A stretch of DNA of 64,000 nt from a bacterium. GTDB taxonomy: Bacteria > Elusimicrobiota > Elusimicrobia > Elusimicrobiales > UBA9959. The translations under genes and the position numbers were made by a program. The notes under the pieces were generated by a model. The model had not been told where the DNA came from and ran no database searches. It was given only the letters and a program-made list of their open reading frames with translations. Shown here in pieces: positions 1-64,000 of this stretch. The stretch covers positions 43,954 through 107,953 of the forward strand of contig JAJZPF010000005.1 of NCBI GenBank assembly GCA_021811315.1, in the 5' to 3' direction. Each line of letters starts with the position of its first letter. The stretch's first letter is position 1.

Positions 1-334
1 CTTTTTCAGGGACGCTGGTGGGATGAATGCCGCCGAAGACCACCGGCACGCCCAGTTCTTTCCTGGCGGCTTCGGCCCAGGCCAGCGCCCAGCGGTAATT
101 ATCGGTAAAGACCGAAAAGCAGAGGAGGTCCGGCTTCTCGGCCTTCAGGCGGGCCAGCGCCGCTTTTTTAAGGTCGAAAAACCGCGCCGGCCATTTCAGG
201 CGCCAGAAACCGCTTTCGTCGAACAGGCACGGGTCTATGACAAGGCTGGTTTCCACGCCCGCCTTCCTGAGGGCGGCCGACAGCGCCTCTATCCCAAGGC
301 TTTCATAACCGTTGTGCAGGAACGTGACTTTCAT
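1..334 (-). CDS. B12-binding-type radical SAM protein, N-terminal part only (runs off left edge)
   Basis: Own translation of the minus strand from ATG at 334: MKVTFLHNGYESLGIEALSAALRKAGVETSLVIDPCLFDESGFWRL...PDLLCFSVFTDNYRWALAWAEAARKELGVPVVFGGIHPTSVPEK, typical of a cobalamin-binding N-domain. The ATG overlaps the stop of the upstream gene (ATGA). Radical SAM domain lies outside the window and is inferred. Confidence 0.7.
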   Translation of the reverse strand, partial: MKVTFLHNGYESLGIEALSAALRKAGVETSLVIDPCLFDESGFWRLKWPARFFDLKKAALARLKAEKPDLLCFSVFTDNYRWALAWAEAARKELGVPVVFGGIHPTSVPEK

Positions 335-1656
335 TTTTTAGCGAGGACCCTGGCGGCCGCCGCCCCGGCGTTGTGGAGGCATTCCTCCATGTCGAGGTAG
401 GCGTGGGCGCCGGTCCTGCCGCAAAGCTCCAGGTTCCGGTACCCGGCCAGCGCCGACTTAAGGTCTTCCAGCGGGCCTTCAAAGCCGGAGTAAAGCAGCG
501 GGTAGGCGTGGGAAAGCCGCACGGCGGTGAACTCGGCGGTCTCGAAGCCGCCGAAGATCTTCATCGCCCTGAGGGAGCGCTCGGTCTCCCTGAGCAGGTC
601 CTCGTCCTTCATGCGCCAGGTCGAGTCCCCCTCGTCGCAGAACACCTCGAAGGTGATCGGCAGGGCGCCGCCCGGACCGGCCAGGGCGGGGCTCCAGTTG
701 GAAAGCTCGCAGGCGCGCGAGAAAAAAACCTCTTTCTCCGGGAAATACACCCAGTGGTCCCTGAGCGGCGCCTTGCGCTTCATCGAGGCGAACAGGACTA
801 TCAGCGAGCGGTACTTGATCCCCCGGGCGGAGGACGCCGGCCCGGGATCGTCTTTGAAGAGAGGGGCCAGTTCGGTCAGGGGGATGGTGGAGATCACCTG
901 CCTGCAGGCGATCCGCCGCTTTTTTCCGTCCTGCTCGAACAGGACCGAGTCTATCTTCCCGCCCCCGGTCCCGAATTCGAGAGGGGCCGCGCCGGTGAGG
1001 AGCGCTCCGGCGGGAAGATTTTTCTGCAGGGCCGAGCAGAGCCCGCCTATGCCGCCGCGGGGGTAGAGGAAATCCAGGGTGTTCTCTTTCGAAGCGCTTT
1101 TTATGGAAAGCATTTCAAGAAAGAGATTTTTAAGGCTCAGCGGGCCGATGCGCCTTTCGGCCCAGACCGAGGAGATGCTCTCGGTAGGCAGGCCCCACAC
1201 TTTGAGGGTGTAATCCTTGAAATAAGCGTCATGGATGCCGGAGCCGAAGCGGGAGTGGAGCCAGTCCTTTAAAGAACCTTCCGGCGGTTTTAAACCCGGC
1301 CCGCGCAGGCGCTTGAGCAGGGCCGGGCCCGCGTAGAGCAGGCCGTTCAAAAGCGTGGGCGGGTAACTCAGGAGGCGGCCGCCGACGTAGTTGCTGCTCC
1401 TGCGCCTGAGCCTGAGCAGCGGCTCCGGCTCAAGGAGTTTTTCTACGCGGGCGGCGAGAGCGGCGTCCTCGAAGTAAAGCCGGTGCCCGCCCAGGTCGAA
1501 TTTATGCTCTTTATAGGCGACGGTGCGCGCGAGCCCGCCGGCCAGCCGCTCTTTTTCAAGCAGGATGACCCGCTCGCCCGCGGCAGAAAGGGCTTCGGCG
1601 GCCGCCAGGCCGCTCAGGCCCGCGCCAAGTATGACTATATCGGTGTCCAGGTGCAT
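331..1656 (-). CDS. FAD-dependent amine oxidase / protoporphyrinogen oxidase-like protein
   Basis: N-terminal dinucleotide-binding motif DIVILGAGLSGLAAAEALSAAGERVILLEKERLAGGLART and GGHRLYF; family-level recognition only. Confidence 0.75.
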   Translation of the reverse strand: MHLDTDIVILGAGLSGLAAAEALSAAGERVILLEKERLAGGLARTVAYKEHKFDLGGHRLYFEDAALAARVEKLLEPEPLLRLRRRSSNYVGGRLLSYPPTLLNGLLYAGPALLKRLRGPGLKPPEGSLKDWLHSRFGSGIHDAYFKDYTLKVWGLPTESISSVWAERRIGPLSLKNLFLEMLSIKSASKENTLDFLYPRGGIGGLCSALQKNLPAGALLTGAAPLEFGTGGGKIDSVLFEQDGKKRRIACRQVISTIPLTELAPLFKDDPGPASSARGIKYRSLIVLFASMKRKAPLRDHWVYFPEKEVFFSRACELSNWSPALAGPGGALPITFEVFCDEGDSTWRMKDEDLLRETERSLRAMKIFGGFETAEFTAVRLSHAYPLLYSGFEGPLEDLKSALAGYRNLELCGRTGAHAYLDMEECLHNAGAAAARVLAKK

Positions 1657-1682
1657 TTTTTCCGTTTTCAGAGGCAGCGACC

Positions 1683-1759
1683 CACTAATTATAGTATTTT
1701 AGGGAAGTATAACGCGGGGCTCCATAGGCCCGGGAATTATTATGTTATAATGAAATATT
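1683..1759. promoter_or_regulatory. Divergent intergenic promoter region; TATAAT at 1746-1751 only 8 nt before the ATG at 1760
   Basis: AT-rich divergent spacer with TATAAT-like hexamers on both strands. Confidence 0.5.
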
Positions 1760-2656
1760 ATGCGCATCACGGTGGGAATCAAATCCCTGAAGGAAGCGGA
1801 TTATTTCCTGCACAACGGCGCTGACGAGATCTATTTCAGCCTGAAATCGGTGCCGGGCCACCGCTCCGCCGCTTTTTCCAACGAAAAAGAGCTCCTCGAT
1901 TCCATCAAGCTCGCCCTCAAGCTCCGCAAAAGCACCATGCTGGGCATGAACGCCGTCTACCCGAGGGAAAAATACCCCGTCCTCCTGAAGCATGCGCGCC
2001 GCATGATGGACCACGGCCTCGACGGCGTCATCGTGCGCGACCCGGCGCTCCTGGAGTATTTCAACGAAAAGAACTTCCGCCCCTTCTTCGTCTCCAGCAT
2101 ACTGTCCGCCTGCTTCAACTCCCAGGCAATGGAATTTTACCAGGACCTGGGCATACGCCGCTTCACCTTCCACAGCCAGATCCTGCCCGAAGACCTCGCT
2201 ATGATGCTGAAAGGCGCCGCCAAGACCGAAACCGTGGTCTTCGCCCCCTGCATTTTCCTCGCCGCCAACATCGTGCCCTACTGCCTCTGCCCCTACCCGG
2301 AGTCGAAGGACCCCGGCGGCGCGGCCCTCCCGGACCACGCCTGCACCCTCAGGTACAAATGCGGCGAACAGGATTTCCGCATGCTGGATTCGAACCTGTA
2401 TATGCAGGCGGGGATGTTCTACGATTTTTACAAGATGGGCGTGCAATGGCTCAAAGTCCCGAGGCAGCTCAACACCCCGAAACTGATAGCCGATTTCAAG
2501 GTCACCTGCTACCTGAACGAGCTCCTCGGAAAAGGCGTGGACAGGAAAGCTTTTACCGCGGCGGTGGCGGAGCTCGTACAGCGCGTGGACATGAATAAAT
2601 ATGGAAAAAGCTATCATTTTAAGCCCTTCCCGGATATGCCGGCCCGGGGCGCTTAA
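1760..2656 (+). CDS. U32-family (UbiU-like) protein, pair 1 member A
   Basis: MRITVGIKSLKEADYFLHNGADEIYFS; conserved cysteines in CIFLAANIVPYCLC...HACTLRYKCGEQDFRML. Confidence 0.75.
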   Translation: MRITVGIKSLKEADYFLHNGADEIYFSLKSVPGHRSAAFSNEKELLDSIKLALKLRKSTMLGMNAVYPREKYPVLLKHARRMMDHGLDGVIVRDPALLEYFNEKNFRPFFVSSILSACFNSQAMEFYQDLGIRRFTFHSQILPEDLAMMLKGAAKTETVVFAPCIFLAANIVPYCLCPYPESKDPGGAALPDHACTLRYKCGEQDFRMLDSNLYMQAGMFYDFYKMGVQWLKVPRQLNTPKLIADFKVTCYLNELLGKGVDRKAFTAAVAELVQRVDMNKYGKSYHFKPFPDMPARGA

Positions 2657-3419
2657 ACTCATAAACGGCGCGACGGTCTACCTGGGTGACGAGTTCTGCG
2701 CCCATAAACAGCCCTCTTTCAGGGACTTCGCCGCCGCCAGGGAACTGACAGGCAGGAACCCGGTCCTGGTGAGCTCGCTTCTGACCGAGCCGTTCCTGAA
2801 GAAATATATCGCGCTTCTCTCGGAGTGCGCTAAAAAAGCCCCGGGCACCGAAATAGTGGTAAACGACCTCGGCCTGCTGAATTTCATCGACAAGAATTAC
2901 CGCGGCGTGTTCAGCATCACCCTGGGCCGCCTGATCACCTACCTGTTCGACCCGAAGAACACGCGCGTCCTGGGTTCCAGATCCGACCAGGGCCTGGCGG
3001 GGAAAAAGATGAAGGTCTGGGAAGCCACTCTCGAGGCCACCCCCACGCCCTACATCAAGAGGTTCCTCAAGCGCTACCTGGTGGAGCGGATAGAGACCGA
3101 CAGCGAGCGCATCTTCCGCAAGTACGCCAAGAACACGAAGGTGAAGATCTCTTTTTATTCCCCCATGCGCCTTATGGCCATGACCCGGTTCTGCCCGTTC
3201 AGGGGCGGGATGGCGCTTGAGTGCAAGGAGCCGTGCGGAACCCGCCTTTTGAAGATAAAGACCCCCCATCTGGATTACCCCCTCTTCTCCAAAGGGAACG
3301 CTTATTTCGTCAAGAACAGGCCCGTGAAGCACCCCAGGCTGGACCGCACGGTCACCATTCCTTACATGAGCAGCACGGGCCTCAAGGTGTATATGAACGA
3401 AGGTTCCCTGCGCGGCTAA
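2601..3419 (+). CDS. U32-family (UbiV-like) protein, pair 1 member B
   Basis: Overlaps the previous gene by 56 nt; FCPFRGGMALECKEPCGT cysteine motif; paralogous to 4263-5141. Confidence 0.7.
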   Translation: MEKAIILSPSRICRPGALKLINGATVYLGDEFCAHKQPSFRDFAAARELTGRNPVLVSSLLTEPFLKKYIALLSECAKKAPGTEIVVNDLGLLNFIDKNYRGVFSITLGRLITYLFDPKNTRVLGSRSDQGLAGKKMKVWEATLEATPTPYIKRFLKRYLVERIETDSERIFRKYAKNTKVKISFYSPMRLMAMTRFCPFRGGMALECKEPCGTRLLKIKTPHLDYPLFSKGNAYFVKNRPVKHPRLDRTVTIPYMSSTGLKVYMNEGSLRG

Positions 3420-3442
3420 GGACCCGGGCGGCGCCCGCTGTT

Positions 3443-4318
3443 ATGAAGATCACAATAGGCATCAAATCACTGGCAGAGGCGGATTATTTCCTGCGCCGCG
3501 GCGCCGACGAGATCTACTTCGGCCCGGCGGTGCCCAGCCACCGCGCGTCTTTTTCAAAAGAGCGCGAGCTCATCGCCACCATCGAACTGGCCGGGAAATT
3601 ACGCAAGAAATCCCTCCTGGCGCTCAACGAGATCTATTCGGAAGAACACCACGCCTTCCTCCTGGACCACGCCCGCAGCCTTATCGCCAGCGGCCTGGAC
3701 GGCATCGTGGTGCGCGACGTCGCGCTGCTCGAACATTTCAATAAACACAAGCTCCGCACCAATTTCACCTCCAGCATAATGTGCTCCTGTTTCAATTCCC
3801 ACTCAATGGATTTTTACAGGGACCTGGGCGTGCGCCGGTTCACGCTTCACAGCCAGGTCATGCCTGAGGACGCGGCCAGGATGGTCGCCAGGGCCGAGAC
3901 CATAATGTTCGTGCCCTGCCTCTTCCTCGAGGAAAACATAGTGCCCTTCTGCTTTTTCACCTACCCGGGCGGGCCGGGCGCCTCCAAGCTTAAAGTGCGC
4001 CCCTGCAAGATAGGGTTCAAATGCGGCGGCCGGGATTTCCGGATGCTGGAGTCGAACCTTTATTTCCAGGCCGGCCTGCTGTACGACTTCCACAAGCTGG
4101 GAGTTAAATGGCTGAAGATCCCGCGGCAGCTCAACACGCGCAAGCTTATAACCGAATTCGAAATAACCCGTTTCCTGAACGTCCTCCTGCAAAGAGGGCT
4201 GGACAGGAACGCTTTCATTAACGCGGTAGCGGAACTCATAACGAGGACAGACCTGAATAAATATGGATCGAGCTATCTTATTAAGCCCGACGCTGATCTC
4301 AGGGCGCGGCACGCCTGA
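3443..4318 (+). CDS. U32-family (UbiU-like) protein, pair 2 member A
   Basis: True start MKITIGIKSLAEADYFLRRGADEIYFG inside the longer ORF; collinear paralog of 1760-2656. Confidence 0.75.
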   Translation: MKITIGIKSLAEADYFLRRGADEIYFGPAVPSHRASFSKERELIATIELAGKLRKKSLLALNEIYSEEHHAFLLDHARSLIASGLDGIVVRDVALLEHFNKHKLRTNFTSSIMCSCFNSHSMDFYRDLGVRRFTLHSQVMPEDAARMVARAETIMFVPCLFLEENIVPFCFFTYPGGPGASKLKVRPCKIGFKCGGRDFRMLESNLYFQAGLLYDFHKLGVKWLKIPRQLNTRKLITEFEITRFLNVLLQRGLDRNAFINAVAELITRTDLNKYGSSYLIKPDADLRARHA

Positions 4319-5141
4319 GCTCGTAAAGAACGCGACGGTCTACCTGGGGGACGAATTCTGCATTCACAAGCAGCCCTCCTTCCGGGACTTCGCCGCCGTC
4401 AGGAAGCTGTCCGGCAGAAACCCGGTGCTTCTGGGCACGCTTTTGACCGAGCCCGCTTTTGACCGCTGGGCCCTGCTGCTGGCGGAATGCGCGAAAAAGG
4501 CGCCGGGCGCCGAGGTGGTGGTCAACGACGTCGGCCTGCTGCGCTTTATCGACGGGAACTACCGCGGCAGGTTCAAGCTCGCGCTGGGGCGCCTGATGAC
4601 CTATTTCTTCGACACCAAGCACACGCGCCTTCCCGGCTGCACCAGGCCGCTCTTATGGACCGGCGAAGCTTCCGCCCCCGCGGCGCGTAAAGCGGACCTG
4701 GAGGCGGAGGAAAAAAGCCGGAAGTCCTGGGAGGACGGGCTCGACCTTACGCCCATAGCCTATATCAGGGAATTTTTAAAGCGCTACGCCATTGAGCGGG
4801 TGGAGACCGACAGCGAATATCTTTTCAAGAAATACTCCGACGGCACGGATATGAAAATATCCTACTATTATCCGCTGCGCCTGATGGCCATGACCCGGTT
4901 CTGCCCTTTCGTCGGCGGCATCGTCCAGAAGTGCAAAGCGCCGTGCGGGACCAGCCTGGTGAGGCTCGAGACCCGGCAGCTCGATTACCGGCTTTTCTCA
5001 AAAGGCAACGCCTATTTCGCGAAGAACAAACTTTTCAAGCACCCCCGGCTGGACCGCCTGGTCGTGATGCCCCTCGCTAAAAGCCCCGGCTTCAACCCGC
5101 TCCCGAACAAATACTCCAGCCCGGACAGGCCCCGCGCTTAA
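4263..5141 (+). CDS. U32-family (UbiV-like) protein, pair 2 member B
   Basis: FCPFVGGIVQKCKAPCGT; paralog of 2601-3419 with the same 56-nt overlap. Confidence 0.7.
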   Translation: MDRAILLSPTLISGRGTPELVKNATVYLGDEFCIHKQPSFRDFAAVRKLSGRNPVLLGTLLTEPAFDRWALLLAECAKKAPGAEVVVNDVGLLRFIDGNYRGRFKLALGRLMTYFFDTKHTRLPGCTRPLLWTGEASAPAARKADLEAEEKSRKSWEDGLDLTPIAYIREFLKRYAIERVETDSEYLFKKYSDGTDMKISYYYPLRLMAMTRFCPFVGGIVQKCKAPCGTSLVRLETRQLDYRLFSKGNAYFAKNKLFKHPRLDRLVVMPLAKSPGFNPLPNKYSSPDRPRA

Positions 5142-5145
5142 TTAT

Positions 5146-6921
5146 ATGGCCCTCATCAAAAAACAGCAGCGGGTGGCGCTGGTCTACCCCCCGGGGGAAC
5201 AGAAGATCTCTGAGCCCATCCCGCCGCCCAACATGACCATAGCCGTCCTGGCCGACGCGCTCGCCGGGAACGGCTGCGAAGTCTTCCAGATCGACGCGGA
5301 AAAAGAATGGTTCGACAGGATACAGTTCCTGTTCAGCGCCAGGCAGACCGAGCTTCTCTTCGACAAGGACGGCGTGGACGCCTTCGTAAAGGGCAAGGCC
5401 CCGGCCAGGCTCGCCGCGGAATACGAGCGCCTCTCCGCGCTCCTGCTCGGGGAGCTGGGGCTGCCTTCCGTGGACTTCGTCGGGATAACGCTCGTGGATA
5501 TGCGGGCCGAGCCCCTGATCATCAATTTCTCCGCCCTGCTGGCGCTCGCCGTCAAGAAGAAGTTCAAGGCCCGCACGGCAATAGGCTACAGGGGCATGCC
5601 GAAAGAGGGCTATTTCTACCTGCTCAGGAAATACCCCTGTTTCGATTACGGCGTCTACGCCCGCTGGGGCGAGAAAGCCCTGCTCGAGATCCTGAAGGAC
5701 GCCGCCGGCGAAAGTTCGGCCATGATAGGCACCGTCGCCAGGAAAGGCGCCAGGCTGCGCAACTATCCCGACGGGGCCGCGCGGAGGCCCAGGGTCCCGC
5801 ACCCCAGGTACGACGACCGGATACTCGAAAAGTACAAGGCTTACGACGGCGACATCCTCTCGAAGTACAACCCGGACGCCTCCTTCGCAAAGGACCTCGT
5901 CAAAAGGGACAAGCGCTACCTGGTCACCCCCTACGCCTTCGAACTTACCTGCACCGGCGCCTGCGCCTTTTGCGACAACGACAACCGCGTGCCCACCGAC
6001 ATGAAGTCGGTGGACCAGGTGATAGACGAGCTTTCGGAGCTTAAAGAGAAAGGGGCGACCGGGATCTACTTCATCAATTCCTCCTTCAACAACCACTACC
6101 GGCAGGCGGAAGAGCTTTGCGAGAAGATGATAAAGCACAGGCTGGGCCTGAAATGGTTCGACTGCGCGAACCTGCGGATCATGGACGAGCCCCTGCTCGA
6201 CAAAATGAAAGCCGCCGGCGCCGTGAAGCTGACCTTCGGCGTGGAGACGGGCAGCCAGCGGCTGATGAACTACGTCAACAAAGGCACCACGGTGGAAAAA
6301 GCCGCCAGGTATCTTGAATACTCGGACAAGATAGGCATCTGGAACCATATCGAGCTGATCGCCGGGTTTCCCACCGAAACGGAGAAAGACCTCCAGGACA
6401 CGCTGGCCCTGATAGACAGGATAAAGGACTCCGTGGACCTGTACACGCTCAATCCTTTTTATTTTTACCCTAACTCCAGGTTTTACCGCGAGCCCCGGAA
6501 ATTCGGCATCAGGATCCTGCCGGCGCCGCCCATGCAGCTCCTGAACTTCTTCTACCCTATCTACCGGATCGTGCAGCAGTACTCGCTGAAGTTCGACGAG
6601 ATCGGCGGCCTGCCCTGGAAGGAAAAGAACGAGCAGATAGTCAGGTCCGTGACGGCCCTCTCGGAAAAGATCCGGAGCATCGCCACTTTCAGGGCCATCG
6701 GCAACGAGCACGTCTACCTGCTCAACTGCCTTTACGACAAGCTCGGGCACGGCCGCAAGCCCCTCATAAGGAAAATGGTGAAGGTCCTGACCACGAAGTT
6801 CAAGCCTTACAACCTCAATTTCTTCATGGACGATTTCAGGACCAGTTTCAGCAAAGATAAAGATCCGCGCATATTCCTGCCCTTAAAGGACACGCCTTTT
6901 CTCGGGGAAGAGCTCCCATGA
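5146..6921 (+). CDS. B12-binding domain radical SAM protein
   Basis: CTGACAFC (CxxxCxxC), FGVETGSQRLMNYVNKGTTVE, GFPTETEKDL; N-terminal cobalamin-binding-like region. Confidence 0.85.
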   Translation: MALIKKQQRVALVYPPGEQKISEPIPPPNMTIAVLADALAGNGCEVFQIDAEKEWFDRIQFLFSARQTELLFDKDGVDAFVKGKAPARLAAEYERLSALLLGELGLPSVDFVGITLVDMRAEPLIINFSALLALAVKKKFKARTAIGYRGMPKEGYFYLLRKYPCFDYGVYARWGEKALLEILKDAAGESSAMIGTVARKGARLRNYPDGAARRPRVPHPRYDDRILEKYKAYDGDILSKYNPDASFAKDLVKRDKRYLVTPYAFELTCTGACAFCDNDNRVPTDMKSVDQVIDELSELKEKGATGIYFINSSFNNHYRQAEELCEKMIKHRLGLKWFDCANLRIMDEPLLDKMKAAGAVKLTFGVETGSQRLMNYVNKGTTVEKAARYLEYSDKIGIWNHIELIAGFPTETEKDLQDTLALIDRIKDSVDLYTLNPFYFYPNSRFYREPRKFGIRILPAPPMQLLNFFYPIYRIVQQYSLKFDEIGGLPWKEKNEQIVRSVTALSEKIRSIATFRAIGNEHVYLLNCLYDKLGHGRKPLIRKMVKVLTTKFKPYNLNFFMDDFRTSFSKDKDPRIFLPLKDTPFLGEELP

Positions 6922-7120
6922 CCGGGAACGAACCCGCGGCCATACCTGACCTGCCGGCCACGCTCTCTTTCCCGGACCGGGAATCCGGCCGCAAGCCGCC
7001 CGCGCCCGTTCCTTTTCACAAGCGGGCCGCGCAATACTACAATATAGAGAGCGCGCCGGTTAAAGCCGGGGAACCGGCGGAGAATTTTGCGCGGACGCCG
7101 GTACGGGACAGCCTAAAGCA

Positions 7121-8272
7121 ATGAAGAAACGGGACTGCTGCGAGATAATACTTAACCACGCCTGCGACCTGGGCTGCGCCTTCTGCTCTCAGGCCGACTT
7201 CGACCCTTCCGCCCTGATGAAGCCGGGCGAGGCGGTGCGGCATATCTACCGGGCCAAAAAAGAAGGCTTCAGCCGCCTTGGCTTCTCCGGCGGCGAAGCG
7301 CTGCTGCGCCGGGACCTGCCGCAGCTTGTGAAAGCCGCGCGGGAAGTCGGCTTCAAAGCGGTGCGCCTCCAGACCAACGGCCTGCGCCTCGCCTCGATGG
7401 CGGCCGCGGAAAAACTGGTTCGGGCCGGCCTCACCGTCTGCAAATTCACTTTCGCAAGCCATATCCCCAAGGTGCACGACCGCCTCGTCGGGAAGCCTGA
7501 AGCCTTCAAAAAAAGCCTGGCCGGGCTCTCGAACATGCTGAAACTTAAAGCGGCCGTCGGGGTGAACCTGCTGGTCACCAAGGCTACTTACCGGGCCCTC
7601 CCGGAAACGCTGAAGTTCTTCATGGCTAAAGGCGTTTCGAATTTCGTGCTTATCTACCCGATACATACAGGGGCCATGGCCCGCTCCCCGGCGCTGCGGA
7701 TCAGCCTTCCGGCGGCAGCGCCTTATATCGCCAAAGCCCTGCGCCTCGCCGCCGCTTCCGGCCTTGGCCGCGAGGTAAAGGCGCTGAACGTCCCGCCCTG
7801 CCTGCTACCGGGCTTCGAGAACATGGCCTCGGGCCTTTACCGCTTCAATACCGTGGTGGTTGCCGCCGACGGAGAGGCTCGCGACCTCGATTCCTCGGTG
7901 GCCGCGGCCAGGCGGCAGGGGCCGCCCTGCGCGCGCTGCTTCTTTAAAAAGACCTGCCGCGGCGTCGACCATAACTACCTGGCAATTTTCGGCTGGAAGG
8001 GTATTTCGCCCGTCAAAAGAAAACCCGGCCCCGCCCGCCTGGCCTCCGGCCCGTTCTTTACGAACAGCGAGAAATGCTTCCTGGAACTCCTGCGCGGCGG
8101 AAAAGCGCGCGCAACTGCCGAACTCCTGCGGGCGGCCAAAAGCGTACCGCTCTGCTATGATTGCTCCGATGGTTCGAATGTAATGACCACGGGGACGGCG
8201 CTGATAAAAAAAGGGCTGGTGACCCGCGCTTTGCGCGGCGGAATTTATTTTTGGAGCCTTAAGCATGCTTGA
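7121..8272 (+). CDS. Radical SAM protein with C-terminal winged-helix-like extension
   Basis: HACDLGCAFCSQ, GFSGGEALLRRDLPQL; C-term CYDCSDGSNVMTTGTALIKKGLVTRALRGGIYFWSL shared with 27818-29011. Confidence 0.85.
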   Translation: MKKRDCCEIILNHACDLGCAFCSQADFDPSALMKPGEAVRHIYRAKKEGFSRLGFSGGEALLRRDLPQLVKAAREVGFKAVRLQTNGLRLASMAAAEKLVRAGLTVCKFTFASHIPKVHDRLVGKPEAFKKSLAGLSNMLKLKAAVGVNLLVTKATYRALPETLKFFMAKGVSNFVLIYPIHTGAMARSPALRISLPAAAPYIAKALRLAAASGLGREVKALNVPPCLLPGFENMASGLYRFNTVVVAADGEARDLDSSVAAARRQGPPCARCFFKKTCRGVDHNYLAIFGWKGISPVKRKPGPARLASGPFFTNSEKCFLELLRGGKARATAELLRAAKSVPLCYDCSDGSNVMTTGTALIKKGLVTRALRGGIYFWSLKHA

Positions 8273-9566
8273 AGAACTCCTCCGGGCCGCCGGTGAAAGC
8301 GGCCTTGAACTGGACGTGGACCGGCGCGCCCGGGAATTTAAAATCGCGTTTAAACCCGGCGCGGCCCCGGGCAAAGCGCGCCCCGTAGTTTATCCGCTCC
8401 TGGCCGCGCTGGAGGATAATTTCCTGGTAACGGTAAGCGGGGCGCCGGCCTGCCTGATGCCCGACGCCTTCGAGCATTTTAGCTGGCCGCTGGGGGCGAA
8501 GGGCCCTTTCAGGCGCGTTAAAGCCTGCCGCCTCTGCGCCCTCAGCGGGCGCTGCCCCGGGGTGAACCTGGCCTGGACCAAGGCAGCCGGGCTTTTAAAC
8601 CCGGTGCTTCCGGCCCCGGCTGAACTCGTGATAGAACTGAACAAGAACTGCAATTTGGCCTGCAGGGCCTGCTTCGGACGCGGCGGCGAGGAACTCCCTC
8701 TGAAAACTGCGGAGAAAGCCCTGCGCGAGGCCGCCGCGCTGGGCGTGAAAAGCGCGCGCTTCACCGGCGGCGAGCCGCTGCTATACCCCGGCCTTGAAAA
8801 ATTGCTGCGCCTCGCGCGAAAGCTGGGATTTTACACGCTGCTGAACACCAACGCCGTATTGTTCTCCCCGGCCGTCGCCCGCCGCCTCAAAGGGCTCGTC
8901 GACAACGCGCTGGTCTCGCTGCCCGGCGTGGATGAAGCGGGGCACGCGGCCGGCTCCGGGATGGCCGGGCAGTTCGGCCGGAAGACGGCGGCAATAAAGC
9001 GGCTGCGCTCTTCGGGAGTAAAAGTTTTAAGGGCAGGCACGGTCGTTTCAAAGCCGCTTTTAAACGATTTCAGCCGCTGGCATAAAGCCGTACGCCGGCT
9101 CGGCTTCGACATCTGGGAACTTTACAGGCCGATGATGACCGGCAAGGCCCTGGCCGCCGCCGCGGAATTCAAGATTTCCAGGAACGATCTTATAAACCTG
9201 GCGAAAAGAACAGCGGCCCTGGAACCAGGGCGGCCCAGGACCGTACTTGCCAACCCCGTACCGTACTGCGCAATTCCGGCGGCGGCCAGGCCCTTCGCCC
9301 TCGGGGCCCGCTTCGACGACGGCTGGACCAGGCTGGTGCTGGACGCTTCCGGGGTTTACAAACCCAGTTATCCCTCGGCGCAATTCCTCGGCAAAACGCT
9401 GGCCGGCGCCTGGGCGCACCCTTTCCTTAAAAAGACGCGGGCGGCGGCCTGGCTCCCGGCGAAGTGCCGCCGCTGCGGCATGCTTTCAGCCTGCCTTGGC
9501 GGCAGCCGCTTCCAGGCCGAAGCCGCCGGCGATATTTTCGGCGCCGACCCGTGGATGGCAGGATGA
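8265..9566 (+). CDS. Radical SAM protein with SPASM-like C-terminal cysteines
   Basis: NKNCNLACRACFGRGGE, RFTGGEPLLYPGL, C-terminal CRRCGMLSACLGG; additional N-terminal CRLCALSGRCPG. Confidence 0.8.
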   Translation: MLEELLRAAGESGLELDVDRRAREFKIAFKPGAAPGKARPVVYPLLAALEDNFLVTVSGAPACLMPDAFEHFSWPLGAKGPFRRVKACRLCALSGRCPGVNLAWTKAAGLLNPVLPAPAELVIELNKNCNLACRACFGRGGEELPLKTAEKALREAAALGVKSARFTGGEPLLYPGLEKLLRLARKLGFYTLLNTNAVLFSPAVARRLKGLVDNALVSLPGVDEAGHAAGSGMAGQFGRKTAAIKRLRSSGVKVLRAGTVVSKPLLNDFSRWHKAVRRLGFDIWELYRPMMTGKALAAAAEFKISRNDLINLAKRTAALEPGRPRTVLANPVPYCAIPAAARPFALGARFDDGWTRLVLDASGVYKPSYPSAQFLGKTLAGAWAHPFLKKTRAAAWLPAKCRRCGMLSACLGGSRFQAEAAGDIFGADPWMAG

Positions 9567-17072: not shown

Positions 17073-19163
17073 ATGAGACATTTTCTTCTGATGATCCCGG
17101 CGCTTTTTTCAGCGCTCCTTTGCCCGCCCCGCGCCCTTGCGGCCGGGCCGGACGCCGGGATGCGGGATTATTACTGCGACGACGTGAAAAAGCCTTTCTT
17201 CGCCGAGGCTCCGGGAGAAAAAGGCGGGTTCGTGCTCCGGAGGACGGGCGCCCTGCCCGACGCTTTCATGATGCCCAAGCCGGCTGGAACGAAGCGCGTG
17301 TTCGTAGTAGGAGAATCGGTAGCCGCGCTGCTCGGGCCGGGTACGGCGTTGTCCTCCGGGAGGATAAAAAAAGAGGGCTTGCTCAGGAACATGCTCGGGA
17401 AAAGCGCCGCCGGAGACAACTCCGGGATAGAAATAATCAACTGCGGCATGGGCGGCTATGAAAGCTACAGGATCTACGGCGTGCTGGAAGAGGCGCTTAA
17501 ATACAGCCCTGACCTGGTGGTGGTGCTCAGCGGCAACAACGACACGCAGGAAGAGTCCTGCCCCGGGCTCGAGTGCGAGCTGCGCCGGCGCAAGTTCCGC
17601 CTCTTCGAAAAATATTTCTCCCTAAGCGGCGCTCCCCGGGAGGCCGTTAAGAAAGCGTCGCTGAAAATGCATGAGGCCATGCTGCTGAAAATGGGCGCGG
17701 CCGCGAAGAAAGCCGCCGTCCCCATAGTGTTCTGCACCCTGCCCGCGGCCGTCAGGGATATGCCGCCGCGCCAGCCCGCGCCCCTCGAGAACAAGTTTTT
17801 CGCGGCCGGCTACAGGCTTTTTTACGCGAAAAAGACCGCCGGGGCGCTTGAGAAATTCAAGCTCGCGCTCGCCGCCGGCCCGCGGGAGCCTTTTTCCAGC
17901 TTTTACGCGGCCAAAGCCCTGGAGCAGCTGGGCCGTGAAAAAGAGGCCGCCGCCTATTACGCCAACGCGCTTAATTTCGACCCGGCAATGTCGCGGGCCG
18001 GCCGGGAGCGCAACGACCTGATACGCCGCGCGGCCTCCGTGAAAGGCGCCTGCGTGGCCGACCTGGAAAAGCTTTTCCAGGGGATTTCCCCGGGCGGGCT
18101 TCCCGGGTTCGAGGACTTTACCGACGGGATGCACTGGAACTTCCCCCACGACAAGGAAGTCTGGGAGGAGATCTTCCGCTCCGCCGGCCGCTGCGGGATA
18201 AAGGGCTTTGAAAAATTCACCGCCGGGCCCCCCTCCCAATGGGCAGAAACCTCCAGCGGGACCGCCCTTAAACGGCTCGGCTACGCCTTCTCCTGGCTGG
18301 ACGAAAGGGACTTCAACGAAGCGAGCCTGGCGGAACTGGCGCGCATTAAAAAGGAGCAGCCGGAACTGCTGGAAAAGGCGGGCTCAGCCCCGGCGCAGCT
18401 TGAAAAGCTGCTCATCAACAACCTTTGGTCCGCCGACAGGATCAAGCGTTTAAAGGATATCTACCCCTTCTTCCTGGCGCACCTGGCCGAAACGGAAAGG
18501 CGCGCTGGCAATTACGCCAAGGCGCTTTCACTGAGCGATAAAGCCCTGGCGCTGAAGCCGGGACACCCGCTGCTGAGGCTGGGCAGGGTCCAGGTCGTAG
18601 CCGATATGGGCGGCAAAGCGGAGGACGAATTTATGGCCCTTTCCCGGGAGCGCTCGCTCAACGGCAAGGCCGCGGCGCTCGCGGCCGCCTACGGCTTCAC
18701 GAACGCCGCGGCCCCGGCGCCCGGCCGCGGGGCTTCTTCCGGCCCGGAGCCGGCCTCCAAGGAGAACGTCGAGTTATCCAAAAGATTATCCGATCAGGCG
18801 GTCGACAAGATCTTCGCCAAGGACTTCAAGGCCGCCGAAGAACTTTCCGGCAAGGCCGTGGAGAAGAACCCTTTCAACTCCGAGGCCCTGATGAGCCTGT
18901 GTTATCTGCGCCGGAAGGACGGGCGTACGCTGCTGGCGCTCGAGGCCTGCAAAAGAGCCTCCGCCTCCGTTTATCAGGACCCGGCCAACCAGATCCCTTC
19001 GCTGGAAATCCTGTCCTGCGACGCCGCTTTCGAAAGCTACAAGATGCTCAATGAGCTCGGCCGCGGACCCGAGGCGGCCGCCGTGCTCGAGCAATGCGTA
19101 AAAAGGGCCCCCGCCTCCTGGCCGGGACTGGACGCGGCCAAAGCCGCTTTAAAAGCGCGCTGA
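17073..19163 (+). CDS. SGNH/GDSL-hydrolase-like secreted protein with TPR repeats
   Basis: Signal peptide; RVFVVGESVAALLG, NCGMGGYESYRIYGVLEEALKYSPDLVVVLSGNNDTQE; repeated TPR-type helices. Confidence 0.65.
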   Translation: MRHFLLMIPALFSALLCPPRALAAGPDAGMRDYYCDDVKKPFFAEAPGEKGGFVLRRTGALPDAFMMPKPAGTKRVFVVGESVAALLGPGTALSSGRIKKEGLLRNMLGKSAAGDNSGIEIINCGMGGYESYRIYGVLEEALKYSPDLVVVLSGNNDTQEESCPGLECELRRRKFRLFEKYFSLSGAPREAVKKASLKMHEAMLLKMGAAAKKAAVPIVFCTLPAAVRDMPPRQPAPLENKFFAAGYRLFYAKKTAGALEKFKLALAAGPREPFSSFYAAKALEQLGREKEAAAYYANALNFDPAMSRAGRERNDLIRRAASVKGACVADLEKLFQGISPGGLPGFEDFTDGMHWNFPHDKEVWEEIFRSAGRCGIKGFEKFTAGPPSQWAETSSGTALKRLGYAFSWLDERDFNEASLAELARIKKEQPELLEKAGSAPAQLEKLLINNLWSADRIKRLKDIYPFFLAHLAETERRAGNYAKALSLSDKALALKPGHPLLRLGRVQVVADMGGKAEDEFMALSRERSLNGKAAALAAAYGFTNAAAPAPGRGASSGPEPASKENVELSKRLSDQAVDKIFAKDFKAAEELSGKAVEKNPFNSEALMSLCYLRRKDGRTLLALEACKRASASVYQDPANQIPSLEILSCDAAFESYKMLNELGRGPEAAAVLEQCVKRAPASWPGLDAAKAALKAR

Positions 19164-19190
19164 AGCCCGGCCCCCGCGGTTCAATTGTTA

Positions 19191-19196
19191 TATAAT
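19191..19196 (+). promoter_or_regulatory. Candidate -10 TATAAT, 6 nt before the NifH-like ATG at 19203
   Basis: ttgttaTATAATtacccaATGGAAAGC. Confidence 0.5.
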
Positions 19197-19202
19197 TACC
19201 CA

Positions 19203-21728
19203 ATGGAAAGCATAGTCTTTTTCGGAAAAGGCGGCATAGGCAAGAGCACCATAGCCGCCAATATCTCCGTGCTGTTCGCCGCGAAGGGCAGGAAGGTCCT
19301 TCACGTCGGCTGCGACCCGAAGATGGATTCCACGCTTTCGCTCATGGGGCGCCGCATACGCCCTTTCAACGACCAGGGAGGCTCCGACGAGGAAGCCCTG
19401 CGCCGGTCGCTCCACCGCTCGATCAAAGGCATAGACTGCATCGAGGCCGGCGGCCCCCAGGCCGGGGTCGGCTGCGCCGGCGCCGGCATAGGCGCGATGC
19501 TCGACGCGATCAAGGACTCCGCGCTGATAGAGAAAGAAGGCTACGACACGGTGGTCTTCGACGTCCTCGGCGACGTGGTCTGCGGCGGTTTCGCCGCGCC
19601 GCTGCGCCGCGGTTTCGCGAGCAAAGCCATCCTCGTCGTCTCCGAGGAGCTCCTCTCCCTTTACGCCGCGAACAATCTTATCTCGATGGTGAACAATTAC
19701 GCCAGGAACGGGGTGTTCCTGGCAGGCCTGGCCGTCAACGCCAAGGACCAGGCCGCCGTCAGGCTGGCCCACGATTTCGCGCGCGCCGCGAATACGCGGG
19801 TACTGGGCGTGATACCGAGGGACCCGGCGGTCACAAGGGCGGAAAAAGCCCGCAAGCCGGTGGTCGCGCTCGAGCCGCGCAGCGAAGCGGCCAAAAGCCT
19901 GGCGCGCCTCGCCGCGGAGATAGCCGCGGCCGGCATCCCCTCCTCGCCGCCGCGGATGCTGGGCCCGGCCGAGTTCGAGGCTTTCATGGACGACAGGCCG
20001 GTCAAGCCGGAAGGGAAGAGCGCCGGGCCCGCCGCCAGCCCCGCCGTCAAAAAAAACAAAGTCGCCTCTTCGGCCCTGCTCGAGAGGTCCGGCTTCAGCA
20101 TGACCGGCGTGGCCGGGGGACAGGTGGTCTGCTCCTGGAAAGGCGGCGGCACGACTTTCAGGCTTTTCATCGCCCCGGAGTCCGACTCCAGGCCGGGCAT
20201 GTCCGCCATAGGCGACTGGGCTTTCTGCTTCCTGCCGGGAGAGGAGCCCCCCTCCGACATTTCCCGCGAAGGCTTCCACGCCGCGCTGAAAGAGATCTCC
20301 ACCCTGCGCTTCGACGATTTCATCTCCGCCTTCAGCGGCAAGCTGGATTTTTACGAGAACGTGGATTCCTTCGGAAAAGGCTCCTCTCACCCGCTCATGC
20401 CGGAAGGAGACAAGCCGGAGGAGCCCTACATAGGCTTCGGGCAGTGGCAGCGCTTTCTCTTTTCCGACAGTTCCGGCATCTGCGTGCCTCCGGGCTCGGT
20501 GATGGTGGAGCACGGCGATAACGAGTGCCGCTTCAGCAGCTGCTCCCAGACCCCGCTGAGCACTTTCCAGAAAATAGCGGGGCTCGCCAACGATTCCACC
20601 CCCTCCCTCGCGCCGCTCCTCCCCAAGGAGGATCACATGATAGTCAATACCGATTTCCTTTACGAGGACGCCGTCAAAGGCGACGAGAAAAAGATAGCCG
20701 GCACCCTGGCGGCGGCGGCCGCGCGTACCGGCCCGGGCGGGCTGATCGAGTTTTACAGCGGCTGCGCCCCCCTCATCCTGGCCAGCGACGTCGCCTCGTT
20801 CAGCGATAAGGTCGCCCGCGACCTGGGCGTGGAAGTTCTGCGGGAGAACTTCAACAGCTTTTACTCGCAAACCCCGGAGAAGGTGCGGGCCCGCTCCGCT
20901 TTCGTGGCGCGCAGGCTGGCCGCGCTCGGGCGCGTGAAGCCGGCGCAGGACGTGAACCTGATAAATTTCGGCAGCTCGCGCGAGCCGCTTACCGCCCTGC
21001 TGGCCGCCAAGGGCCTGGCCGTGAAGGACTGGGACACCGAGTTCTACAAAGATATCGCTTCCGCGCGGCTGCAGGTCCTGTCTTCCGCCGACCCGGTGCT
21101 GACCGGGGCTTTCGACAAGCTAGGGATAAAATGGACGGCCCCGGGCGCGCCCTACGGCTTCGCGGCCACGAAGGCCTGGCTGCGCGCGCTGTTCGCCGCC
21201 CTCGGCAGGAAAAGCCCCCCCGAAGGCTTCGGCCCCTCCAGGAAGGAGTCGGCCGCCCACGCCGCGGCGGCAAAAAAGCTTTCCCGCTTCGCCGCCGGCT
21301 TCGTGGCCTCGCCCGGGGAATTCGGCATGCTGGAAGGGACCTGGGCCGTCTCCGGAGTTCCGCTTATTTCTTTTCTTTCCGAGTCCGGCCTGGCCCTCAG
21401 GCTTTTCGTCCACGCCGCGGGTCCCGAAATAAAAGCCCTCGCCAGGACCGAAGCCGCCGCCCTCGCCGCCAAAACGGGGACGAAGCCGCGGCTGGCTTTC
21501 TTCGACAGCCCCGGCGCGCTTTTAAAGACGCTGGCCGCCGACCGCGCCCTCCGCCTGGTCTATTCGGACATCCCCCTCGACCCGCGGCTGTCCGCGGCAG
21601 GGAAAAACTCTTTTTCGGTGGCGGTCTGCGAGCCCGGCTACGAGGGCGCCCTGGAAACCCTGCGCAGGCTGGCGCAGCTTTGCGAATGGGATTTCAATGA
21701 AAGATATTACTTCACAAAAAGCGTTTGA
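19203..21728 (+). CDS. NifH-like Fe protein fused to nitrogenase component-1-like domain
   Basis: FFGKGGIGKSTIAANIS, HVGCDPKMDSTLSL, GPQAGVGCAGAGI, VFDVLGDVVCGGFAAPLR; C-term RFSSCSQTPLSTFQKIAG, IEFYSGCAPLILASDVASFSDKVARDLGVEVL. Confidence 0.85.
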   Translation: MESIVFFGKGGIGKSTIAANISVLFAAKGRKVLHVGCDPKMDSTLSLMGRRIRPFNDQGGSDEEALRRSLHRSIKGIDCIEAGGPQAGVGCAGAGIGAMLDAIKDSALIEKEGYDTVVFDVLGDVVCGGFAAPLRRGFASKAILVVSEELLSLYAANNLISMVNNYARNGVFLAGLAVNAKDQAAVRLAHDFARAANTRVLGVIPRDPAVTRAEKARKPVVALEPRSEAAKSLARLAAEIAAAGIPSSPPRMLGPAEFEAFMDDRPVKPEGKSAGPAASPAVKKNKVASSALLERSGFSMTGVAGGQVVCSWKGGGTTFRLFIAPESDSRPGMSAIGDWAFCFLPGEEPPSDISREGFHAALKEISTLRFDDFISAFSGKLDFYENVDSFGKGSSHPLMPEGDKPEEPYIGFGQWQRFLFSDSSGICVPPGSVMVEHGDNECRFSSCSQTPLSTFQKIAGLANDSTPSLAPLLPKEDHMIVNTDFLYEDAVKGDEKKIAGTLAAAAARTGPGGLIEFYSGCAPLILASDVASFSDKVARDLGVEVLRENFNSFYSQTPEKVRARSAFVARRLAALGRVKPAQDVNLINFGSSREPLTALLAAKGLAVKDWDTEFYKDIASARLQVLSSADPVLTGAFDKLGIKWTAPGAPYGFAATKAWLRALFAALGRKSPPEGFGPSRKESAAHAAAAKKLSRFAAGFVASPGEFGMLEGTWAVSGVPLISFLSESGLALRLFVHAAGPEIKALARTEAAALAAKTGTKPRLAFFDSPGALLKTLAADRALRLVYSDIPLDPRLSAAGKNSFSVAVCEPGYEGALETLRRLAQLCEWDFNERYYFTKSV

Positions 21729-23010
21729 AAAAACCTACCAGCTTCCTTACCTGCTGGGCGTCTTCCTGAGCCTCAACGCCGTCAGCGACGCCTGCCTCAT
21801 GGTGGACGGCGCGAACTGCGTCATGGTCAAAGCCGACCTGATAGCCGGCAACCACGACCTCTTCTCCACTCTTTTATCCGAATCCGGCCGGCACCGCATC
21901 ATCTGCACGATGTGGACGCCCGTAAATCCCCCCAAGAACCCGGAGAAAAAGCTCGGCGCGATGCTCAACAGCGTGGCAGGCTCCGGGCAGTTCGGCGCGG
22001 TGCTCCTGACCGGCCTCCCTTACTGCTGGCTGGCCGGGATGGACTATGACGGCGTAGCGCGGGCCGTCTCCTCCAAAGCGCCGGTGGCGGCCATACCGGC
22101 CAAGTCGATGGATTCGGACTGGCTGGAAGGCTATGACCTGACCCTGGAGGCGCTCGCCCGGGCCATACCGGAGAGGAAGCCCGGGAAACGCGCCAAAAAT
22201 AAAGTCGCGCTGGTCGGCTATATGTTCGACAGGAACGAAAGCGACCATGCGGCTAACTTGAAAGAACTTACCCGGCTGCTGAGAATTTCCGGGCTCGACG
22301 TAGTTTCTATCTGGCCTTCCGGCGGAACCGTCGCCGAGCTGGCGCGCGTGTCCGAAGCCTCCCTTATCGTTTCCCTGCCCTACGGCAGAAAAGCCGCCAA
22401 AACCCTGGCCCGTAAATACGGCTGCGAACTCCTCGAGACCGGCCTGCCTATGGGGCTGAAAGGGACCTCCTCCTGGCTGGCCGCGGTCCGCCGCGCGGCG
22501 GGCCTGCCGGGCGCCCTGCCCCGGGAGATCCTGGTGGAAGAGCGGGAAGCCGCCAGGACCATAGCCCCGGCGCTTCGCGCCCTCCTCCACAAAAAGCTGA
22601 TGTTCGCCGGGGACCCTTACCTTTATTCCGCTTTCGCTTCTTTCGCGGCCGAGCTGTGCGCGACCCTGCCGCTGGTCTTCCTGGACTCCTCCAGGCGCCC
22701 GCTTGGCGCCGGGGCGGCGGAGGGGAGCGTTCTCTTCGCGCCGTCCACCGAGGACGCCAAAGCCGCCAGGAAAGCCCTTTCACGCTATCAAGCGCCGAAC
22801 CTTGCCGTCGTCAATTCTTTCGCGCTTACCGAAGGTTTCGCGGACGGGCTCCCTTTCGTGGAATTCGGCTTTCCGTCTTACGGGCACCACTGCCTTCTGG
22901 ACGAGCCCTATTTCGGTTTCAGCGGCGCCCGGGCCCTGGCTTCGCGCATGCTGAACTCGCTGCAGACAAGGAGCAAGGCCAGCTCCTCGGGAGCGGACCG
23001 CTCGGCGTAA
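21697..23010 (+). CDS. Second nitrogenase component-1-like (NifD/K-like) protein
   Basis: QLPYLLGVFLSLNAVSDACLMVDGANCVMVKADLIAGNHDLF; overlaps the upstream fusion gene. Confidence 0.7.
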   Translation: MKDITSQKAFEKTYQLPYLLGVFLSLNAVSDACLMVDGANCVMVKADLIAGNHDLFSTLLSESGRHRIICTMWTPVNPPKNPEKKLGAMLNSVAGSGQFGAVLLTGLPYCWLAGMDYDGVARAVSSKAPVAAIPAKSMDSDWLEGYDLTLEALARAIPERKPGKRAKNKVALVGYMFDRNESDHAANLKELTRLLRISGLDVVSIWPSGGTVAELARVSEASLIVSLPYGRKAAKTLARKYGCELLETGLPMGLKGTSSWLAAVRRAAGLPGALPREILVEEREAARTIAPALRALLHKKLMFAGDPYLYSAFASFAAELCATLPLVFLDSSRRPLGAGAAEGSVLFAPSTEDAKAARKALSRYQAPNLAVVNSFALTEGFADGLPFVEFGFPSYGHHCLLDEPYFGFSGARALASRMLNSLQTRSKASSSGADRSA

Positions 23011-23037
23011 GAAGTCCTGTTTCGGGAGGGGGTTACT

Positions 23038-24072
23038 TTGTCGATCAAAAAAACCATATTGCTGGTTTCCGCCCTGGCGCTGGCCGCCGGAGGCTGCTCC
23101 AGGCGCGGCAGCACCGCGACTTTCACGCAAAAAGCCTATATAATGAACGTGTCCGCGCAGTTCCGGGCCTACGGCCCGCACACGCCGGGGGCGAAGGAGC
23201 TCGCCGACGAGATCTTCGCGGAATGGGAGCGGATATCCGGAGAGCTGAGCTATAGCGACGCCTACAGCCTTACTACGGTGGTGAATAAAAAAGCCGGGAA
23301 AGAATGGGCCCCCGTCACCGACGAGTTCATGCGCCTGCTCCTGCTCGCCCTGGACTACAACCGCCTGACCGACGGCGCTTTCGACATAACTTTCGCGCCG
23401 CTCTGGCCGCTCTGGAAAGAGGCGGCCTCGAGCAAGACCCTGCCGGCGAAAGCGGATATCGAGAAGGCCCTGCGGGACATAGGCTCGAAATACATCCAGG
23501 TCGACGCGGCGAAAAAACTGGTGAGGTTTTCCCGGCCCGTCGAGATAAACCTGGGCGGCCTGCTGCGCGGCTATTCTTTCGAGCGCGCCTACCAGATCCT
23601 CAAAGAGCGGAACCCGCCCTACCCGGTGCAGCTCAGGCTCGGCGGGAACACGCTGGTCTACGGGAAAAGGCCGTGGAAATACCGGGTTCCGGACCCGATG
23701 AACAAAGGAAAGAACCTGGGGATGTTCGCCTTCGAGGACGGGATGATAATTTCCTCCTCCGGGCGCGACGTTTTCGTCGAGATAGAGGGAAAGCTTTATT
23801 CCCATATCCTGGACCTGCGGACCGGGTATCCGATAAAGGATTTCTCGATGCTTACCATCTATTATCCCGGCATCGAGGACGAGAATTTCCTGGCCTCCGC
23901 GGCGCTGGCGGTGATGGGCAGGGAAAAAGCGTTCAAGCTTCTGAGCGGAGTAAAAGGCACGGCGGCCGTCTGGATAGACGGCGAAGGAAAAATGCACCGC
24001 CAGTTCAACGAAGCCAGCAAAGCGAAGTGGGAAGAGGACAAGAGTTCTTTTAACAGGATGCTGGGCAGATAA
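23038..24072 (+). CDS. apbE: FAD:protein FMN transferase, lipoprotein form
   Basis: Lipobox LAAGGC; TDGAFDITFAPLWPLW; INLGGLLRGYSFERAYQIL; YSHILDLRTGYPI. Confidence 0.85.
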   Translation: MSIKKTILLVSALALAAGGCSRRGSTATFTQKAYIMNVSAQFRAYGPHTPGAKELADEIFAEWERISGELSYSDAYSLTTVVNKKAGKEWAPVTDEFMRLLLLALDYNRLTDGAFDITFAPLWPLWKEAASSKTLPAKADIEKALRDIGSKYIQVDAAKKLVRFSRPVEINLGGLLRGYSFERAYQILKERNPPYPVQLRLGGNTLVYGKRPWKYRVPDPMNKGKNLGMFAFEDGMIISSSGRDVFVEIEGKLYSHILDLRTGYPIKDFSMLTIYYPGIEDENFLASAALAVMGREKAFKLLSGVKGTAAVWIDGEGKMHRQFNEASKAKWEEDKSSFNRMLGR

Positions 24073-24085
24073 CCGGGCAGTCAAA

Positions 24086-24122
24086 TAAAAAGCCCCGCGG
24101 CGCTGCCGCGGGGCTTTTTATT
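24086..24122. terminator. Bidirectional rho-independent terminator
   Basis: aaaaAGCCCCGCGGCgctGCCGCGGGGCTttttatt between convergent genes. Confidence 0.85.
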
Positions 24123-24131
24123 TACCGGCTT

Positions 24132-25322
24132 TTACAGGTACTGCGGGATAGCGGCGTAGAAAGCCGCGGCTTTCACCAGGTCCTCGGCCGGCATGAACTC
24201 GTTTACGGTATGGGCGTAAACTTCATTGCCGGGGCCGAAACCGATGGTCGGGATATTCAGGCGGCCGGCCGTGGCCACGCCGTTGGTGGAGAACACCCAT
24301 TTGTCCACCACGGGCGTCTTGCCCAGCGCGACCTTGCCGGCTTCCACGCCGGCTTTCACCAGCTTATGTCCGGCGGGCAGGACCCAGGTAGGGAAGTATT
24401 TTTCCTGGTCCACTTTCGCGCCGGTCCAGGCGACGGCATTGTACCAGAGCACTTCGACCCTGGCTTTGGCCTTCTTCACGGAAGGCAGGCGCTGTATCTC
24501 GGCCACCGAGCTCTTCAGGGTCTCGCCCAGGGTCAGGCGGCGGTCGAGGTAGATGGTGCATTCGTCGGGCACGGCGTTATAGGACGGGGTTTTGCACTCG
24601 ATACAGGTCACGGCCACGGAGCCTTTGCCGAGGAATTTGTCGGTCTTGAGCTTCTTGTTGATGGCGGTTATCTCTTTTACGATGTCCGACATCTTCACCA
24701 CGGCGTTATCGCCGCGCTCTGGGGCGGAAGCGTGGCAGGAGCGGCCCTTGGTGACGACCTTCATCTCCATCCGGCCGCGGTGGCCGCGGTAGACCTTGAG
24801 GTCGGTGGGCTCGGTTATGACGACGAAGTCGGGGCGGAGCTTCTCTTTATTGATGAGGTGGAGGAGCGGCAGCCCGTCGCAGTCCTCTTCCATCACGGAG
24901 CCTACGACCATGAGGGTGTAGTCGCCTTCGAGCTTGAGGTCCTTTATTATTTTACCGGCGTAGACCATGGAGGCCATGGAGAGCTTCTGGTCGGTGGCGC
25001 CGCGGCCGTAGATGGTGTCGTTCTTGTAGATGCCGGCGAAGGGGTCTATCTTCCAGGCTTTGGGGTCGCCGATGCCGACGGTGTCGATATGGGCGTCGAG
25101 CATGATCTTCTTTTTGCCGTGGCCGATGAAGCCGATGATATTGCCGATGGCGTCGATCCTTATTTTATCGAAGCCGACCTTGATCATCTCTTTCTTTATG
25201 AGTTCGACGAGCTTGCCTTCCTGGCAGGAAAAGCTGGGCGTGCGGATAATATTGCGCGCGAAAGCGACTATATCCTTCTTATATTTGTTTGCGGCCTGGC
25301 GAATCAATTCAGCGTTGTTCAT
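24132..25322 (-). CDS. YgeY-type M20 family metallohydrolase
   Basis: MLDAHIDTVGIGDPKAWKIDPFAG; GRGATDQKLSMASM; EEDCDGLPL; TEPTDLKVYRGHRGRMEM. Confidence 0.8.
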   Translation of the reverse strand: MNNAELIRQAANKYKKDIVAFARNIIRTPSFSCQEGKLVELIKKEMIKVGFDKIRIDAIGNIIGFIGHGKKKIMLDAHIDTVGIGDPKAWKIDPFAGIYKNDTIYGRGATDQKLSMASMVYAGKIIKDLKLEGDYTLMVVGSVMEEDCDGLPLLHLINKEKLRPDFVVITEPTDLKVYRGHRGRMEMKVVTKGRSCHASAPERGDNAVVKMSDIVKEITAINKKLKTDKFLGKGSVAVTCIECKTPSYNAVPDECTIYLDRRLTLGETLKSSVAEIQRLPSVKKAKARVEVLWYNAVAWTGAKVDQEKYFPTWVLPAGHKLVKAGVEAGKVALGKTPVVDKWVFSTNGVATAGRLNIPTIGFGPGNEVYAHTVNEFMPAEDLVKAAAFYAAIPQYL

Positions 25323-25421
25323 TTTGTCCTCCGTCGTCTATCTTCTAGGTATATTCTATATCTATGGGGGCAATGTTGTAAATCTGATTAATATGAGAGA
25401 AGAACCGCGAGATGCGAAGTC

Positions 25422-25553
25422 GGGGTGGCAAGGGTATGGGCCCTTCGCTCACGGGCTCTCGCACACCGTGCTCGGCCCTCCTCTCTCGGCCTCCGCGCTT
25501 ACGCAAGCGTCGGCCTCCGAGAGGTCGCTCAGAACCCATACCCTTGCCACCCC
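25422..25553. repeat. Palindromic intergenic element, copy B
   Basis: ggggtggcaagggtatggg / cccatacccttgccacccc termini; gcttacgcaagc core. Confidence 0.75.
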
Positions 25554-25591
25554 TCCAACATAAACGATCCAAGGACTTAATATGGTTTACC

Positions 25592-25727
25592 AGGCGGAGA
25601 CCGTGGTGGCAGGGTTAGCAAAACCTTCCGGAGGCTGAGGCTTGCGTAAGCGCCGAAGCCGGAGGAGGAGTGAGGCCACGGTGTGGCCGAACGCGTTTTG
25701 CGTTCCTGCCGCCACGGTAGGCCGCCT
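25592..25727. repeat. Palindromic intergenic element, copy C
   Basis: gcttgcgtaagc core and gagtgaggccacggtgtggccgaacgcgttttgcgttcc, identical to copy F. Confidence 0.8.
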
Positions 25728-25734
25728 GCAAACC

Positions 25735-26985
25735 CTATCGCAAGAGCGAGAGGTATTGTTTGAGGGCTGAGATGAAGATCGCCGTGTCTTCGGGGGTGTT
25801 GTAGGCGAAGAAGGAAATTCTGATGGTCTCGCGGTAGCCGGAGGCGAGGCAGGCGAGGTCGGCGCAGTGGCGGCCGGTGCGCACGGCTATGAAGCGGCCT
25901 TTGAGCTGGTGGTTAAGGTAGAGGTTGAAGTCGGGGACGGAGAAGCCTTTTTTCAGCGGAACTATGGAGATAAGGGAGCCTTCCAGGAGATCCGCGCGCT
26001 CGCCGAGCACGCGCACGCCTTTTATCCCGGCCAGGCTCTTAAGAGCGTCATCAACAAGACCGGAGACATGCGCCCTTATGTTTTCGAAGCCGCACTTTTC
26101 AAGACGGGCAATAGCAGCCGCGAGCCCGGCCGCCCCGGAGCAGTTCTGCACCCCGGCTTCGAAGGCCTGGTAGTTGCCCAGGTATTTAACTTTATAGCGG
26201 CCCCCCGCCAGCGTAACGTCCGCAACCGTGCCGCCGCCCACCCGCCAGGGCCTGAGCTTGCCCAGCAGCTCCCTCTTCACATAAAGGGCCCCGGTAGCGT
26301 ACGGGGCTCCGAGCTTATGGCCCGAGAAAGCGCTGGCGTCCGCGCCGTAGATCGCGCCCCCCCCGCCGTGCGTAGGGGCGTACTGTGCGTCGTCCGCGAA
26401 AAGATAAGCCCCGGCCGCGTGCGCCAGGTCCGCCGCCGCGGCGATATCCGTCCGTCCGCCGAAAATATTCGAGGCGTGGGTAAAGCAGACAAGCGCGGTC
26501 TTAGGACCCAGCATTTTGCGGTAGGCTTCCAGGTCCGGCTTTAAGTTCTTAAGCGGGATTACCCGCAGCTTTATCTTCCCGGCGGAAGCCAGCCTTTCAA
26601 AAGGCAGGAACACGGCATTATGCTCCACCGGGGAAAGGATGACCTCGTTCCTTTTAGGCGAGAACGGGAAGGAATTAGCCAGCAGGTTCACCGCGTCGGT
26701 CACCCCGGCCGTGAAAATTATTTCCTCGGGCGAGCCCGCGCCCATGAAAGAGGCCACCCGGGAGCGCGCCGCGTAAAAGTTCTCTTCCATGGCCGCGGCC
26801 AGCGCATGCGAGGACCGCTTGCCGCCGCAGCCGCCCAGCTCCAGCATGTGCCGGCGCTGCTCGTCGGCGGCGCAGCGCAGTTTAAGCACCGTGCAGGCGC
26901 TGTCCAGGTAGACCAGGCGGCGGCCTTCGAAGCGCCCGCCCAGGGCGGGGAATTCTTTTTTCAGGGCGGCGATCTTTTCGTTCAT
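25735..26985 (-). CDS. Class V aminotransferase / cysteine desulfurase-like (SufS/CsdA type)
   Basis: VYLDSACTVLK; FSGHKLGAPYATGALYVK (PLP lysine); VRTGRHCADL. Confidence 0.8.
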   Translation of the reverse strand: MNEKIAALKKEFPALGGRFEGRRLVYLDSACTVLKLRCAADEQRRHMLELGGCGGKRSSHALAAAMEENFYAARSRVASFMGAGSPEEIIFTAGVTDAVNLLANSFPFSPKRNEVILSPVEHNAVFLPFERLASAGKIKLRVIPLKNLKPDLEAYRKMLGPKTALVCFTHASNIFGGRTDIAAAADLAHAAGAYLFADDAQYAPTHGGGGAIYGADASAFSGHKLGAPYATGALYVKRELLGKLRPWRVGGGTVADVTLAGGRYKVKYLGNYQAFEAGVQNCSGAAGLAAAIARLEKCGFENIRAHVSGLVDDALKSLAGIKGVRVLGERADLLEGSLISIVPLKKGFSVPDFNLYLNHQLKGRFIAVRTGRHCADLACLASGYRETIRISFFAYNTPEDTAIFISALKQYLSLLR

Positions 26986-27827
26986 AGTTTTTTATGCACC
27001 GCGATATAATCTTTCCGTGGCCCGGGACAAAGTTTTATGAACCGGCAATCCAGGCAGGGCTCGACCTGTTCTTTTTCTTCAAGATGCGGCCCTTTGACCC
27101 CGTCCCTCATTTTTACCATATCCACGTTCAGCGCGTAAAATTCACCGAGGAAGCAGGGCGGGATATGGTCGACTTCGCAGCGTATTTTATTCTCGCGGCA
27201 GATCGAAAGCGCTTTTTCCAGATAAGGCTTTACCGCCGCGTATTTCGGCAGGTATTTTTTCCCGCCGGCGCGGCCGAGGCCCTTTATATAGCTGAACTGC
27301 AGCCAGGCTATGCCCTTGAGGTTTTTTGCCGCATAAGCGGCGAAAGCGGGCAATTCTTTATAATTCAGCTCGCTGATAACATGCGTCAGCCTTACCGCGC
27401 CCCCCGCCCCGATAAGCCGCTTAACGCCGGCGAGCCTTTTTTCAAAGCCGCCGGGCGCCCTGGTCATCTTAAGGTCGAGGTCCGGAGTTGACGCCGGGAA
27501 ATTCACGTTGAAGTAACCGTTCGCCGCGTTAAGAGCCCGGACAATATTCTTTATTTCACCGCCCGGCAGCTCCGCCGCGGCCAAAGCGTTAGTCTGCAGC
27601 TCGGCCCGCCTGCCGAGTTTTTTTACCGCCGCCAGAAGAAGACAGAGGTCACGGGACCCGGCCAGCAGCGGCTCGCCGCCGGAGATCTGCACCAGCCCCG
27701 GCGGCATCAGTGTTATTTCTTTCAGCCAGCCTTTAAGCGAAACCCCGGCGTCCTCCCCGTCTTCCGCCGGGTAGGAGCAGAAAACGCAGCTCTGGTTGCA
27801 TTTACGGAAAAGGTGTATTAAAGCCAT
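26982..27827 (-). CDS. Radical SAM protein
   Basis: FRKCNQSCVFCSYPAED; QISGGEPLLAGSRDL; C-terminal CLDCRFIKLCPG. Confidence 0.85.
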   Translation of the reverse strand: MALIHLFRKCNQSCVFCSYPAEDGEDAGVSLKGWLKEITLMPPGLVQISGGEPLLAGSRDLCLLLAAVKKLGRRAELQTNALAAAELPGGEIKNIVRALNAANGYFNVNFPASTPDLDLKMTRAPGGFEKRLAGVKRLIGAGGAVRLTHVISELNYKELPAFAAYAAKNLKGIAWLQFSYIKGLGRAGGKKYLPKYAAVKPYLEKALSICRENKIRCEVDHIPPCFLGEFYALNVDMVKMRDGVKGPHLEEKEQVEPCLDCRFIKLCPGPRKDYIAVHKKL

Positions 27828-29011
27828 TTCTTCAACTCCGCATAGGGTTTAGCAAGGGACCAGCGGTAGATGCCGCTCTCGAAGCTGCTTTTTACCATGC
27901 CTTTGGAGATCAGGCTGGCGGCCGAGGTCAGCACGGCGTTCCCGTCCGAGCAGTCCCGGCACAGCACGATATTCCTGGAGAGCGCCAGGACCTCTTTGGT
28001 TGAGGCGCCGGCTTTCAGCCGCAATATCTCCACCAGGCATTTCTCATTGTCGGAAAGGTACACCCGTCCGGAAGCCGGCGCCTTTTTAACGGCGCCGGTC
28101 TTTTTAACGGGCTTGAAACCGGCCCAGCCGAAATTAGCTATATAATGCTCGTCGGCGCCGCGGCATTTTTTGTTCAGGGCGCAGGTCCGGCAGGGCTTGC
28201 CTTTCACCTTGGCCGCGTCGGCGTTCGCGTCCAGGTCCGTACGCCCGCCCAGCGGGTCCGTGACCAGCGTGTTAAAGTGGTCGAGGCCGATAGCCAGCTT
28301 CTCGCGGCCCTTAAGAAAACAGGGCGGAGCGTTCAGGAAAAGGATCTCCCTGGGCAGGCCGGCGGCTTCCATGGTCCGGACGGCTTCCTCGAAACAGGGT
28401 TCGCATTCAGGCAGGCTGACGCCCAGCTTTTTAGCATTGTCGGCCATAGCCCCGTTGTAGACCGGGTAAATTATCACGAAGTTGGTTATGCCGCGCCCGA
28501 GGTAGAATTTTATTATCTCCGGCAGGCGCTTATAGTTAAGCCGGTTCACCAGGATATTGGTTCCGAGCCGCACCTTCAGTTTCCGCAGGTTTTCCAGACC
28601 CGCGAGTGCTTTCTTTAAAGCGCCGGGAACCCCCACCAGCGCGTCGTGGTCCGCCGCTTTATCGGTAGTGAAAGAGAATTTGCAGAAAGTCAGCCCCGCC
28701 TTCACCAGGGCGCGGCAGAAAGCGGGGTCCGCCAGCTTTATCCCGTTGGTCTGAACGCGGATGAACCGGAAGCCGACCGATTTTCCCAGGGCTATCGCCT
28801 TGAGGATGTCCGGGCGGATCAGGGGTTCGCCGCCGGTAAAACCGAGGCGGCGGTAGCCGTTCTTATAAGCCGAATAGATATTGCGCGCGATAGCGTCGAA
28901 AGGGGCGTTGAGCGATTTATCGAAGTCGCCCTGCGAGCAGAAACCGCACCGCGCATTGCAGTTATAGTTCAATATCAGCTCGTAGCATTTGCCGCTGGCT
29001 TCCTGTTTCAT
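27818..29011 (-). CDS. Radical SAM protein with C-terminal winged-helix-like extension
   Basis: NYNCNARCGFCSQGDF; GFTGGEPLIRPDIL; C-term CRDCSDGNAVLTSAASLISKGMVKSSFESGIYRWSL. Confidence 0.85.
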   Translation of the reverse strand: MKQEASGKCYELILNYNCNARCGFCSQGDFDKSLNAPFDAIARNIYSAYKNGYRRLGFTGGEPLIRPDILKAIALGKSVGFRFIRVQTNGIKLADPAFCRALVKAGLTFCKFSFTTDKAADHDALVGVPGALKKALAGLENLRKLKVRLGTNILVNRLNYKRLPEIIKFYLGRGITNFVIIYPVYNGAMADNAKKLGVSLPECEPCFEEAVRTMEAAGLPREILFLNAPPCFLKGREKLAIGLDHFNTLVTDPLGGRTDLDANADAAKVKGKPCRTCALNKKCRGADEHYIANFGWAGFKPVKKTGAVKKAPASGRVYLSDNEKCLVEILRLKAGASTKEVLALSRNIVLCRDCSDGNAVLTSAASLISKGMVKSSFESGIYRWSLAKPYAELKKWL

Positions 29012-29026
29012 AATTATTTGCCGGAA

Positions 29027-30082
29027 TTATTCTGCTGAATAATTCGCCCGCATAGCTCGCGGGGTTTTACCCCTGGCTACACCCCTTCGGACATTTCGCG
29101 CATAGCGCTCAGTCCTCAACCCGCTTTGCGGGGAACCCTGCGCCTTTTTCGCGGGGTTCGGGATAACCGCCTTCAGCTCGGCGTCGCCGTAATTCTTCAG
29201 GTACTCGACCCAGATCCCCTCGCAGGCGGAGTAAAGGCGGCAGCCGCGGCAGCGGGCCGTCTTTTTGCGGGCGACCCTGGAGCGGGAACCGATGGCGTCT
29301 TTATTAAAGAAATCCGGGGCCCAGTGCTCGGTCAGGAAGAGCTCGCGCTCGTTGATCTCGCTTATCTGGCCCAGGCAGCTCTTGAAATGGCAGAGCGGCA
29401 CGTAGCGGGCCTTCCACTGGTCCAGCCCGGCGGCGCGCCCGAGGGCGAGAGCGCGGCGCATATGCGGCGCGGCTTTGGAGATGCGCGGGACGAGCCCTTC
29501 GAAATCGTTCCTGGCCCCGCCGTAATTCGGGTCGACGAAGATATACTCCACGTTGCGGATCCGGTTCTTTATATAGAACTTAGCGAGCGCGGACAGGCCG
29601 GCCATGTTCTGCTTCACCACGGTGGTATTCCCGCTGATCCGCTCGAAGCCCAGCGCGCGCAAATTCTTCAGGCCTTTTTTGAGCTGCGCGAAGCTGCCGG
29701 GCGCGCGGGTGAGCGAATCGTGGGTGCGGGCGTCCGGGCCGTGCACCGAAAAAATTAGTGAGTCTATGCCGGAGCGGATCATCTTTCGCGCCGCGGCGGG
29801 ATCGGCGAAGACGCGGCCATTAGTGGCGCAGCTGACCTGGGGTATGCCGAGCTTCTTAGCGGCGGCCACGACGCGGTTGAAATCGGGGCGGATGGTGGCC
29901 TCGCCGCCTATTATCTCAAGTATGTGGGCGCCCCTGGTTTTCGCGCGCAGAACTTCGCGCAGCAGTTCGGCCGTAGTCTTCTGCGGATAAGCCCGCTTAT
30001 CCGCGTCGATACAGAAAGCGCAGTTATTATTGCAGGCGTACCCCGTAAAGAGGACGATCTTAAGTTTCTTTTCTTCTTTCAT
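29027..30082 (-). CDS. Radical SAM protein with atypical repeat-derived C-terminal tail
   Basis: GYACNNNCAFCIDADKR; EIIGGEATIRPDF; CRGCRLYSACEG; expected terminus GDAELKAV is followed by a palindrome-rich tail. Confidence 0.85.
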   Translation of the reverse strand: MKEEKKLKIVLFTGYACNNNCAFCIDADKRAYPQKTTAELLREVLRAKTRGAHILEIIGGEATIRPDFNRVVAAAKKLGIPQVSCATNGRVFADPAAARKMIRSGIDSLIFSVHGPDARTHDSLTRAPGSFAQLKKGLKNLRALGFERISGNTTVVKQNMAGLSALAKFYIKNRIRNVEYIFVDPNYGGARNDFEGLVPRISKAAPHMRRALALGRAAGLDQWKARYVPLCHFKSCLGQISEINERELFLTEHWAPDFFNKDAIGSRSRVARKKTARCRGCRLYSACEGIWVEYLKNYGDAELKAVIPNPAKKAQGSPQSGLRTERYARNVRRGVARGKTPRAMRANYSAE

Positions 30083-30088
30083 GCGATG

Positions 30089-31240
30089 CTACCTGAAAAA
30101 GCCGACGATATTCCTGTCCAGCACGAGCAGGAGGGCCGCGCCGGCGAAGATCCAGAGGGCGAAGGGGCGGCCTTTGATCACTTCCACTTTCGGGTCCGGC
30201 ACCGTCAGTTTCTTCATCCACTCTTTGACCGCCGCCACCTGCTCTTCCGTCAGGCCGTCCTTGAAGCAATCCTCGAACAGCTCCGTATAATCCGGGTTGG
30301 CCTTGATAGAGCGGCAGGCCTTGGTGGAAAGAAGCAGGCCCGGCTCCAGCTCGGCGGCGGTCAGGTACTGCGTGTCCTTTCTTTCCATCAGGAATTCAAG
30401 CATGAACCGGCCGAAGAAAAGAAGCAGGCCGAGCTTCAGCAGATTGGTCCCGGCCGTGACGGACATATGCCAGAGCCGGTCCGGGAACATGAAATAGCCG
30501 GCGAAAAAATAGGCCAGGTAGCAGGCCGAGCTGATATAGGTCCAGTTGCGGCTGCGGAACATTTCCCCCACTTTATCCCAGAGTATGAAGAGGAAGAAAA
30601 AAAGAAGGTCGGCCCGCGAAAAGAAATGACTGATAAAACCCCGGGCTTCCATCGAAAGCACCTGCTGGAGCAGGAACAGGAAGCCGATGTTAAGCGCCGC
30701 GGCCGCTATCGCGAACATATTCTTGCCGCCGGCCATGTCCGCAAGGCGCTTTTTCACGTCCGTCCACATCTCCGAGAAAAAGTCGGACGGGGAAGCCGAG
30801 GCGAAACCAGAGGCGATATGGCTGCCCACCGCCCAGAGCGCGGCCGAGACGAAAATATTTATGAGCAGGCTGAGGAAAAGGAAGGCCGGGAAATTTTTCA
30901 GGGAGGGGTTGGCCAGCGGCAGGGCCGCCGAGACCAGGATAAAGAACTTCGCGTCCCCGGCGGGCCAGACCTCGGCGTACCAGAGTATTATCCCGGCCAG
31001 CGCCGACCAGAAGAAGTGCTGGCAGAAAAGCCAGTAGAAGTTCGCGACCAGGAAGCTCTGCGCGCGGCCGGCGTAGCCCATCCAGGTATAAAGCCCGAAT
31101 ACGGCCAGCCCCGCCGCAAGCAGCCTGAAACCGTCCATTATGCTTGCATTGGTGATCTTGCGCGTGGCCATATCCCTGCTTACCACCGAGACGGCCCAGG
31201 CGGTGAACCCGGCGAGGAAGAGCATCGAGATATACTTCAT
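30089..31240 (-). CDS. A24 prepilin-peptidase-like polytopic membrane protein
   Basis: SVVSRDMATRKITNASIMDGF and EVWPAGDAKFFILVSAALPL resemble the two-aspartate motifs (D..xxKIPN and GxGDxK); multiple TM segments. Confidence 0.6.
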   Translation of the reverse strand: MKYISMLFLAGFTAWAVSVVSRDMATRKITNASIMDGFRLLAAGLAVFGLYTWMGYAGRAQSFLVANFYWLFCQHFFWSALAGIILWYAEVWPAGDAKFFILVSAALPLANPSLKNFPAFLFLSLLINIFVSAALWAVGSHIASGFASASPSDFFSEMWTDVKKRLADMAGGKNMFAIAAAALNIGFLFLLQQVLSMEARGFISHFFSRADLLFFFLFILWDKVGEMFRSRNWTYISSACYLAYFFAGYFMFPDRLWHMSVTAGTNLLKLGLLLFFGRFMLEFLMERKDTQYLTAAELEPGLLLSTKACRSIKANPDYTELFEDCFKDGLTEEQVAAVKEWMKKLTVPDPKVEVIKGRPFALWIFAGAALLLVLDRNIVGFFR

Positions 31241-32133
31241 TTTTTCACCGGCTTCAGCTCGGCGTCCCCGAACATTTTTTCATATTCAAGCATCAGCCCC
31301 AGGCATTTTTTCTTAAGGACGCAGCGCCCGCATTTTTTCGCGGGATAAACCCTGTCTTCCGGGGGCAGCGTGATCCAGCAGAGCGGCCGCAGCTCCTTCC
31401 TGACCAGGCAGAGCGGGAAATGGTAGAGGCGGAAATCCTTGAACCGCCGGATAAGCGGCAGGCAGCCGCCGAGTATCGCGGCGGATTCCGACAGTTTAAG
31501 GGCCAGTTTCCGGTGGTTCGCCAGCGACATTCCCTCTATCTCGTAATGTATCGCGGTCACGCCGTAGGCCGAAGTATCCGGAAAAGTCTTAAGCAGGAAT
31601 TCCAGGGTTTCAGGAAGGGCCGCCGCGCTTTTTTTGTGGATGACGAGCCGTATCTCCACCCGGGGGCCTCCTGGCGCGGAAAGCAGGTTCCTCAGCCCTT
31701 TGACGGTCTGGGAGAAGCTGTTTTTTACGCCAGCGACAGCCTCGTGGATCCTGGCCGAAGGACCGTGCAGGGCTATCGCCACGGAAAAAGGCGGCTTGGC
31801 CACGGCGCGGAATTTTTCCGCGAACTCGGCATTGGCGAAGCGGCGGCCGTTGGAAAGAAGCGTTATCGGCACGCCGGGCAGGCGCGTCCTGAAGTAGGAA
31901 AGCAATTTAAAAAAATCCGGGTGCAGGGTCGGCTCGCCGCCGGTCAGGCTGACGAAGTCGGCGCTGCCGTCGTTCTTCAGGTAGACCGGCCCCAGCCCCT
32001 TGAGGTAGCGCTCCAGCTTCCCGATCTGGCCTTTAAGCGCGTAATGAGCCGCGGGCTGCCGCGCGAAAGCGGGCAGATTGGTGCACATCACGCATTTATT
32101 ATTGCACTTGTTCCAGAAAGGGATATCGGGCAT
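31237..32133 (-). CDS. Radical SAM protein, HxsC-like
   Basis: FWNKCNNKCVMCTN; SLTGGEPTLHPDF; LLSNGRRFAN; HYEIEGMSLANHRKL; LYHFPLCLVRKELRPLCW; CGRCVLKKKC. Confidence 0.75.
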   Translation of the reverse strand: MPDIPFWNKCNNKCVMCTNLPAFARQPAAHYALKGQIGKLERYLKGLGPVYLKNDGSADFVSLTGGEPTLHPDFFKLLSYFRTRLPGVPITLLSNGRRFANAEFAEKFRAVAKPPFSVAIALHGPSARIHEAVAGVKNSFSQTVKGLRNLLSAPGGPRVEIRLVIHKKSAAALPETLEFLLKTFPDTSAYGVTAIHYEIEGMSLANHRKLALKLSESAAILGGCLPLIRRFKDFRLYHFPLCLVRKELRPLCWITLPPEDRVYPAKKCGRCVLKKKCLGLMLEYEKMFGDAELKPVKK

Positions 32134-33050
32134 CAGCGTTTAGCGGCGGGCGCCTTTCCTTTTACCGGCTTGAATTCGTCCCAGCCGTAGAGCCCGGGGT
32201 ATTCGCGCCAGGGGCCTTCGCAAAGCTTGAACCAGCGGCAGGGGCGGCATTCTTTGCGCTTCGCCTTCCCCTCGTCGCGGCGGTAATCGCCGTAGCTCTC
32301 GATATAGAAATCGGCGTCGGAAACCGGGCCTTCGGGAATGACCCGCTCGGCCACGCAGTCCTCGTAACCATTCATCAGGCAGAAAGGGATAGCTTCCGTA
32401 TAACCGGCCACGCCGCCTTCGCGGCCGGCGTCCAGCGCTTTTTTCAAATAAGGCATCACCGCGGTTTTTTTCGGCGCGAGCGTCTTCCGGTTTTCCCAGG
32501 CCGAGCCGACCAGGTGGACGTAGGCGAACTGGAACTGGTTGACCTTGAGCCGCACCAGCAGCCTCGCCAGCTCGGGGAGGTCTTTGTAGTTCACCGAGGT
32601 GATCACGGAATTGGTCAGGACGTACATCCCGAGTTTCTTGCAGTTGAGGATGCCGCTCACGACCTCTTTGAAGCTGCCCTCGGCCCGCGTCAGCTTCTCA
32701 TGGATCTCCGGCGTGGAGCCGTGCAGGGAGGGCCCCATCTCGGTCACGCCGGCGTTTTTGAGCTCGAGGCAATAATCGTAATAGGCGAAGCGGCGCCCGT
32801 TGGTCTGCACCTGCACGCTTTCGTAGCCCATGGCCCTGGCGGCGCGCACCGCGGCCGGGAGGTCCGGGTGCAGCGTGGGCTCGCCGCCGGTGAAGACGGC
32901 GGCGCTTACGCCCTGTTTTTTGGCGCGGGCCAGGTCGTCTTTGATCTGCTTCAGGCTTTTCCGGCCGACGCGGCTGCGCTTGCCGCCCTGCGCGCAGAAA
33001 TCGCACAGGTTGTTGCAGTTGAAGCCTATTTTTATGTCGATGCGTTTCAC
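32133..33050 (-). CDS. Radical SAM protein
   Basis: GFNCNNLCDFCAQGGKR; VFTGGEPTLHPDL; CRPCRWFKLCEG. Confidence 0.85.
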   Translation of the reverse strand: MKRIDIKIGFNCNNLCDFCAQGGKRSRVGRKSLKQIKDDLARAKKQGVSAAVFTGGEPTLHPDLPAAVRAARAMGYESVQVQTNGRRFAYYDYCLELKNAGVTEMGPSLHGSTPEIHEKLTRAEGSFKEVVSGILNCKKLGMYVLTNSVITSVNYKDLPELARLLVRLKVNQFQFAYVHLVGSAWENRKTLAPKKTAVMPYLKKALDAGREGGVAGYTEAIPFCLMNGYEDCVAERVIPEGPVSDADFYIESYGDYRRDEGKAKRKECRPCRWFKLCEGPWREYPGLYGWDEFKPVKGKAPAAKR

Positions 33051-33057
33051 GTGGAGT

Positions 33058-33927
33058 TTATTTGGGCGCGCCCGTCTTCCCCATCAGCTTGCGGACCCGC
33101 TGGTTTATCTCTTCCGTTATCTTTTCGTTCTCCAGCCGGCGCCGCTCGGCCTCGGCTTTATCGTCTTCCTTTTTTTTAAGGGCCGCTTTCACTTCCTCCG
33201 GGGAGAAACCGGCGTAGCCGCCGGCCCTTTTCTGCGCTTTGGCCAGGAAGCCGCAGTACGAAGATTCCAGTTTCGTCAGCAGCGCGGAACAGGAGGCCTC
33301 GGACCTGGAGAGGTAGGCGGAGCAAAGGGCGTTCCGGTCCGCCGGGCAGCCGCCCGCGCTGACCGCTTTGCTGGACGCGTCCAGAAAATATTGCGAGCAT
33401 TTATAATTGGGGCTTTTCAGCAGCGGCACGTCGGTCCTTCCGCCGCGGCTTTCCCCCGGCAGGTAATTGCAGAAGGACGGGTCGCGGCGCGCCAGCGCCG
33501 CGCAGGAAAGGTATCTGGCGAGCAGGTCGTAGGTCTCCTCGTTGTCGGCGCCGGTGAAAGACCCGTAAGGCGCCAGGTAGCCCCAGATGCGCCCGTGCGC
33601 GGAGAAGATCTCGTTCAGCGACCCGCCCTTGCACGGGCCGCCGTCATAGAGCTTGTTCTTTATGGTGAGAAGCGCGCCGTAAGTGGAAGGGGCGGCGGAC
33701 TTGGAAGGGACGGAGGCGAGGTCCCCGGGGATAGAATAAAAAGTGGCGCCGCCGGGAAGGGTCGCGGGGCCGGGAGGCTGGGCGATAGCGGGCAGGGGAG
33801 CGCCGCCCGTCTCCGGCAGCGCGGAAGGGAACCCGGGGTTCCCGAAGAAAGCTTTACGCTGCTGGTACTTGATTCCGGCGGCGAAAGCGAGGAGCAGCGC
33901 GGCGGCGAGGATCAACCATTTTTTCAT
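33058..33927 (-). CDS. Membrane-anchored Cys-containing protein, paralog of 12762-13895
   Basis: MKKWLILAAALLLAFAAGIKY; CKGGSLNEIFSAHGRIWGYL; GYAGFSPEEVKAAL...EINQRVRKLMGK. Confidence 0.75.
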   Translation of the reverse strand: MKKWLILAAALLLAFAAGIKYQQRKAFFGNPGFPSALPETGGAPLPAIAQPPGPATLPGGATFYSIPGDLASVPSKSAAPSTYGALLTIKNKLYDGGPCKGGSLNEIFSAHGRIWGYLAPYGSFTGADNEETYDLLARYLSCAALARRDPSFCNYLPGESRGGRTDVPLLKSPNYKCSQYFLDASSKAVSAGGCPADRNALCSAYLSRSEASCSALLTKLESSYCGFLAKAQKRAGGYAGFSPEEVKAALKKKEDDKAEAERRRLENEKITEEINQRVRKLMGKTGAPK

Positions 33928-33974
33928 TGCTTTGCACGCGCCGGCCGGGAACTGCGCCCGCCAGGCGGCCTTTT

Positions 33975-34301
33975 TTATCCGCGCCCGGCCGCTTTCTTTT
34001 TAGCCTTGGCGGCGCCGCTTTGGTCCACCCCCGCGGCTGAAAGCAGGGCTTTGGTGGCTATGATGGAAGCGATCTTGAAATTCCTGCGGCTGAGGTCTAT
34101 CCGGCACTGCTGGTTCAGGACTTCATTGCAGAATTCTCCGGCGGCGCCTTCCCCGCCGTCGGCTTCGACGCAGAACCCGCCGGCAGCTTTAGCGACGCGC
34201 ACCCCGCGCCCCTCGAAGACCGAGGCCGCGAGGTTCACGGCTTCGGCGCAGTAGATCTCGCCGCTTAAAAAGATACCACCGGCTTTTTTCGCAGGCTTCA
34301 T
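33975..34301 (-). CDS. HxsD-like protein 1
   Basis: FCNEVLNQQCRIDLSRRNFKIASIIATKALL resembles the HxsD C-terminal motif; ATGA overlap with the HxsB stop. Confidence 0.6.
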   Translation of the reverse strand: MKPAKKAGGIFLSGEIYCAEAVNLAASVFEGRGVRVAKAAGGFCVEADGGEGAAGEFCNEVLNQQCRIDLSRRNFKIASIIATKALLSAAGVDQSGAAKAKKKAAGRG

Positions 34302-35761
34302 TTTTGCACCCACCCTTTCAGGATTTTGGCGCTGGCCGGCTTCTTGAGCAGGGCGAAAAGCGCGTCGAACATCCCCATGGAAAGAGCGCAGCGCCCGCTG
34401 GAGGGCATATCGCCCCACAGCGAACCCTGCGTCTCGTAGTTGTAGACGGGGCAGACCCCGCAGTAAGGTTTGTAAACGCAGCGGGAGCATTGCGGCTGCG
34501 ACTCGAGGTTGGAGGCCGCGGCGCAGGCCCTCGAGGCGGGCGCAAGCATCACTTTGCGGTAGGAATCTTTCAGCACGTTCCCTATCTTGAAGAGGTCGTC
34601 CCCCTCCCAGCCCACCATGCGGCCCTCGTCGCAGGAATAGAGGTCGCCGTTATAGTTGTAAGCCACCTGGCCTATGGCCGCGCCGCAGGGGCAGCGCATG
34701 TCCAGGTAGCCGGGGTCGCCGCCGTTGACGATCTTCTCGAGCATGATCACGGCGTGGCGCTCGCGGATCTTCTTTCCGGCGGCGTTCAGCTTCAGGATGT
34801 AATTCAGGGTGTTGCGGTAAAAGCCGGCGAACTCCCCGGCGGAATAGCCGATCTTCGGCCAGAGGTTCTTGGCGTAGCCGATTGGGGCGAGCGGCCGCGC
34901 GAAAATATCGGTGAGGCCGTTGCGCACGTATTCGTCCACTATCTCTTTTTCCCGGCCGAGCGAATACTTCGACACGGTGAGCAGCGCGCTCGGGTTGAAA
35001 GTCTTGTACTCCGGGACCTGCTTCGCGGCGCGGCCGATGAAGTACTTGAGCCAGCGCACGGTATCGGCGTGGGAATTGCCGCCGGTGAAGATCCTGTTCT
35101 TATTGTGCAGGTCGGCCGGGCCGTCCAGGGAAGTGCAGACGGAAACCTCGTTCTCCACCAGGAAGCGGGCTTTCTCTTCCGTCATCAGGCTGAAATTCGA
35201 GACCAGGGCCAGGCGGACTTCGCGGCCGAGCTCCTTGGCGCGGCGGCGGGCGTAAAGCACGGAGTCCTTCAGCGTGTCCCAGTTGAGAAGCGGCTCGCCG
35301 CCCTGGAATTCTATAGTGATGCCGGGATTGGTGCTCTTGAGGGCGAAATCAACGCTCTTGCGGGCCACCGCGCGGCTCATATCGGTGCGCCCGCCCGCGG
35401 CGCCCAGCGCCCCGGATTGGCAATAAAGGCATTTGTGGTTGCAGCGCAGCGTCATGACCAGGATGTGCAGGCCGGGGCCCGAGCCGAGGAAAGCGTTCTT
35501 TTTCGAGCAGGCGGCGGCGTAGCCCTCGAAGTCCGTCATCTCGCGCACGAAGCCCTTGGCCGCAAGCTCGCCGTAAAGCTTCTCGCCCGAGCCGAGGCGC
35601 CCCGCCGAGAAGCGCGCGAAATCGGCTTTGGAAACGGCGGCGGTGAAGCCGGCGTCGTTGGAAAGCAGGACGGAGCCGTCCGCCATCCGCCGGAAGGTGA
35701 AATAAGGGAGGCCGGCTATGCGCGGCTTACCGGTTTTTTTTGCGGCCGTTTTTGGAGTCAT
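34298..35761 (-). CDS. hxsB: HxsB radical SAM/SPASM maturase (His-Xaa-Ser system)
   Basis: GLPYFTFRRMADGSVLLSNDAG; LHILVMTLRCNHKCLYCQSGA; IEFQGGEPLLNW; CTSLDGPADLHNKNR; SCDEGRMV; CSRCVYKPYCGVCPVYNYETQG. Confidence 0.88.
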   Translation of the reverse strand: MTPKTAAKKTGKPRIAGLPYFTFRRMADGSVLLSNDAGFTAAVSKADFARFSAGRLGSGEKLYGELAAKGFVREMTDFEGYAAACSKKNAFLGSGPGLHILVMTLRCNHKCLYCQSGALGAAGGRTDMSRAVARKSVDFALKSTNPGITIEFQGGEPLLNWDTLKDSVLYARRRAKELGREVRLALVSNFSLMTEEKARFLVENEVSVCTSLDGPADLHNKNRIFTGGNSHADTVRWLKYFIGRAAKQVPEYKTFNPSALLTVSKYSLGREKEIVDEYVRNGLTDIFARPLAPIGYAKNLWPKIGYSAGEFAGFYRNTLNYILKLNAAGKKIRERHAVIMLEKIVNGGDPGYLDMRCPCGAAIGQVAYNYNGDLYSCDEGRMVGWEGDDLFKIGNVLKDSYRKVMLAPASRACAAASNLESQPQCSRCVYKPYCGVCPVYNYETQGSLWGDMPSSGRCALSMGMFDALFALLKKPASAKILKGWVQK

Positions 35762-36206
35762 ACTTTTCTTCCCATGTGCTGGTGATCCCCAGGGGGTCGG
35801 CCGAAGCGCCCTTGGCGGTCTCCGCCTTTATCTCGCCCTCTATCTGGTTTATCAGGTCGTTAAGCTCTTTTTCCTGCTGGGGCGTAAGGCCGGAATCGTC
35901 CTTTTCGGGAGGCTTGGGCTGGTAGTTCATGGCCTTGAGCAGGAGGAATTCCCGCAGCTCCCTGTTCTCCGAGGAAACGCGCTCGCGGAGCTTCTCGTCC
36001 TCGAGCTCCCCGCTGAAAAGCCGCGCCAGGCCCGCCGCTTTGGCCGCTGAGATTCCGGGTTTCGGGGACAGGTCCACCTGCACCTTGCCGCCGGGCAGCG
36101 GTTTAATAAAAGCGTAGGCCAGGCCGCCCAGGGAATGGGCGGCGTAGCGGATAGAATCGAGACCGTATTTTTTCAGGCTGACCTGGATTGAAATATTTTT
36201 AGACAA
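35727..36206 (-). CDS. HxsD-like protein 2 with C-terminal extension (TTG start proposed)
   Basis: SD AAGGAG then ttccgt then TTG; KKYGLDSIRYAAHSLGGLAYAFI; FSGELEDEKLRERVSSENRELREFLLLKAM. Confidence 0.6.
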   Translation of the reverse strand: MSKNISIQVSLKKYGLDSIRYAAHSLGGLAYAFIKPLPGGKVQVDLSPKPGISAAKAAGLARLFSGELEDEKLRERVSSENRELREFLLLKAMNYQPKPPEKDDSGLTPQQEKELNDLINQIEGEIKAETAKGASADPLGITSTWEEKYDSKNGRKKNR

Positions 36207-36268
36207 ACGGAACTCCTTGGACTTAGAACGGCCGCCGGCCACGGGGCGCGGGAGCCTGAAATTTAAGG

Positions 36269-36991
36269 TTAGAACTTGCAGCAGACCATGGTTCCGCCCC
36301 AATCTTCGCCCATCACTACAAACGTGCCCCAAGCGCTGGTGGTGCTGCCGCCGGGAAGGAAACCGGTGACCCTGGCCACCCCGTCGCCCATGAACCCCAC
36401 CACGCTTTTCCCGGCGGGGCAGTTTACGATGCCGCCGACGCTGTAGCCGATGCGGCTGCAGACGTTTATTATGGTCCCGGTCACGTTGAGGTCGCCGTTC
36501 ACGTCCAGGCGGTCCCAGATGCTGACGGAACGACCGCCGCCTATGCCGCCGGAGCGCCCGAGTATCATCAGGGTATTGTAATTAGAGGCGTTCTCGATAG
36601 CCGCATTGCCCCAGGCATTGCCGATGCCGGTGTGGCCGTGCCCGGTATTATTGAAGTAAATGTCGGAATTTGTAAGATAGGTCTGCCCCTGGGTGGAGGT
36701 TCCGGCGACGGTAGCATTACCGGTAACGTTCGAATTGCCGAACACGTGGAGCTTGCTGGTCGCGGCCCCGTTGCCCACGGAGAGATTGCCGCCGTCGCGG
36801 GCCAGAATAGTGTTCTGGGTCGTAAGCAGGCTGACATAGCCGCCGTAGGGGGCCGGGTAATAAGTAGTAAGCGTGAGGCTTTCAGAGCCGATGAAGCCCG
36901 GGTGCCAGCAAATGAAGAACAGGACAAGCAGGGGAAGCGCGTTTTTCCTGCTGAATTTGACCTTTGTTCTGAGTTCTTCCATAGTTTCCAT
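36269..36991 (-). CDS. Secreted repetitive surface/tail-fibre-like protein
   Basis: N-terminal hydrophobic segment; LTLTTYYPAPYGGYVSLLTTQNTILARDGGNLSVG; beta-rich repeats; Cys pairs at C-terminus. Confidence 0.5.
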   Translation of the reverse strand: METMEELRTKVKFSRKNALPLLVLFFICWHPGFIGSESLTLTTYYPAPYGGYVSLLTTQNTILARDGGNLSVGNGAATSKLHVFGNSNVTGNATVAGTSTQGQTYLTNSDIYFNNTGHGHTGIGNAWGNAAIENASNYNTLMILGRSGGIGGGRSVSIWDRLDVNGDLNVTGTIINVCSRIGYSVGGIVNCPAGKSVVGFMGDGVARVTGFLPGGSTTSAWGTFVVMGEDWGGTMVCCKF

Positions 36992-37112
36992 AGAGCCCCC
37001 ATCCGGACCTTCGGAACGGCCTGTCTCTCCCCGCCTGCATTCTAATAGATATCTACTATATAGCATAGCAGAAAAGTCCGGGTATTTCAATGCCGGGAGG
37101 AAAGCAGGCGAA

Positions 37113-37505
37113 TTAGAGGAGGATCACCACAAAAACGGCCTTAAACTTGTCTTTCAGGAAAGACCTGGCCTCGCCGGCTATCTCGGCAAAGTCCTCGAGG
37201 TCTTTCGGGGAGGAGGAAAGGAAAGCCCCGGAGCCGCGCACGGCCAGGACATAGCCCTGGGCGGGGATCTCTCCCGGGAGGGAGCGGAGGCAGTCGAGCA
37301 GGGCGTCCCAGTTCCCCCCGAAATAGGCCGGGAACCGGAAGGCCGCGGCCAGGGCTTCCATCAGCCCGGCTTTGTCCGCGATCTTCGCGCCGTCAACGTA
37401 AGCGGTGAAAAAAGACGGCGGAGGGAATAGTTTTCCTATTTCCTCCGCCGCCTTTCCGCTGGCCCTGAAGTCCAGGAAAAGTCCCTCCTCTCCGGGCAGG
37501 GCCAT
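37113..37505 (-). CDS. Barstar family RNase inhibitor
   Basis: AFRFPAYFGGNWDALLDCLRSLP barstar signature. Confidence 0.8.
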   Translation of the reverse strand: MALPGEEGLFLDFRASGKAAEEIGKLFPPPSFFTAYVDGAKIADKAGLMEALAAAFRFPAYFGGNWDALLDCLRSLPGEIPAQGYVLAVRGSGAFLSSSPKDLEDFAEIAGEARSFLKDKFKAVFVVILL

Positions 37506-37510
37506 CGGTT

Positions 37511-38071
37511 CTAGTAAACCACCGTCAGCAATATGAAGTGCGCGTAATGGTCGGGCGTGTAATAGATCTTCTCGCCGCCGCCGATTATGATGCGCTCCGA
37601 GCCGCGGGCGCTCAGGTCGGGCGCGACCTGGTAAGTGGTCCCGCCTATAACGACCACGTGCGGCGCGCTGCCGGTAAGCAGCGTGTACTCGTGGTAGAAG
37701 CCCTTGGGCTGTACCGGCAGGCGGCCTTCCTTGTTGCTGAAGATAGCGCCGTCCTGCGCGTAGGGCAGGTGGGCGCCGTTGTAGATGTCAGTAATCAGCT
37801 TCATCATCGATCTGATGCGGGAAGCGTCTTCTATCTTCGGCGTAAAGTCGCGGCCGGGGGCCGGAGAGGCGGCGGCTGCTTTGGGAAGAACGGCCTCGGG
37901 AGCGGAAGCGGGTACGGCGGGAAGCTCCACCAAATTCCTGAATTCGGCGCCGGAAACGAGTTCGGCGAGCGCGGCCGGTTTTACGTCGGCGGCGGCATAA
38001 GAGGACAAACCGGAAAGAGAGAGGACCAGAACAGCCGCAAGCTTCATCCAAAGGTTCTTGTTTTTAAGCAT
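37511..38071 (-). CDS. Secreted barnase/RNase N1-T1-type ribonuclease
   Basis: Signal peptide; AIFSNKEGRLPVQPKGFYHEYTL; GSERIIIGG; YYTPDHYAHF (catalytic Glu/Arg/His pattern). Confidence 0.8.
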   Translation of the reverse strand: MLKNKNLWMKLAAVLVLSLSGLSSYAAADVKPAALAELVSGAEFRNLVELPAVPASAPEAVLPKAAAASPAPGRDFTPKIEDASRIRSMMKLITDIYNGAHLPYAQDGAIFSNKEGRLPVQPKGFYHEYTLLTGSAPHVVVIGGTTYQVAPDLSARGSERIIIGGGEKIYYTPDHYAHFILLTVVY

Positions 38072-38268
38072 GCTGATTTTCCTTTTGACCGAATATTTAC
38101 CCGCAGCGATACAGCTATATTCTAATAGATGTCAACTTTCTGCCGAGGGTCCAAGTGCCTAGCCGCGTCTGGGCCAAAGGACCCATTCAATAAGGCCGAT
38201 ACTTTAATGATAAAATACAAGCGTGGCCGTCTGACGGGCATTGCCCTTGATACGGCACCTGCATAGCA

Positions 38269-39189
38269 ATGAGAAAGAACACACCTAAACCCGGCTGGAT
38301 AAGCGAGCAGCTCTGCGTGCAGACGGCGCGCACCTGCAACCTCTTCTGCGTTTATTGCCAGAACCCGCCGACCGGCGTCTCCGCGCCGAAAGAAAAGACC
38401 GCCGCGCTGATCAGGAAAAAAGGGATCAAAGCGGTCAGCCTCGAAGGCGGCGGGGAGCCGACGGCCGGCGCGGATTTCTTCGACTGGCTCAAGACCCTCA
38501 AAGCGGCCGGGGTGAGCAACTTCATGCTTTCCACCAACGCCGTGGCGCTCTCGGACCCGGACTTCTGCCGCAAAGCGGAAAAAGCCGTGGACTATTTCAC
38601 GGTCAACTTCCCCTCCTCCGATCCCGGGACCTACCGGAAAGCCACCCGCAGCGTGAAATTCGACATGGCCGTGAAGGGCCTCGAGAACCTTAAAGCCCTG
38701 GGCGCCGAGGACAAGATCCGCCTCTTCCATATAATCTTCAAAGACAATTACCGCCTGCTCCCGGCCTTCGCCGACTGGGTCATAAAGACCTTGCCCGGGC
38801 TCGCTTTCGTCAACTTCACCTTCGTGCGCAATGCCGGGCGCGTAGGGGACAGCGCGGAGATAGTCCCCCGTTACTCCGAGGTAGAGCCTTTCCTGAAAGT
38901 GGCGCTCGCCAAGCTGAAGCTTAAAAAGATAAAAGCCGTGGTCCAGAACGTGCCGCTCTGCCGGCTTAAGAATTTCGAGGGCTTCTCGTTCGAATTCCAG
39001 CGCTGGCGCCGGGGCGACCGCATCCTGGAAGCCGGCATCGCGGGGAAAGCGAAGAACCCGGCCTGCGGGCGCTGCACCCTGGAACCCGCCTGCTGCGGAG
39101 CCAGGGCGGATTACCTGAAGATACACGGGAACAAAGAACTGGTCCCCTCGGCGAAAGACCCGGGAACCCTGGCCGCCGAGGCCTTTTAA
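38269..39189 (+). CDS. Radical SAM protein
   Basis: TARTCNLFCVYCQNPP; SLEGGGEPTAGADF; C-terminal CGRCTLEPACCG. Confidence 0.85.
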   Translation: MRKNTPKPGWISEQLCVQTARTCNLFCVYCQNPPTGVSAPKEKTAALIRKKGIKAVSLEGGGEPTAGADFFDWLKTLKAAGVSNFMLSTNAVALSDPDFCRKAEKAVDYFTVNFPSSDPGTYRKATRSVKFDMAVKGLENLKALGAEDKIRLFHIIFKDNYRLLPAFADWVIKTLPGLAFVNFTFVRNAGRVGDSAEIVPRYSEVEPFLKVALAKLKLKKIKAVVQNVPLCRLKNFEGFSFEFQRWRRGDRILEAGIAGKAKNPACGRCTLEPACCGARADYLKIHGNKELVPSAKDPGTLAAEAF

Positions 39190-40137
39190 ATGAAGATCGT
39201 TTCCTGCTTTTCAAGCCTCAAAGAACTTGCGCCGCTGGCCGAAGCCGGCGCCGACGAGTTCTATACCGCCGTCGAGGGACTGCCGGCCTTCAGCGTCGGG
39301 TTCCTGCCGGACCGCGACCTGGCCCCGGCCATAAAGAAAGCCCACGCGCTCGGGAAGAAGATAGCGCTGGCGGTCAACGCCATCCACGCCCCCGCCACGG
39401 ATAAAAGGCTCGCCGCCATCGAGAAGCGGATAAGGGCCCTGGACAAGCTCGGCATGGACGCTTTTATCATTTCCAACCCCTACCTGCTCGCCCTGTTCTC
39501 GGGCCGCGGGAAGCGCCTGCGGGCTGAGCTCCACCTGAGCTCGGTGCAGCCGGTCTTCAACAGCCTCGGCGCCGCTTTTTTTACCCGCTTCGGCGTCTCC
39601 CGCCTCATCCTCCCGAACCAGCTTTCCCCGCATGAAGCGCGGAAGATACTCGCGCTCTGCGGCGCGAAGGGCATAGAGACGGAGATCTTCGATTACCGCT
39701 TCTTCGGCTGCGCCTACATCAACGGCCGCTGCCACATGCACAAGCCCGACCATTACACGCTGAAGTCCGCGATCCTGGAAGGGAATCTCTGCCGCATAAA
39801 CGCGAAGCCGGGCGGGCTGGTAAAGCTCGGGACCCTCGACCTGCCGGGCCGCGCAAAAGAACTCCCGGCGCTGGTGAACCGCCTGGAGAACAGGTTTACC
39901 TGCGGAGGCTCGCCCAGGCTGTCCAATGCCGCGGCCTTTTTTGATTTTTTCATCTCCGGCGCGCACTACCTGAAGTACGGCACGCGCCACGACCGCCCGG
40001 AAGTGAAAGTTAAAAAGGTCGGCGAGCTGCGCGCCATGCTCAGCCTGGCGGAAAAACTTTCCGGTTCTATGCCGAAAGCGGAAGCACGGCGGGCCTTCGT
40101 AAAAGAGCTGTCGCGCTGGAACGGGGGCGGCTTTTAA
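39190..40137 (+). CDS. U32-family protein, pair 3 member A
   Basis: MKIVSCFSSLKELAPLAEAGADEFYTAV; FFGCAYINGRCHMH...LCRINA...FTCGGSPRLSNAA. Confidence 0.75.
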   Translation: MKIVSCFSSLKELAPLAEAGADEFYTAVEGLPAFSVGFLPDRDLAPAIKKAHALGKKIALAVNAIHAPATDKRLAAIEKRIRALDKLGMDAFIISNPYLLALFSGRGKRLRAELHLSSVQPVFNSLGAAFFTRFGVSRLILPNQLSPHEARKILALCGAKGIETEIFDYRFFGCAYINGRCHMHKPDHYTLKSAILEGNLCRINAKPGGLVKLGTLDLPGRAKELPALVNRLENRFTCGGSPRLSNAAAFFDFFISGAHYLKYGTRHDRPEVKVKKVGELRAMLSLAEKLSGSMPKAEARRAFVKELSRWNGGGF

Positions 40138-40962
40138 ATGGCTTTGGAAAAAGGACTGCGGCTCGGGACGATGACGCTGGAGGCCCTGAAAAGCTCCGGC
40201 GGGCTCGACGCCGCGCTGAAAGGCTTCGAACGGTTTTACCTGGGCCCGGAATTCTGCGAGAACCTCATCGACGCCTCGGTCTGCGGGGAGGCCGCCTGGC
40301 TGCAGGGCCGGGGCAAAAAGATCTGCCTCCTTACCCCGCTTATAAGCGAGAAAGGCGCCGGGCTCCTCGACAAGGTCTTTAAGAAGCTTTTAAAGTCCGT
40401 AGAGAGCGGGAAAATAGACCCCGCCGGGCTCGAGGTGACGGTGAACGACTTCGGGGCCATCGAACTGGCGAAGCGCAACCGGCTGCCGTTCAGGCTGAAC
40501 GCGGGCCGGCTGCTCCGCGATAATGTTTTCGACGATACCGGGCGGGCCGTCACGGTCCATAACGGGCTGGCCCTGAAATTTTTCCGCGAACTCGGAATAA
40601 CCCGCTTCGAGCTCTCCACCCTCGGCATCCGCCCCGACGTTAATTTCGCCAAAGGCGCGGCTTTCGGGTTCGACCGGAGGGACTTCAGCCTGACCCTTTA
40701 CTACCCGTACCTGAACCTGACCACCACGCGCACCTGCCTGGTCGGGATGCGCGACGTGCCGCCCGAAGAATCCGTGCGCGGCGTGGACTGCGCGCGGGAA
40801 TGCGTCATCAGCTCCTTCGAGCTGGCCCACCCGTCCATAAAAGAAAAGCTGCTTATCCGCGGGAACACCGTCTTCCTTAAGTTCCCCGACAAATTCTACG
40901 CCTCTGAAAAAGGCCTGGCGAGAATGAACGTGGACCGCCTGGTCTACGCCCCCTTCCCTTAA
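40138..40962 (+). CDS. U32-family-like protein, pair 3 member B
   Basis: Immediately downstream of member A; VNDFGAIELAKRN; TRTCLVGMR...CARECVISS. Confidence 0.65.
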   Translation: MALEKGLRLGTMTLEALKSSGGLDAALKGFERFYLGPEFCENLIDASVCGEAAWLQGRGKKICLLTPLISEKGAGLLDKVFKKLLKSVESGKIDPAGLEVTVNDFGAIELAKRNRLPFRLNAGRLLRDNVFDDTGRAVTVHNGLALKFFRELGITRFELSTLGIRPDVNFAKGAAFGFDRRDFSLTLYYPYLNLTTTRTCLVGMRDVPPEESVRGVDCARECVISSFELAHPSIKEKLLIRGNTVFLKFPDKFYASEKGLARMNVDRLVYAPFP

Positions 40963-40963
40963 A

Positions 40964-40998
40964 AAAAAGCCCCCGGGGGTTCCCGGGGGCCTTTTATT
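40964..40998. terminator. Rho-independent terminator
   Basis: aaaaGCCCCCGGGggttCCCGGGGGCcttttatt between convergent genes. Confidence 0.85.
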
Positions 40999-41015
40999 TC
41001 CTTAACCTTCCGCGG

Positions 41016-42317
41016 CTACAGCAGTTCCGCCACGAGCGCGGCCAGCGGGCTGCGCTCGGTCTTGGTGAAGGTCAGGTGGCCGTAGATCTTCTGGCCGCGC
41101 ATGCGGTCGACGATATAAGTGAGGCCGTTGGAGGCTATGTCCAGGTAAGGGTTGTCTATCTGGTACGGGTCCCCGGTCACCACGACTTTCGTTCCCTCGC
41201 CGGCGCGCGAAAGGATGGTCTTTATCTCGTGCGGCGTCAGGTTCTGCGCGTCGTCCACGATCATGTACTGCTTCGGCAGCGAGCGGCCGCGGATATGGGT
41301 CACCGAGGCGATCTCGATCTTCTCGTTCTGCAGCAGGTACTCGAACTTCTCGACGGCGCTTTCCTGGTGGCGCTTGTCCATCACGAACTCTAAATTATCG
41401 TAGATCGCGCCCATCCAGGTGGAGAGCTTCTCTTCCTTCGTGCCCGGGATGAAGCCGATATCCTTGCCGACCGGCACTATCGGGCGGCAGATGATGAGCT
41501 TGCGGTAGACGCTTTCCTCGACGGACTTCTGCAGGCCGCAGACCAGCGTCACCAGCGTCTTGCCGGTGCCGGCGGCGCCGAGCAGCGTTACCAGCTTCAC
41601 GGAATCGTCCAGCAGCAGCTCCATCGCGCAGCGCTGCTCCTTGTTCAGGGGGCGGATGCCCCAGGGGGAGGGCTCGGGGTTGAGCGCCCTTATCTTCGAC
41701 GTATCGTTAGGGTCGACGCGGCCGAGGGCGGATTTCTTGGGATCGCCCTTCGTGCGCAGCACCACGAATTCGTTGGGCGACAGCTCTTTGTCCGGGCTGT
41801 TCATGACGTGGTCTTTGTAAAATTTGTCAACGTCGGACGCGGAAACGTCCAGGGTGATCAGGCCGGGATAGAGCTCGTCCACGTTCACTTTGCCGGCTTC
41901 GTAATCCTCGGTGGTGAGGCCGACGGCCTCCCCCTTCAGGCGCAGGTTTATATCCTTGGTGACCAGGACGGTGTTGTTCTTTTTCTGCTGGTACCAGTAG
42001 GCCGTGTTGAGGATGCGGTTATCCATCTCCAGCAGCTTGAATTCCTTGGGCAGGACCTGCACGTGGTCCAGGTCGACTATCAGCGTGCCGCCGGCCTCGG
42101 TCTTCACGCCGGCGTTCAGTTTCCCCTTGGCCCTGAACTCGTCCAGCTTGCGGGACACGATGCGCGCGCTTTTGCCGCGTTCGTCGCCGGCGCGCTTGAA
42201 ATTATCCAGCTCCTCTATGACGGAGATCGGGATCACTACGGTATTGTCTTCGAATTTGGTGAAGGAAAGAGGGTCGTGTATAAGGACGTTAGTGTCGAGT
42301 ATATAGACTTTTTTCAT
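41016..42317 (-). CDS. PIN domain plus PhoH-like ATPase
   Basis: YILDTNVLIHDPLS; LLGAAGTGKTLVTLVCGL; VDDAQNLTPHEIKTILSRAGEGTKVVVTGDPYQID. Confidence 0.9.
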   Translation of the reverse strand: MKKVYILDTNVLIHDPLSFTKFEDNTVVIPISVIEELDNFKRAGDERGKSARIVSRKLDEFRAKGKLNAGVKTEAGGTLIVDLDHVQVLPKEFKLLEMDNRILNTAYWYQQKKNNTVLVTKDINLRLKGEAVGLTTEDYEAGKVNVDELYPGLITLDVSASDVDKFYKDHVMNSPDKELSPNEFVVLRTKGDPKKSALGRVDPNDTSKIRALNPEPSPWGIRPLNKEQRCAMELLLDDSVKLVTLLGAAGTGKTLVTLVCGLQKSVEESVYRKLIICRPIVPVGKDIGFIPGTKEEKLSTWMGAIYDNLEFVMDKRHQESAVEKFEYLLQNEKIEIASVTHIRGRSLPKQYMIVDDAQNLTPHEIKTILSRAGEGTKVVVTGDPYQIDNPYLDIASNGLTYIVDRMRGQKIYGHLTFTKTERSPLAALVAELL

Positions 42318-42557
42318 TTTTTCTCCCTTAAACCGGCCGTCGGCGCGCGGCGCGCGAACCCCGCGGCCCCGCCCGCCCGATGCAACCGTTTCCGGCCCCG
42401 GCCCGTAACACTATTGTCGGCAATTTCCGGGCTCCGCTAATTTTAGCATAAAAAGCGGAAACGCCGGATTTATACCGGCCGGTTAAAAAATAGTAAGATA
42501 TCTATATTGTGGCCCGCTCCGGACAACAGCGGGGCCTGTATTCCCGATTTGAAGGAT

Positions 42558-45041
42558 ATGATGAAAACAACTTTACTCCTCCTGCTTTTGATGCAAGTCG
42601 CGACGCTCCCCGTTTCCTCGCAGCCGGCCCCCCAGTCCCAGCCCGCCGCTTCCGTAGGCGAAGCCCCCTCCCCCGAGCAATTGAAAGAATGGCTGGCAAG
42701 CCACGGGCTCGCCCAGCCCGGGCCTGACGCCAAAGCCCTGCCCGGGATGTCGGCGGCCGAAAGTCTCCTGCCCGCGGCGGACGGCCAGGGCGGCGGCCCC
42801 TGGGAAGTTGCCGAAACGGCGGCAAAAGGCCAGGTAAATCTCAAGGAAAAAGCCATCCTGAAGACCGGGAAGGCTAAAAAAGGCCGCCTCTACCACAAAG
42901 ATTTCGTCAACCAGGATATAGAGGCGATACTTGCGCTGGGCAGCGTGGACAAGATCTCGGTGGATATCGAGGAGCTCCCCGGCCGCCCGCTGTCCCCGAA
43001 GCTGGCCGAGGCCGCCGGCTCCTCCGTCCCGGTGCGCATCACCTACATCATCTCCGAAAAGCCCATGGTCAAGACCATAACGGTGACCGGGGCCAAGGGG
43101 CTGTCCAAATCCGCCGTCAAGGACGAGATGACGCTGAAGGAAAAAGACTTCTTCGACGAGCTGAAGATCCGCGAGGACCTGATAAAGATTACCGACAAAT
43201 ACCACGAGAAAGGCTACATCGACGCCAGGGCCGACTACGAGGTGCGCTACGACACCGCCGCCTCGCTGGCCTTCCTGACCGTTTCCGTGGTGGAAGGCAA
43301 AAAAGCGCGGGTGGCCGCGGTGGAATTCACGGGCGCGGCCGCCTTCAAGCAGAAAAAGCTGCTGAAGAAGATGAAGAACAGGCCGAAGAGGATCTATTCC
43401 CCGCAGGACCTCGACGAGGATTACAAGGCGCTGACGGAGTTTTACAAGAACAACGGCTACGCCGATTTCAAAATAACGGACACCTCCACCACCTTCAACG
43501 AAGAGCGCTCCAGCGCGACCATAAAGATCACGGTCTCCGAGGGGAACAAGCAGAAATTCGGCGCCACTTTCTTCGCCGGCAACACCGTTTATATGCCCAG
43601 CGAACTGCTGCCGGCCGTGGAATACCGCCGCGGGAAGGTCTTCAACCAGGACCGCTTCAACGACACGATCCGCGGCATTCAGGACAAGTACGCGGACAAA
43701 GGCTACCTGAAAGCCGTGCTGGTCCCCGACCGGGTTTACAACGAGAAGACCGGCGAGACCGACGTTACGTTCAGCATCACCGAGAACAACCAGATCTTCG
43801 TCGACCACGTGGACGTGGAAGGCAACAAGGCGACCAAGTCCTACGTCCTGACGCGCGAGGTCACGCAGAAAGAAGGGACGGTGTTCAGCTCCTCCAAGAT
43901 CCGCCGCAGCCAGGAAAGGATCTTCAACCTGGGCTTCATCGACGACGTCAGCCCCGTGATCAACCCCACCGCCGACCCGGACAAAGTGGACCTGGTGTTC
44001 GACATCGTGGAAGGCAAGCCCGGCATGCTCACGGCCGGCGCGGGCATCTCCTCCAACGACGGCCTGGTCGGCACGCTCTCGCTCTCCCACCTGAACCTTT
44101 TCGGCAGGGCCTATAAGACCTCGCTGTCCTGGAACTTCGGCAAGCGGGTACAGGACTACTACCTCAGCTGGTCCACGCCCTGGGTAGGGAACCACCCCAC
44201 CTCGCTGGGCGTCGACGTCTTCAATACGCGCCATTACAAGCCCTACCAGAACACGATCTCGGCCTATACCGAGCGCCGCACCGGCGGCAAGATAACGCTG
44301 GGGCCGCGCTTCGAGGAAGACAAATACCACCTGACCACCGCCTACACTTTCGAGAAAGTGCGCATCTCGGAGGTGGATTCCCTTTACCCCGAGCTGCAGG
44401 CGGGCACCAGCGTCACCTCCTCCATCTACGTGGAGTTCGCGCGGGACACGCGCGACAATGTCTGGGACCCGACGCGCGGGACCAAGATCTCCCTCGGCAT
44501 GGATTACGCCGGCGGCCCGCTGCAGGGCGACGTCAACTATTACAAGCCGACCCTCTCCTCCAGCTATAACCTCAAGCTGTTCTCCATAGACGACTATCCT
44601 TTCGTCATGGCCATCGGGAACAGGTTCGGCTTCGTGGGCCGCTTCGGCGACACGAAAAAAGTCCCGGTCTACGAGCGCTATTTCATCGGCGGGGCCGAGA
44701 CGGTGCGCGGCTACTCCAACAACGGCCAGATAGGCCCCCCCAACGGCGGCAGGGTCTACGACGTCGCCAACGTGGAATTCAAATTCCCGCTGGCCCGCGA
44801 GCGGCGCCGCACCATCGTGCAGTTCGCTTTCTTCTTCGACGTGGGCAACTCCTGGGACACTTTCGACCGCATCAGCGGCCGCTTCGGCACCGGGACGACC
44901 AATCTCAAGGCGGGCGCCGGGTTCGGGATACGCTTCACCACCCCCGCCTTCCCGATAAGGCTGGACTGGGGCTACGGCTTCAACCACAAGCCCGGGGAGC
45001 AGCGCTCGGACATTTACTTCACGCTGGGCAACCTCTTTTAG
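42558..45041 (+). CDS. bamA: Outer membrane protein assembly factor BamA
   Basis: POTRA repeats; C-terminal beta-barrel with FIGGAETVRGY and DWGYGFNHKPGEQRSDIYFTLGNLF. Confidence 0.9.
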   Translation: MMKTTLLLLLLMQVATLPVSSQPAPQSQPAASVGEAPSPEQLKEWLASHGLAQPGPDAKALPGMSAAESLLPAADGQGGGPWEVAETAAKGQVNLKEKAILKTGKAKKGRLYHKDFVNQDIEAILALGSVDKISVDIEELPGRPLSPKLAEAAGSSVPVRITYIISEKPMVKTITVTGAKGLSKSAVKDEMTLKEKDFFDELKIREDLIKITDKYHEKGYIDARADYEVRYDTAASLAFLTVSVVEGKKARVAAVEFTGAAAFKQKKLLKKMKNRPKRIYSPQDLDEDYKALTEFYKNNGYADFKITDTSTTFNEERSSATIKITVSEGNKQKFGATFFAGNTVYMPSELLPAVEYRRGKVFNQDRFNDTIRGIQDKYADKGYLKAVLVPDRVYNEKTGETDVTFSITENNQIFVDHVDVEGNKATKSYVLTREVTQKEGTVFSSSKIRRSQERIFNLGFIDDVSPVINPTADPDKVDLVFDIVEGKPGMLTAGAGISSNDGLVGTLSLSHLNLFGRAYKTSLSWNFGKRVQDYYLSWSTPWVGNHPTSLGVDVFNTRHYKPYQNTISAYTERRTGGKITLGPRFEEDKYHLTTAYTFEKVRISEVDSLYPELQAGTSVTSSIYVEFARDTRDNVWDPTRGTKISLGMDYAGGPLQGDVNYYKPTLSSSYNLKLFSIDDYPFVMAIGNRFGFVGRFGDTKKVPVYERYFIGGAETVRGYSNNGQIGPPNGGRVYDVANVEFKFPLARERRRTIVQFAFFFDVGNSWDTFDRISGRFGTGTTNLKAGAGFGIRFTTPAFPIRLDWGYGFNHKPGEQRSDIYFTLGNLF

Positions 45042-45089
45042 AGGACAGGGAAACTGGAGGATCGGCCGGGAGTCATTGGCCTTTTATTT

Positions 45090-45995
45090 ATGAAAAAACT
45101 TTTTTTCATCGTTCTTTTGGCTTTGCCCGCGCTTAACGCCGGCGCGCTGGAGCTGCTGCTGGAGGAGAACCGCGGCGAGTCCGGAACCGTAGGCTACGTC
45201 GACATCGACCGCGTCTTCAAGGAATACTCCGGGACCACCGGCGCCCGCGAGGAGTTCCTCGCCGAGATCAAGAAGAAAGAAGACGCCCTGAACGCCAAAA
45301 AGATCCCTATCTTCACGCTGAAGGCCGAAATAGCCAAACTGCGCCAGGAGCGGGAGTTCGCCCTGACGCTGCCCTCGCTCCTGGAAACGCAGCGCAGCGT
45401 AGCGGACGCCGCGGCCGCGACGGCCGCGCAAGCCGCCGCCCAGGCCGCGCAGGCGGCCGCCCTGGCGGTACAGGCCTCCACCGAAGCGGTACAGGTTTCC
45501 ACGGGAAGCGTACAGACTTCCAGCGCCGCTGCCCAGTCCCCGGAAGCGGCGCCCCAGCCCGCGCCGCAGCCGGCTCCGCAGGCCGCGCCCCAGCCCGCCG
45601 CGGCCCTGCTGCCCGGCATGGACGGCCTTGTTCAGGGGCCCGCTTCTTCGGGCATAGACATGCCCGGGATAGCCAAGGTCCCGGTTTCGCATTTCAAATT
45701 CTCGGTTTCCACCTCGGTGGCGGACATAGACGCGGTGCTGGCCAAAAAGCAGGCGGACTTGTCCTCCAAAGAAGAGGAACTGCGCCTTTTCCAGCGCCAG
45801 ACGGAGAAAGAGCTGCTGGAACAGGAAAGCCGCAGGAGCGAAATACTGCTGGGCCGCATCTACGTGGCGCTGAAAGAGCTGGCTGTAAAAGAAGAGGTCA
45901 GCGTGATCATCGACAAGCGCAATATCCTGTTCGGCCAGAAAGCCGTGGACCTCACCGCCAAGCTGCTGAAGAAGCTCGAGGAGAACGGGCTATGA
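45090..45995 (+). CDS. OmpH/Skp-like periplasmic chaperone with low-complexity insertion
   Basis: GTVGYVDIDRVFKEY; C-terminal YVALKELAVKEEVSVIIDKRNILFGQKAVDLT; central Ala/Gln/Pro-rich segment. Confidence 0.75.
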   Translation: MKKLFFIVLLALPALNAGALELLLEENRGESGTVGYVDIDRVFKEYSGTTGAREEFLAEIKKKEDALNAKKIPIFTLKAEIAKLRQEREFALTLPSLLETQRSVADAAAATAAQAAAQAAQAAALAVQASTEAVQVSTGSVQTSSAAAQSPEAAPQPAPQPAPQAAPQPAAALLPGMDGLVQGPASSGIDMPGIAKVPVSHFKFSVSTSVADIDAVLAKKQADLSSKEEELRLFQRQTEKELLEQESRRSEILLGRIYVALKELAVKEEVSVIIDKRNILFGQKAVDLTAKLLKKLEENGL

Positions 45996-47020
45996 AGCTT
46001 ACCGCCGCGGACATAACGAAGCTGGCCGAGGGCGACCTGGTCGGCGACGGCGCGCGGCCCGTTTCCGGAGCGGCCCCGCTCGACAAGGCCGGCCCTTCCG
46101 ACCTGTCCTTCCTCGCCGACCCCGCCCATGCGGCCGCCGCAACGCTGTCAAAAGCCGGCTGCCTGCTGGTCCCGCGCGGTTCGGAAGAAGCTTTCAAAGG
46201 ATTTCCCGGAACCCTGGTCTTCACGAAAAACCCGAAATACGCTTTCATGCTGGCGCTGCGCCTGATAGAGAAGGAAGTCCGCCCGCTGCCCGCTCCCGGA
46301 GTGCACCCTTCGGCTTTCGTCTCCCCTTCGGCCAGCCTCGGCAAGGACGTCCACGTCGGACCCATGGCGGTTATCGAGGACGGGGCGGCCGTCGCCGACG
46401 GGGCGGTCATAAGCGCCCAGTGCTACCTGGGCCGGAACGCGAAAGTCGGGCGCGGGACGAGGCTCTACCCCGGAGTTAAGATCATGGACGCCTGCGAGAT
46501 AGGGGCGGAAGTCATAATCCACGCCGGCGCTGTCATAGGCTCCGACGGCTACGGCTATATTTCGCCGCGCGGGACCCATGAAAAGATCCCCCAGATCGGC
46601 AAGGTCATCGTAGAAGGCCGCGTGGAAATAGGCGCCAACACCACGATAGACCGCGCCGCCCTCGAGACCACCGTGATAGGCGGCGGGACCAAGATAGATA
46701 ATTTAGTCCATATCGCGCACAACGTCAAAGTGGGCAAGCACTGCCTGATAATGGCCGAGGCCGGGATAGCGGGCTCCGCCGTTCTCGGCGACAATGTCAT
46801 TATCGGCGGCCAAAGCGCGATCTCCGACCACGTGACCATCGGCGACAATTCCGTAGTGATGGGCAAGACCGGCGTCATGACCAATTTACCCCCTAACCAG
46901 ATAGTCTTCGGCCACCTCGCGCGCCCCCGCCTCCTGGCCATGAAAATAGAAGCCCTCCTCGGCAAGCTCCCCGAGATGCACAAGGCTATACACAAGATAC
47001 AGAAGAAGTTGAGCATTTAA
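45992..47020 (+). CDS. lpxD: UDP-3-O-acylglucosamine N-acyltransferase
   Basis: Hexapeptide repeats; GSDGYGYISPRGTHEKIPQIGKVIVEGRVEIGANTTIDRA; HNVKVGKHCLIMAEAGIAGS. Confidence 0.9.
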   Translation: MKLTAADITKLAEGDLVGDGARPVSGAAPLDKAGPSDLSFLADPAHAAAATLSKAGCLLVPRGSEEAFKGFPGTLVFTKNPKYAFMLALRLIEKEVRPLPAPGVHPSAFVSPSASLGKDVHVGPMAVIEDGAAVADGAVISAQCYLGRNAKVGRGTRLYPGVKIMDACEIGAEVIIHAGAVIGSDGYGYISPRGTHEKIPQIGKVIVEGRVEIGANTTIDRAALETTVIGGGTKIDNLVHIAHNVKVGKHCLIMAEAGIAGSAVLGDNVIIGGQSAISDHVTIGDNSVVMGKTGVMTNLPPNQIVFGHLARPRLLAMKIEALLGKLPEMHKAIHKIQKKLSI

Positions 47021-47044
47021 ACGGGTCTTTTTAAATTAAGCATA

Positions 47045-47224
47045 GAGCGGCTGGGCGGCCTACCGTGCCGACCGGAACGCAAAAACGTTGTCACTGCAGT
47101 GACCGATGCGGTCACCCGCACACCGTGCTCGCAACTCCCGCTCTCGCCCTCCGCGCTTACGCAAGCGTCGGGCTCCGAGAGGGTTTTGCTTATCCGATCG
47201 TCACGGTCTCCGCCCAGATAGCTC
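47045..47224. repeat. Palindromic intergenic element, copy D
   Basis: Imperfect terminal inverted repeat; cacaccgtgctcg and gcttacgcaagc cores. Confidence 0.65.
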
Positions 47225-47264
47225 TATTGAAAAGAAAAACGAGCTGACGCATAAACTGAACGGA

Positions 47265-47422
47265 GGGGTGGCAAGGGTATGGGTTCGACGGGCCTTCTCG
47301 GAGGCCGGAGCTTACGTAAGAGCGGAGGCCGAGAGAGGAGGGCCGAGCACGGTGTGCGTGTGGAGCGAAGCGACAATGCTCCGAGCCCGTGCCCGGCGAT
47401 GCCCATACCCTTGCCAGGCCCC
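47265..47422. repeat. Palindromic intergenic element, copy E
   Basis: ggggtggcaagggtatggg / cccatacccttgcc termini, shared with copy B. Confidence 0.7.
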
Positions 47423-47454
47423 CGACTTAACATCTCGCGGTTCTTAATTTAAAG

Positions 47455-48282
47455 ATGCGAATAACGATAAAAACTCCTGCGACTATTGAAGGCATCGGCC
47501 TGCATAAGGGGAAGGCTGCGCGCGTTACTTTTTTGCCGGCGGACGGGGCCACGGGGTTCCGGTTTATCAGCCCGGCTTTTAAAGAGCCGCTGCCGGCGCG
47601 GCTGGACAGGGTCGCGGGGACGGCGCGCGGGACCAATATCAGCGACGGGAAAAGCACGATTTACACCGTCGAGCATCTGCTTTCGGCCGCGGCCGGGCTC
47701 GGGATCGACGACCTCGATATCGAGATAAACGGCGAAGAGCCGCCAGCCGCCGACGGGTCGGCGCTGCCCTTCGCCGCCGCGCTCCTTAAAGCCGGCCTGC
47801 TCGAAAAGCCCGGACAGGAACGCAGAGAGCTCAAGCTCTCCGCCAGGGTCGAAATGACCAAAGGCGACATCAGCTATTCGGCCCGCCCCTCCCAGGGCGT
47901 ATCTTTCAAGCTGATCTACGATTACCCGCACGCCCTGGTGGGCAGGCAGGAAGTGGAATTCACCCTGACCCCTGAAAACTACCTGGCCCTGGTGGCGCCC
48001 GCCAGGACCTTCGGCTTCACCCACGAGATCGAGGCCCTGAAGGCCGCCGGCCTCGCCCTGGGCGGCTCGCTCGAGAACGCGGTAGTCATAGGCGAAAAAG
48101 AAATAATGGCAAAAGACGGCCTCCGCTTCCCCGACGAATTCGCCCGCCACAAGCTGCTCGACCTCCTCGGCGACCTGGCCCTGGCCGGACTGCCGCTGAA
48201 AGATATACATATAGAAGCCGAGCGGCCCGGGCACGCCGCCAATGTCAATTTTGCTAAACTATTATCAGAAAAGGCGCTTTAA
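47455..48282 (+). CDS. lpxC: UDP-3-O-acyl-N-acetylglucosamine deacetylase
   Basis: GIGLHKGKAARVTFLPA; YTVEHLLSAAAGLGIDDLDIEINGEEPPAADGSA; ARTFGF; KLLDLLGDLAL. Confidence 0.9.
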   Translation: MRITIKTPATIEGIGLHKGKAARVTFLPADGATGFRFISPAFKEPLPARLDRVAGTARGTNISDGKSTIYTVEHLLSAAAGLGIDDLDIEINGEEPPAADGSALPFAAALLKAGLLEKPGQERRELKLSARVEMTKGDISYSARPSQGVSFKLIYDYPHALVGRQEVEFTLTPENYLALVAPARTFGFTHEIEALKAAGLALGGSLENAVVIGEKEIMAKDGLRFPDEFARHKLLDLLGDLALAGLPLKDIHIEAERPGHAANVNFAKLLSEKAL

Positions 48283-48284
48283 CC

Positions 48285-48746
48285 ATGACCGAAACTAAAC
48301 CCCGCCATTACAAGCCTGTCCGCGTCATCCCCTGCGAAGAAATACTCCGCATCATCCCCCACCGCTACCCTTTCATGATGGTCGACCGCGTAGAAGTCGT
48401 GGAGGAGGGCAAGTACTGCGTCGGCGTAAAATGCGTCAGCGCCAACGAGCTCTATTTCCACGGCCATTTCCCCGAAAAACCCATAATGCCGGGCGTGCTG
48501 ATGCTTGAAGGTATGGCCCAGACCGCGGCGGCCATGATGATGGACCTCCCGGAGACCAAGGGCCGCCTCGGCTTCTTCGCCGGGATCAGCAAGGCCCGGT
48601 TCCGCCGCCAGGTAGTGCCCGGCGACGTGCTCAAGATGCACGTAGAGATACTCCGCATCAAGAGCCACATAGGCAAGGTCAGGGCCGAAGCCTGGGTAGG
48701 CGACGAGTCCGCGGCAGAAGCCGAACTGACCTTCGCGATAGGATAA
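48285..48746 (+). CDS. fabZ: 3-hydroxyacyl-[ACP] dehydratase FabZ
   Basis: ILRIIPHRYPFMMVDRV; FHGHFPEKPIMPGVLMLEGMAQ. Confidence 0.92.
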   Translation: MTETKPRHYKPVRVIPCEEILRIIPHRYPFMMVDRVEVVEEGKYCVGVKCVSANELYFHGHFPEKPIMPGVLMLEGMAQTAAAMMMDLPETKGRLGFFAGISKARFRRQVVPGDVLKMHVEILRIKSHIGKVRAEAWVGDESAAEAELTFAIG

Positions 48747-48773
48747 ATTTGAGACAACTTCCTGGAGGAGACC

Positions 48774-49586
48774 ATGCCCACTAAGATACACCCTACAGCG
48801 GTAATCCACCCCAAGGCCCAGATAGACTCCGACGTGGAGATAGGCCCGCTCACCGTGATAGGCGAGGACGTCCAGATAGGGGCCGGGACCAAGATAGGCC
48901 CCCATTGCATCTTCGAATTCTGCACCGTCGGGAAGAATAATTTATTCACAGGCGCCGCCTATGTCGGCATGCCGCCGCAGGACTGGTCTTATAAAGGCGA
49001 GCATACCCGCTTCACCATGGGCGACAGCAATGTCATCCGCGAAGGCGTCTCGCTCCACCGCGGCTCCCACGCCACCAACCTCACCTCCATGGGCTCCAAC
49101 TGCATGCTGATGGCCAACTCCCACCTCGGCCACGACTGCCGCGTGGGCGATAATGTTATCATGGTCAATTCCTCCGCCGCGGCCGGCCACGTGCATATCG
49201 GCGACCGCGCCACCATCTCCGGCCTCGTAGGCATCCACCAGTTCACCCGCATCGGCAAGTTCGCGATGATCTCCGGCGGCGGCATGGCCAACCAGGACAT
49301 CATCCCCTACGTGATCGCCCAGGGCGACCGGGCCAAGCCCGTCGGCCTGAACCTGGTGGGCCTGAAGCGCAACGGCTTCTCCCGCGAGACCATAAAGCTC
49401 ATAAAGCATACTTTCAAGACCCTGTTCTTCCACGGCCTGCCGCTCAAGGGCGCCATCGCGCAGCTGCGCGGCGAGAACCTGCCGCCCGAGGCGACCCTGA
49501 TCCTCGACTTCTGCGAAGGGACCAAGCGCGGGATAGCCCGCCCCCGCAGGAACGCCGTCGCGCTGGAGACGGCGGTCAACGACTGA
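48774..49586 (+). CDS. lpxA: Acyl-ACP-UDP-N-acetylglucosamine O-acyltransferase
   Basis: IHPTAVIHPKAQIDSDVEIGPLTVIG; HRGSHATNLTSMGSNCMLMANSHLGHDCRVGDNVIMVN. Confidence 0.92.
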   Translation: MPTKIHPTAVIHPKAQIDSDVEIGPLTVIGEDVQIGAGTKIGPHCIFEFCTVGKNNLFTGAAYVGMPPQDWSYKGEHTRFTMGDSNVIREGVSLHRGSHATNLTSMGSNCMLMANSHLGHDCRVGDNVIMVNSSAAAGHVHIGDRATISGLVGIHQFTRIGKFAMISGGGMANQDIIPYVIAQGDRAKPVGLNLVGLKRNGFSRETIKLIKHTFKTLFFHGLPLKGAIAQLRGENLPPEATLILDFCEGTKRGIARPRRNAVALETAVND

Positions 49587-50425
49587 TGGGCGAAAAAATA
49601 GGACTTGTAGCCGGCGGAGGGAGCTTCCCGCTGCTGTTCGCGGCCGAGGCTAAGAAAGCCGGCCGCGAGGTCTATATAGTCGGCCTGGAAGGCATCACCC
49701 CCAAAGAGATAGAGAACTACGCCGTGGAGACGCAGTATTTTAAACTCGGGAACATCGGCGGCCCGCTGACCTACCTGCGCGAGCGCGGCGTAAAAAAAGC
49801 GATGATGGTGGGCAATATCCCCCATGTGAATATTTTCGGCGGGATCATGCCCGATATGCGCGCCGCAAAGCTCCTTTTCAAGCTGCGCGACAAAAAAGCA
49901 AATTCGATCTTCAGCGCCGTCTCGGAAGAGTTCGCAAAGGACGGCATCGAGATAGTCAGCTCCGCCACCCTCCTCGAACACTTGCTTATCAAGCCCGGCC
50001 TCATAACCGGGAAAAAGCCCGACGCCGACACTTTGAAGACGGCGGCTTTCGGCTGGAAAGCCGCTAAAGCCCTCTCCTCTTTCGACATAGGCCTCACCGT
50101 TGTGCTCCGCGACCAGACCGTCCTGGCCGTAGAGGGCATGGAAGGCACCGACGAATGCATCAAGCGCGCCGGCGCCATTTTAAAAAAACTCGGCAAGGGC
50201 CCGACGATGACGGTGGTAAAAGTGGCCCGCCCGAACCAGGATATGCGCTTCGACCTGCCCGTGGCCGGGGCCAGCACCCTGCGCACCATGGCCGAAGCCG
50301 GCGCCACCACGCTGTTCATCGAGGCCGGCAAAACTCTTATCCTGGGCATGGAAGAATTCCTGGCCGCCGCCAAAGAGACCCGCGTCACCGTCTTCGGCGC
50401 GGAAAACGAGGATTCCTTCAAATAG
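49586..50425 (+). CDS. lpxI: UDP-2,3-diacylglucosamine pyrophosphatase LpxI
   Basis: GLVAGGGSFPLLFAAEAKKAGREVYIVGLEG; VVLRDQTVLAVEGMEGTDECIKRAG; MRFDLPVAG. Confidence 0.9.
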   Translation: MGEKIGLVAGGGSFPLLFAAEAKKAGREVYIVGLEGITPKEIENYAVETQYFKLGNIGGPLTYLRERGVKKAMMVGNIPHVNIFGGIMPDMRAAKLLFKLRDKKANSIFSAVSEEFAKDGIEIVSSATLLEHLLIKPGLITGKKPDADTLKTAAFGWKAAKALSSFDIGLTVVLRDQTVLAVEGMEGTDECIKRAGAILKKLGKGPTMTVVKVARPNQDMRFDLPVAGASTLRTMAEAGATTLFIEAGKTLILGMEEFLAAAKETRVTVFGAENEDSFK

Positions 50426-50430
50426 TTCCC

Positions 50431-51066
50431 ATGAACGAACTGCTTTATAAGAATTCCCTGCCCCACACGCTGCTTTCCGGCGTCGCCTCGCTCTACGTCC
50501 ACCTGCTGGCCCTGACCTCGAAGATCTCGGTGAAAGGCGACGGCAGCCAGAAAGGCATCTACACTATCTGGCACCGGCAGGAAGTGATCATGATCTACGC
50601 CCAGCGGGGCCGCGGGCTGGTAGGCCTGGTCAGCAAGAGCAAGGACGGCGAGTACATGGCCCGCATCCTCAAGCGCTTCGGCTTTAATTTTGTGCGCGGT
50701 TCAACCTCCTCCGGCGGTTTTCTTTCCCTGCGCTCGCTTATCAAAGCGGCGCGCGACGGTTTTTCCCTGGCCATCACTCCCGACGGACCGAAGGGCCCGG
50801 TCTTCAAGGTGCAGCCCGGCGCTATCTACCTGGCCCAGAAGGCCGGCATCCCCGTGATCCCCTGCGGCAGCGCCTATTCGAAGAAGAAAGTACTGCGCAA
50901 CTGGGATAAGTACCAGTTCCCCCTCCCCTTCGGCCGCATCCAGGTGGTATACGGCGCGCCTTTCAGCGTGGCCGAGACCGACGACGTTCCCGCTAAAGCC
51001 GTAGAGCTCGAGAACGTGCTGAACGCCCTCACCGCCGAGGCGGAACAGCTGGTGGCCGGCGCCTGA
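50431..51066 (+). CDS. Lysophospholipid acyltransferase (DUF374-like)
   Basis: IWHRQEVIMIYAQRGRGLVGLVSKSKDGEYMARILKRFGFNFVRGSTSSGG; ITPDGPKGPVFKVQPG. Confidence 0.85.
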   Translation: MNELLYKNSLPHTLLSGVASLYVHLLALTSKISVKGDGSQKGIYTIWHRQEVIMIYAQRGRGLVGLVSKSKDGEYMARILKRFGFNFVRGSTSSGGFLSLRSLIKAARDGFSLAITPDGPKGPVFKVQPGAIYLAQKAGIPVIPCGSAYSKKKVLRNWDKYQFPLPFGRIQVVYGAPFSVAETDDVPAKAVELENVLNALTAEAEQLVAGA

Positions 51067-51081
51067 CCCGGAGACCGCCAG

Positions 51082-53082
51082 ATGCCCACCCTTCAAAGAA
51101 CTTCCGCCGCCGTCCCCGCCTTACTTTTCAGCTTCGCCGCTTTCCTCGGCTCTTTCCTTCTCTTCCAGCTGGAGCTGCTGGCCGGCCAGACCGTGCTGCC
51201 GCACTATGGCGGGAGCTATTATGTCTGGACCGTCTGCCTGCTCTTCTACCAGCTCGTCCTCGTGGCCGGCTACGCCTACGCGCTGCTCCTGTCGGAGCGC
51301 CTGCCCCCGAAAACGCTCCTCCTCGTCCATCTCGCTTTGCTCGCGGCCGCGCTGGCCCTCATGCCGGCCTCTTTCCCGGCCCAGGCTTTCGCCAGCCCGG
51401 TCCCGGACCTGCTCTGGCGGCTCGCCCGGTTCATAGCGTTCCCGTTCCTCCTGCTCTCGGCCTCCACTACTCTTTGCCACAAGCTCCTTTCCGACGCCTC
51501 CGGCCGCAGTTCTTTCAGCGTCTTCGCCTGGTCCAATGCCGGCTCGCTGGCCGGGATGCTTTCTTATTCCCTGCTCGTAGAGCCAGCCCTGCCCCTGTCT
51601 TCCGCCGCTTTGCTCTGGCGCGCTCTTTTTATTTTTTACGCCCTGCTCTTCGCGGCCGCCCTGCGCTTCGGGTTTAAAAGCGCCCACGCTCCGGAGCGAA
51701 CGGAAGCGGCCGGCGAGAAGCCGCGGTATTTCCTCTGGTTCATCCTGCCCGCCGGGACCGCGGCTCTGCTTACGGCCGTGACCAGTTATCAAAGCTCGGC
51801 CACCGCCTCCATGCCGCTGACCTGGATGATACCGCTCTGCGTCTACCTGCTTTCCTACGCCGTGCTTTTCGCCGGCGGGGACATCAAGGTCAACACGCTG
51901 AGGGCCAGCCTGTTCTCTCTTCTAATAATACTGGCCGGCCTGCTGTGGCGCCTCCAGAGCCCGCTGACCACGGTGCTGCTTGCTTTGCTTAACTGGGCGC
52001 TGTTCTTCGCCTGTATCGTGGCCCACCGGGAGCTCTACCTCGCCCGGCCGCGCTCGGCGGCGCTCGCGCCGCGCTATTACCTTATGATGGGGCTGGGCGG
52101 GGTGGCCGGCACGGCCCTTGTTACGCCCGTCGGGGCGCTGCGCCTCTCTTTCGGTTTCGCCGACCTGTATATCGCTCTTATCGTTTTTGTCGGGGCCCTG
52201 GTCTACGCTATCAACCGCGAGAGAGGTTTAGGCCTGCGCGCGATGGGGCTGGCGACGGCGCTGCTCGCCGGCCTGATCTTCACCGGGATGAAGCTCTCAG
52301 GGGAGACGCAGGTTTACGGGCTGCGGAATTTTTACGGGATCTACCGCGTGGAGGACGACAAAGCGCAGGGCCTGCGCCGCTTTATCCACGGCTCGACGGT
52401 GCACGGGATACAGCATCTGGCGGCGGGCGAGGAATTCAAGACTACGGTCTATTATTCGGCGGGCTCGCCTATCAGCGAAATTCTTGCTTCCTTCCCCGCC
52501 GACCATGTGGGGGCCGTGGGGCTCGGCATAGGGGTTTCCTGCGCGGACGCGCGCAAGGGGACGGAGTGGACTTTTTACGAGCTGGACCCGGACGTGGTGA
52601 GCATAGCGCGCAAATATTTCACTTTCCTGGGGAAGTGCAAGGCGGAGGTGCGGGTGGTTACGGGCGACGCGCGGATCAATCTGCGGAAGGAGCCGCCGGG
52701 GCGCTTCGACCTGCTTTACCTGGACGCTTTTACCGGGGGCTCGGTGCCCTTCCACCTCGTTACGCAGGAGGCGCTGGAGCTTTACCGGTCCCGGCTGAAG
52801 CCGGGGGGCCTGATGGTCTTCCACGTCTCGGCCAACTTCCTGGACGTTATTCCGGTCATCCGTCTTTCGGCGGCGGCGGCGGGGCTGCAGAGTCTCGAGA
52901 AGTCGATCTCTTTCGATCCGGACGATCCCGCGCGGCTTAGTTCGGAGTGGCTGGCGGTTACGGACAATCCCGCCCATCTGCGCAAGCTGGCGAAGAGCGG
53001 CTGGACGGCGCCCGAGGCTCCCGCCGGCTGGCGCGTCTGGACCGACGATTACAGGAACGTCCTTAAAGCGATAAAGTGGTGA
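51082..53082 (+). CDS. Membrane-fused spermidine synthase-like protein
   Basis: Many N-terminal TM helices; GLGIGVSCADARKGTEWTFYELDPDVVSIARKYF; DLLYLDAFTGGSVPFHLVTQEALELYRSRLKPGG. Confidence 0.8.
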   Translation: MPTLQRTSAAVPALLFSFAAFLGSFLLFQLELLAGQTVLPHYGGSYYVWTVCLLFYQLVLVAGYAYALLLSERLPPKTLLLVHLALLAAALALMPASFPAQAFASPVPDLLWRLARFIAFPFLLLSASTTLCHKLLSDASGRSSFSVFAWSNAGSLAGMLSYSLLVEPALPLSSAALLWRALFIFYALLFAAALRFGFKSAHAPERTEAAGEKPRYFLWFILPAGTAALLTAVTSYQSSATASMPLTWMIPLCVYLLSYAVLFAGGDIKVNTLRASLFSLLIILAGLLWRLQSPLTTVLLALLNWALFFACIVAHRELYLARPRSAALAPRYYLMMGLGGVAGTALVTPVGALRLSFGFADLYIALIVFVGALVYAINRERGLGLRAMGLATALLAGLIFTGMKLSGETQVYGLRNFYGIYRVEDDKAQGLRRFIHGSTVHGIQHLAAGEEFKTTVYYSAGSPISEILASFPADHVGAVGLGIGVSCADARKGTEWTFYELDPDVVSIARKYFTFLGKCKAEVRVVTGDARINLRKEPPGRFDLLYLDAFTGGSVPFHLVTQEALELYRSRLKPGGLMVFHVSANFLDVIPVIRLSAAAAGLQSLEKSISFDPDDPARLSSEWLAVTDNPAHLRKLAKSGWTAPEAPAGWRVWTDDYRNVLKAIKW

Positions 53083-53096
53083 GCCGGGAATACGGC

Positions 53097-55013
53097 TCAT
53101 TCAGCGCTGGCGGCCGCAGCCTTCCCCGGCGCTATTTTATTTCTTAAGAGCCGCGCGTTAGCGCGGAGCGCCGGCGGCAGGCCGGGCAGCTTGATAGCCC
53201 TGTCAAAATTTTCGGCCGCTTTTTCCTTCTCATCCGACAGGTAATTTATCCAGGCCATGTTATACAGGACGTCCGCGGACCCTGGATAAGCCGCCAAGGT
53301 CCTGTTCAGCTCCGCAAGAGCCTCCCTCCCGCGCCCCATCCTGAATAAGGCCTCGGCGCGGCTGTCCGCCGCCATCTTATTTCCCCGGTCCAGGCCCAAA
53401 GCCAGGTCGGAATACCGAAGGGCCTCCGGATACAACCCCTTCTCATTAGCCAGATAACCGAGCCGGACCAGGGCCTCCTTGCCAAGCCGCCCGCCGGGAG
53501 CGGCGTTCAAGAGCGAAGCCGCCTCCGGAGAAGATGAAAGCGCCCGGGCTCTATAAGCTTTAGCCAACCCGTACAAAAACCAGCACCAGCAGCATAAGGC
53601 GGCCATAAGGACCGGAACCGCCCATTTGGTGGACATCCAGGCCGGGGCTCCGGGCCCGCTTCCTTTTACAGGGAAAGTCTCTTTACCCCCGCTTAACCGC
53701 GACAGGACTGAAAATACGGCATTGGCGGCCAAAAGCCCCATAAAAGGTTCGGCCACAACGCGGTAGCGGATACTTACTGGGCTCAAAAAAGAGTATACGA
53801 GCAGCAGGCAGGCGGGCACCGCGGCCAGCAGCAGCCCGGCCCGGGAGCGGCGCTGGAAAACCGCCAGGCCGCAGCCGGCGAGGAAAAGAGGAACCAGGAA
53901 AAAGGATTCAAGAAAGCCGTCCACGGCGCCGGCAAGGCGCAGGAAACCGGCAGACTGCCCCGCCGCGTTTACCGGTGAAAAGAGGTCCGGGACGGTTTCG
54001 GTAATATCGCGGGGCGGCCAGGTAAAGCCCGGCTGCAGGAGGTCATAAAGCTGCCGGAAGGAGGCGCGGAAGTAGGCGCCGGGAGCGGAAACCACGGACC
54101 TGGCGGCGAGCGCCCCGGCCCGCATGGCCGTCCATTGATAAAATATTCCCCGCCCGGTCAGGGCCGTTACGGCCCGGTTCCCAAGCCCGTCGGAAAACCG
54201 GTACTTCATCAGCTCCGAGCTCACGATATCCGGCTCCACTTCCCCGGCCTTCAGGCATCTGCCGGCGGGACCGGAAAAAAAAGTTATTTGGGAGTTGGGG
54301 GTAAGCCCCCAGTAATCATAGAGCAGCCCGTTCCTCAGCGTCCAGGCCCCGAGCAGCATAGCCGCCGGCAGCACATAGGCGGCAAGCTTGAGCGGGCGCC
54401 CGAAAGCCGGAACCCCGGCGCCGGCCAGGAGAAACACGGCGCACGCCCCGAGCAGGACCAGCAGCTCCGGCCGGCAGAGCGCGGCGCAGGCCGCGACCAG
54501 CCCGCCCAAAGCGAAAGCGGCAGGCCCGGCATTTTTATTCCCGCCTAGGCTCAAGGCGCAATAAAGGGCGGCGCAGGCCAGGAAGACCGACAGCGTTTCG
54601 CTCAGCAGGTACGACTCGAAATACGGGAAATGAAAATGCAGCCCGACGAACAAGGCGCCGGCGGCCGCCACGGAACGGCGGCCCCAGGCGAGCAGCGCTA
54701 TCTTATAGATCAGGAAAGCGCTCAGGAGGCCAAGGAGGTGCTGCGCCGCGGCCGCGGTCCGCTCCACGGCCCCAGGCAGGAAGGAAAGCAGCGCCAGGAA
54801 CAGCGGGTAACCGGGGGTCCGGTAAAGCAGGGTGAAAGTATCGGGGTCGGCGGAAAAAAAATATTCCCCGGAGAGCAGCTTCTTCGCGATCAGCAGGTAC
54901 ATCCCGCCGTCCCCGGCCGCGGGGGGCAGGAAGAAATAGGCGGCCCGGAAACCCGCGATGCAAATAAAAACCGCGCCCATAAAAAGCGGCCATCTGCGGT
55001 TCGCAGGGATCAT
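53097..55013 (-). CDS. Polytopic glycosyltransferase (ArnT/PMT-like) with C-terminal TPRs
   Basis: LYRTPGYPLFLALLSFLPG, multiple TM helices, C-terminal TPR units. Confidence 0.7.
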   Translation of the reverse strand: MIPANRRWPLFMGAVFICIAGFRAAYFFLPPAAGDGGMYLLIAKKLLSGEYFFSADPDTFTLLYRTPGYPLFLALLSFLPGAVERTAAAAQHLLGLLSAFLIYKIALLAWGRRSVAAAGALFVGLHFHFPYFESYLLSETLSVFLACAALYCALSLGGNKNAGPAAFALGGLVAACAALCRPELLVLLGACAVFLLAGAGVPAFGRPLKLAAYVLPAAMLLGAWTLRNGLLYDYWGLTPNSQITFFSGPAGRCLKAGEVEPDIVSSELMKYRFSDGLGNRAVTALTGRGIFYQWTAMRAGALAARSVVSAPGAYFRASFRQLYDLLQPGFTWPPRDITETVPDLFSPVNAAGQSAGFLRLAGAVDGFLESFFLVPLFLAGCGLAVFQRRSRAGLLLAAVPACLLLVYSFLSPVSIRYRVVAEPFMGLLAANAVFSVLSRLSGGKETFPVKGSGPGAPAWMSTKWAVPVLMAALCCWCWFLYGLAKAYRARALSSSPEAASLLNAAPGGRLGKEALVRLGYLANEKGLYPEALRYSDLALGLDRGNKMAADSRAEALFRMGRGREALAELNRTLAAYPGSADVLYNMAWINYLSDEKEKAAENFDRAIKLPGLPPALRANARLLRNKIAPGKAAAASAE

Positions 55014-55756
55014 TTACCCCTCTTCCCGCGGTCCTGTCCCCCGGAGGGCGGAACTCCCGGGACCAGGATGGTCGAGACCAGGTCGGCTTTGGAAAAGACG
55101 GTCTTGAATTTTGAGACGCTGGTTTTTACCAGGCGGCCCAGGTCGTTCTCGATTGTGGGGCAATTAATGATGGTCACGGGGTGTTTAGCCGGGTAGTTTT
55201 CTTCGAGGCCTTTGAGGAAAGCGGCGCGGTATTTTTCATTGCCCTTGAGGTTCAGGTCGCCGACTACGAAGAACAGGGTGTCCATGGCGGGGGTGAATTT
55301 CATCTGCTCCATGGCGGCGGCTGTATCCACCAGCCTCAGGCCGTTCAGGGAAAATTTATTCAGGTCCAGCAGGTTCACGATGGAGTCGAAGGAGGAGATG
55401 GCCGGCAGGACGGCGACGGCGATGCCGGCGGCGGCCATTTCTTTGTTTATCAGGGCGGTGGTGGCGTTCAGGAAGAAAGGGTTTCCGTAGGTAATGAAGC
55501 CGACGGTATCGTAAGAGGAAAAGGCTTTTTTCACTCTGCCGGCGGTTTCGGCGAGGGAGAGGCCGCGCAGGGGTTCGAACCTGGCGCAGGAGCGCGCGAG
55601 CAGGTCCTTGCCGCCCCGGTCGAGGCAGTGGGAGAAGACTATGCCGCATTTTTTGAGGACGGCCAGGGTCTCCAGGGTAACGTGCTTGGGCTGCAGCCCG
55701 TAGGAAGCTATGATGAGCGTCTTTGTTTTTTTCACTTTTTCCGCCTTGCCCGACAT
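55010..55756 (-). CDS. Tetrapyrrole methylase-superfamily SAM methyltransferase
   Basis: TLIIASYGLQPKHVTLETLAVLKKCGIVFSHCLD; VGFITYGNPFFLNATTALINKEMAAAGIAVAVLPAISSFDSIVNLL. Confidence 0.7.
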   Translation of the reverse strand: MSGKAEKVKKTKTLIIASYGLQPKHVTLETLAVLKKCGIVFSHCLDRGGKDLLARSCARFEPLRGLSLAETAGRVKKAFSSYDTVGFITYGNPFFLNATTALINKEMAAAGIAVAVLPAISSFDSIVNLLDLNKFSLNGLRLVDTAAAMEQMKFTPAMDTLFFVVGDLNLKGNEKYRAAFLKGLEENYPAKHPVTIINCPTIENDLGRLVKTSVSKFKTVFSKADLVSTILVPGVPPSGGQDRGKRGK

Positions 55757-55785
55757 ATTCGAACCGTTCCCTTAACGCTATAATA

Positions 55786-55826
55786 CAAAAAGCCGGGCCC
55801 TTTAAGGACCCGGCTCTTCGTTTTTA
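55786..55826 (-). terminator. Rho-independent terminator
   Basis: AGCCGGGtCCttaaagGGcCCGGCT followed by TTTTT on the minus strand. Confidence 0.75.
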
Positions 55827-55846
55827 CCGCGCTTCGGCTTCAGCTC

Positions 55847-56677
55847 TCAGCGGCACTCGCTCTTGTAGGTATAGATAGTCTGCGTGTCGGAAGCGTGCCC
55901 GGTATAGCCGGCGAGGCTCTTCCCGCCCTGCACGAACTTGGCGTCTATGTCCCTCAGGGTAGTTTCAAGGTAGTAGCGCACATACATATAACCGGGGCGG
56001 TTAACCCATTCGGTATGGCAATTCGGGGGGGTAGGACCATTGTACTGGCCGGGGTACTGACCCGGATACTGGCCGGGGTACGGGTACTGGCCGGGATAAG
56101 GGTTGGGAACCTGGGGGAAGGAGCCCGGATACGGATAGCCGGGATCGAAAGGCCCTAACTTGTTTACCTCTTCTTTAGCGGTTTCGGTCGCGGCCTCTTC
56201 GCCGGCGCTCTTGGCCGCGGCGCGGCAGACGGTCTGGGGATACTGGTAGGTGCAGGACTCGTTCCCGGACTGTTCGGGGGATTTCTCCACCTTCGTAAGC
56301 AGGGTCCCGGTCAAGTCGAAGTTCTGCTTGAGCTGGGCGGCTGTAAGGGTGAAATTCTCGCCGATATTTATGTTCTTGTCGAAGTTAAGTTCGATGACCG
56401 TCGCGGGCTTGGCATTGTTCACTTCCAGCCTTATCTGCTTCTGGTTCCCGGACATGCCCATGACGGCTTTGGCCGAGAACTGGCCCGGGTTGACAACGAC
56501 ATTGCCGGCCGGCTTGCAGTTCCACCAGTCGGTATCCTGGTTGCAATCCTTGGCTTCCTGCGCAAAAGTTATAGGCTCGGTGACTCCCAGGGAGCCTCCG
56601 AACTTTATCTCGTCGCAGCCGGCCAGGACGGCCAGCATCGCGGCTATTCCCGCAAACGCAAATATTCTTCGTTTCAT
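55847..56677 (-). CDS. Lipoprotein with Pro/Gly/Gln/Tyr repeats
   Basis: Lipobox LAGC; PYPGSFPQVPNPYPGQYPYPGQYPGQYPGQYNGPTPPN. Confidence 0.6.
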   Translation of the reverse strand: MKRRIFAFAGIAAMLAVLAGCDEIKFGGSLGVTEPITFAQEAKDCNQDTDWWNCKPAGNVVVNPGQFSAKAVMGMSGNQKQIRLEVNNAKPATVIELNFDKNINIGENFTLTAAQLKQNFDLTGTLLTKVEKSPEQSGNESCTYQYPQTVCRAAAKSAGEEAATETAKEEVNKLGPFDPGYPYPGSFPQVPNPYPGQYPYPGQYPGQYPGQYNGPTPPNCHTEWVNRPGYMYVRYYLETTLRDIDAKFVQGGKSLAGYTGHASDTQTIYTYKSECR

Positions 56678-56906
56678 TTAGTAATTCCCCCTGTCGATCC
56701 TGAAGTAGTATTTTACGGTACAAGGATATTAGACAAAAATACCGGATTCCCGGAGAAGTGTCCTAGGACCTATTACAGGCCTGGGCCCTTTGTCCCTTGA
56801 ACGGCCGCCCCCCCTTTGACCGCCAAACGTACATATTTAGTAGAATAATAAGATTAGCGGCTCCTTAAAAGGCTGTTATTATCGCTTTTTCGTTTTAGAG
56901 GACTAT

Positions 56907-57977
56907 ATGCCTGAAAAAGAAAAAAAACTGCGTTTCGGCGTGATAGGGGCCGGCAAATTAGGCGGCTTCCATACCAATACTCTTTCCAAGATGCCCGAGG
57001 TGGAGCTGGTAGGCGTCTCCGACCCCGACCTGATGCGGGCCCAGGTCCTGGCCTGGCGCCACAACTGCGTGGCCTACAAGACCGAGGAAGAGCTCCTTAG
57101 CCAGGTGGACGCTATCGTAGTGGCCGCCCCCACCGAATACCACGCCGAAATAGGCGTAAAAGCGCTGAAGGCAGGGGTGCACGTCCTGATGGAGAAGCCC
57201 ATCGCCAATTCCGAAGAAGGCGCCCGCAAGCTGCTCGAGCTTTCCGAAAAGAACAAGGTCGTCCTCCAGGTGGGACATTCGGAGCGCTTCAACTCCGCCG
57301 TGGTAGAGACGATGAAGCACGTGAAGAATCCCCGCTATATCACCATCGAGCGGCTGGGCCCCTATGACCCGCGCGTGGCCGCCACCGGCGTCACGCTGGA
57401 CCTGATGATCCACGACCTGGACATCCTCCTGACGATGATAGACTCCGAGATCGTGAGCTTCGAGGCGATAGGCGCCAGCCTCCTGTCCAACCACGAGGAT
57501 ATCTGCAATGTGCGGATAAAGTTCAAGAACGGCTGCCTGGCCGACGTCACCGCCAGCCGCGCCACCATGGAGGCCTCCCGCCGGATGCGCATCTACCAGC
57601 AGGATTCCTACCTCTCGGTGGATTATGTGAGCGCCCGCCTTAAGATCTACACGAAGAAGAACCCGGTGGTCAAATCCCTCAAGGACATCGAGATCACCTA
57701 CCCGAAACTGGAGCCGAAGCAGCCGATAAGGGAAGAGCTTTACCACTTCATAGACTGCATCAAGACCGCCAAGACGCCCACGCCCAGCGGCGAGAAAGGC
57801 CTGAAGGCCCTGCGCCTGGCCCTCGAGATCACCGAGCGGATGCGGCGTTTCGAGGTTTCCGGCTCCAAGGCGGAGGAAGCGCAGGAATCGCTGTCCCGCT
57901 CCCTGTCCGACATCGGCAAAGCGACCAAGATACTCGTGGAAGAAGGGCTCAAGAACGCCGGGATAGATAAACATTAA
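56907..57977 (+). CDS. Gfo/Idh/MocA family oxidoreductase
   Basis: RFGVIGAGKLGGFHTNTLSKMPEVELVGVSDPD; AGVHVLMEKPIANS. Confidence 0.9.
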   Translation: MPEKEKKLRFGVIGAGKLGGFHTNTLSKMPEVELVGVSDPDLMRAQVLAWRHNCVAYKTEEELLSQVDAIVVAAPTEYHAEIGVKALKAGVHVLMEKPIANSEEGARKLLELSEKNKVVLQVGHSERFNSAVVETMKHVKNPRYITIERLGPYDPRVAATGVTLDLMIHDLDILLTMIDSEIVSFEAIGASLLSNHEDICNVRIKFKNGCLADVTASRATMEASRRMRIYQQDSYLSVDYVSARLKIYTKKNPVVKSLKDIEITYPKLEPKQPIREELYHFIDCIKTAKTPTPSGEKGLKALRLALEITERMRRFEVSGSKAEEAQESLSRSLSDIGKATKILVEEGLKNAGIDKH

Positions 57978-58090
57978 GAAAAGTCGGGAGTCGGGGGTCG
58001 GGAGTCAAGGGTCTGAAGAAAAGAGTTTATTTCCCGCTCCATCCCCTCCCCGGACTCTCGACTCCAAACTCCTGACCCTCGACCCTTATT
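57977..58090. repeat. Short GGGAGTC/GGGTCGG-type repeats in inverted arrangement
   Basis: gtcgggagtcgggggtcgggagtcaagggtc ... gactctcgactccaaactcctgaccctcgaccc. Confidence 0.6.
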
Positions 58091-58094
58091 TTTT

Positions 58095-59243
58095 ATGGCT
58101 ACAATAGCACCGACAAATAAAAATATTTTAGTGGTGGCGGGCGACCCCTCCGGCGATCTGCACGCCGCCAACCTGATAAAAGCGCTGCGCGCCAAGGACC
58201 CCGAGATCTCCATCACGGCCATGGGCGGGGTGCGGATGCAGGAAGTCTCCTCGCATTTCATCTATAACCTGGTCTCGGTGGGCGCCGTCGGCTTCGCCGA
58301 GCCCTTCAAGAATTTCTTCCTCTGGCTCAAGCTGATCAAGCTGGTGCGCCGCTACCTCGAGGACAAGCGCCCGGCCTGCGTGATAGCCGTGGATTTCTAC
58401 GGCTTCAACAACCAGGTCCTCGGCCTGGCCGCGCACCGGAAGATCCCGGCTTTCTACTATATCAGCCCGCAGGTCTGGGCCTCCCGCCCGGGCCGCGCCG
58501 CGCGCATAGCCAAACTCACCAAAGAGATCTTCGTGATCTTCCCTTTCGAGGAAGCGCTGTACAAGAAAGTCCACGGCAACGCCACTTTCATCGGCCACCC
58601 GCTGCTCGACCTGCTGCCGGAGCCGGTCGCCAAGGAGTTCCCCCCCGCCGGCGGCGAGTGGAAGATAGGCATCCTGCCCGGCTCCCGGAAAGCGGAGATC
58701 TCCCGCCACCTGCCGCTCTTCCTGAAAGCTTTTTACCGCATAAAAGAACAGCACCCGAAGGCCAAGGCTTATTTGTTCGCGGTGCCCGAATTCCCCGACG
58801 ACCGGATAGTTCCGGCGCTGGAGGAAGTGGAGAAATACTGGTCCAAGGACGTGGAGATCGTGCGCGAGAAGGACTACAAGGTCCGCGCCAGGCTCGATTT
58901 CGCCTTTACCTGCTCCGGCACCGCCACGCTCGAGAACGCCCTCCTGGGCGTCCCCATGGCCGTGGCCTACAAGATGGCCTGGTTCACCTACGAGGTGGCC
59001 AAGCGCGTGGCCAAGACGCCTTATATCTCCCTGGTCAACATACTCCTGAAGAGGCCCGCCGTAAAAGAGCTGATACAGGAGAAGGCCACGGTGGACAATC
59101 TGGCGCAGGAAGCCTTCTCCCTCATAAACAACCCGCCCCGCATGCAGGCCGCCCGCAAAGAGCTGATCGGCCTGCGCGACATGCTGGGTTCCCACGGCGC
59201 GGCCGAGCGCGCCGCCGAAAAGATACTCCCGCACCTGAGCTGA
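58095..59243 (+). CDS. lpxB: Lipid-A-disaccharide synthase
   Basis: VVAGDPSGDLHAANLIKAL; YYISPQVWASRPGRAARIAKLTKEIFVIFPFE; GILPGSRKAEI; CSGTATLENALLGVPM. Confidence 0.92.
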   Translation: MATIAPTNKNILVVAGDPSGDLHAANLIKALRAKDPEISITAMGGVRMQEVSSHFIYNLVSVGAVGFAEPFKNFFLWLKLIKLVRRYLEDKRPACVIAVDFYGFNNQVLGLAAHRKIPAFYYISPQVWASRPGRAARIAKLTKEIFVIFPFEEALYKKVHGNATFIGHPLLDLLPEPVAKEFPPAGGEWKIGILPGSRKAEISRHLPLFLKAFYRIKEQHPKAKAYLFAVPEFPDDRIVPALEEVEKYWSKDVEIVREKDYKVRARLDFAFTCSGTATLENALLGVPMAVAYKMAWFTYEVAKRVAKTPYISLVNILLKRPAVKELIQEKATVDNLAQEAFSLINNPPRMQAARKELIGLRDMLGSHGAAERAAEKILPHLS

Positions 59244-59244
59244 T

Positions 59245-61008
59245 ATGACAGACCCCGCCGCGCACTCGGTAGCCGACAAGGCCAGGTTCAGGGTCCTGGT
59301 CAGGGCGCTGATCGAATACCTTAAGCCGCACAAGGCCCGCCTGGCCCAGGCGGCCGTTTCGATGATCATCCTCGCCGCGATCAAGAACGCGGTGATCTAC
59401 ATCTCCGGCCCGGTCGTAAAGGGCGTGTTCATGGACAAGAACATGGAGATGCTGCGGCTGATCGTCATCGCCCTGCCTTTCCTGTTCGTGCTGCGCATGG
59501 CGGTGGAATACGCCAACGGCTACCTGATGAGCTGGCTGGGCCAGCGCGTGGTGCAGAAGATCCGCGAGGACCTGTTCGAGCATATCCACCGGCTCTCGCT
59601 CGAATTCTACTGGCGCAAGCGCTCCTCGGACGTGATGAGCCGCGTCATCAACGACCTGAGCAACGTGCAGAGCACGGTGCAGTTCATCCCCCTTTACGGC
59701 ATCCGCGACGTGCTGACCGTCGTAACCTGCGTCGGCCTGCTCTTCTACATCAACTGGCGCCTTGCGCTGATGGCCGTAGTGGTCCTGCCGCTGATAGCCG
59801 CGCTCCTGGGCGTGCTGGGCAAGAAGATGCGCAAGGCCTCGGCGGAAAGCAACGTGATCGTGGGCGAGATCTCCCATAAATTCCAGGAAAGCCTGCAGGG
59901 GATCACCGTGGTGAAAGCCTTCAATTACGAGGACCAGGCGATAGCCAACTTCAAGGTCTCCAACGACGCCTATTTTTCCAAGATGATGCGCTACCTGCGG
60001 GCCACCGCGATGAGCGGCCCGGTGATGGAGTTCATCAGCGGCATGGTGATGGTAGCCATCATACAGATGAGCGGCCAGGCCATTTTCCACGGCACCATGA
60101 CCGTAGAGCATTTCGTCTCTTTCGCGATAGCCTACGTGACCGCCTACGTCCCGCTCAAGAACATCGGCAACATGAACTCCAAGCTGCAGCAGGGCATGGC
60201 GGCCTGGGAGCGCATCTACCAGATCCTCGAGGAGAAGCCCACCGTAGTCATCAAGGCCAGCACCAAGAACATAGAAAAGCTGGACGGGAAAATAGAATTC
60301 AAGGGCGTGAGCTATAAATATCCCTCGCGCGACACCCAGGTGCTGCAGAACCTCTCTTTCAGGATAAACCCCGGAGAAGTGGCCGCTTTCGTCGGCCCGT
60401 CCGGCTCCGGCAAGACCACGATCGTCCACCTGCTGCTCCGTTTCTTCGACCCGGTCTCGGGCCGCGTGGAAGTGGACGGGCACGATATGCTGGACCTGGA
60501 CACCACCGACCTGCGCGCGCATATGGGCCTGGTGACGCAGGACACCATACTTTTCGACGACACGGTCTATAAGAACATCACCATCGGCATGCCGGGCGCT
60601 TCCATGGACGAAGTTATAGGCGCCGCCAAGGCCGCGGACGCGCACGCTTTCATCGCCGCGATGCCCCAGGGCTACGACACGGTGCTGGGCGAGCGCGGCG
60701 TGAAGCTTTCCGGCGGCCAGCGCCAGCGCCTGGCCATAGCCCGCGCCATCATCAAGAAGCCCAAGATCCTGCTCCTGGACGAAGCCACCTCCAACCTGGA
60801 CACCGCCAGCGAACAGGCCGTGCAGGGCGCCATCGAGCGCATCCTCGGCGGCCGCACCGTCATCATGGTAGCGCACAGGCTTTCTACGGTGCGCAACGCG
60901 GACAAAATTTTCGTGCTCAAGAAAGGCGAGCTGGCCGAGACCGGCACCCACGAAGAACTCCTGAAGCTCGGCGGCGTTTACAAGGGACTGTACGAGGCCC
61001 AGACTTAA
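59245..61008 (+). CDS. ABC transporter, MsbA-like lipid exporter
   Basis: TM domain; VGPSGSGKTTIVHLLLRF (Walker A); LSGGQRQRLAIARAIIKKPKILLLDEATSNLD. Confidence 0.9.
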   Translation: MTDPAAHSVADKARFRVLVRALIEYLKPHKARLAQAAVSMIILAAIKNAVIYISGPVVKGVFMDKNMEMLRLIVIALPFLFVLRMAVEYANGYLMSWLGQRVVQKIREDLFEHIHRLSLEFYWRKRSSDVMSRVINDLSNVQSTVQFIPLYGIRDVLTVVTCVGLLFYINWRLALMAVVVLPLIAALLGVLGKKMRKASAESNVIVGEISHKFQESLQGITVVKAFNYEDQAIANFKVSNDAYFSKMMRYLRATAMSGPVMEFISGMVMVAIIQMSGQAIFHGTMTVEHFVSFAIAYVTAYVPLKNIGNMNSKLQQGMAAWERIYQILEEKPTVVIKASTKNIEKLDGKIEFKGVSYKYPSRDTQVLQNLSFRINPGEVAAFVGPSGSGKTTIVHLLLRFFDPVSGRVEVDGHDMLDLDTTDLRAHMGLVTQDTILFDDTVYKNITIGMPGASMDEVIGAAKAADAHAFIAAMPQGYDTVLGERGVKLSGGQRQRLAIARAIIKKPKILLLDEATSNLDTASEQAVQGAIERILGGRTVIMVAHRLSTVRNADKIFVLKKGELAETGTHEELLKLGGVYKGLYEAQT

Positions 61009-61026
61009 CAGTTAGCGAGCAGCCCC

Positions 61027-61158
61027 GCCGGCCGTGCGCTGACCGGGTTAGCAAAACCGTCGTTGAGCCCGACGCTTGCGTAAGCGCGGAGGGCGAATAC
61101 CGAGTGAGGCCACGGTGTGGCCGAACGCGTTTTGCGTTCCGGTCAGCGTGCGGCCGGC
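61027..61158. repeat. Palindromic intergenic element, copy F
   Basis: gccggccgtgcgctgaccgg / ccggtcagcgtgcggccggc termini; 39-nt segment identical to copy C. Confidence 0.8.
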
Positions 61159-61175
61159 GTCGCAATAATTTTTTT

Positions 61176-61895
61176 ATGGTAATACTTTTCAGCATTCTCG
61201 CGGTTATCTTCACCCTGGCCGGGGCCGGGACCGTGCTTAAATTCGGCGGGTTCAGCAAGAAAGTCCTGGCCCGCGCCCTGGCCTATGCCGCCGGCGTGCT
61301 TATCTCCGCCGCGCTGCTGGATATCATCCCGGCCGGCTTCAGCCTTAATCCGGCGGCGCTTTCCTACGGCGCCCTTACCGCGCTTCTGGCCCTTTTTACC
61401 ATCGAGAACTTCGCCGCTTACAGCTCCTGCAGCGAATACATGGAGGACTGCGAGGTCCACTCCCTCGGGGCCGTCGCGCTGGTGGCCATGGGCCTGCATT
61501 CGCTCCTGGACGGTTTCAATATCGCCGTCGGCTTCGCCCCCGGGACCATCGCCGGGATCAACGTCGCCCTCGGCGTGATCCTGCATAAGTTCGCCGACGG
61601 CGTCACGCTGGTCTCCCTTCTTCTCCACGCCGGCAAAACGCCGCGCCAGACCGTCAAATTCAGCCTGTGGCTGGCCGCGGCCACCCCGGCCGGCGCGCTC
61701 CTGGCGGCCCCCCTGCTTAAGAACCTCCCCCCCGGCGCGGAGGCCTTCATGCTGGGGCTCAGCGGCGGCTCCTTCCTCTACATCGCCATGGCCGACATCC
61801 TGCCGCGCCTGCATAAAGCTTACGACCGCCTGACCCCCGTGATCTTCCCCCTCGGTTTCGCCACGGTGCTTCTGATACGCGCTCTCGGAGACTAA
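61176..61895 (+). CDS. ZIP family metal transporter
   Basis: VALVAMGLHSLLDGFNIAVGFAPG; VALGVILHKFADGVTLVSLLL. Confidence 0.85.
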   Translation: MVILFSILAVIFTLAGAGTVLKFGGFSKKVLARALAYAAGVLISAALLDIIPAGFSLNPAALSYGALTALLALFTIENFAAYSSCSEYMEDCEVHSLGAVALVAMGLHSLLDGFNIAVGFAPGTIAGINVALGVILHKFADGVTLVSLLLHAGKTPRQTVKFSLWLAAATPAGALLAAPLLKNLPPGAEAFMLGLSGGSFLYIAMADILPRLHKAYDRLTPVIFPLGFATVLLIRALGD

Positions 61896-61901
61896 ACAAC
61901 T

Positions 61902-63344
61902 ATGGAACTGGACGAACTGCTTAAAAAATTCCGCGAATATTCCCAGCAGGATACCACCGTGCTGGAATACGCCTGGAACTATTCCTGCGAAGCCCACCAC
62001 GAGCAGAAACGCGCCTCCGGCGAGATGTACTTCGTGCACTGCTCGGCGGTGGCCGAGATCCTGGTGGATTACAAGATGGACCTGGAGACCGTGGCGGCGG
62101 GCCTGATGCACGACGTCCTCGAGGACACCAAGATCCCCCACGAGACTTTCAAGAAAGAATTCGGCGAGGAGATCTACGCCCTGGTGGCGGGCGTCACCAA
62201 GATAGAGACGCTTAAATTCTCGTCGCGCGACGAGGCCCAGGCCGAGAACTGGCGCAAAATGATCCTGGCCACGGCCAAGGACATCCGCGTCATCATGATC
62301 AAGCTGGCCGACCGCCTGCACAATATGCGCACGCTGAACTTCCTCTCGCGCGAGAAGCAGCTGGAGATCAGCCACGAAACCCTTTCACTTTACGCCCCGC
62401 TGGCCCAGCGCCTGGGTATCTTCCAGCTGAAGTCCCAGCTCGAGGACCTTTCCTTCAAATACCTCCACCCCGACGAGTACCAGAGCCTGCTGGCCAAGGT
62501 CCAGCTGCGCTATGTCACCAGGGACAAGCTGCTGGAGGATTTCAGGGTAAATTTGGAGAAGCACCTTACAGGAACGCAGATCCCCTGCCGGGTGCTCTCG
62601 CGCGCGAAGAACATCTATTCCATCTACAGGAAGATGCTGCGCCAGGAGAAGCCCTTCGAGGAGATCCAGGACGCGCTCGGCGTCCGGATCATCACCGACA
62701 GCATCATCAACTGCTACGCCCTGCTCGGCACGGTGCATTCCGTTTTCAAGCCGGTGGCCGGCTCCTTCACCGACTATATCGCCGTCCCCAAGATGAACCT
62801 TTACCAGAGCCTGCACACCAGCGTCATGGCCGGCACCGGCGAGATCATAGAGATCCAGATCCGCACCGAGGAGATGCACCGCACCTCGGAGTACGGCATC
62901 GCCGCGCACTGGCGCTACAAGCTGGGCGAAAGCGGCGCCGACCGGCACCTGGACGAGAAAATGAACTGGCTCCGCCAGTGGATCGAGTGGCTGCAGGACC
63001 TCTCCAGCCCGCGCGAATTCATAGAGAGCTTCAAGACCGACCTCGAGCTGGACCAGATCTTCATCTTCACGCCCAAGGGCGAGGTGAAGCCGCTGCCCGT
63101 GGACGCGACGCCGCTCGATTTCGCCTATACCATCCACACCGATATCGGCAATACCTGCATCGGCGCCAAGGTCAATAACAAGATGGTCCGCCTGGACCAG
63201 CCGCTGAAGAGCGGCGACGTTGTTGAAATAATAACTCGGAGGAACTCGGTCCCAAAGAAGGACTGGCTCACCTCGGTAAAGACGGCCGGCGCCCGCTCCC
63301 ATATCCGCAAATTCCTGCGCGAGCACGGGCAGGCGGAAGAGTAA
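61902..63344 (+). CDS. RelA/SpoT family (p)ppGpp synthetase/hydrolase (N-terminal catalytic plus TGS)
   Basis: HCSAVAEILVDYKMDLETVAAGLMHDVLEDT; DRLHNMRTL; YQSLHTSVMAGTGEIIEIQIRTEEMH; TGS-domain C-terminus. Confidence 0.92.
   Translation: MELDELLKKFREYSQQDTTVLEYAWNYSCEAHHEQKRASGEMYFVHCSAVAEILVDYKMDLETVAAGLMHDVLEDTKIPHETFKKEFGEEIYALVAGVTKIETLKFSSRDEAQAENWRKMILATAKDIRVIMIKLADRLHNMRTLNFLSREKQLEISHETLSLYAPLAQRLGIFQLKSQLEDLSFKYLHPDEYQSLLAKVQLRYVTRDKLLEDFRVNLEKHLTGTQIPCRVLSRAKNIYSIYRKMLRQEKPFEEIQDALGVRIITDSIINCYALLGTVHSVFKPVAGSFTDYIAVPKMNLYQSLHTSVMAGTGEIIEIQIRTEEMHRTSEYGIAAHWRYKLGESGADRHLDEKMNWLRQWIEWLQDLSSPREFIESFKTDLELDQIFIFTPKGEVKPLPVDATPLDFAYTIHTDIGNTCIGAKVNNKMVRLDQPLKSGDVVEIITRRNSVPKKDWLTSVKTAGARSHIRKFLREHGQAEE

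Positions 63345-64000: not shown

Follow-up and report, generated by a model that had tools for sequence, protein, structure and literature searches.

A nitrogenase-type reductase with a fused Fe protein in an uncultured Elusimicrobiota bacterium and its possible part in His-Xaa-Ser peptide maturation

An uncultured Elusimicrobiota bacterium encodes a relative of nitrogenase in which the Fe protein is fused to a component-1 subunit, and the genomic context of the gene hints that this relative may help to build a modified histidine-rich peptide rather than fix nitrogen. As the best explanation, to which we give a probability of roughly 0.5, the fusion and its partner would form a reductase of low potential that is driven by ATP, holds one iron-sulfur cluster and takes part in the maturation of His-Xaa-Ser peptides. 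The association of the fused paralog with this maturation system is the new point of the analysis. The gene pair lies in a stretch of 64,000 nucleotides, hereafter the window, with the following features:

19203-21728, plus strand: fusion gene, 841 aa, consisting of NifH domain, linker, accessory domain and component-1 (D-like) domain in this order (ORF, Pfam, alignment)
19203-19976, plus strand: NifH (Fe-protein) domain, residues 1-258, with invariant Cys91 and Cys127 (Pfam PF00142, alignment, Foldseek)
19977-20066, plus strand: variable Pro/Ala/Lys-rich linker, residues about 259-288 (alignment; pLDDT < 50 at 270-285)
20067-20441, plus strand: accessory domain of unknown family, residues about 289-413 (model, sequence comparison)
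20442-21725, plus strand: component-1 (D-like) domain, residues 414-841 (Pfam PF00148; hhalign to NifD, E=2e-7)
20526-20528, plus strand: codon of Cys442, invariant (58 of 58 D-like rows), aligned with the P-cluster Cys of NifD 'HGPVGC'
20763-20765, plus strand: codon of Cys521, invariant (58 of 58 D-like rows), aligned with the P-cluster Cys of NifD 'TCPVGLIGDD'
21697-23010, plus strand: partner component-1 subunit (K-like), 437 aa, overlapping the fusion by 32 bases (Pfam, fold match)
21817-21819, plus strand: codon of K-side Cys41, near-invariant (59 of 61 K-like rows)

A sequence-only reading had described a single ORF holding a complete NifH domain and a component-1 region, overlapped by a NifD/K-like gene, and both descriptions held. 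The 841-aa frame, which starts with the ATG at 19203, has no internal stop. Fer4_NifH (PF00142) matched residues 3-249 of the fusion (220.8 bits; cut-off 25) and Oxidored_nitro (PF00148) residues 432-691 (41.0 bits; cut-off 28.6), and residues 111-422 of the partner matched Oxidored_nitro with 130.7 bits, also above the curated cut-off, so that both proteins are members of the nitrogenase superfamily. A full-length fusion with 43-93% identity was found in 16 of the 31 other sampled genomes of the genus, and the fusion recurs in further genera and families of Elusimicrobiota. Thus, it is not an assembly error, a frameshift or a chimera, and the missed frameshift that the same reading had named as its possible refutation is excluded. 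Genes for U32 proteins (UbiU-like) and for an ApbE protein lie downstream of the pair.

The motifs quoted in that reading (P-loop, CDPKMDST, GVGCAGAG, DVVCGGFA, RFSSC and FYSGCAP) were all found in the fusion ORF. When 19 fused homologues were aligned, the Fe-protein cluster cysteines C91 and C127 proved to be kept without exception, and the nucleotide residues K9, K14, D38, K40, D42, D120 and D124 were likewise invariant. In the fused copies of the window's own family, f1, another residue (A/T/V/L/M) stands in place of the arginine of GCAGRG, noted earlier to be Ala in the window. A second family, f15, retains the Arg in most of its fused copies, and Arg loss was therefore rejected as a consequence of fusion. 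The accessory domain is common to fused and unfused D-like proteins, and its comparison with radical SAM enzymes and other cluster proteins revealed no significant relation.

The NifH domain matched MarH/NifH structures in Foldseek with TMt up to 0.90, and the fold search with the 841-aa model had the NifH half alone among the matches listed. Among PDB sequences, the domain matched best to 9fmg_D, the methylthio-alkane reductase Fe protein MarH (E=3.6e-49), from the Mar structure 9FMG (PMC12552129). The scores of the domain were below the equivalog cut-offs of CfbC (217.8 vs 402 bits; the best NCBIfam match), NifH (TIGR01287; 213.7 vs 394 bits) and BchL (168.5 vs 345 bits). In a phylogeny, as the sequence-only reading had advised, the Elusimicrobiota sequences stood apart from a group (93/87) made up of the references NifH, Mar, Nfl, BchX and BchL; the tree had one Mar and one Nfl reference and no CfbC, and two short fusions (in genomes G018 and G156) were weakly placed in it.

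In the component-1 region, C442 and C521 were the only invariant cysteines of the D-like alignment (58 rows, a few of them duplicated). Thus, of the motifs quoted for this region, the first cysteine of NECRFSSC (C442) and that of FYSGC (C521) stood, and the last cysteine of RFSSC was not invariant. In hhalign, the D-like profile aligned with NifD and gave no alignment with BchN, BchY or Sporomusa NflD. The fold of the partner is close to NifK/BchB (TM 0.77-0.81; BchB, TM 0.80), with equivalog scores below cut-off for BchN (63.9 vs 420) and BchB (46.2 vs 490). Read from its 'DG(x)NC' motif, in a register unconfirmed by hhalign, C41 of the partner would occupy the position of a P-cluster Cys of NifK and of the Asp of BchB. 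The conservation of these residues points to a single small FeS cluster in component 1, probably held by three cysteines.

A nitrogenase, or a decaying remnant of one, would have the fold and the Fe protein in common with the pair. However, nitrogenase has six P-cluster cysteines and, at FeMoco, the ligands Cys275 and His442, and of cysteines only two on the D side and one on the K side are conserved here; no conserved Cys275-type cysteine is left in the D-like alignment. The earlier observation that the window has no recognisable nifB could be extended, as none scored above cut-off in the bacterium's own genome (63% complete) or in 40 relatives (41 genomes). N2 fixation was rejected on the ligand set and the absence of nifB. 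Further, the motifs are invariant across many species, which argues against decay, and we find a nitrogenase, intact or decaying, hardly credible. The absence of nifB and of a Cys275-type ligand, together with the place of the NifH domain outside the references, supports the earlier proposal that the pair reduces a substrate other than N2.

That the pair scavenges sulfur together with a radical SAM partner, reducing methylthio-alkanes or sulfonates like the Mar/Isr enzymes (group IV Nfl), is very unlikely. MarH is the top PDB match of the NifH domain, and Isr is likewise paired with a radical SAM enzyme (PMC11423573). Mar, however, holds a P-cluster and [Fe8S9C] (PMC12552129), and the pattern of two D-side cysteines and one K-side cysteine speaks against both clusters. 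Neither does a nifB above cut-off occur anywhere in the genomes searched, and the tree places the NifH domains apart from the Mar/Nfl/NifH group. An identity with CfbCD was rejected on the CfbC score and on the K-like gene adjoining the fusion, so that component 1 is not homodimeric. By the tests made, the pair is not nitrogenase, DPOR, CfbCD or Mar.

With the profile of the partner (E <= 1e-60), strong matches were found across the phylum in 46 genomes, which belong to the families f1, f12, f14 and f15. Many f15 genomes have several copies, with up to seven K-like matches each, and NifH occurs in this family fused as well as free. The records of the paralog family come from Elusimicrobia MAGs and two Deltaproteobacteria. 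Within the genus of the window, free NifH was seen in G018 alone, which has an unfused D-K-NifH set besides its fusion. The other 16 of the 17 carriers show none, so that pairing must normally take place between fused NifH domains.

Elusimicrobiota nitrogenase paralogs were reportedly described by Meheust et al. in 2020 (ISME J) as 'group VI', with the proposal that they reduce a tetrapyrrole to a novel cofactor; they are said to form two clades, mainly of groundwater origin, with many radical SAM neighbours. The present genes are found in Elusimicrobiota lineages and are co-located with radical SAM genes, and the pair very probably belongs to this group, in fused form, a connection absent from the sequence-only reading. 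In PMC11257099, Meheust et al. 2020 is cited for a homologue, named 'group VI', with a possible role in tetrapyrrole modification. Further, it is debated whether group VI has an active-site cluster (PMC12176620), on the assumption that this is the same 'group VI' as that of the Elusimicrobiota paralogs.

Between 1 and 41 kb, the window holds a radical-SAM island, of the His-Xaa-Ser type, in which 12 radical SAM genes lie and which includes the following features:

5146-11225, mixed strands: radical SAM genes at 5146-6921 (plus), 7121-8272 (plus), 8265-9566 (plus) and 10260-11225 (minus)
12357-12683, minus strand: HxsA4-type precursor peptide with a (Ser-His-Gly)n core (NF038313, 91.2 bits; cut-off 55)
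14036-15442, minus strand: HxsB radical SAM/SPASM maturase (TIGR03978, 431.5 bits; cut-off 370)
26982-33050, minus strand: run of HxsC-like radical SAM genes with CxxxCxxC (26982-27827, 27818-29011, 29027-30082, 31237-32133 and 32133-33050); for those genes scanned, the best NCBIfam relatives were HxsC4/HxsC, all below cut-off
33975-34301, minus strand: second, weak HxsD-like protein (TIGR03976, 18.8 bits, below cut-off)
34298-35761, minus strand: second HxsB (TIGR03978, 480.2 bits)
35727-36242, minus strand: HxsD-like protein (TIGR03976, 25.1 bits, below cut-off)
38269-39189, plus strand: radical SAM gene (PF04055, 54.3 bits)

This peptide cluster, the main clue, was absent from the sequence-only reading. 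HxsB and the HxsA-type repeat precursor scored above their cut-offs, and the matches to HxsC/HxsC4 and HxsD were below; judged by these scores, the cluster is a divergent variant.

HxsB was present in 45 of the 46 carriers vs 47 of 295 non-carriers across the phylum (p=4e-29 at E <= 1e-60, a value inflated by the relatedness of the genomes), and within f15 alone in 19/20 carriers vs 9/23 non-carriers (p=1e-4). Both deltaproteobacterial carriers possess HxsB as well, one as two contig-end pieces and the other in an HxsD-HxsB-HxsA(GSH)n run with radical SAM genes. In about eleven of the 46 carriers, according to the listed coordinates and with no formal null, HxsB lies within about 10 kb of a paralog gene on one contig. 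Single-strand runs were observed at locus L100 of G150 (partner, fusion, HxsD, HxsB, two genes, HxsA) and at L153 of G231 (D, K, one gene, HxsD, HxsB, HxsA), and paralog genes are near HxsD-HxsB-HxsA also in G228, G200, G230 and G155. To our knowledge, no nitrogenase-like reductase has been described as part of an Hxs system, and a literature search found none.

These associations, together with the invariant reductase motifs and the three invariant or near-invariant cysteines, argue for a role in peptide maturation. Against this role, the pair and HxsB were on different contigs in 10 of the 17 genus carriers, and HxsA is nearly universal in the genus (17/17 carriers vs 12/15 non-carriers, p=0.09). 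HxsB and HxsA also occur without the pair, which is thus optional, and the lack of a relation between the accessory domain and other cluster proteins counts against the role as well. Alternatively, the pair might make or reduce a small cofactor or metabolite that has no relation to HxsA, and their common location would then reflect the radical-SAM island. We hold this to be unlikely, although the pair is portable, adjoining infC-rpmI-rplT-pheST in four genomes and occurring in other settings, and the multiple K-like matches of f15 lie among radical SAM genes, many of them away from HxsB. The co-occurrence with HxsB throughout the phylum and across phyla and the single-strand runs with HxsDBA speak against such an unrelated product.

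The reduction of a tetrapyrrole to a novel cofactor, in the manner of DPOR, COR and CfbCD, is an improbable function on the present evidence. Those relatives act on tetrapyrroles, CfbC is the top NCBIfam match of the NifH domain (narrowly above nifH, both below cut-off), many nearby radical SAM genes score weakly to NirJ/Ahb, and the proposal was restated in PMC11257099. We searched hemB in all 61 relatives and hemC in a phylum draw. hemC was present in nearly all f15 carriers and in six genus carriers. However, both hemB and hemC were missing in nine fusion carriers (G002, G008, G009, G011, G013, G017, G025, G026 and G031), which include genomes 99, 95, 93, 92, 91 and 90% complete; hemB was also missing in the fusion carrier G028 (97% complete), counted for hemB only. 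Further, hemB does not track the fusion in the genus (6/17 carriers vs 5/15 non-carriers). The nine carriers thus do not need de novo tetrapyrroles, with salvage possible, and a tetrapyrrole substrate is not general.

For the role in His-Xaa-Ser maturation, we propose that the products of the pair form a two-component, ATP-dependent reductase within the nitrogenase superfamily, its Fe protein covalently tied to the D-side subunit. The NifH domains would pair and bind ATP, and electrons would pass through the [4Fe-4S] cluster at C91/C127 to a single iron-sulfur cluster between the D-like domain (C442 and C521) and the partner (C41). Within the component-1 fold, a pocket would hold the substrate for reduction by that cluster, presumably in an enzyme with no FeMo-type cofactor. 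The substrate would most likely be HxsA, the His-Xaa-Ser peptide, after its modification by radical SAM enzymes, or else a unit destined for attachment to this peptide, making the enzyme a reductive step in maturation. Direct action of the tethered-Fe-protein reductase on the ribosomal peptide, with a His or Ser that radical SAM enzymes have modified as a conceivable target, is possible, if doubtful, and would make the pair the first nitrogenase-type enzyme in RiPP maturation.

A tethered Fe protein puts in question the usual cycle of docking and release. Since free NifH is lacking in 16 of the 17 genus carriers, the two docking sites of a tetramer would share a single NifH pair. In such a heterotetramer, the two tethered NifH domains may pair across the complex and serve its two halves in turn, or complexes may be linked into chains. 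If the proposed role is true, ribosomal peptides would join small molecules and tetrapyrroles among the targets of nitrogenase-type chemistry. The role would also give a concrete pathway to a paralog group whose function, and even active-site cluster, is debated (PMC12176620).

Among known systems, DPOR (BchL-BchNB) likewise combines an Fe protein with a heterodimeric component 1 and, probably as here, one small FeS cluster, and the partner is near BchB. The DPOR cluster is held by three Cys from BchN and one Asp from BchB, whereas two D-side cysteines and one K-side cysteine are conserved here, with no tie to chlorophyll genes. MarHDK and IsrBHDK resemble the pair as nitrogenase-like enzymes associated with radical SAM proteins, MarH being the top PDB match; in contrast to Mar, the conserved ligands for a P-cluster and [Fe8S9C] are missing here. 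A fused nifH/nifE annotation in Ca. Methanomassiliicoccus intestinalis, mentioned in passing and not analysed in PMC4153887, likewise describes a NifH-component-1 fusion, but in a single, archaeal genome. The window shares with the Hxs system (HxsA/B/C/D; TIGR03978, NF038313) HxsA4 and HxsB above cut-off as well as HxsC- and HxsD-like genes. The group VI paralogs (Meheust et al. 2020) are from the same phylum, reportedly have radical SAM neighbours and are very likely the same family; relative to the tetrapyrrole reduction proposed for them, the present analysis adds the fusion architecture, the link to His-Xaa-Ser peptides and the carriers without hemB and hemC.

The radical SAM island of the window also encodes the following proteins.

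1760-5141, UbiU-like U32 protein and adjoining second gene
12762-13895, Cys-rich protein with a hydrophobic stretch at the N-terminus
33058-33927, Cys-rich protein with a hydrophobic stretch at the N-terminus
37113-38071, Barstar-like protein adjoining one that matches Pfam 'Ribonuclease'
39190-40962, UbiU-like U32 protein and adjoining second gene

The UbiU-like proteins are possibly oxygen-independent hydroxylases. The Cys-rich proteins, which adjoin HxsA and HxsB, were without any Pfam or NCBIfam match, and their relatives adjoin HxsA in two compared loci (L038 and L055). Further, an HxsA-like precursor was found in the deltaproteobacterium M1802 (L161, 4306-4617), in which a different leader precedes an uninterrupted (GSH)n core. 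The Barstar-like and 'Ribonuclease'-match gene pair recurs near HxsB in L055 and, judging from sequence, in locus L051 of another genome of the window's genus (G018).

In families f15 and f14 (L086-L094 and L105), several component-1 D-K pairs per genome are arrayed amid radical SAM genes, and these pairs outnumber the NifH genes. A single Fe protein may serve several catalytic units in these arrays. A NodU-type carbamoyltransferase near D-K pairs is common to an f15 Elusimicrobiota genome (L088, 3453-5162) and, judging from its sequence, a deltaproteobacterium (L135, 4100-5182).

The fusion locus of the window is flanked as follows.

15714-16904, carbamoyltransferase, on one flank
17073-19163, GDSL/TPR protein, immediately upstream of the fusion
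24132-25322, M20-type hydrolase, on the other flank

The GDSL/TPR protein was found again near several copies of the fusion. The carbamoyltransferase and the hydrolase are possibly YgeW and YgeY, respectively.
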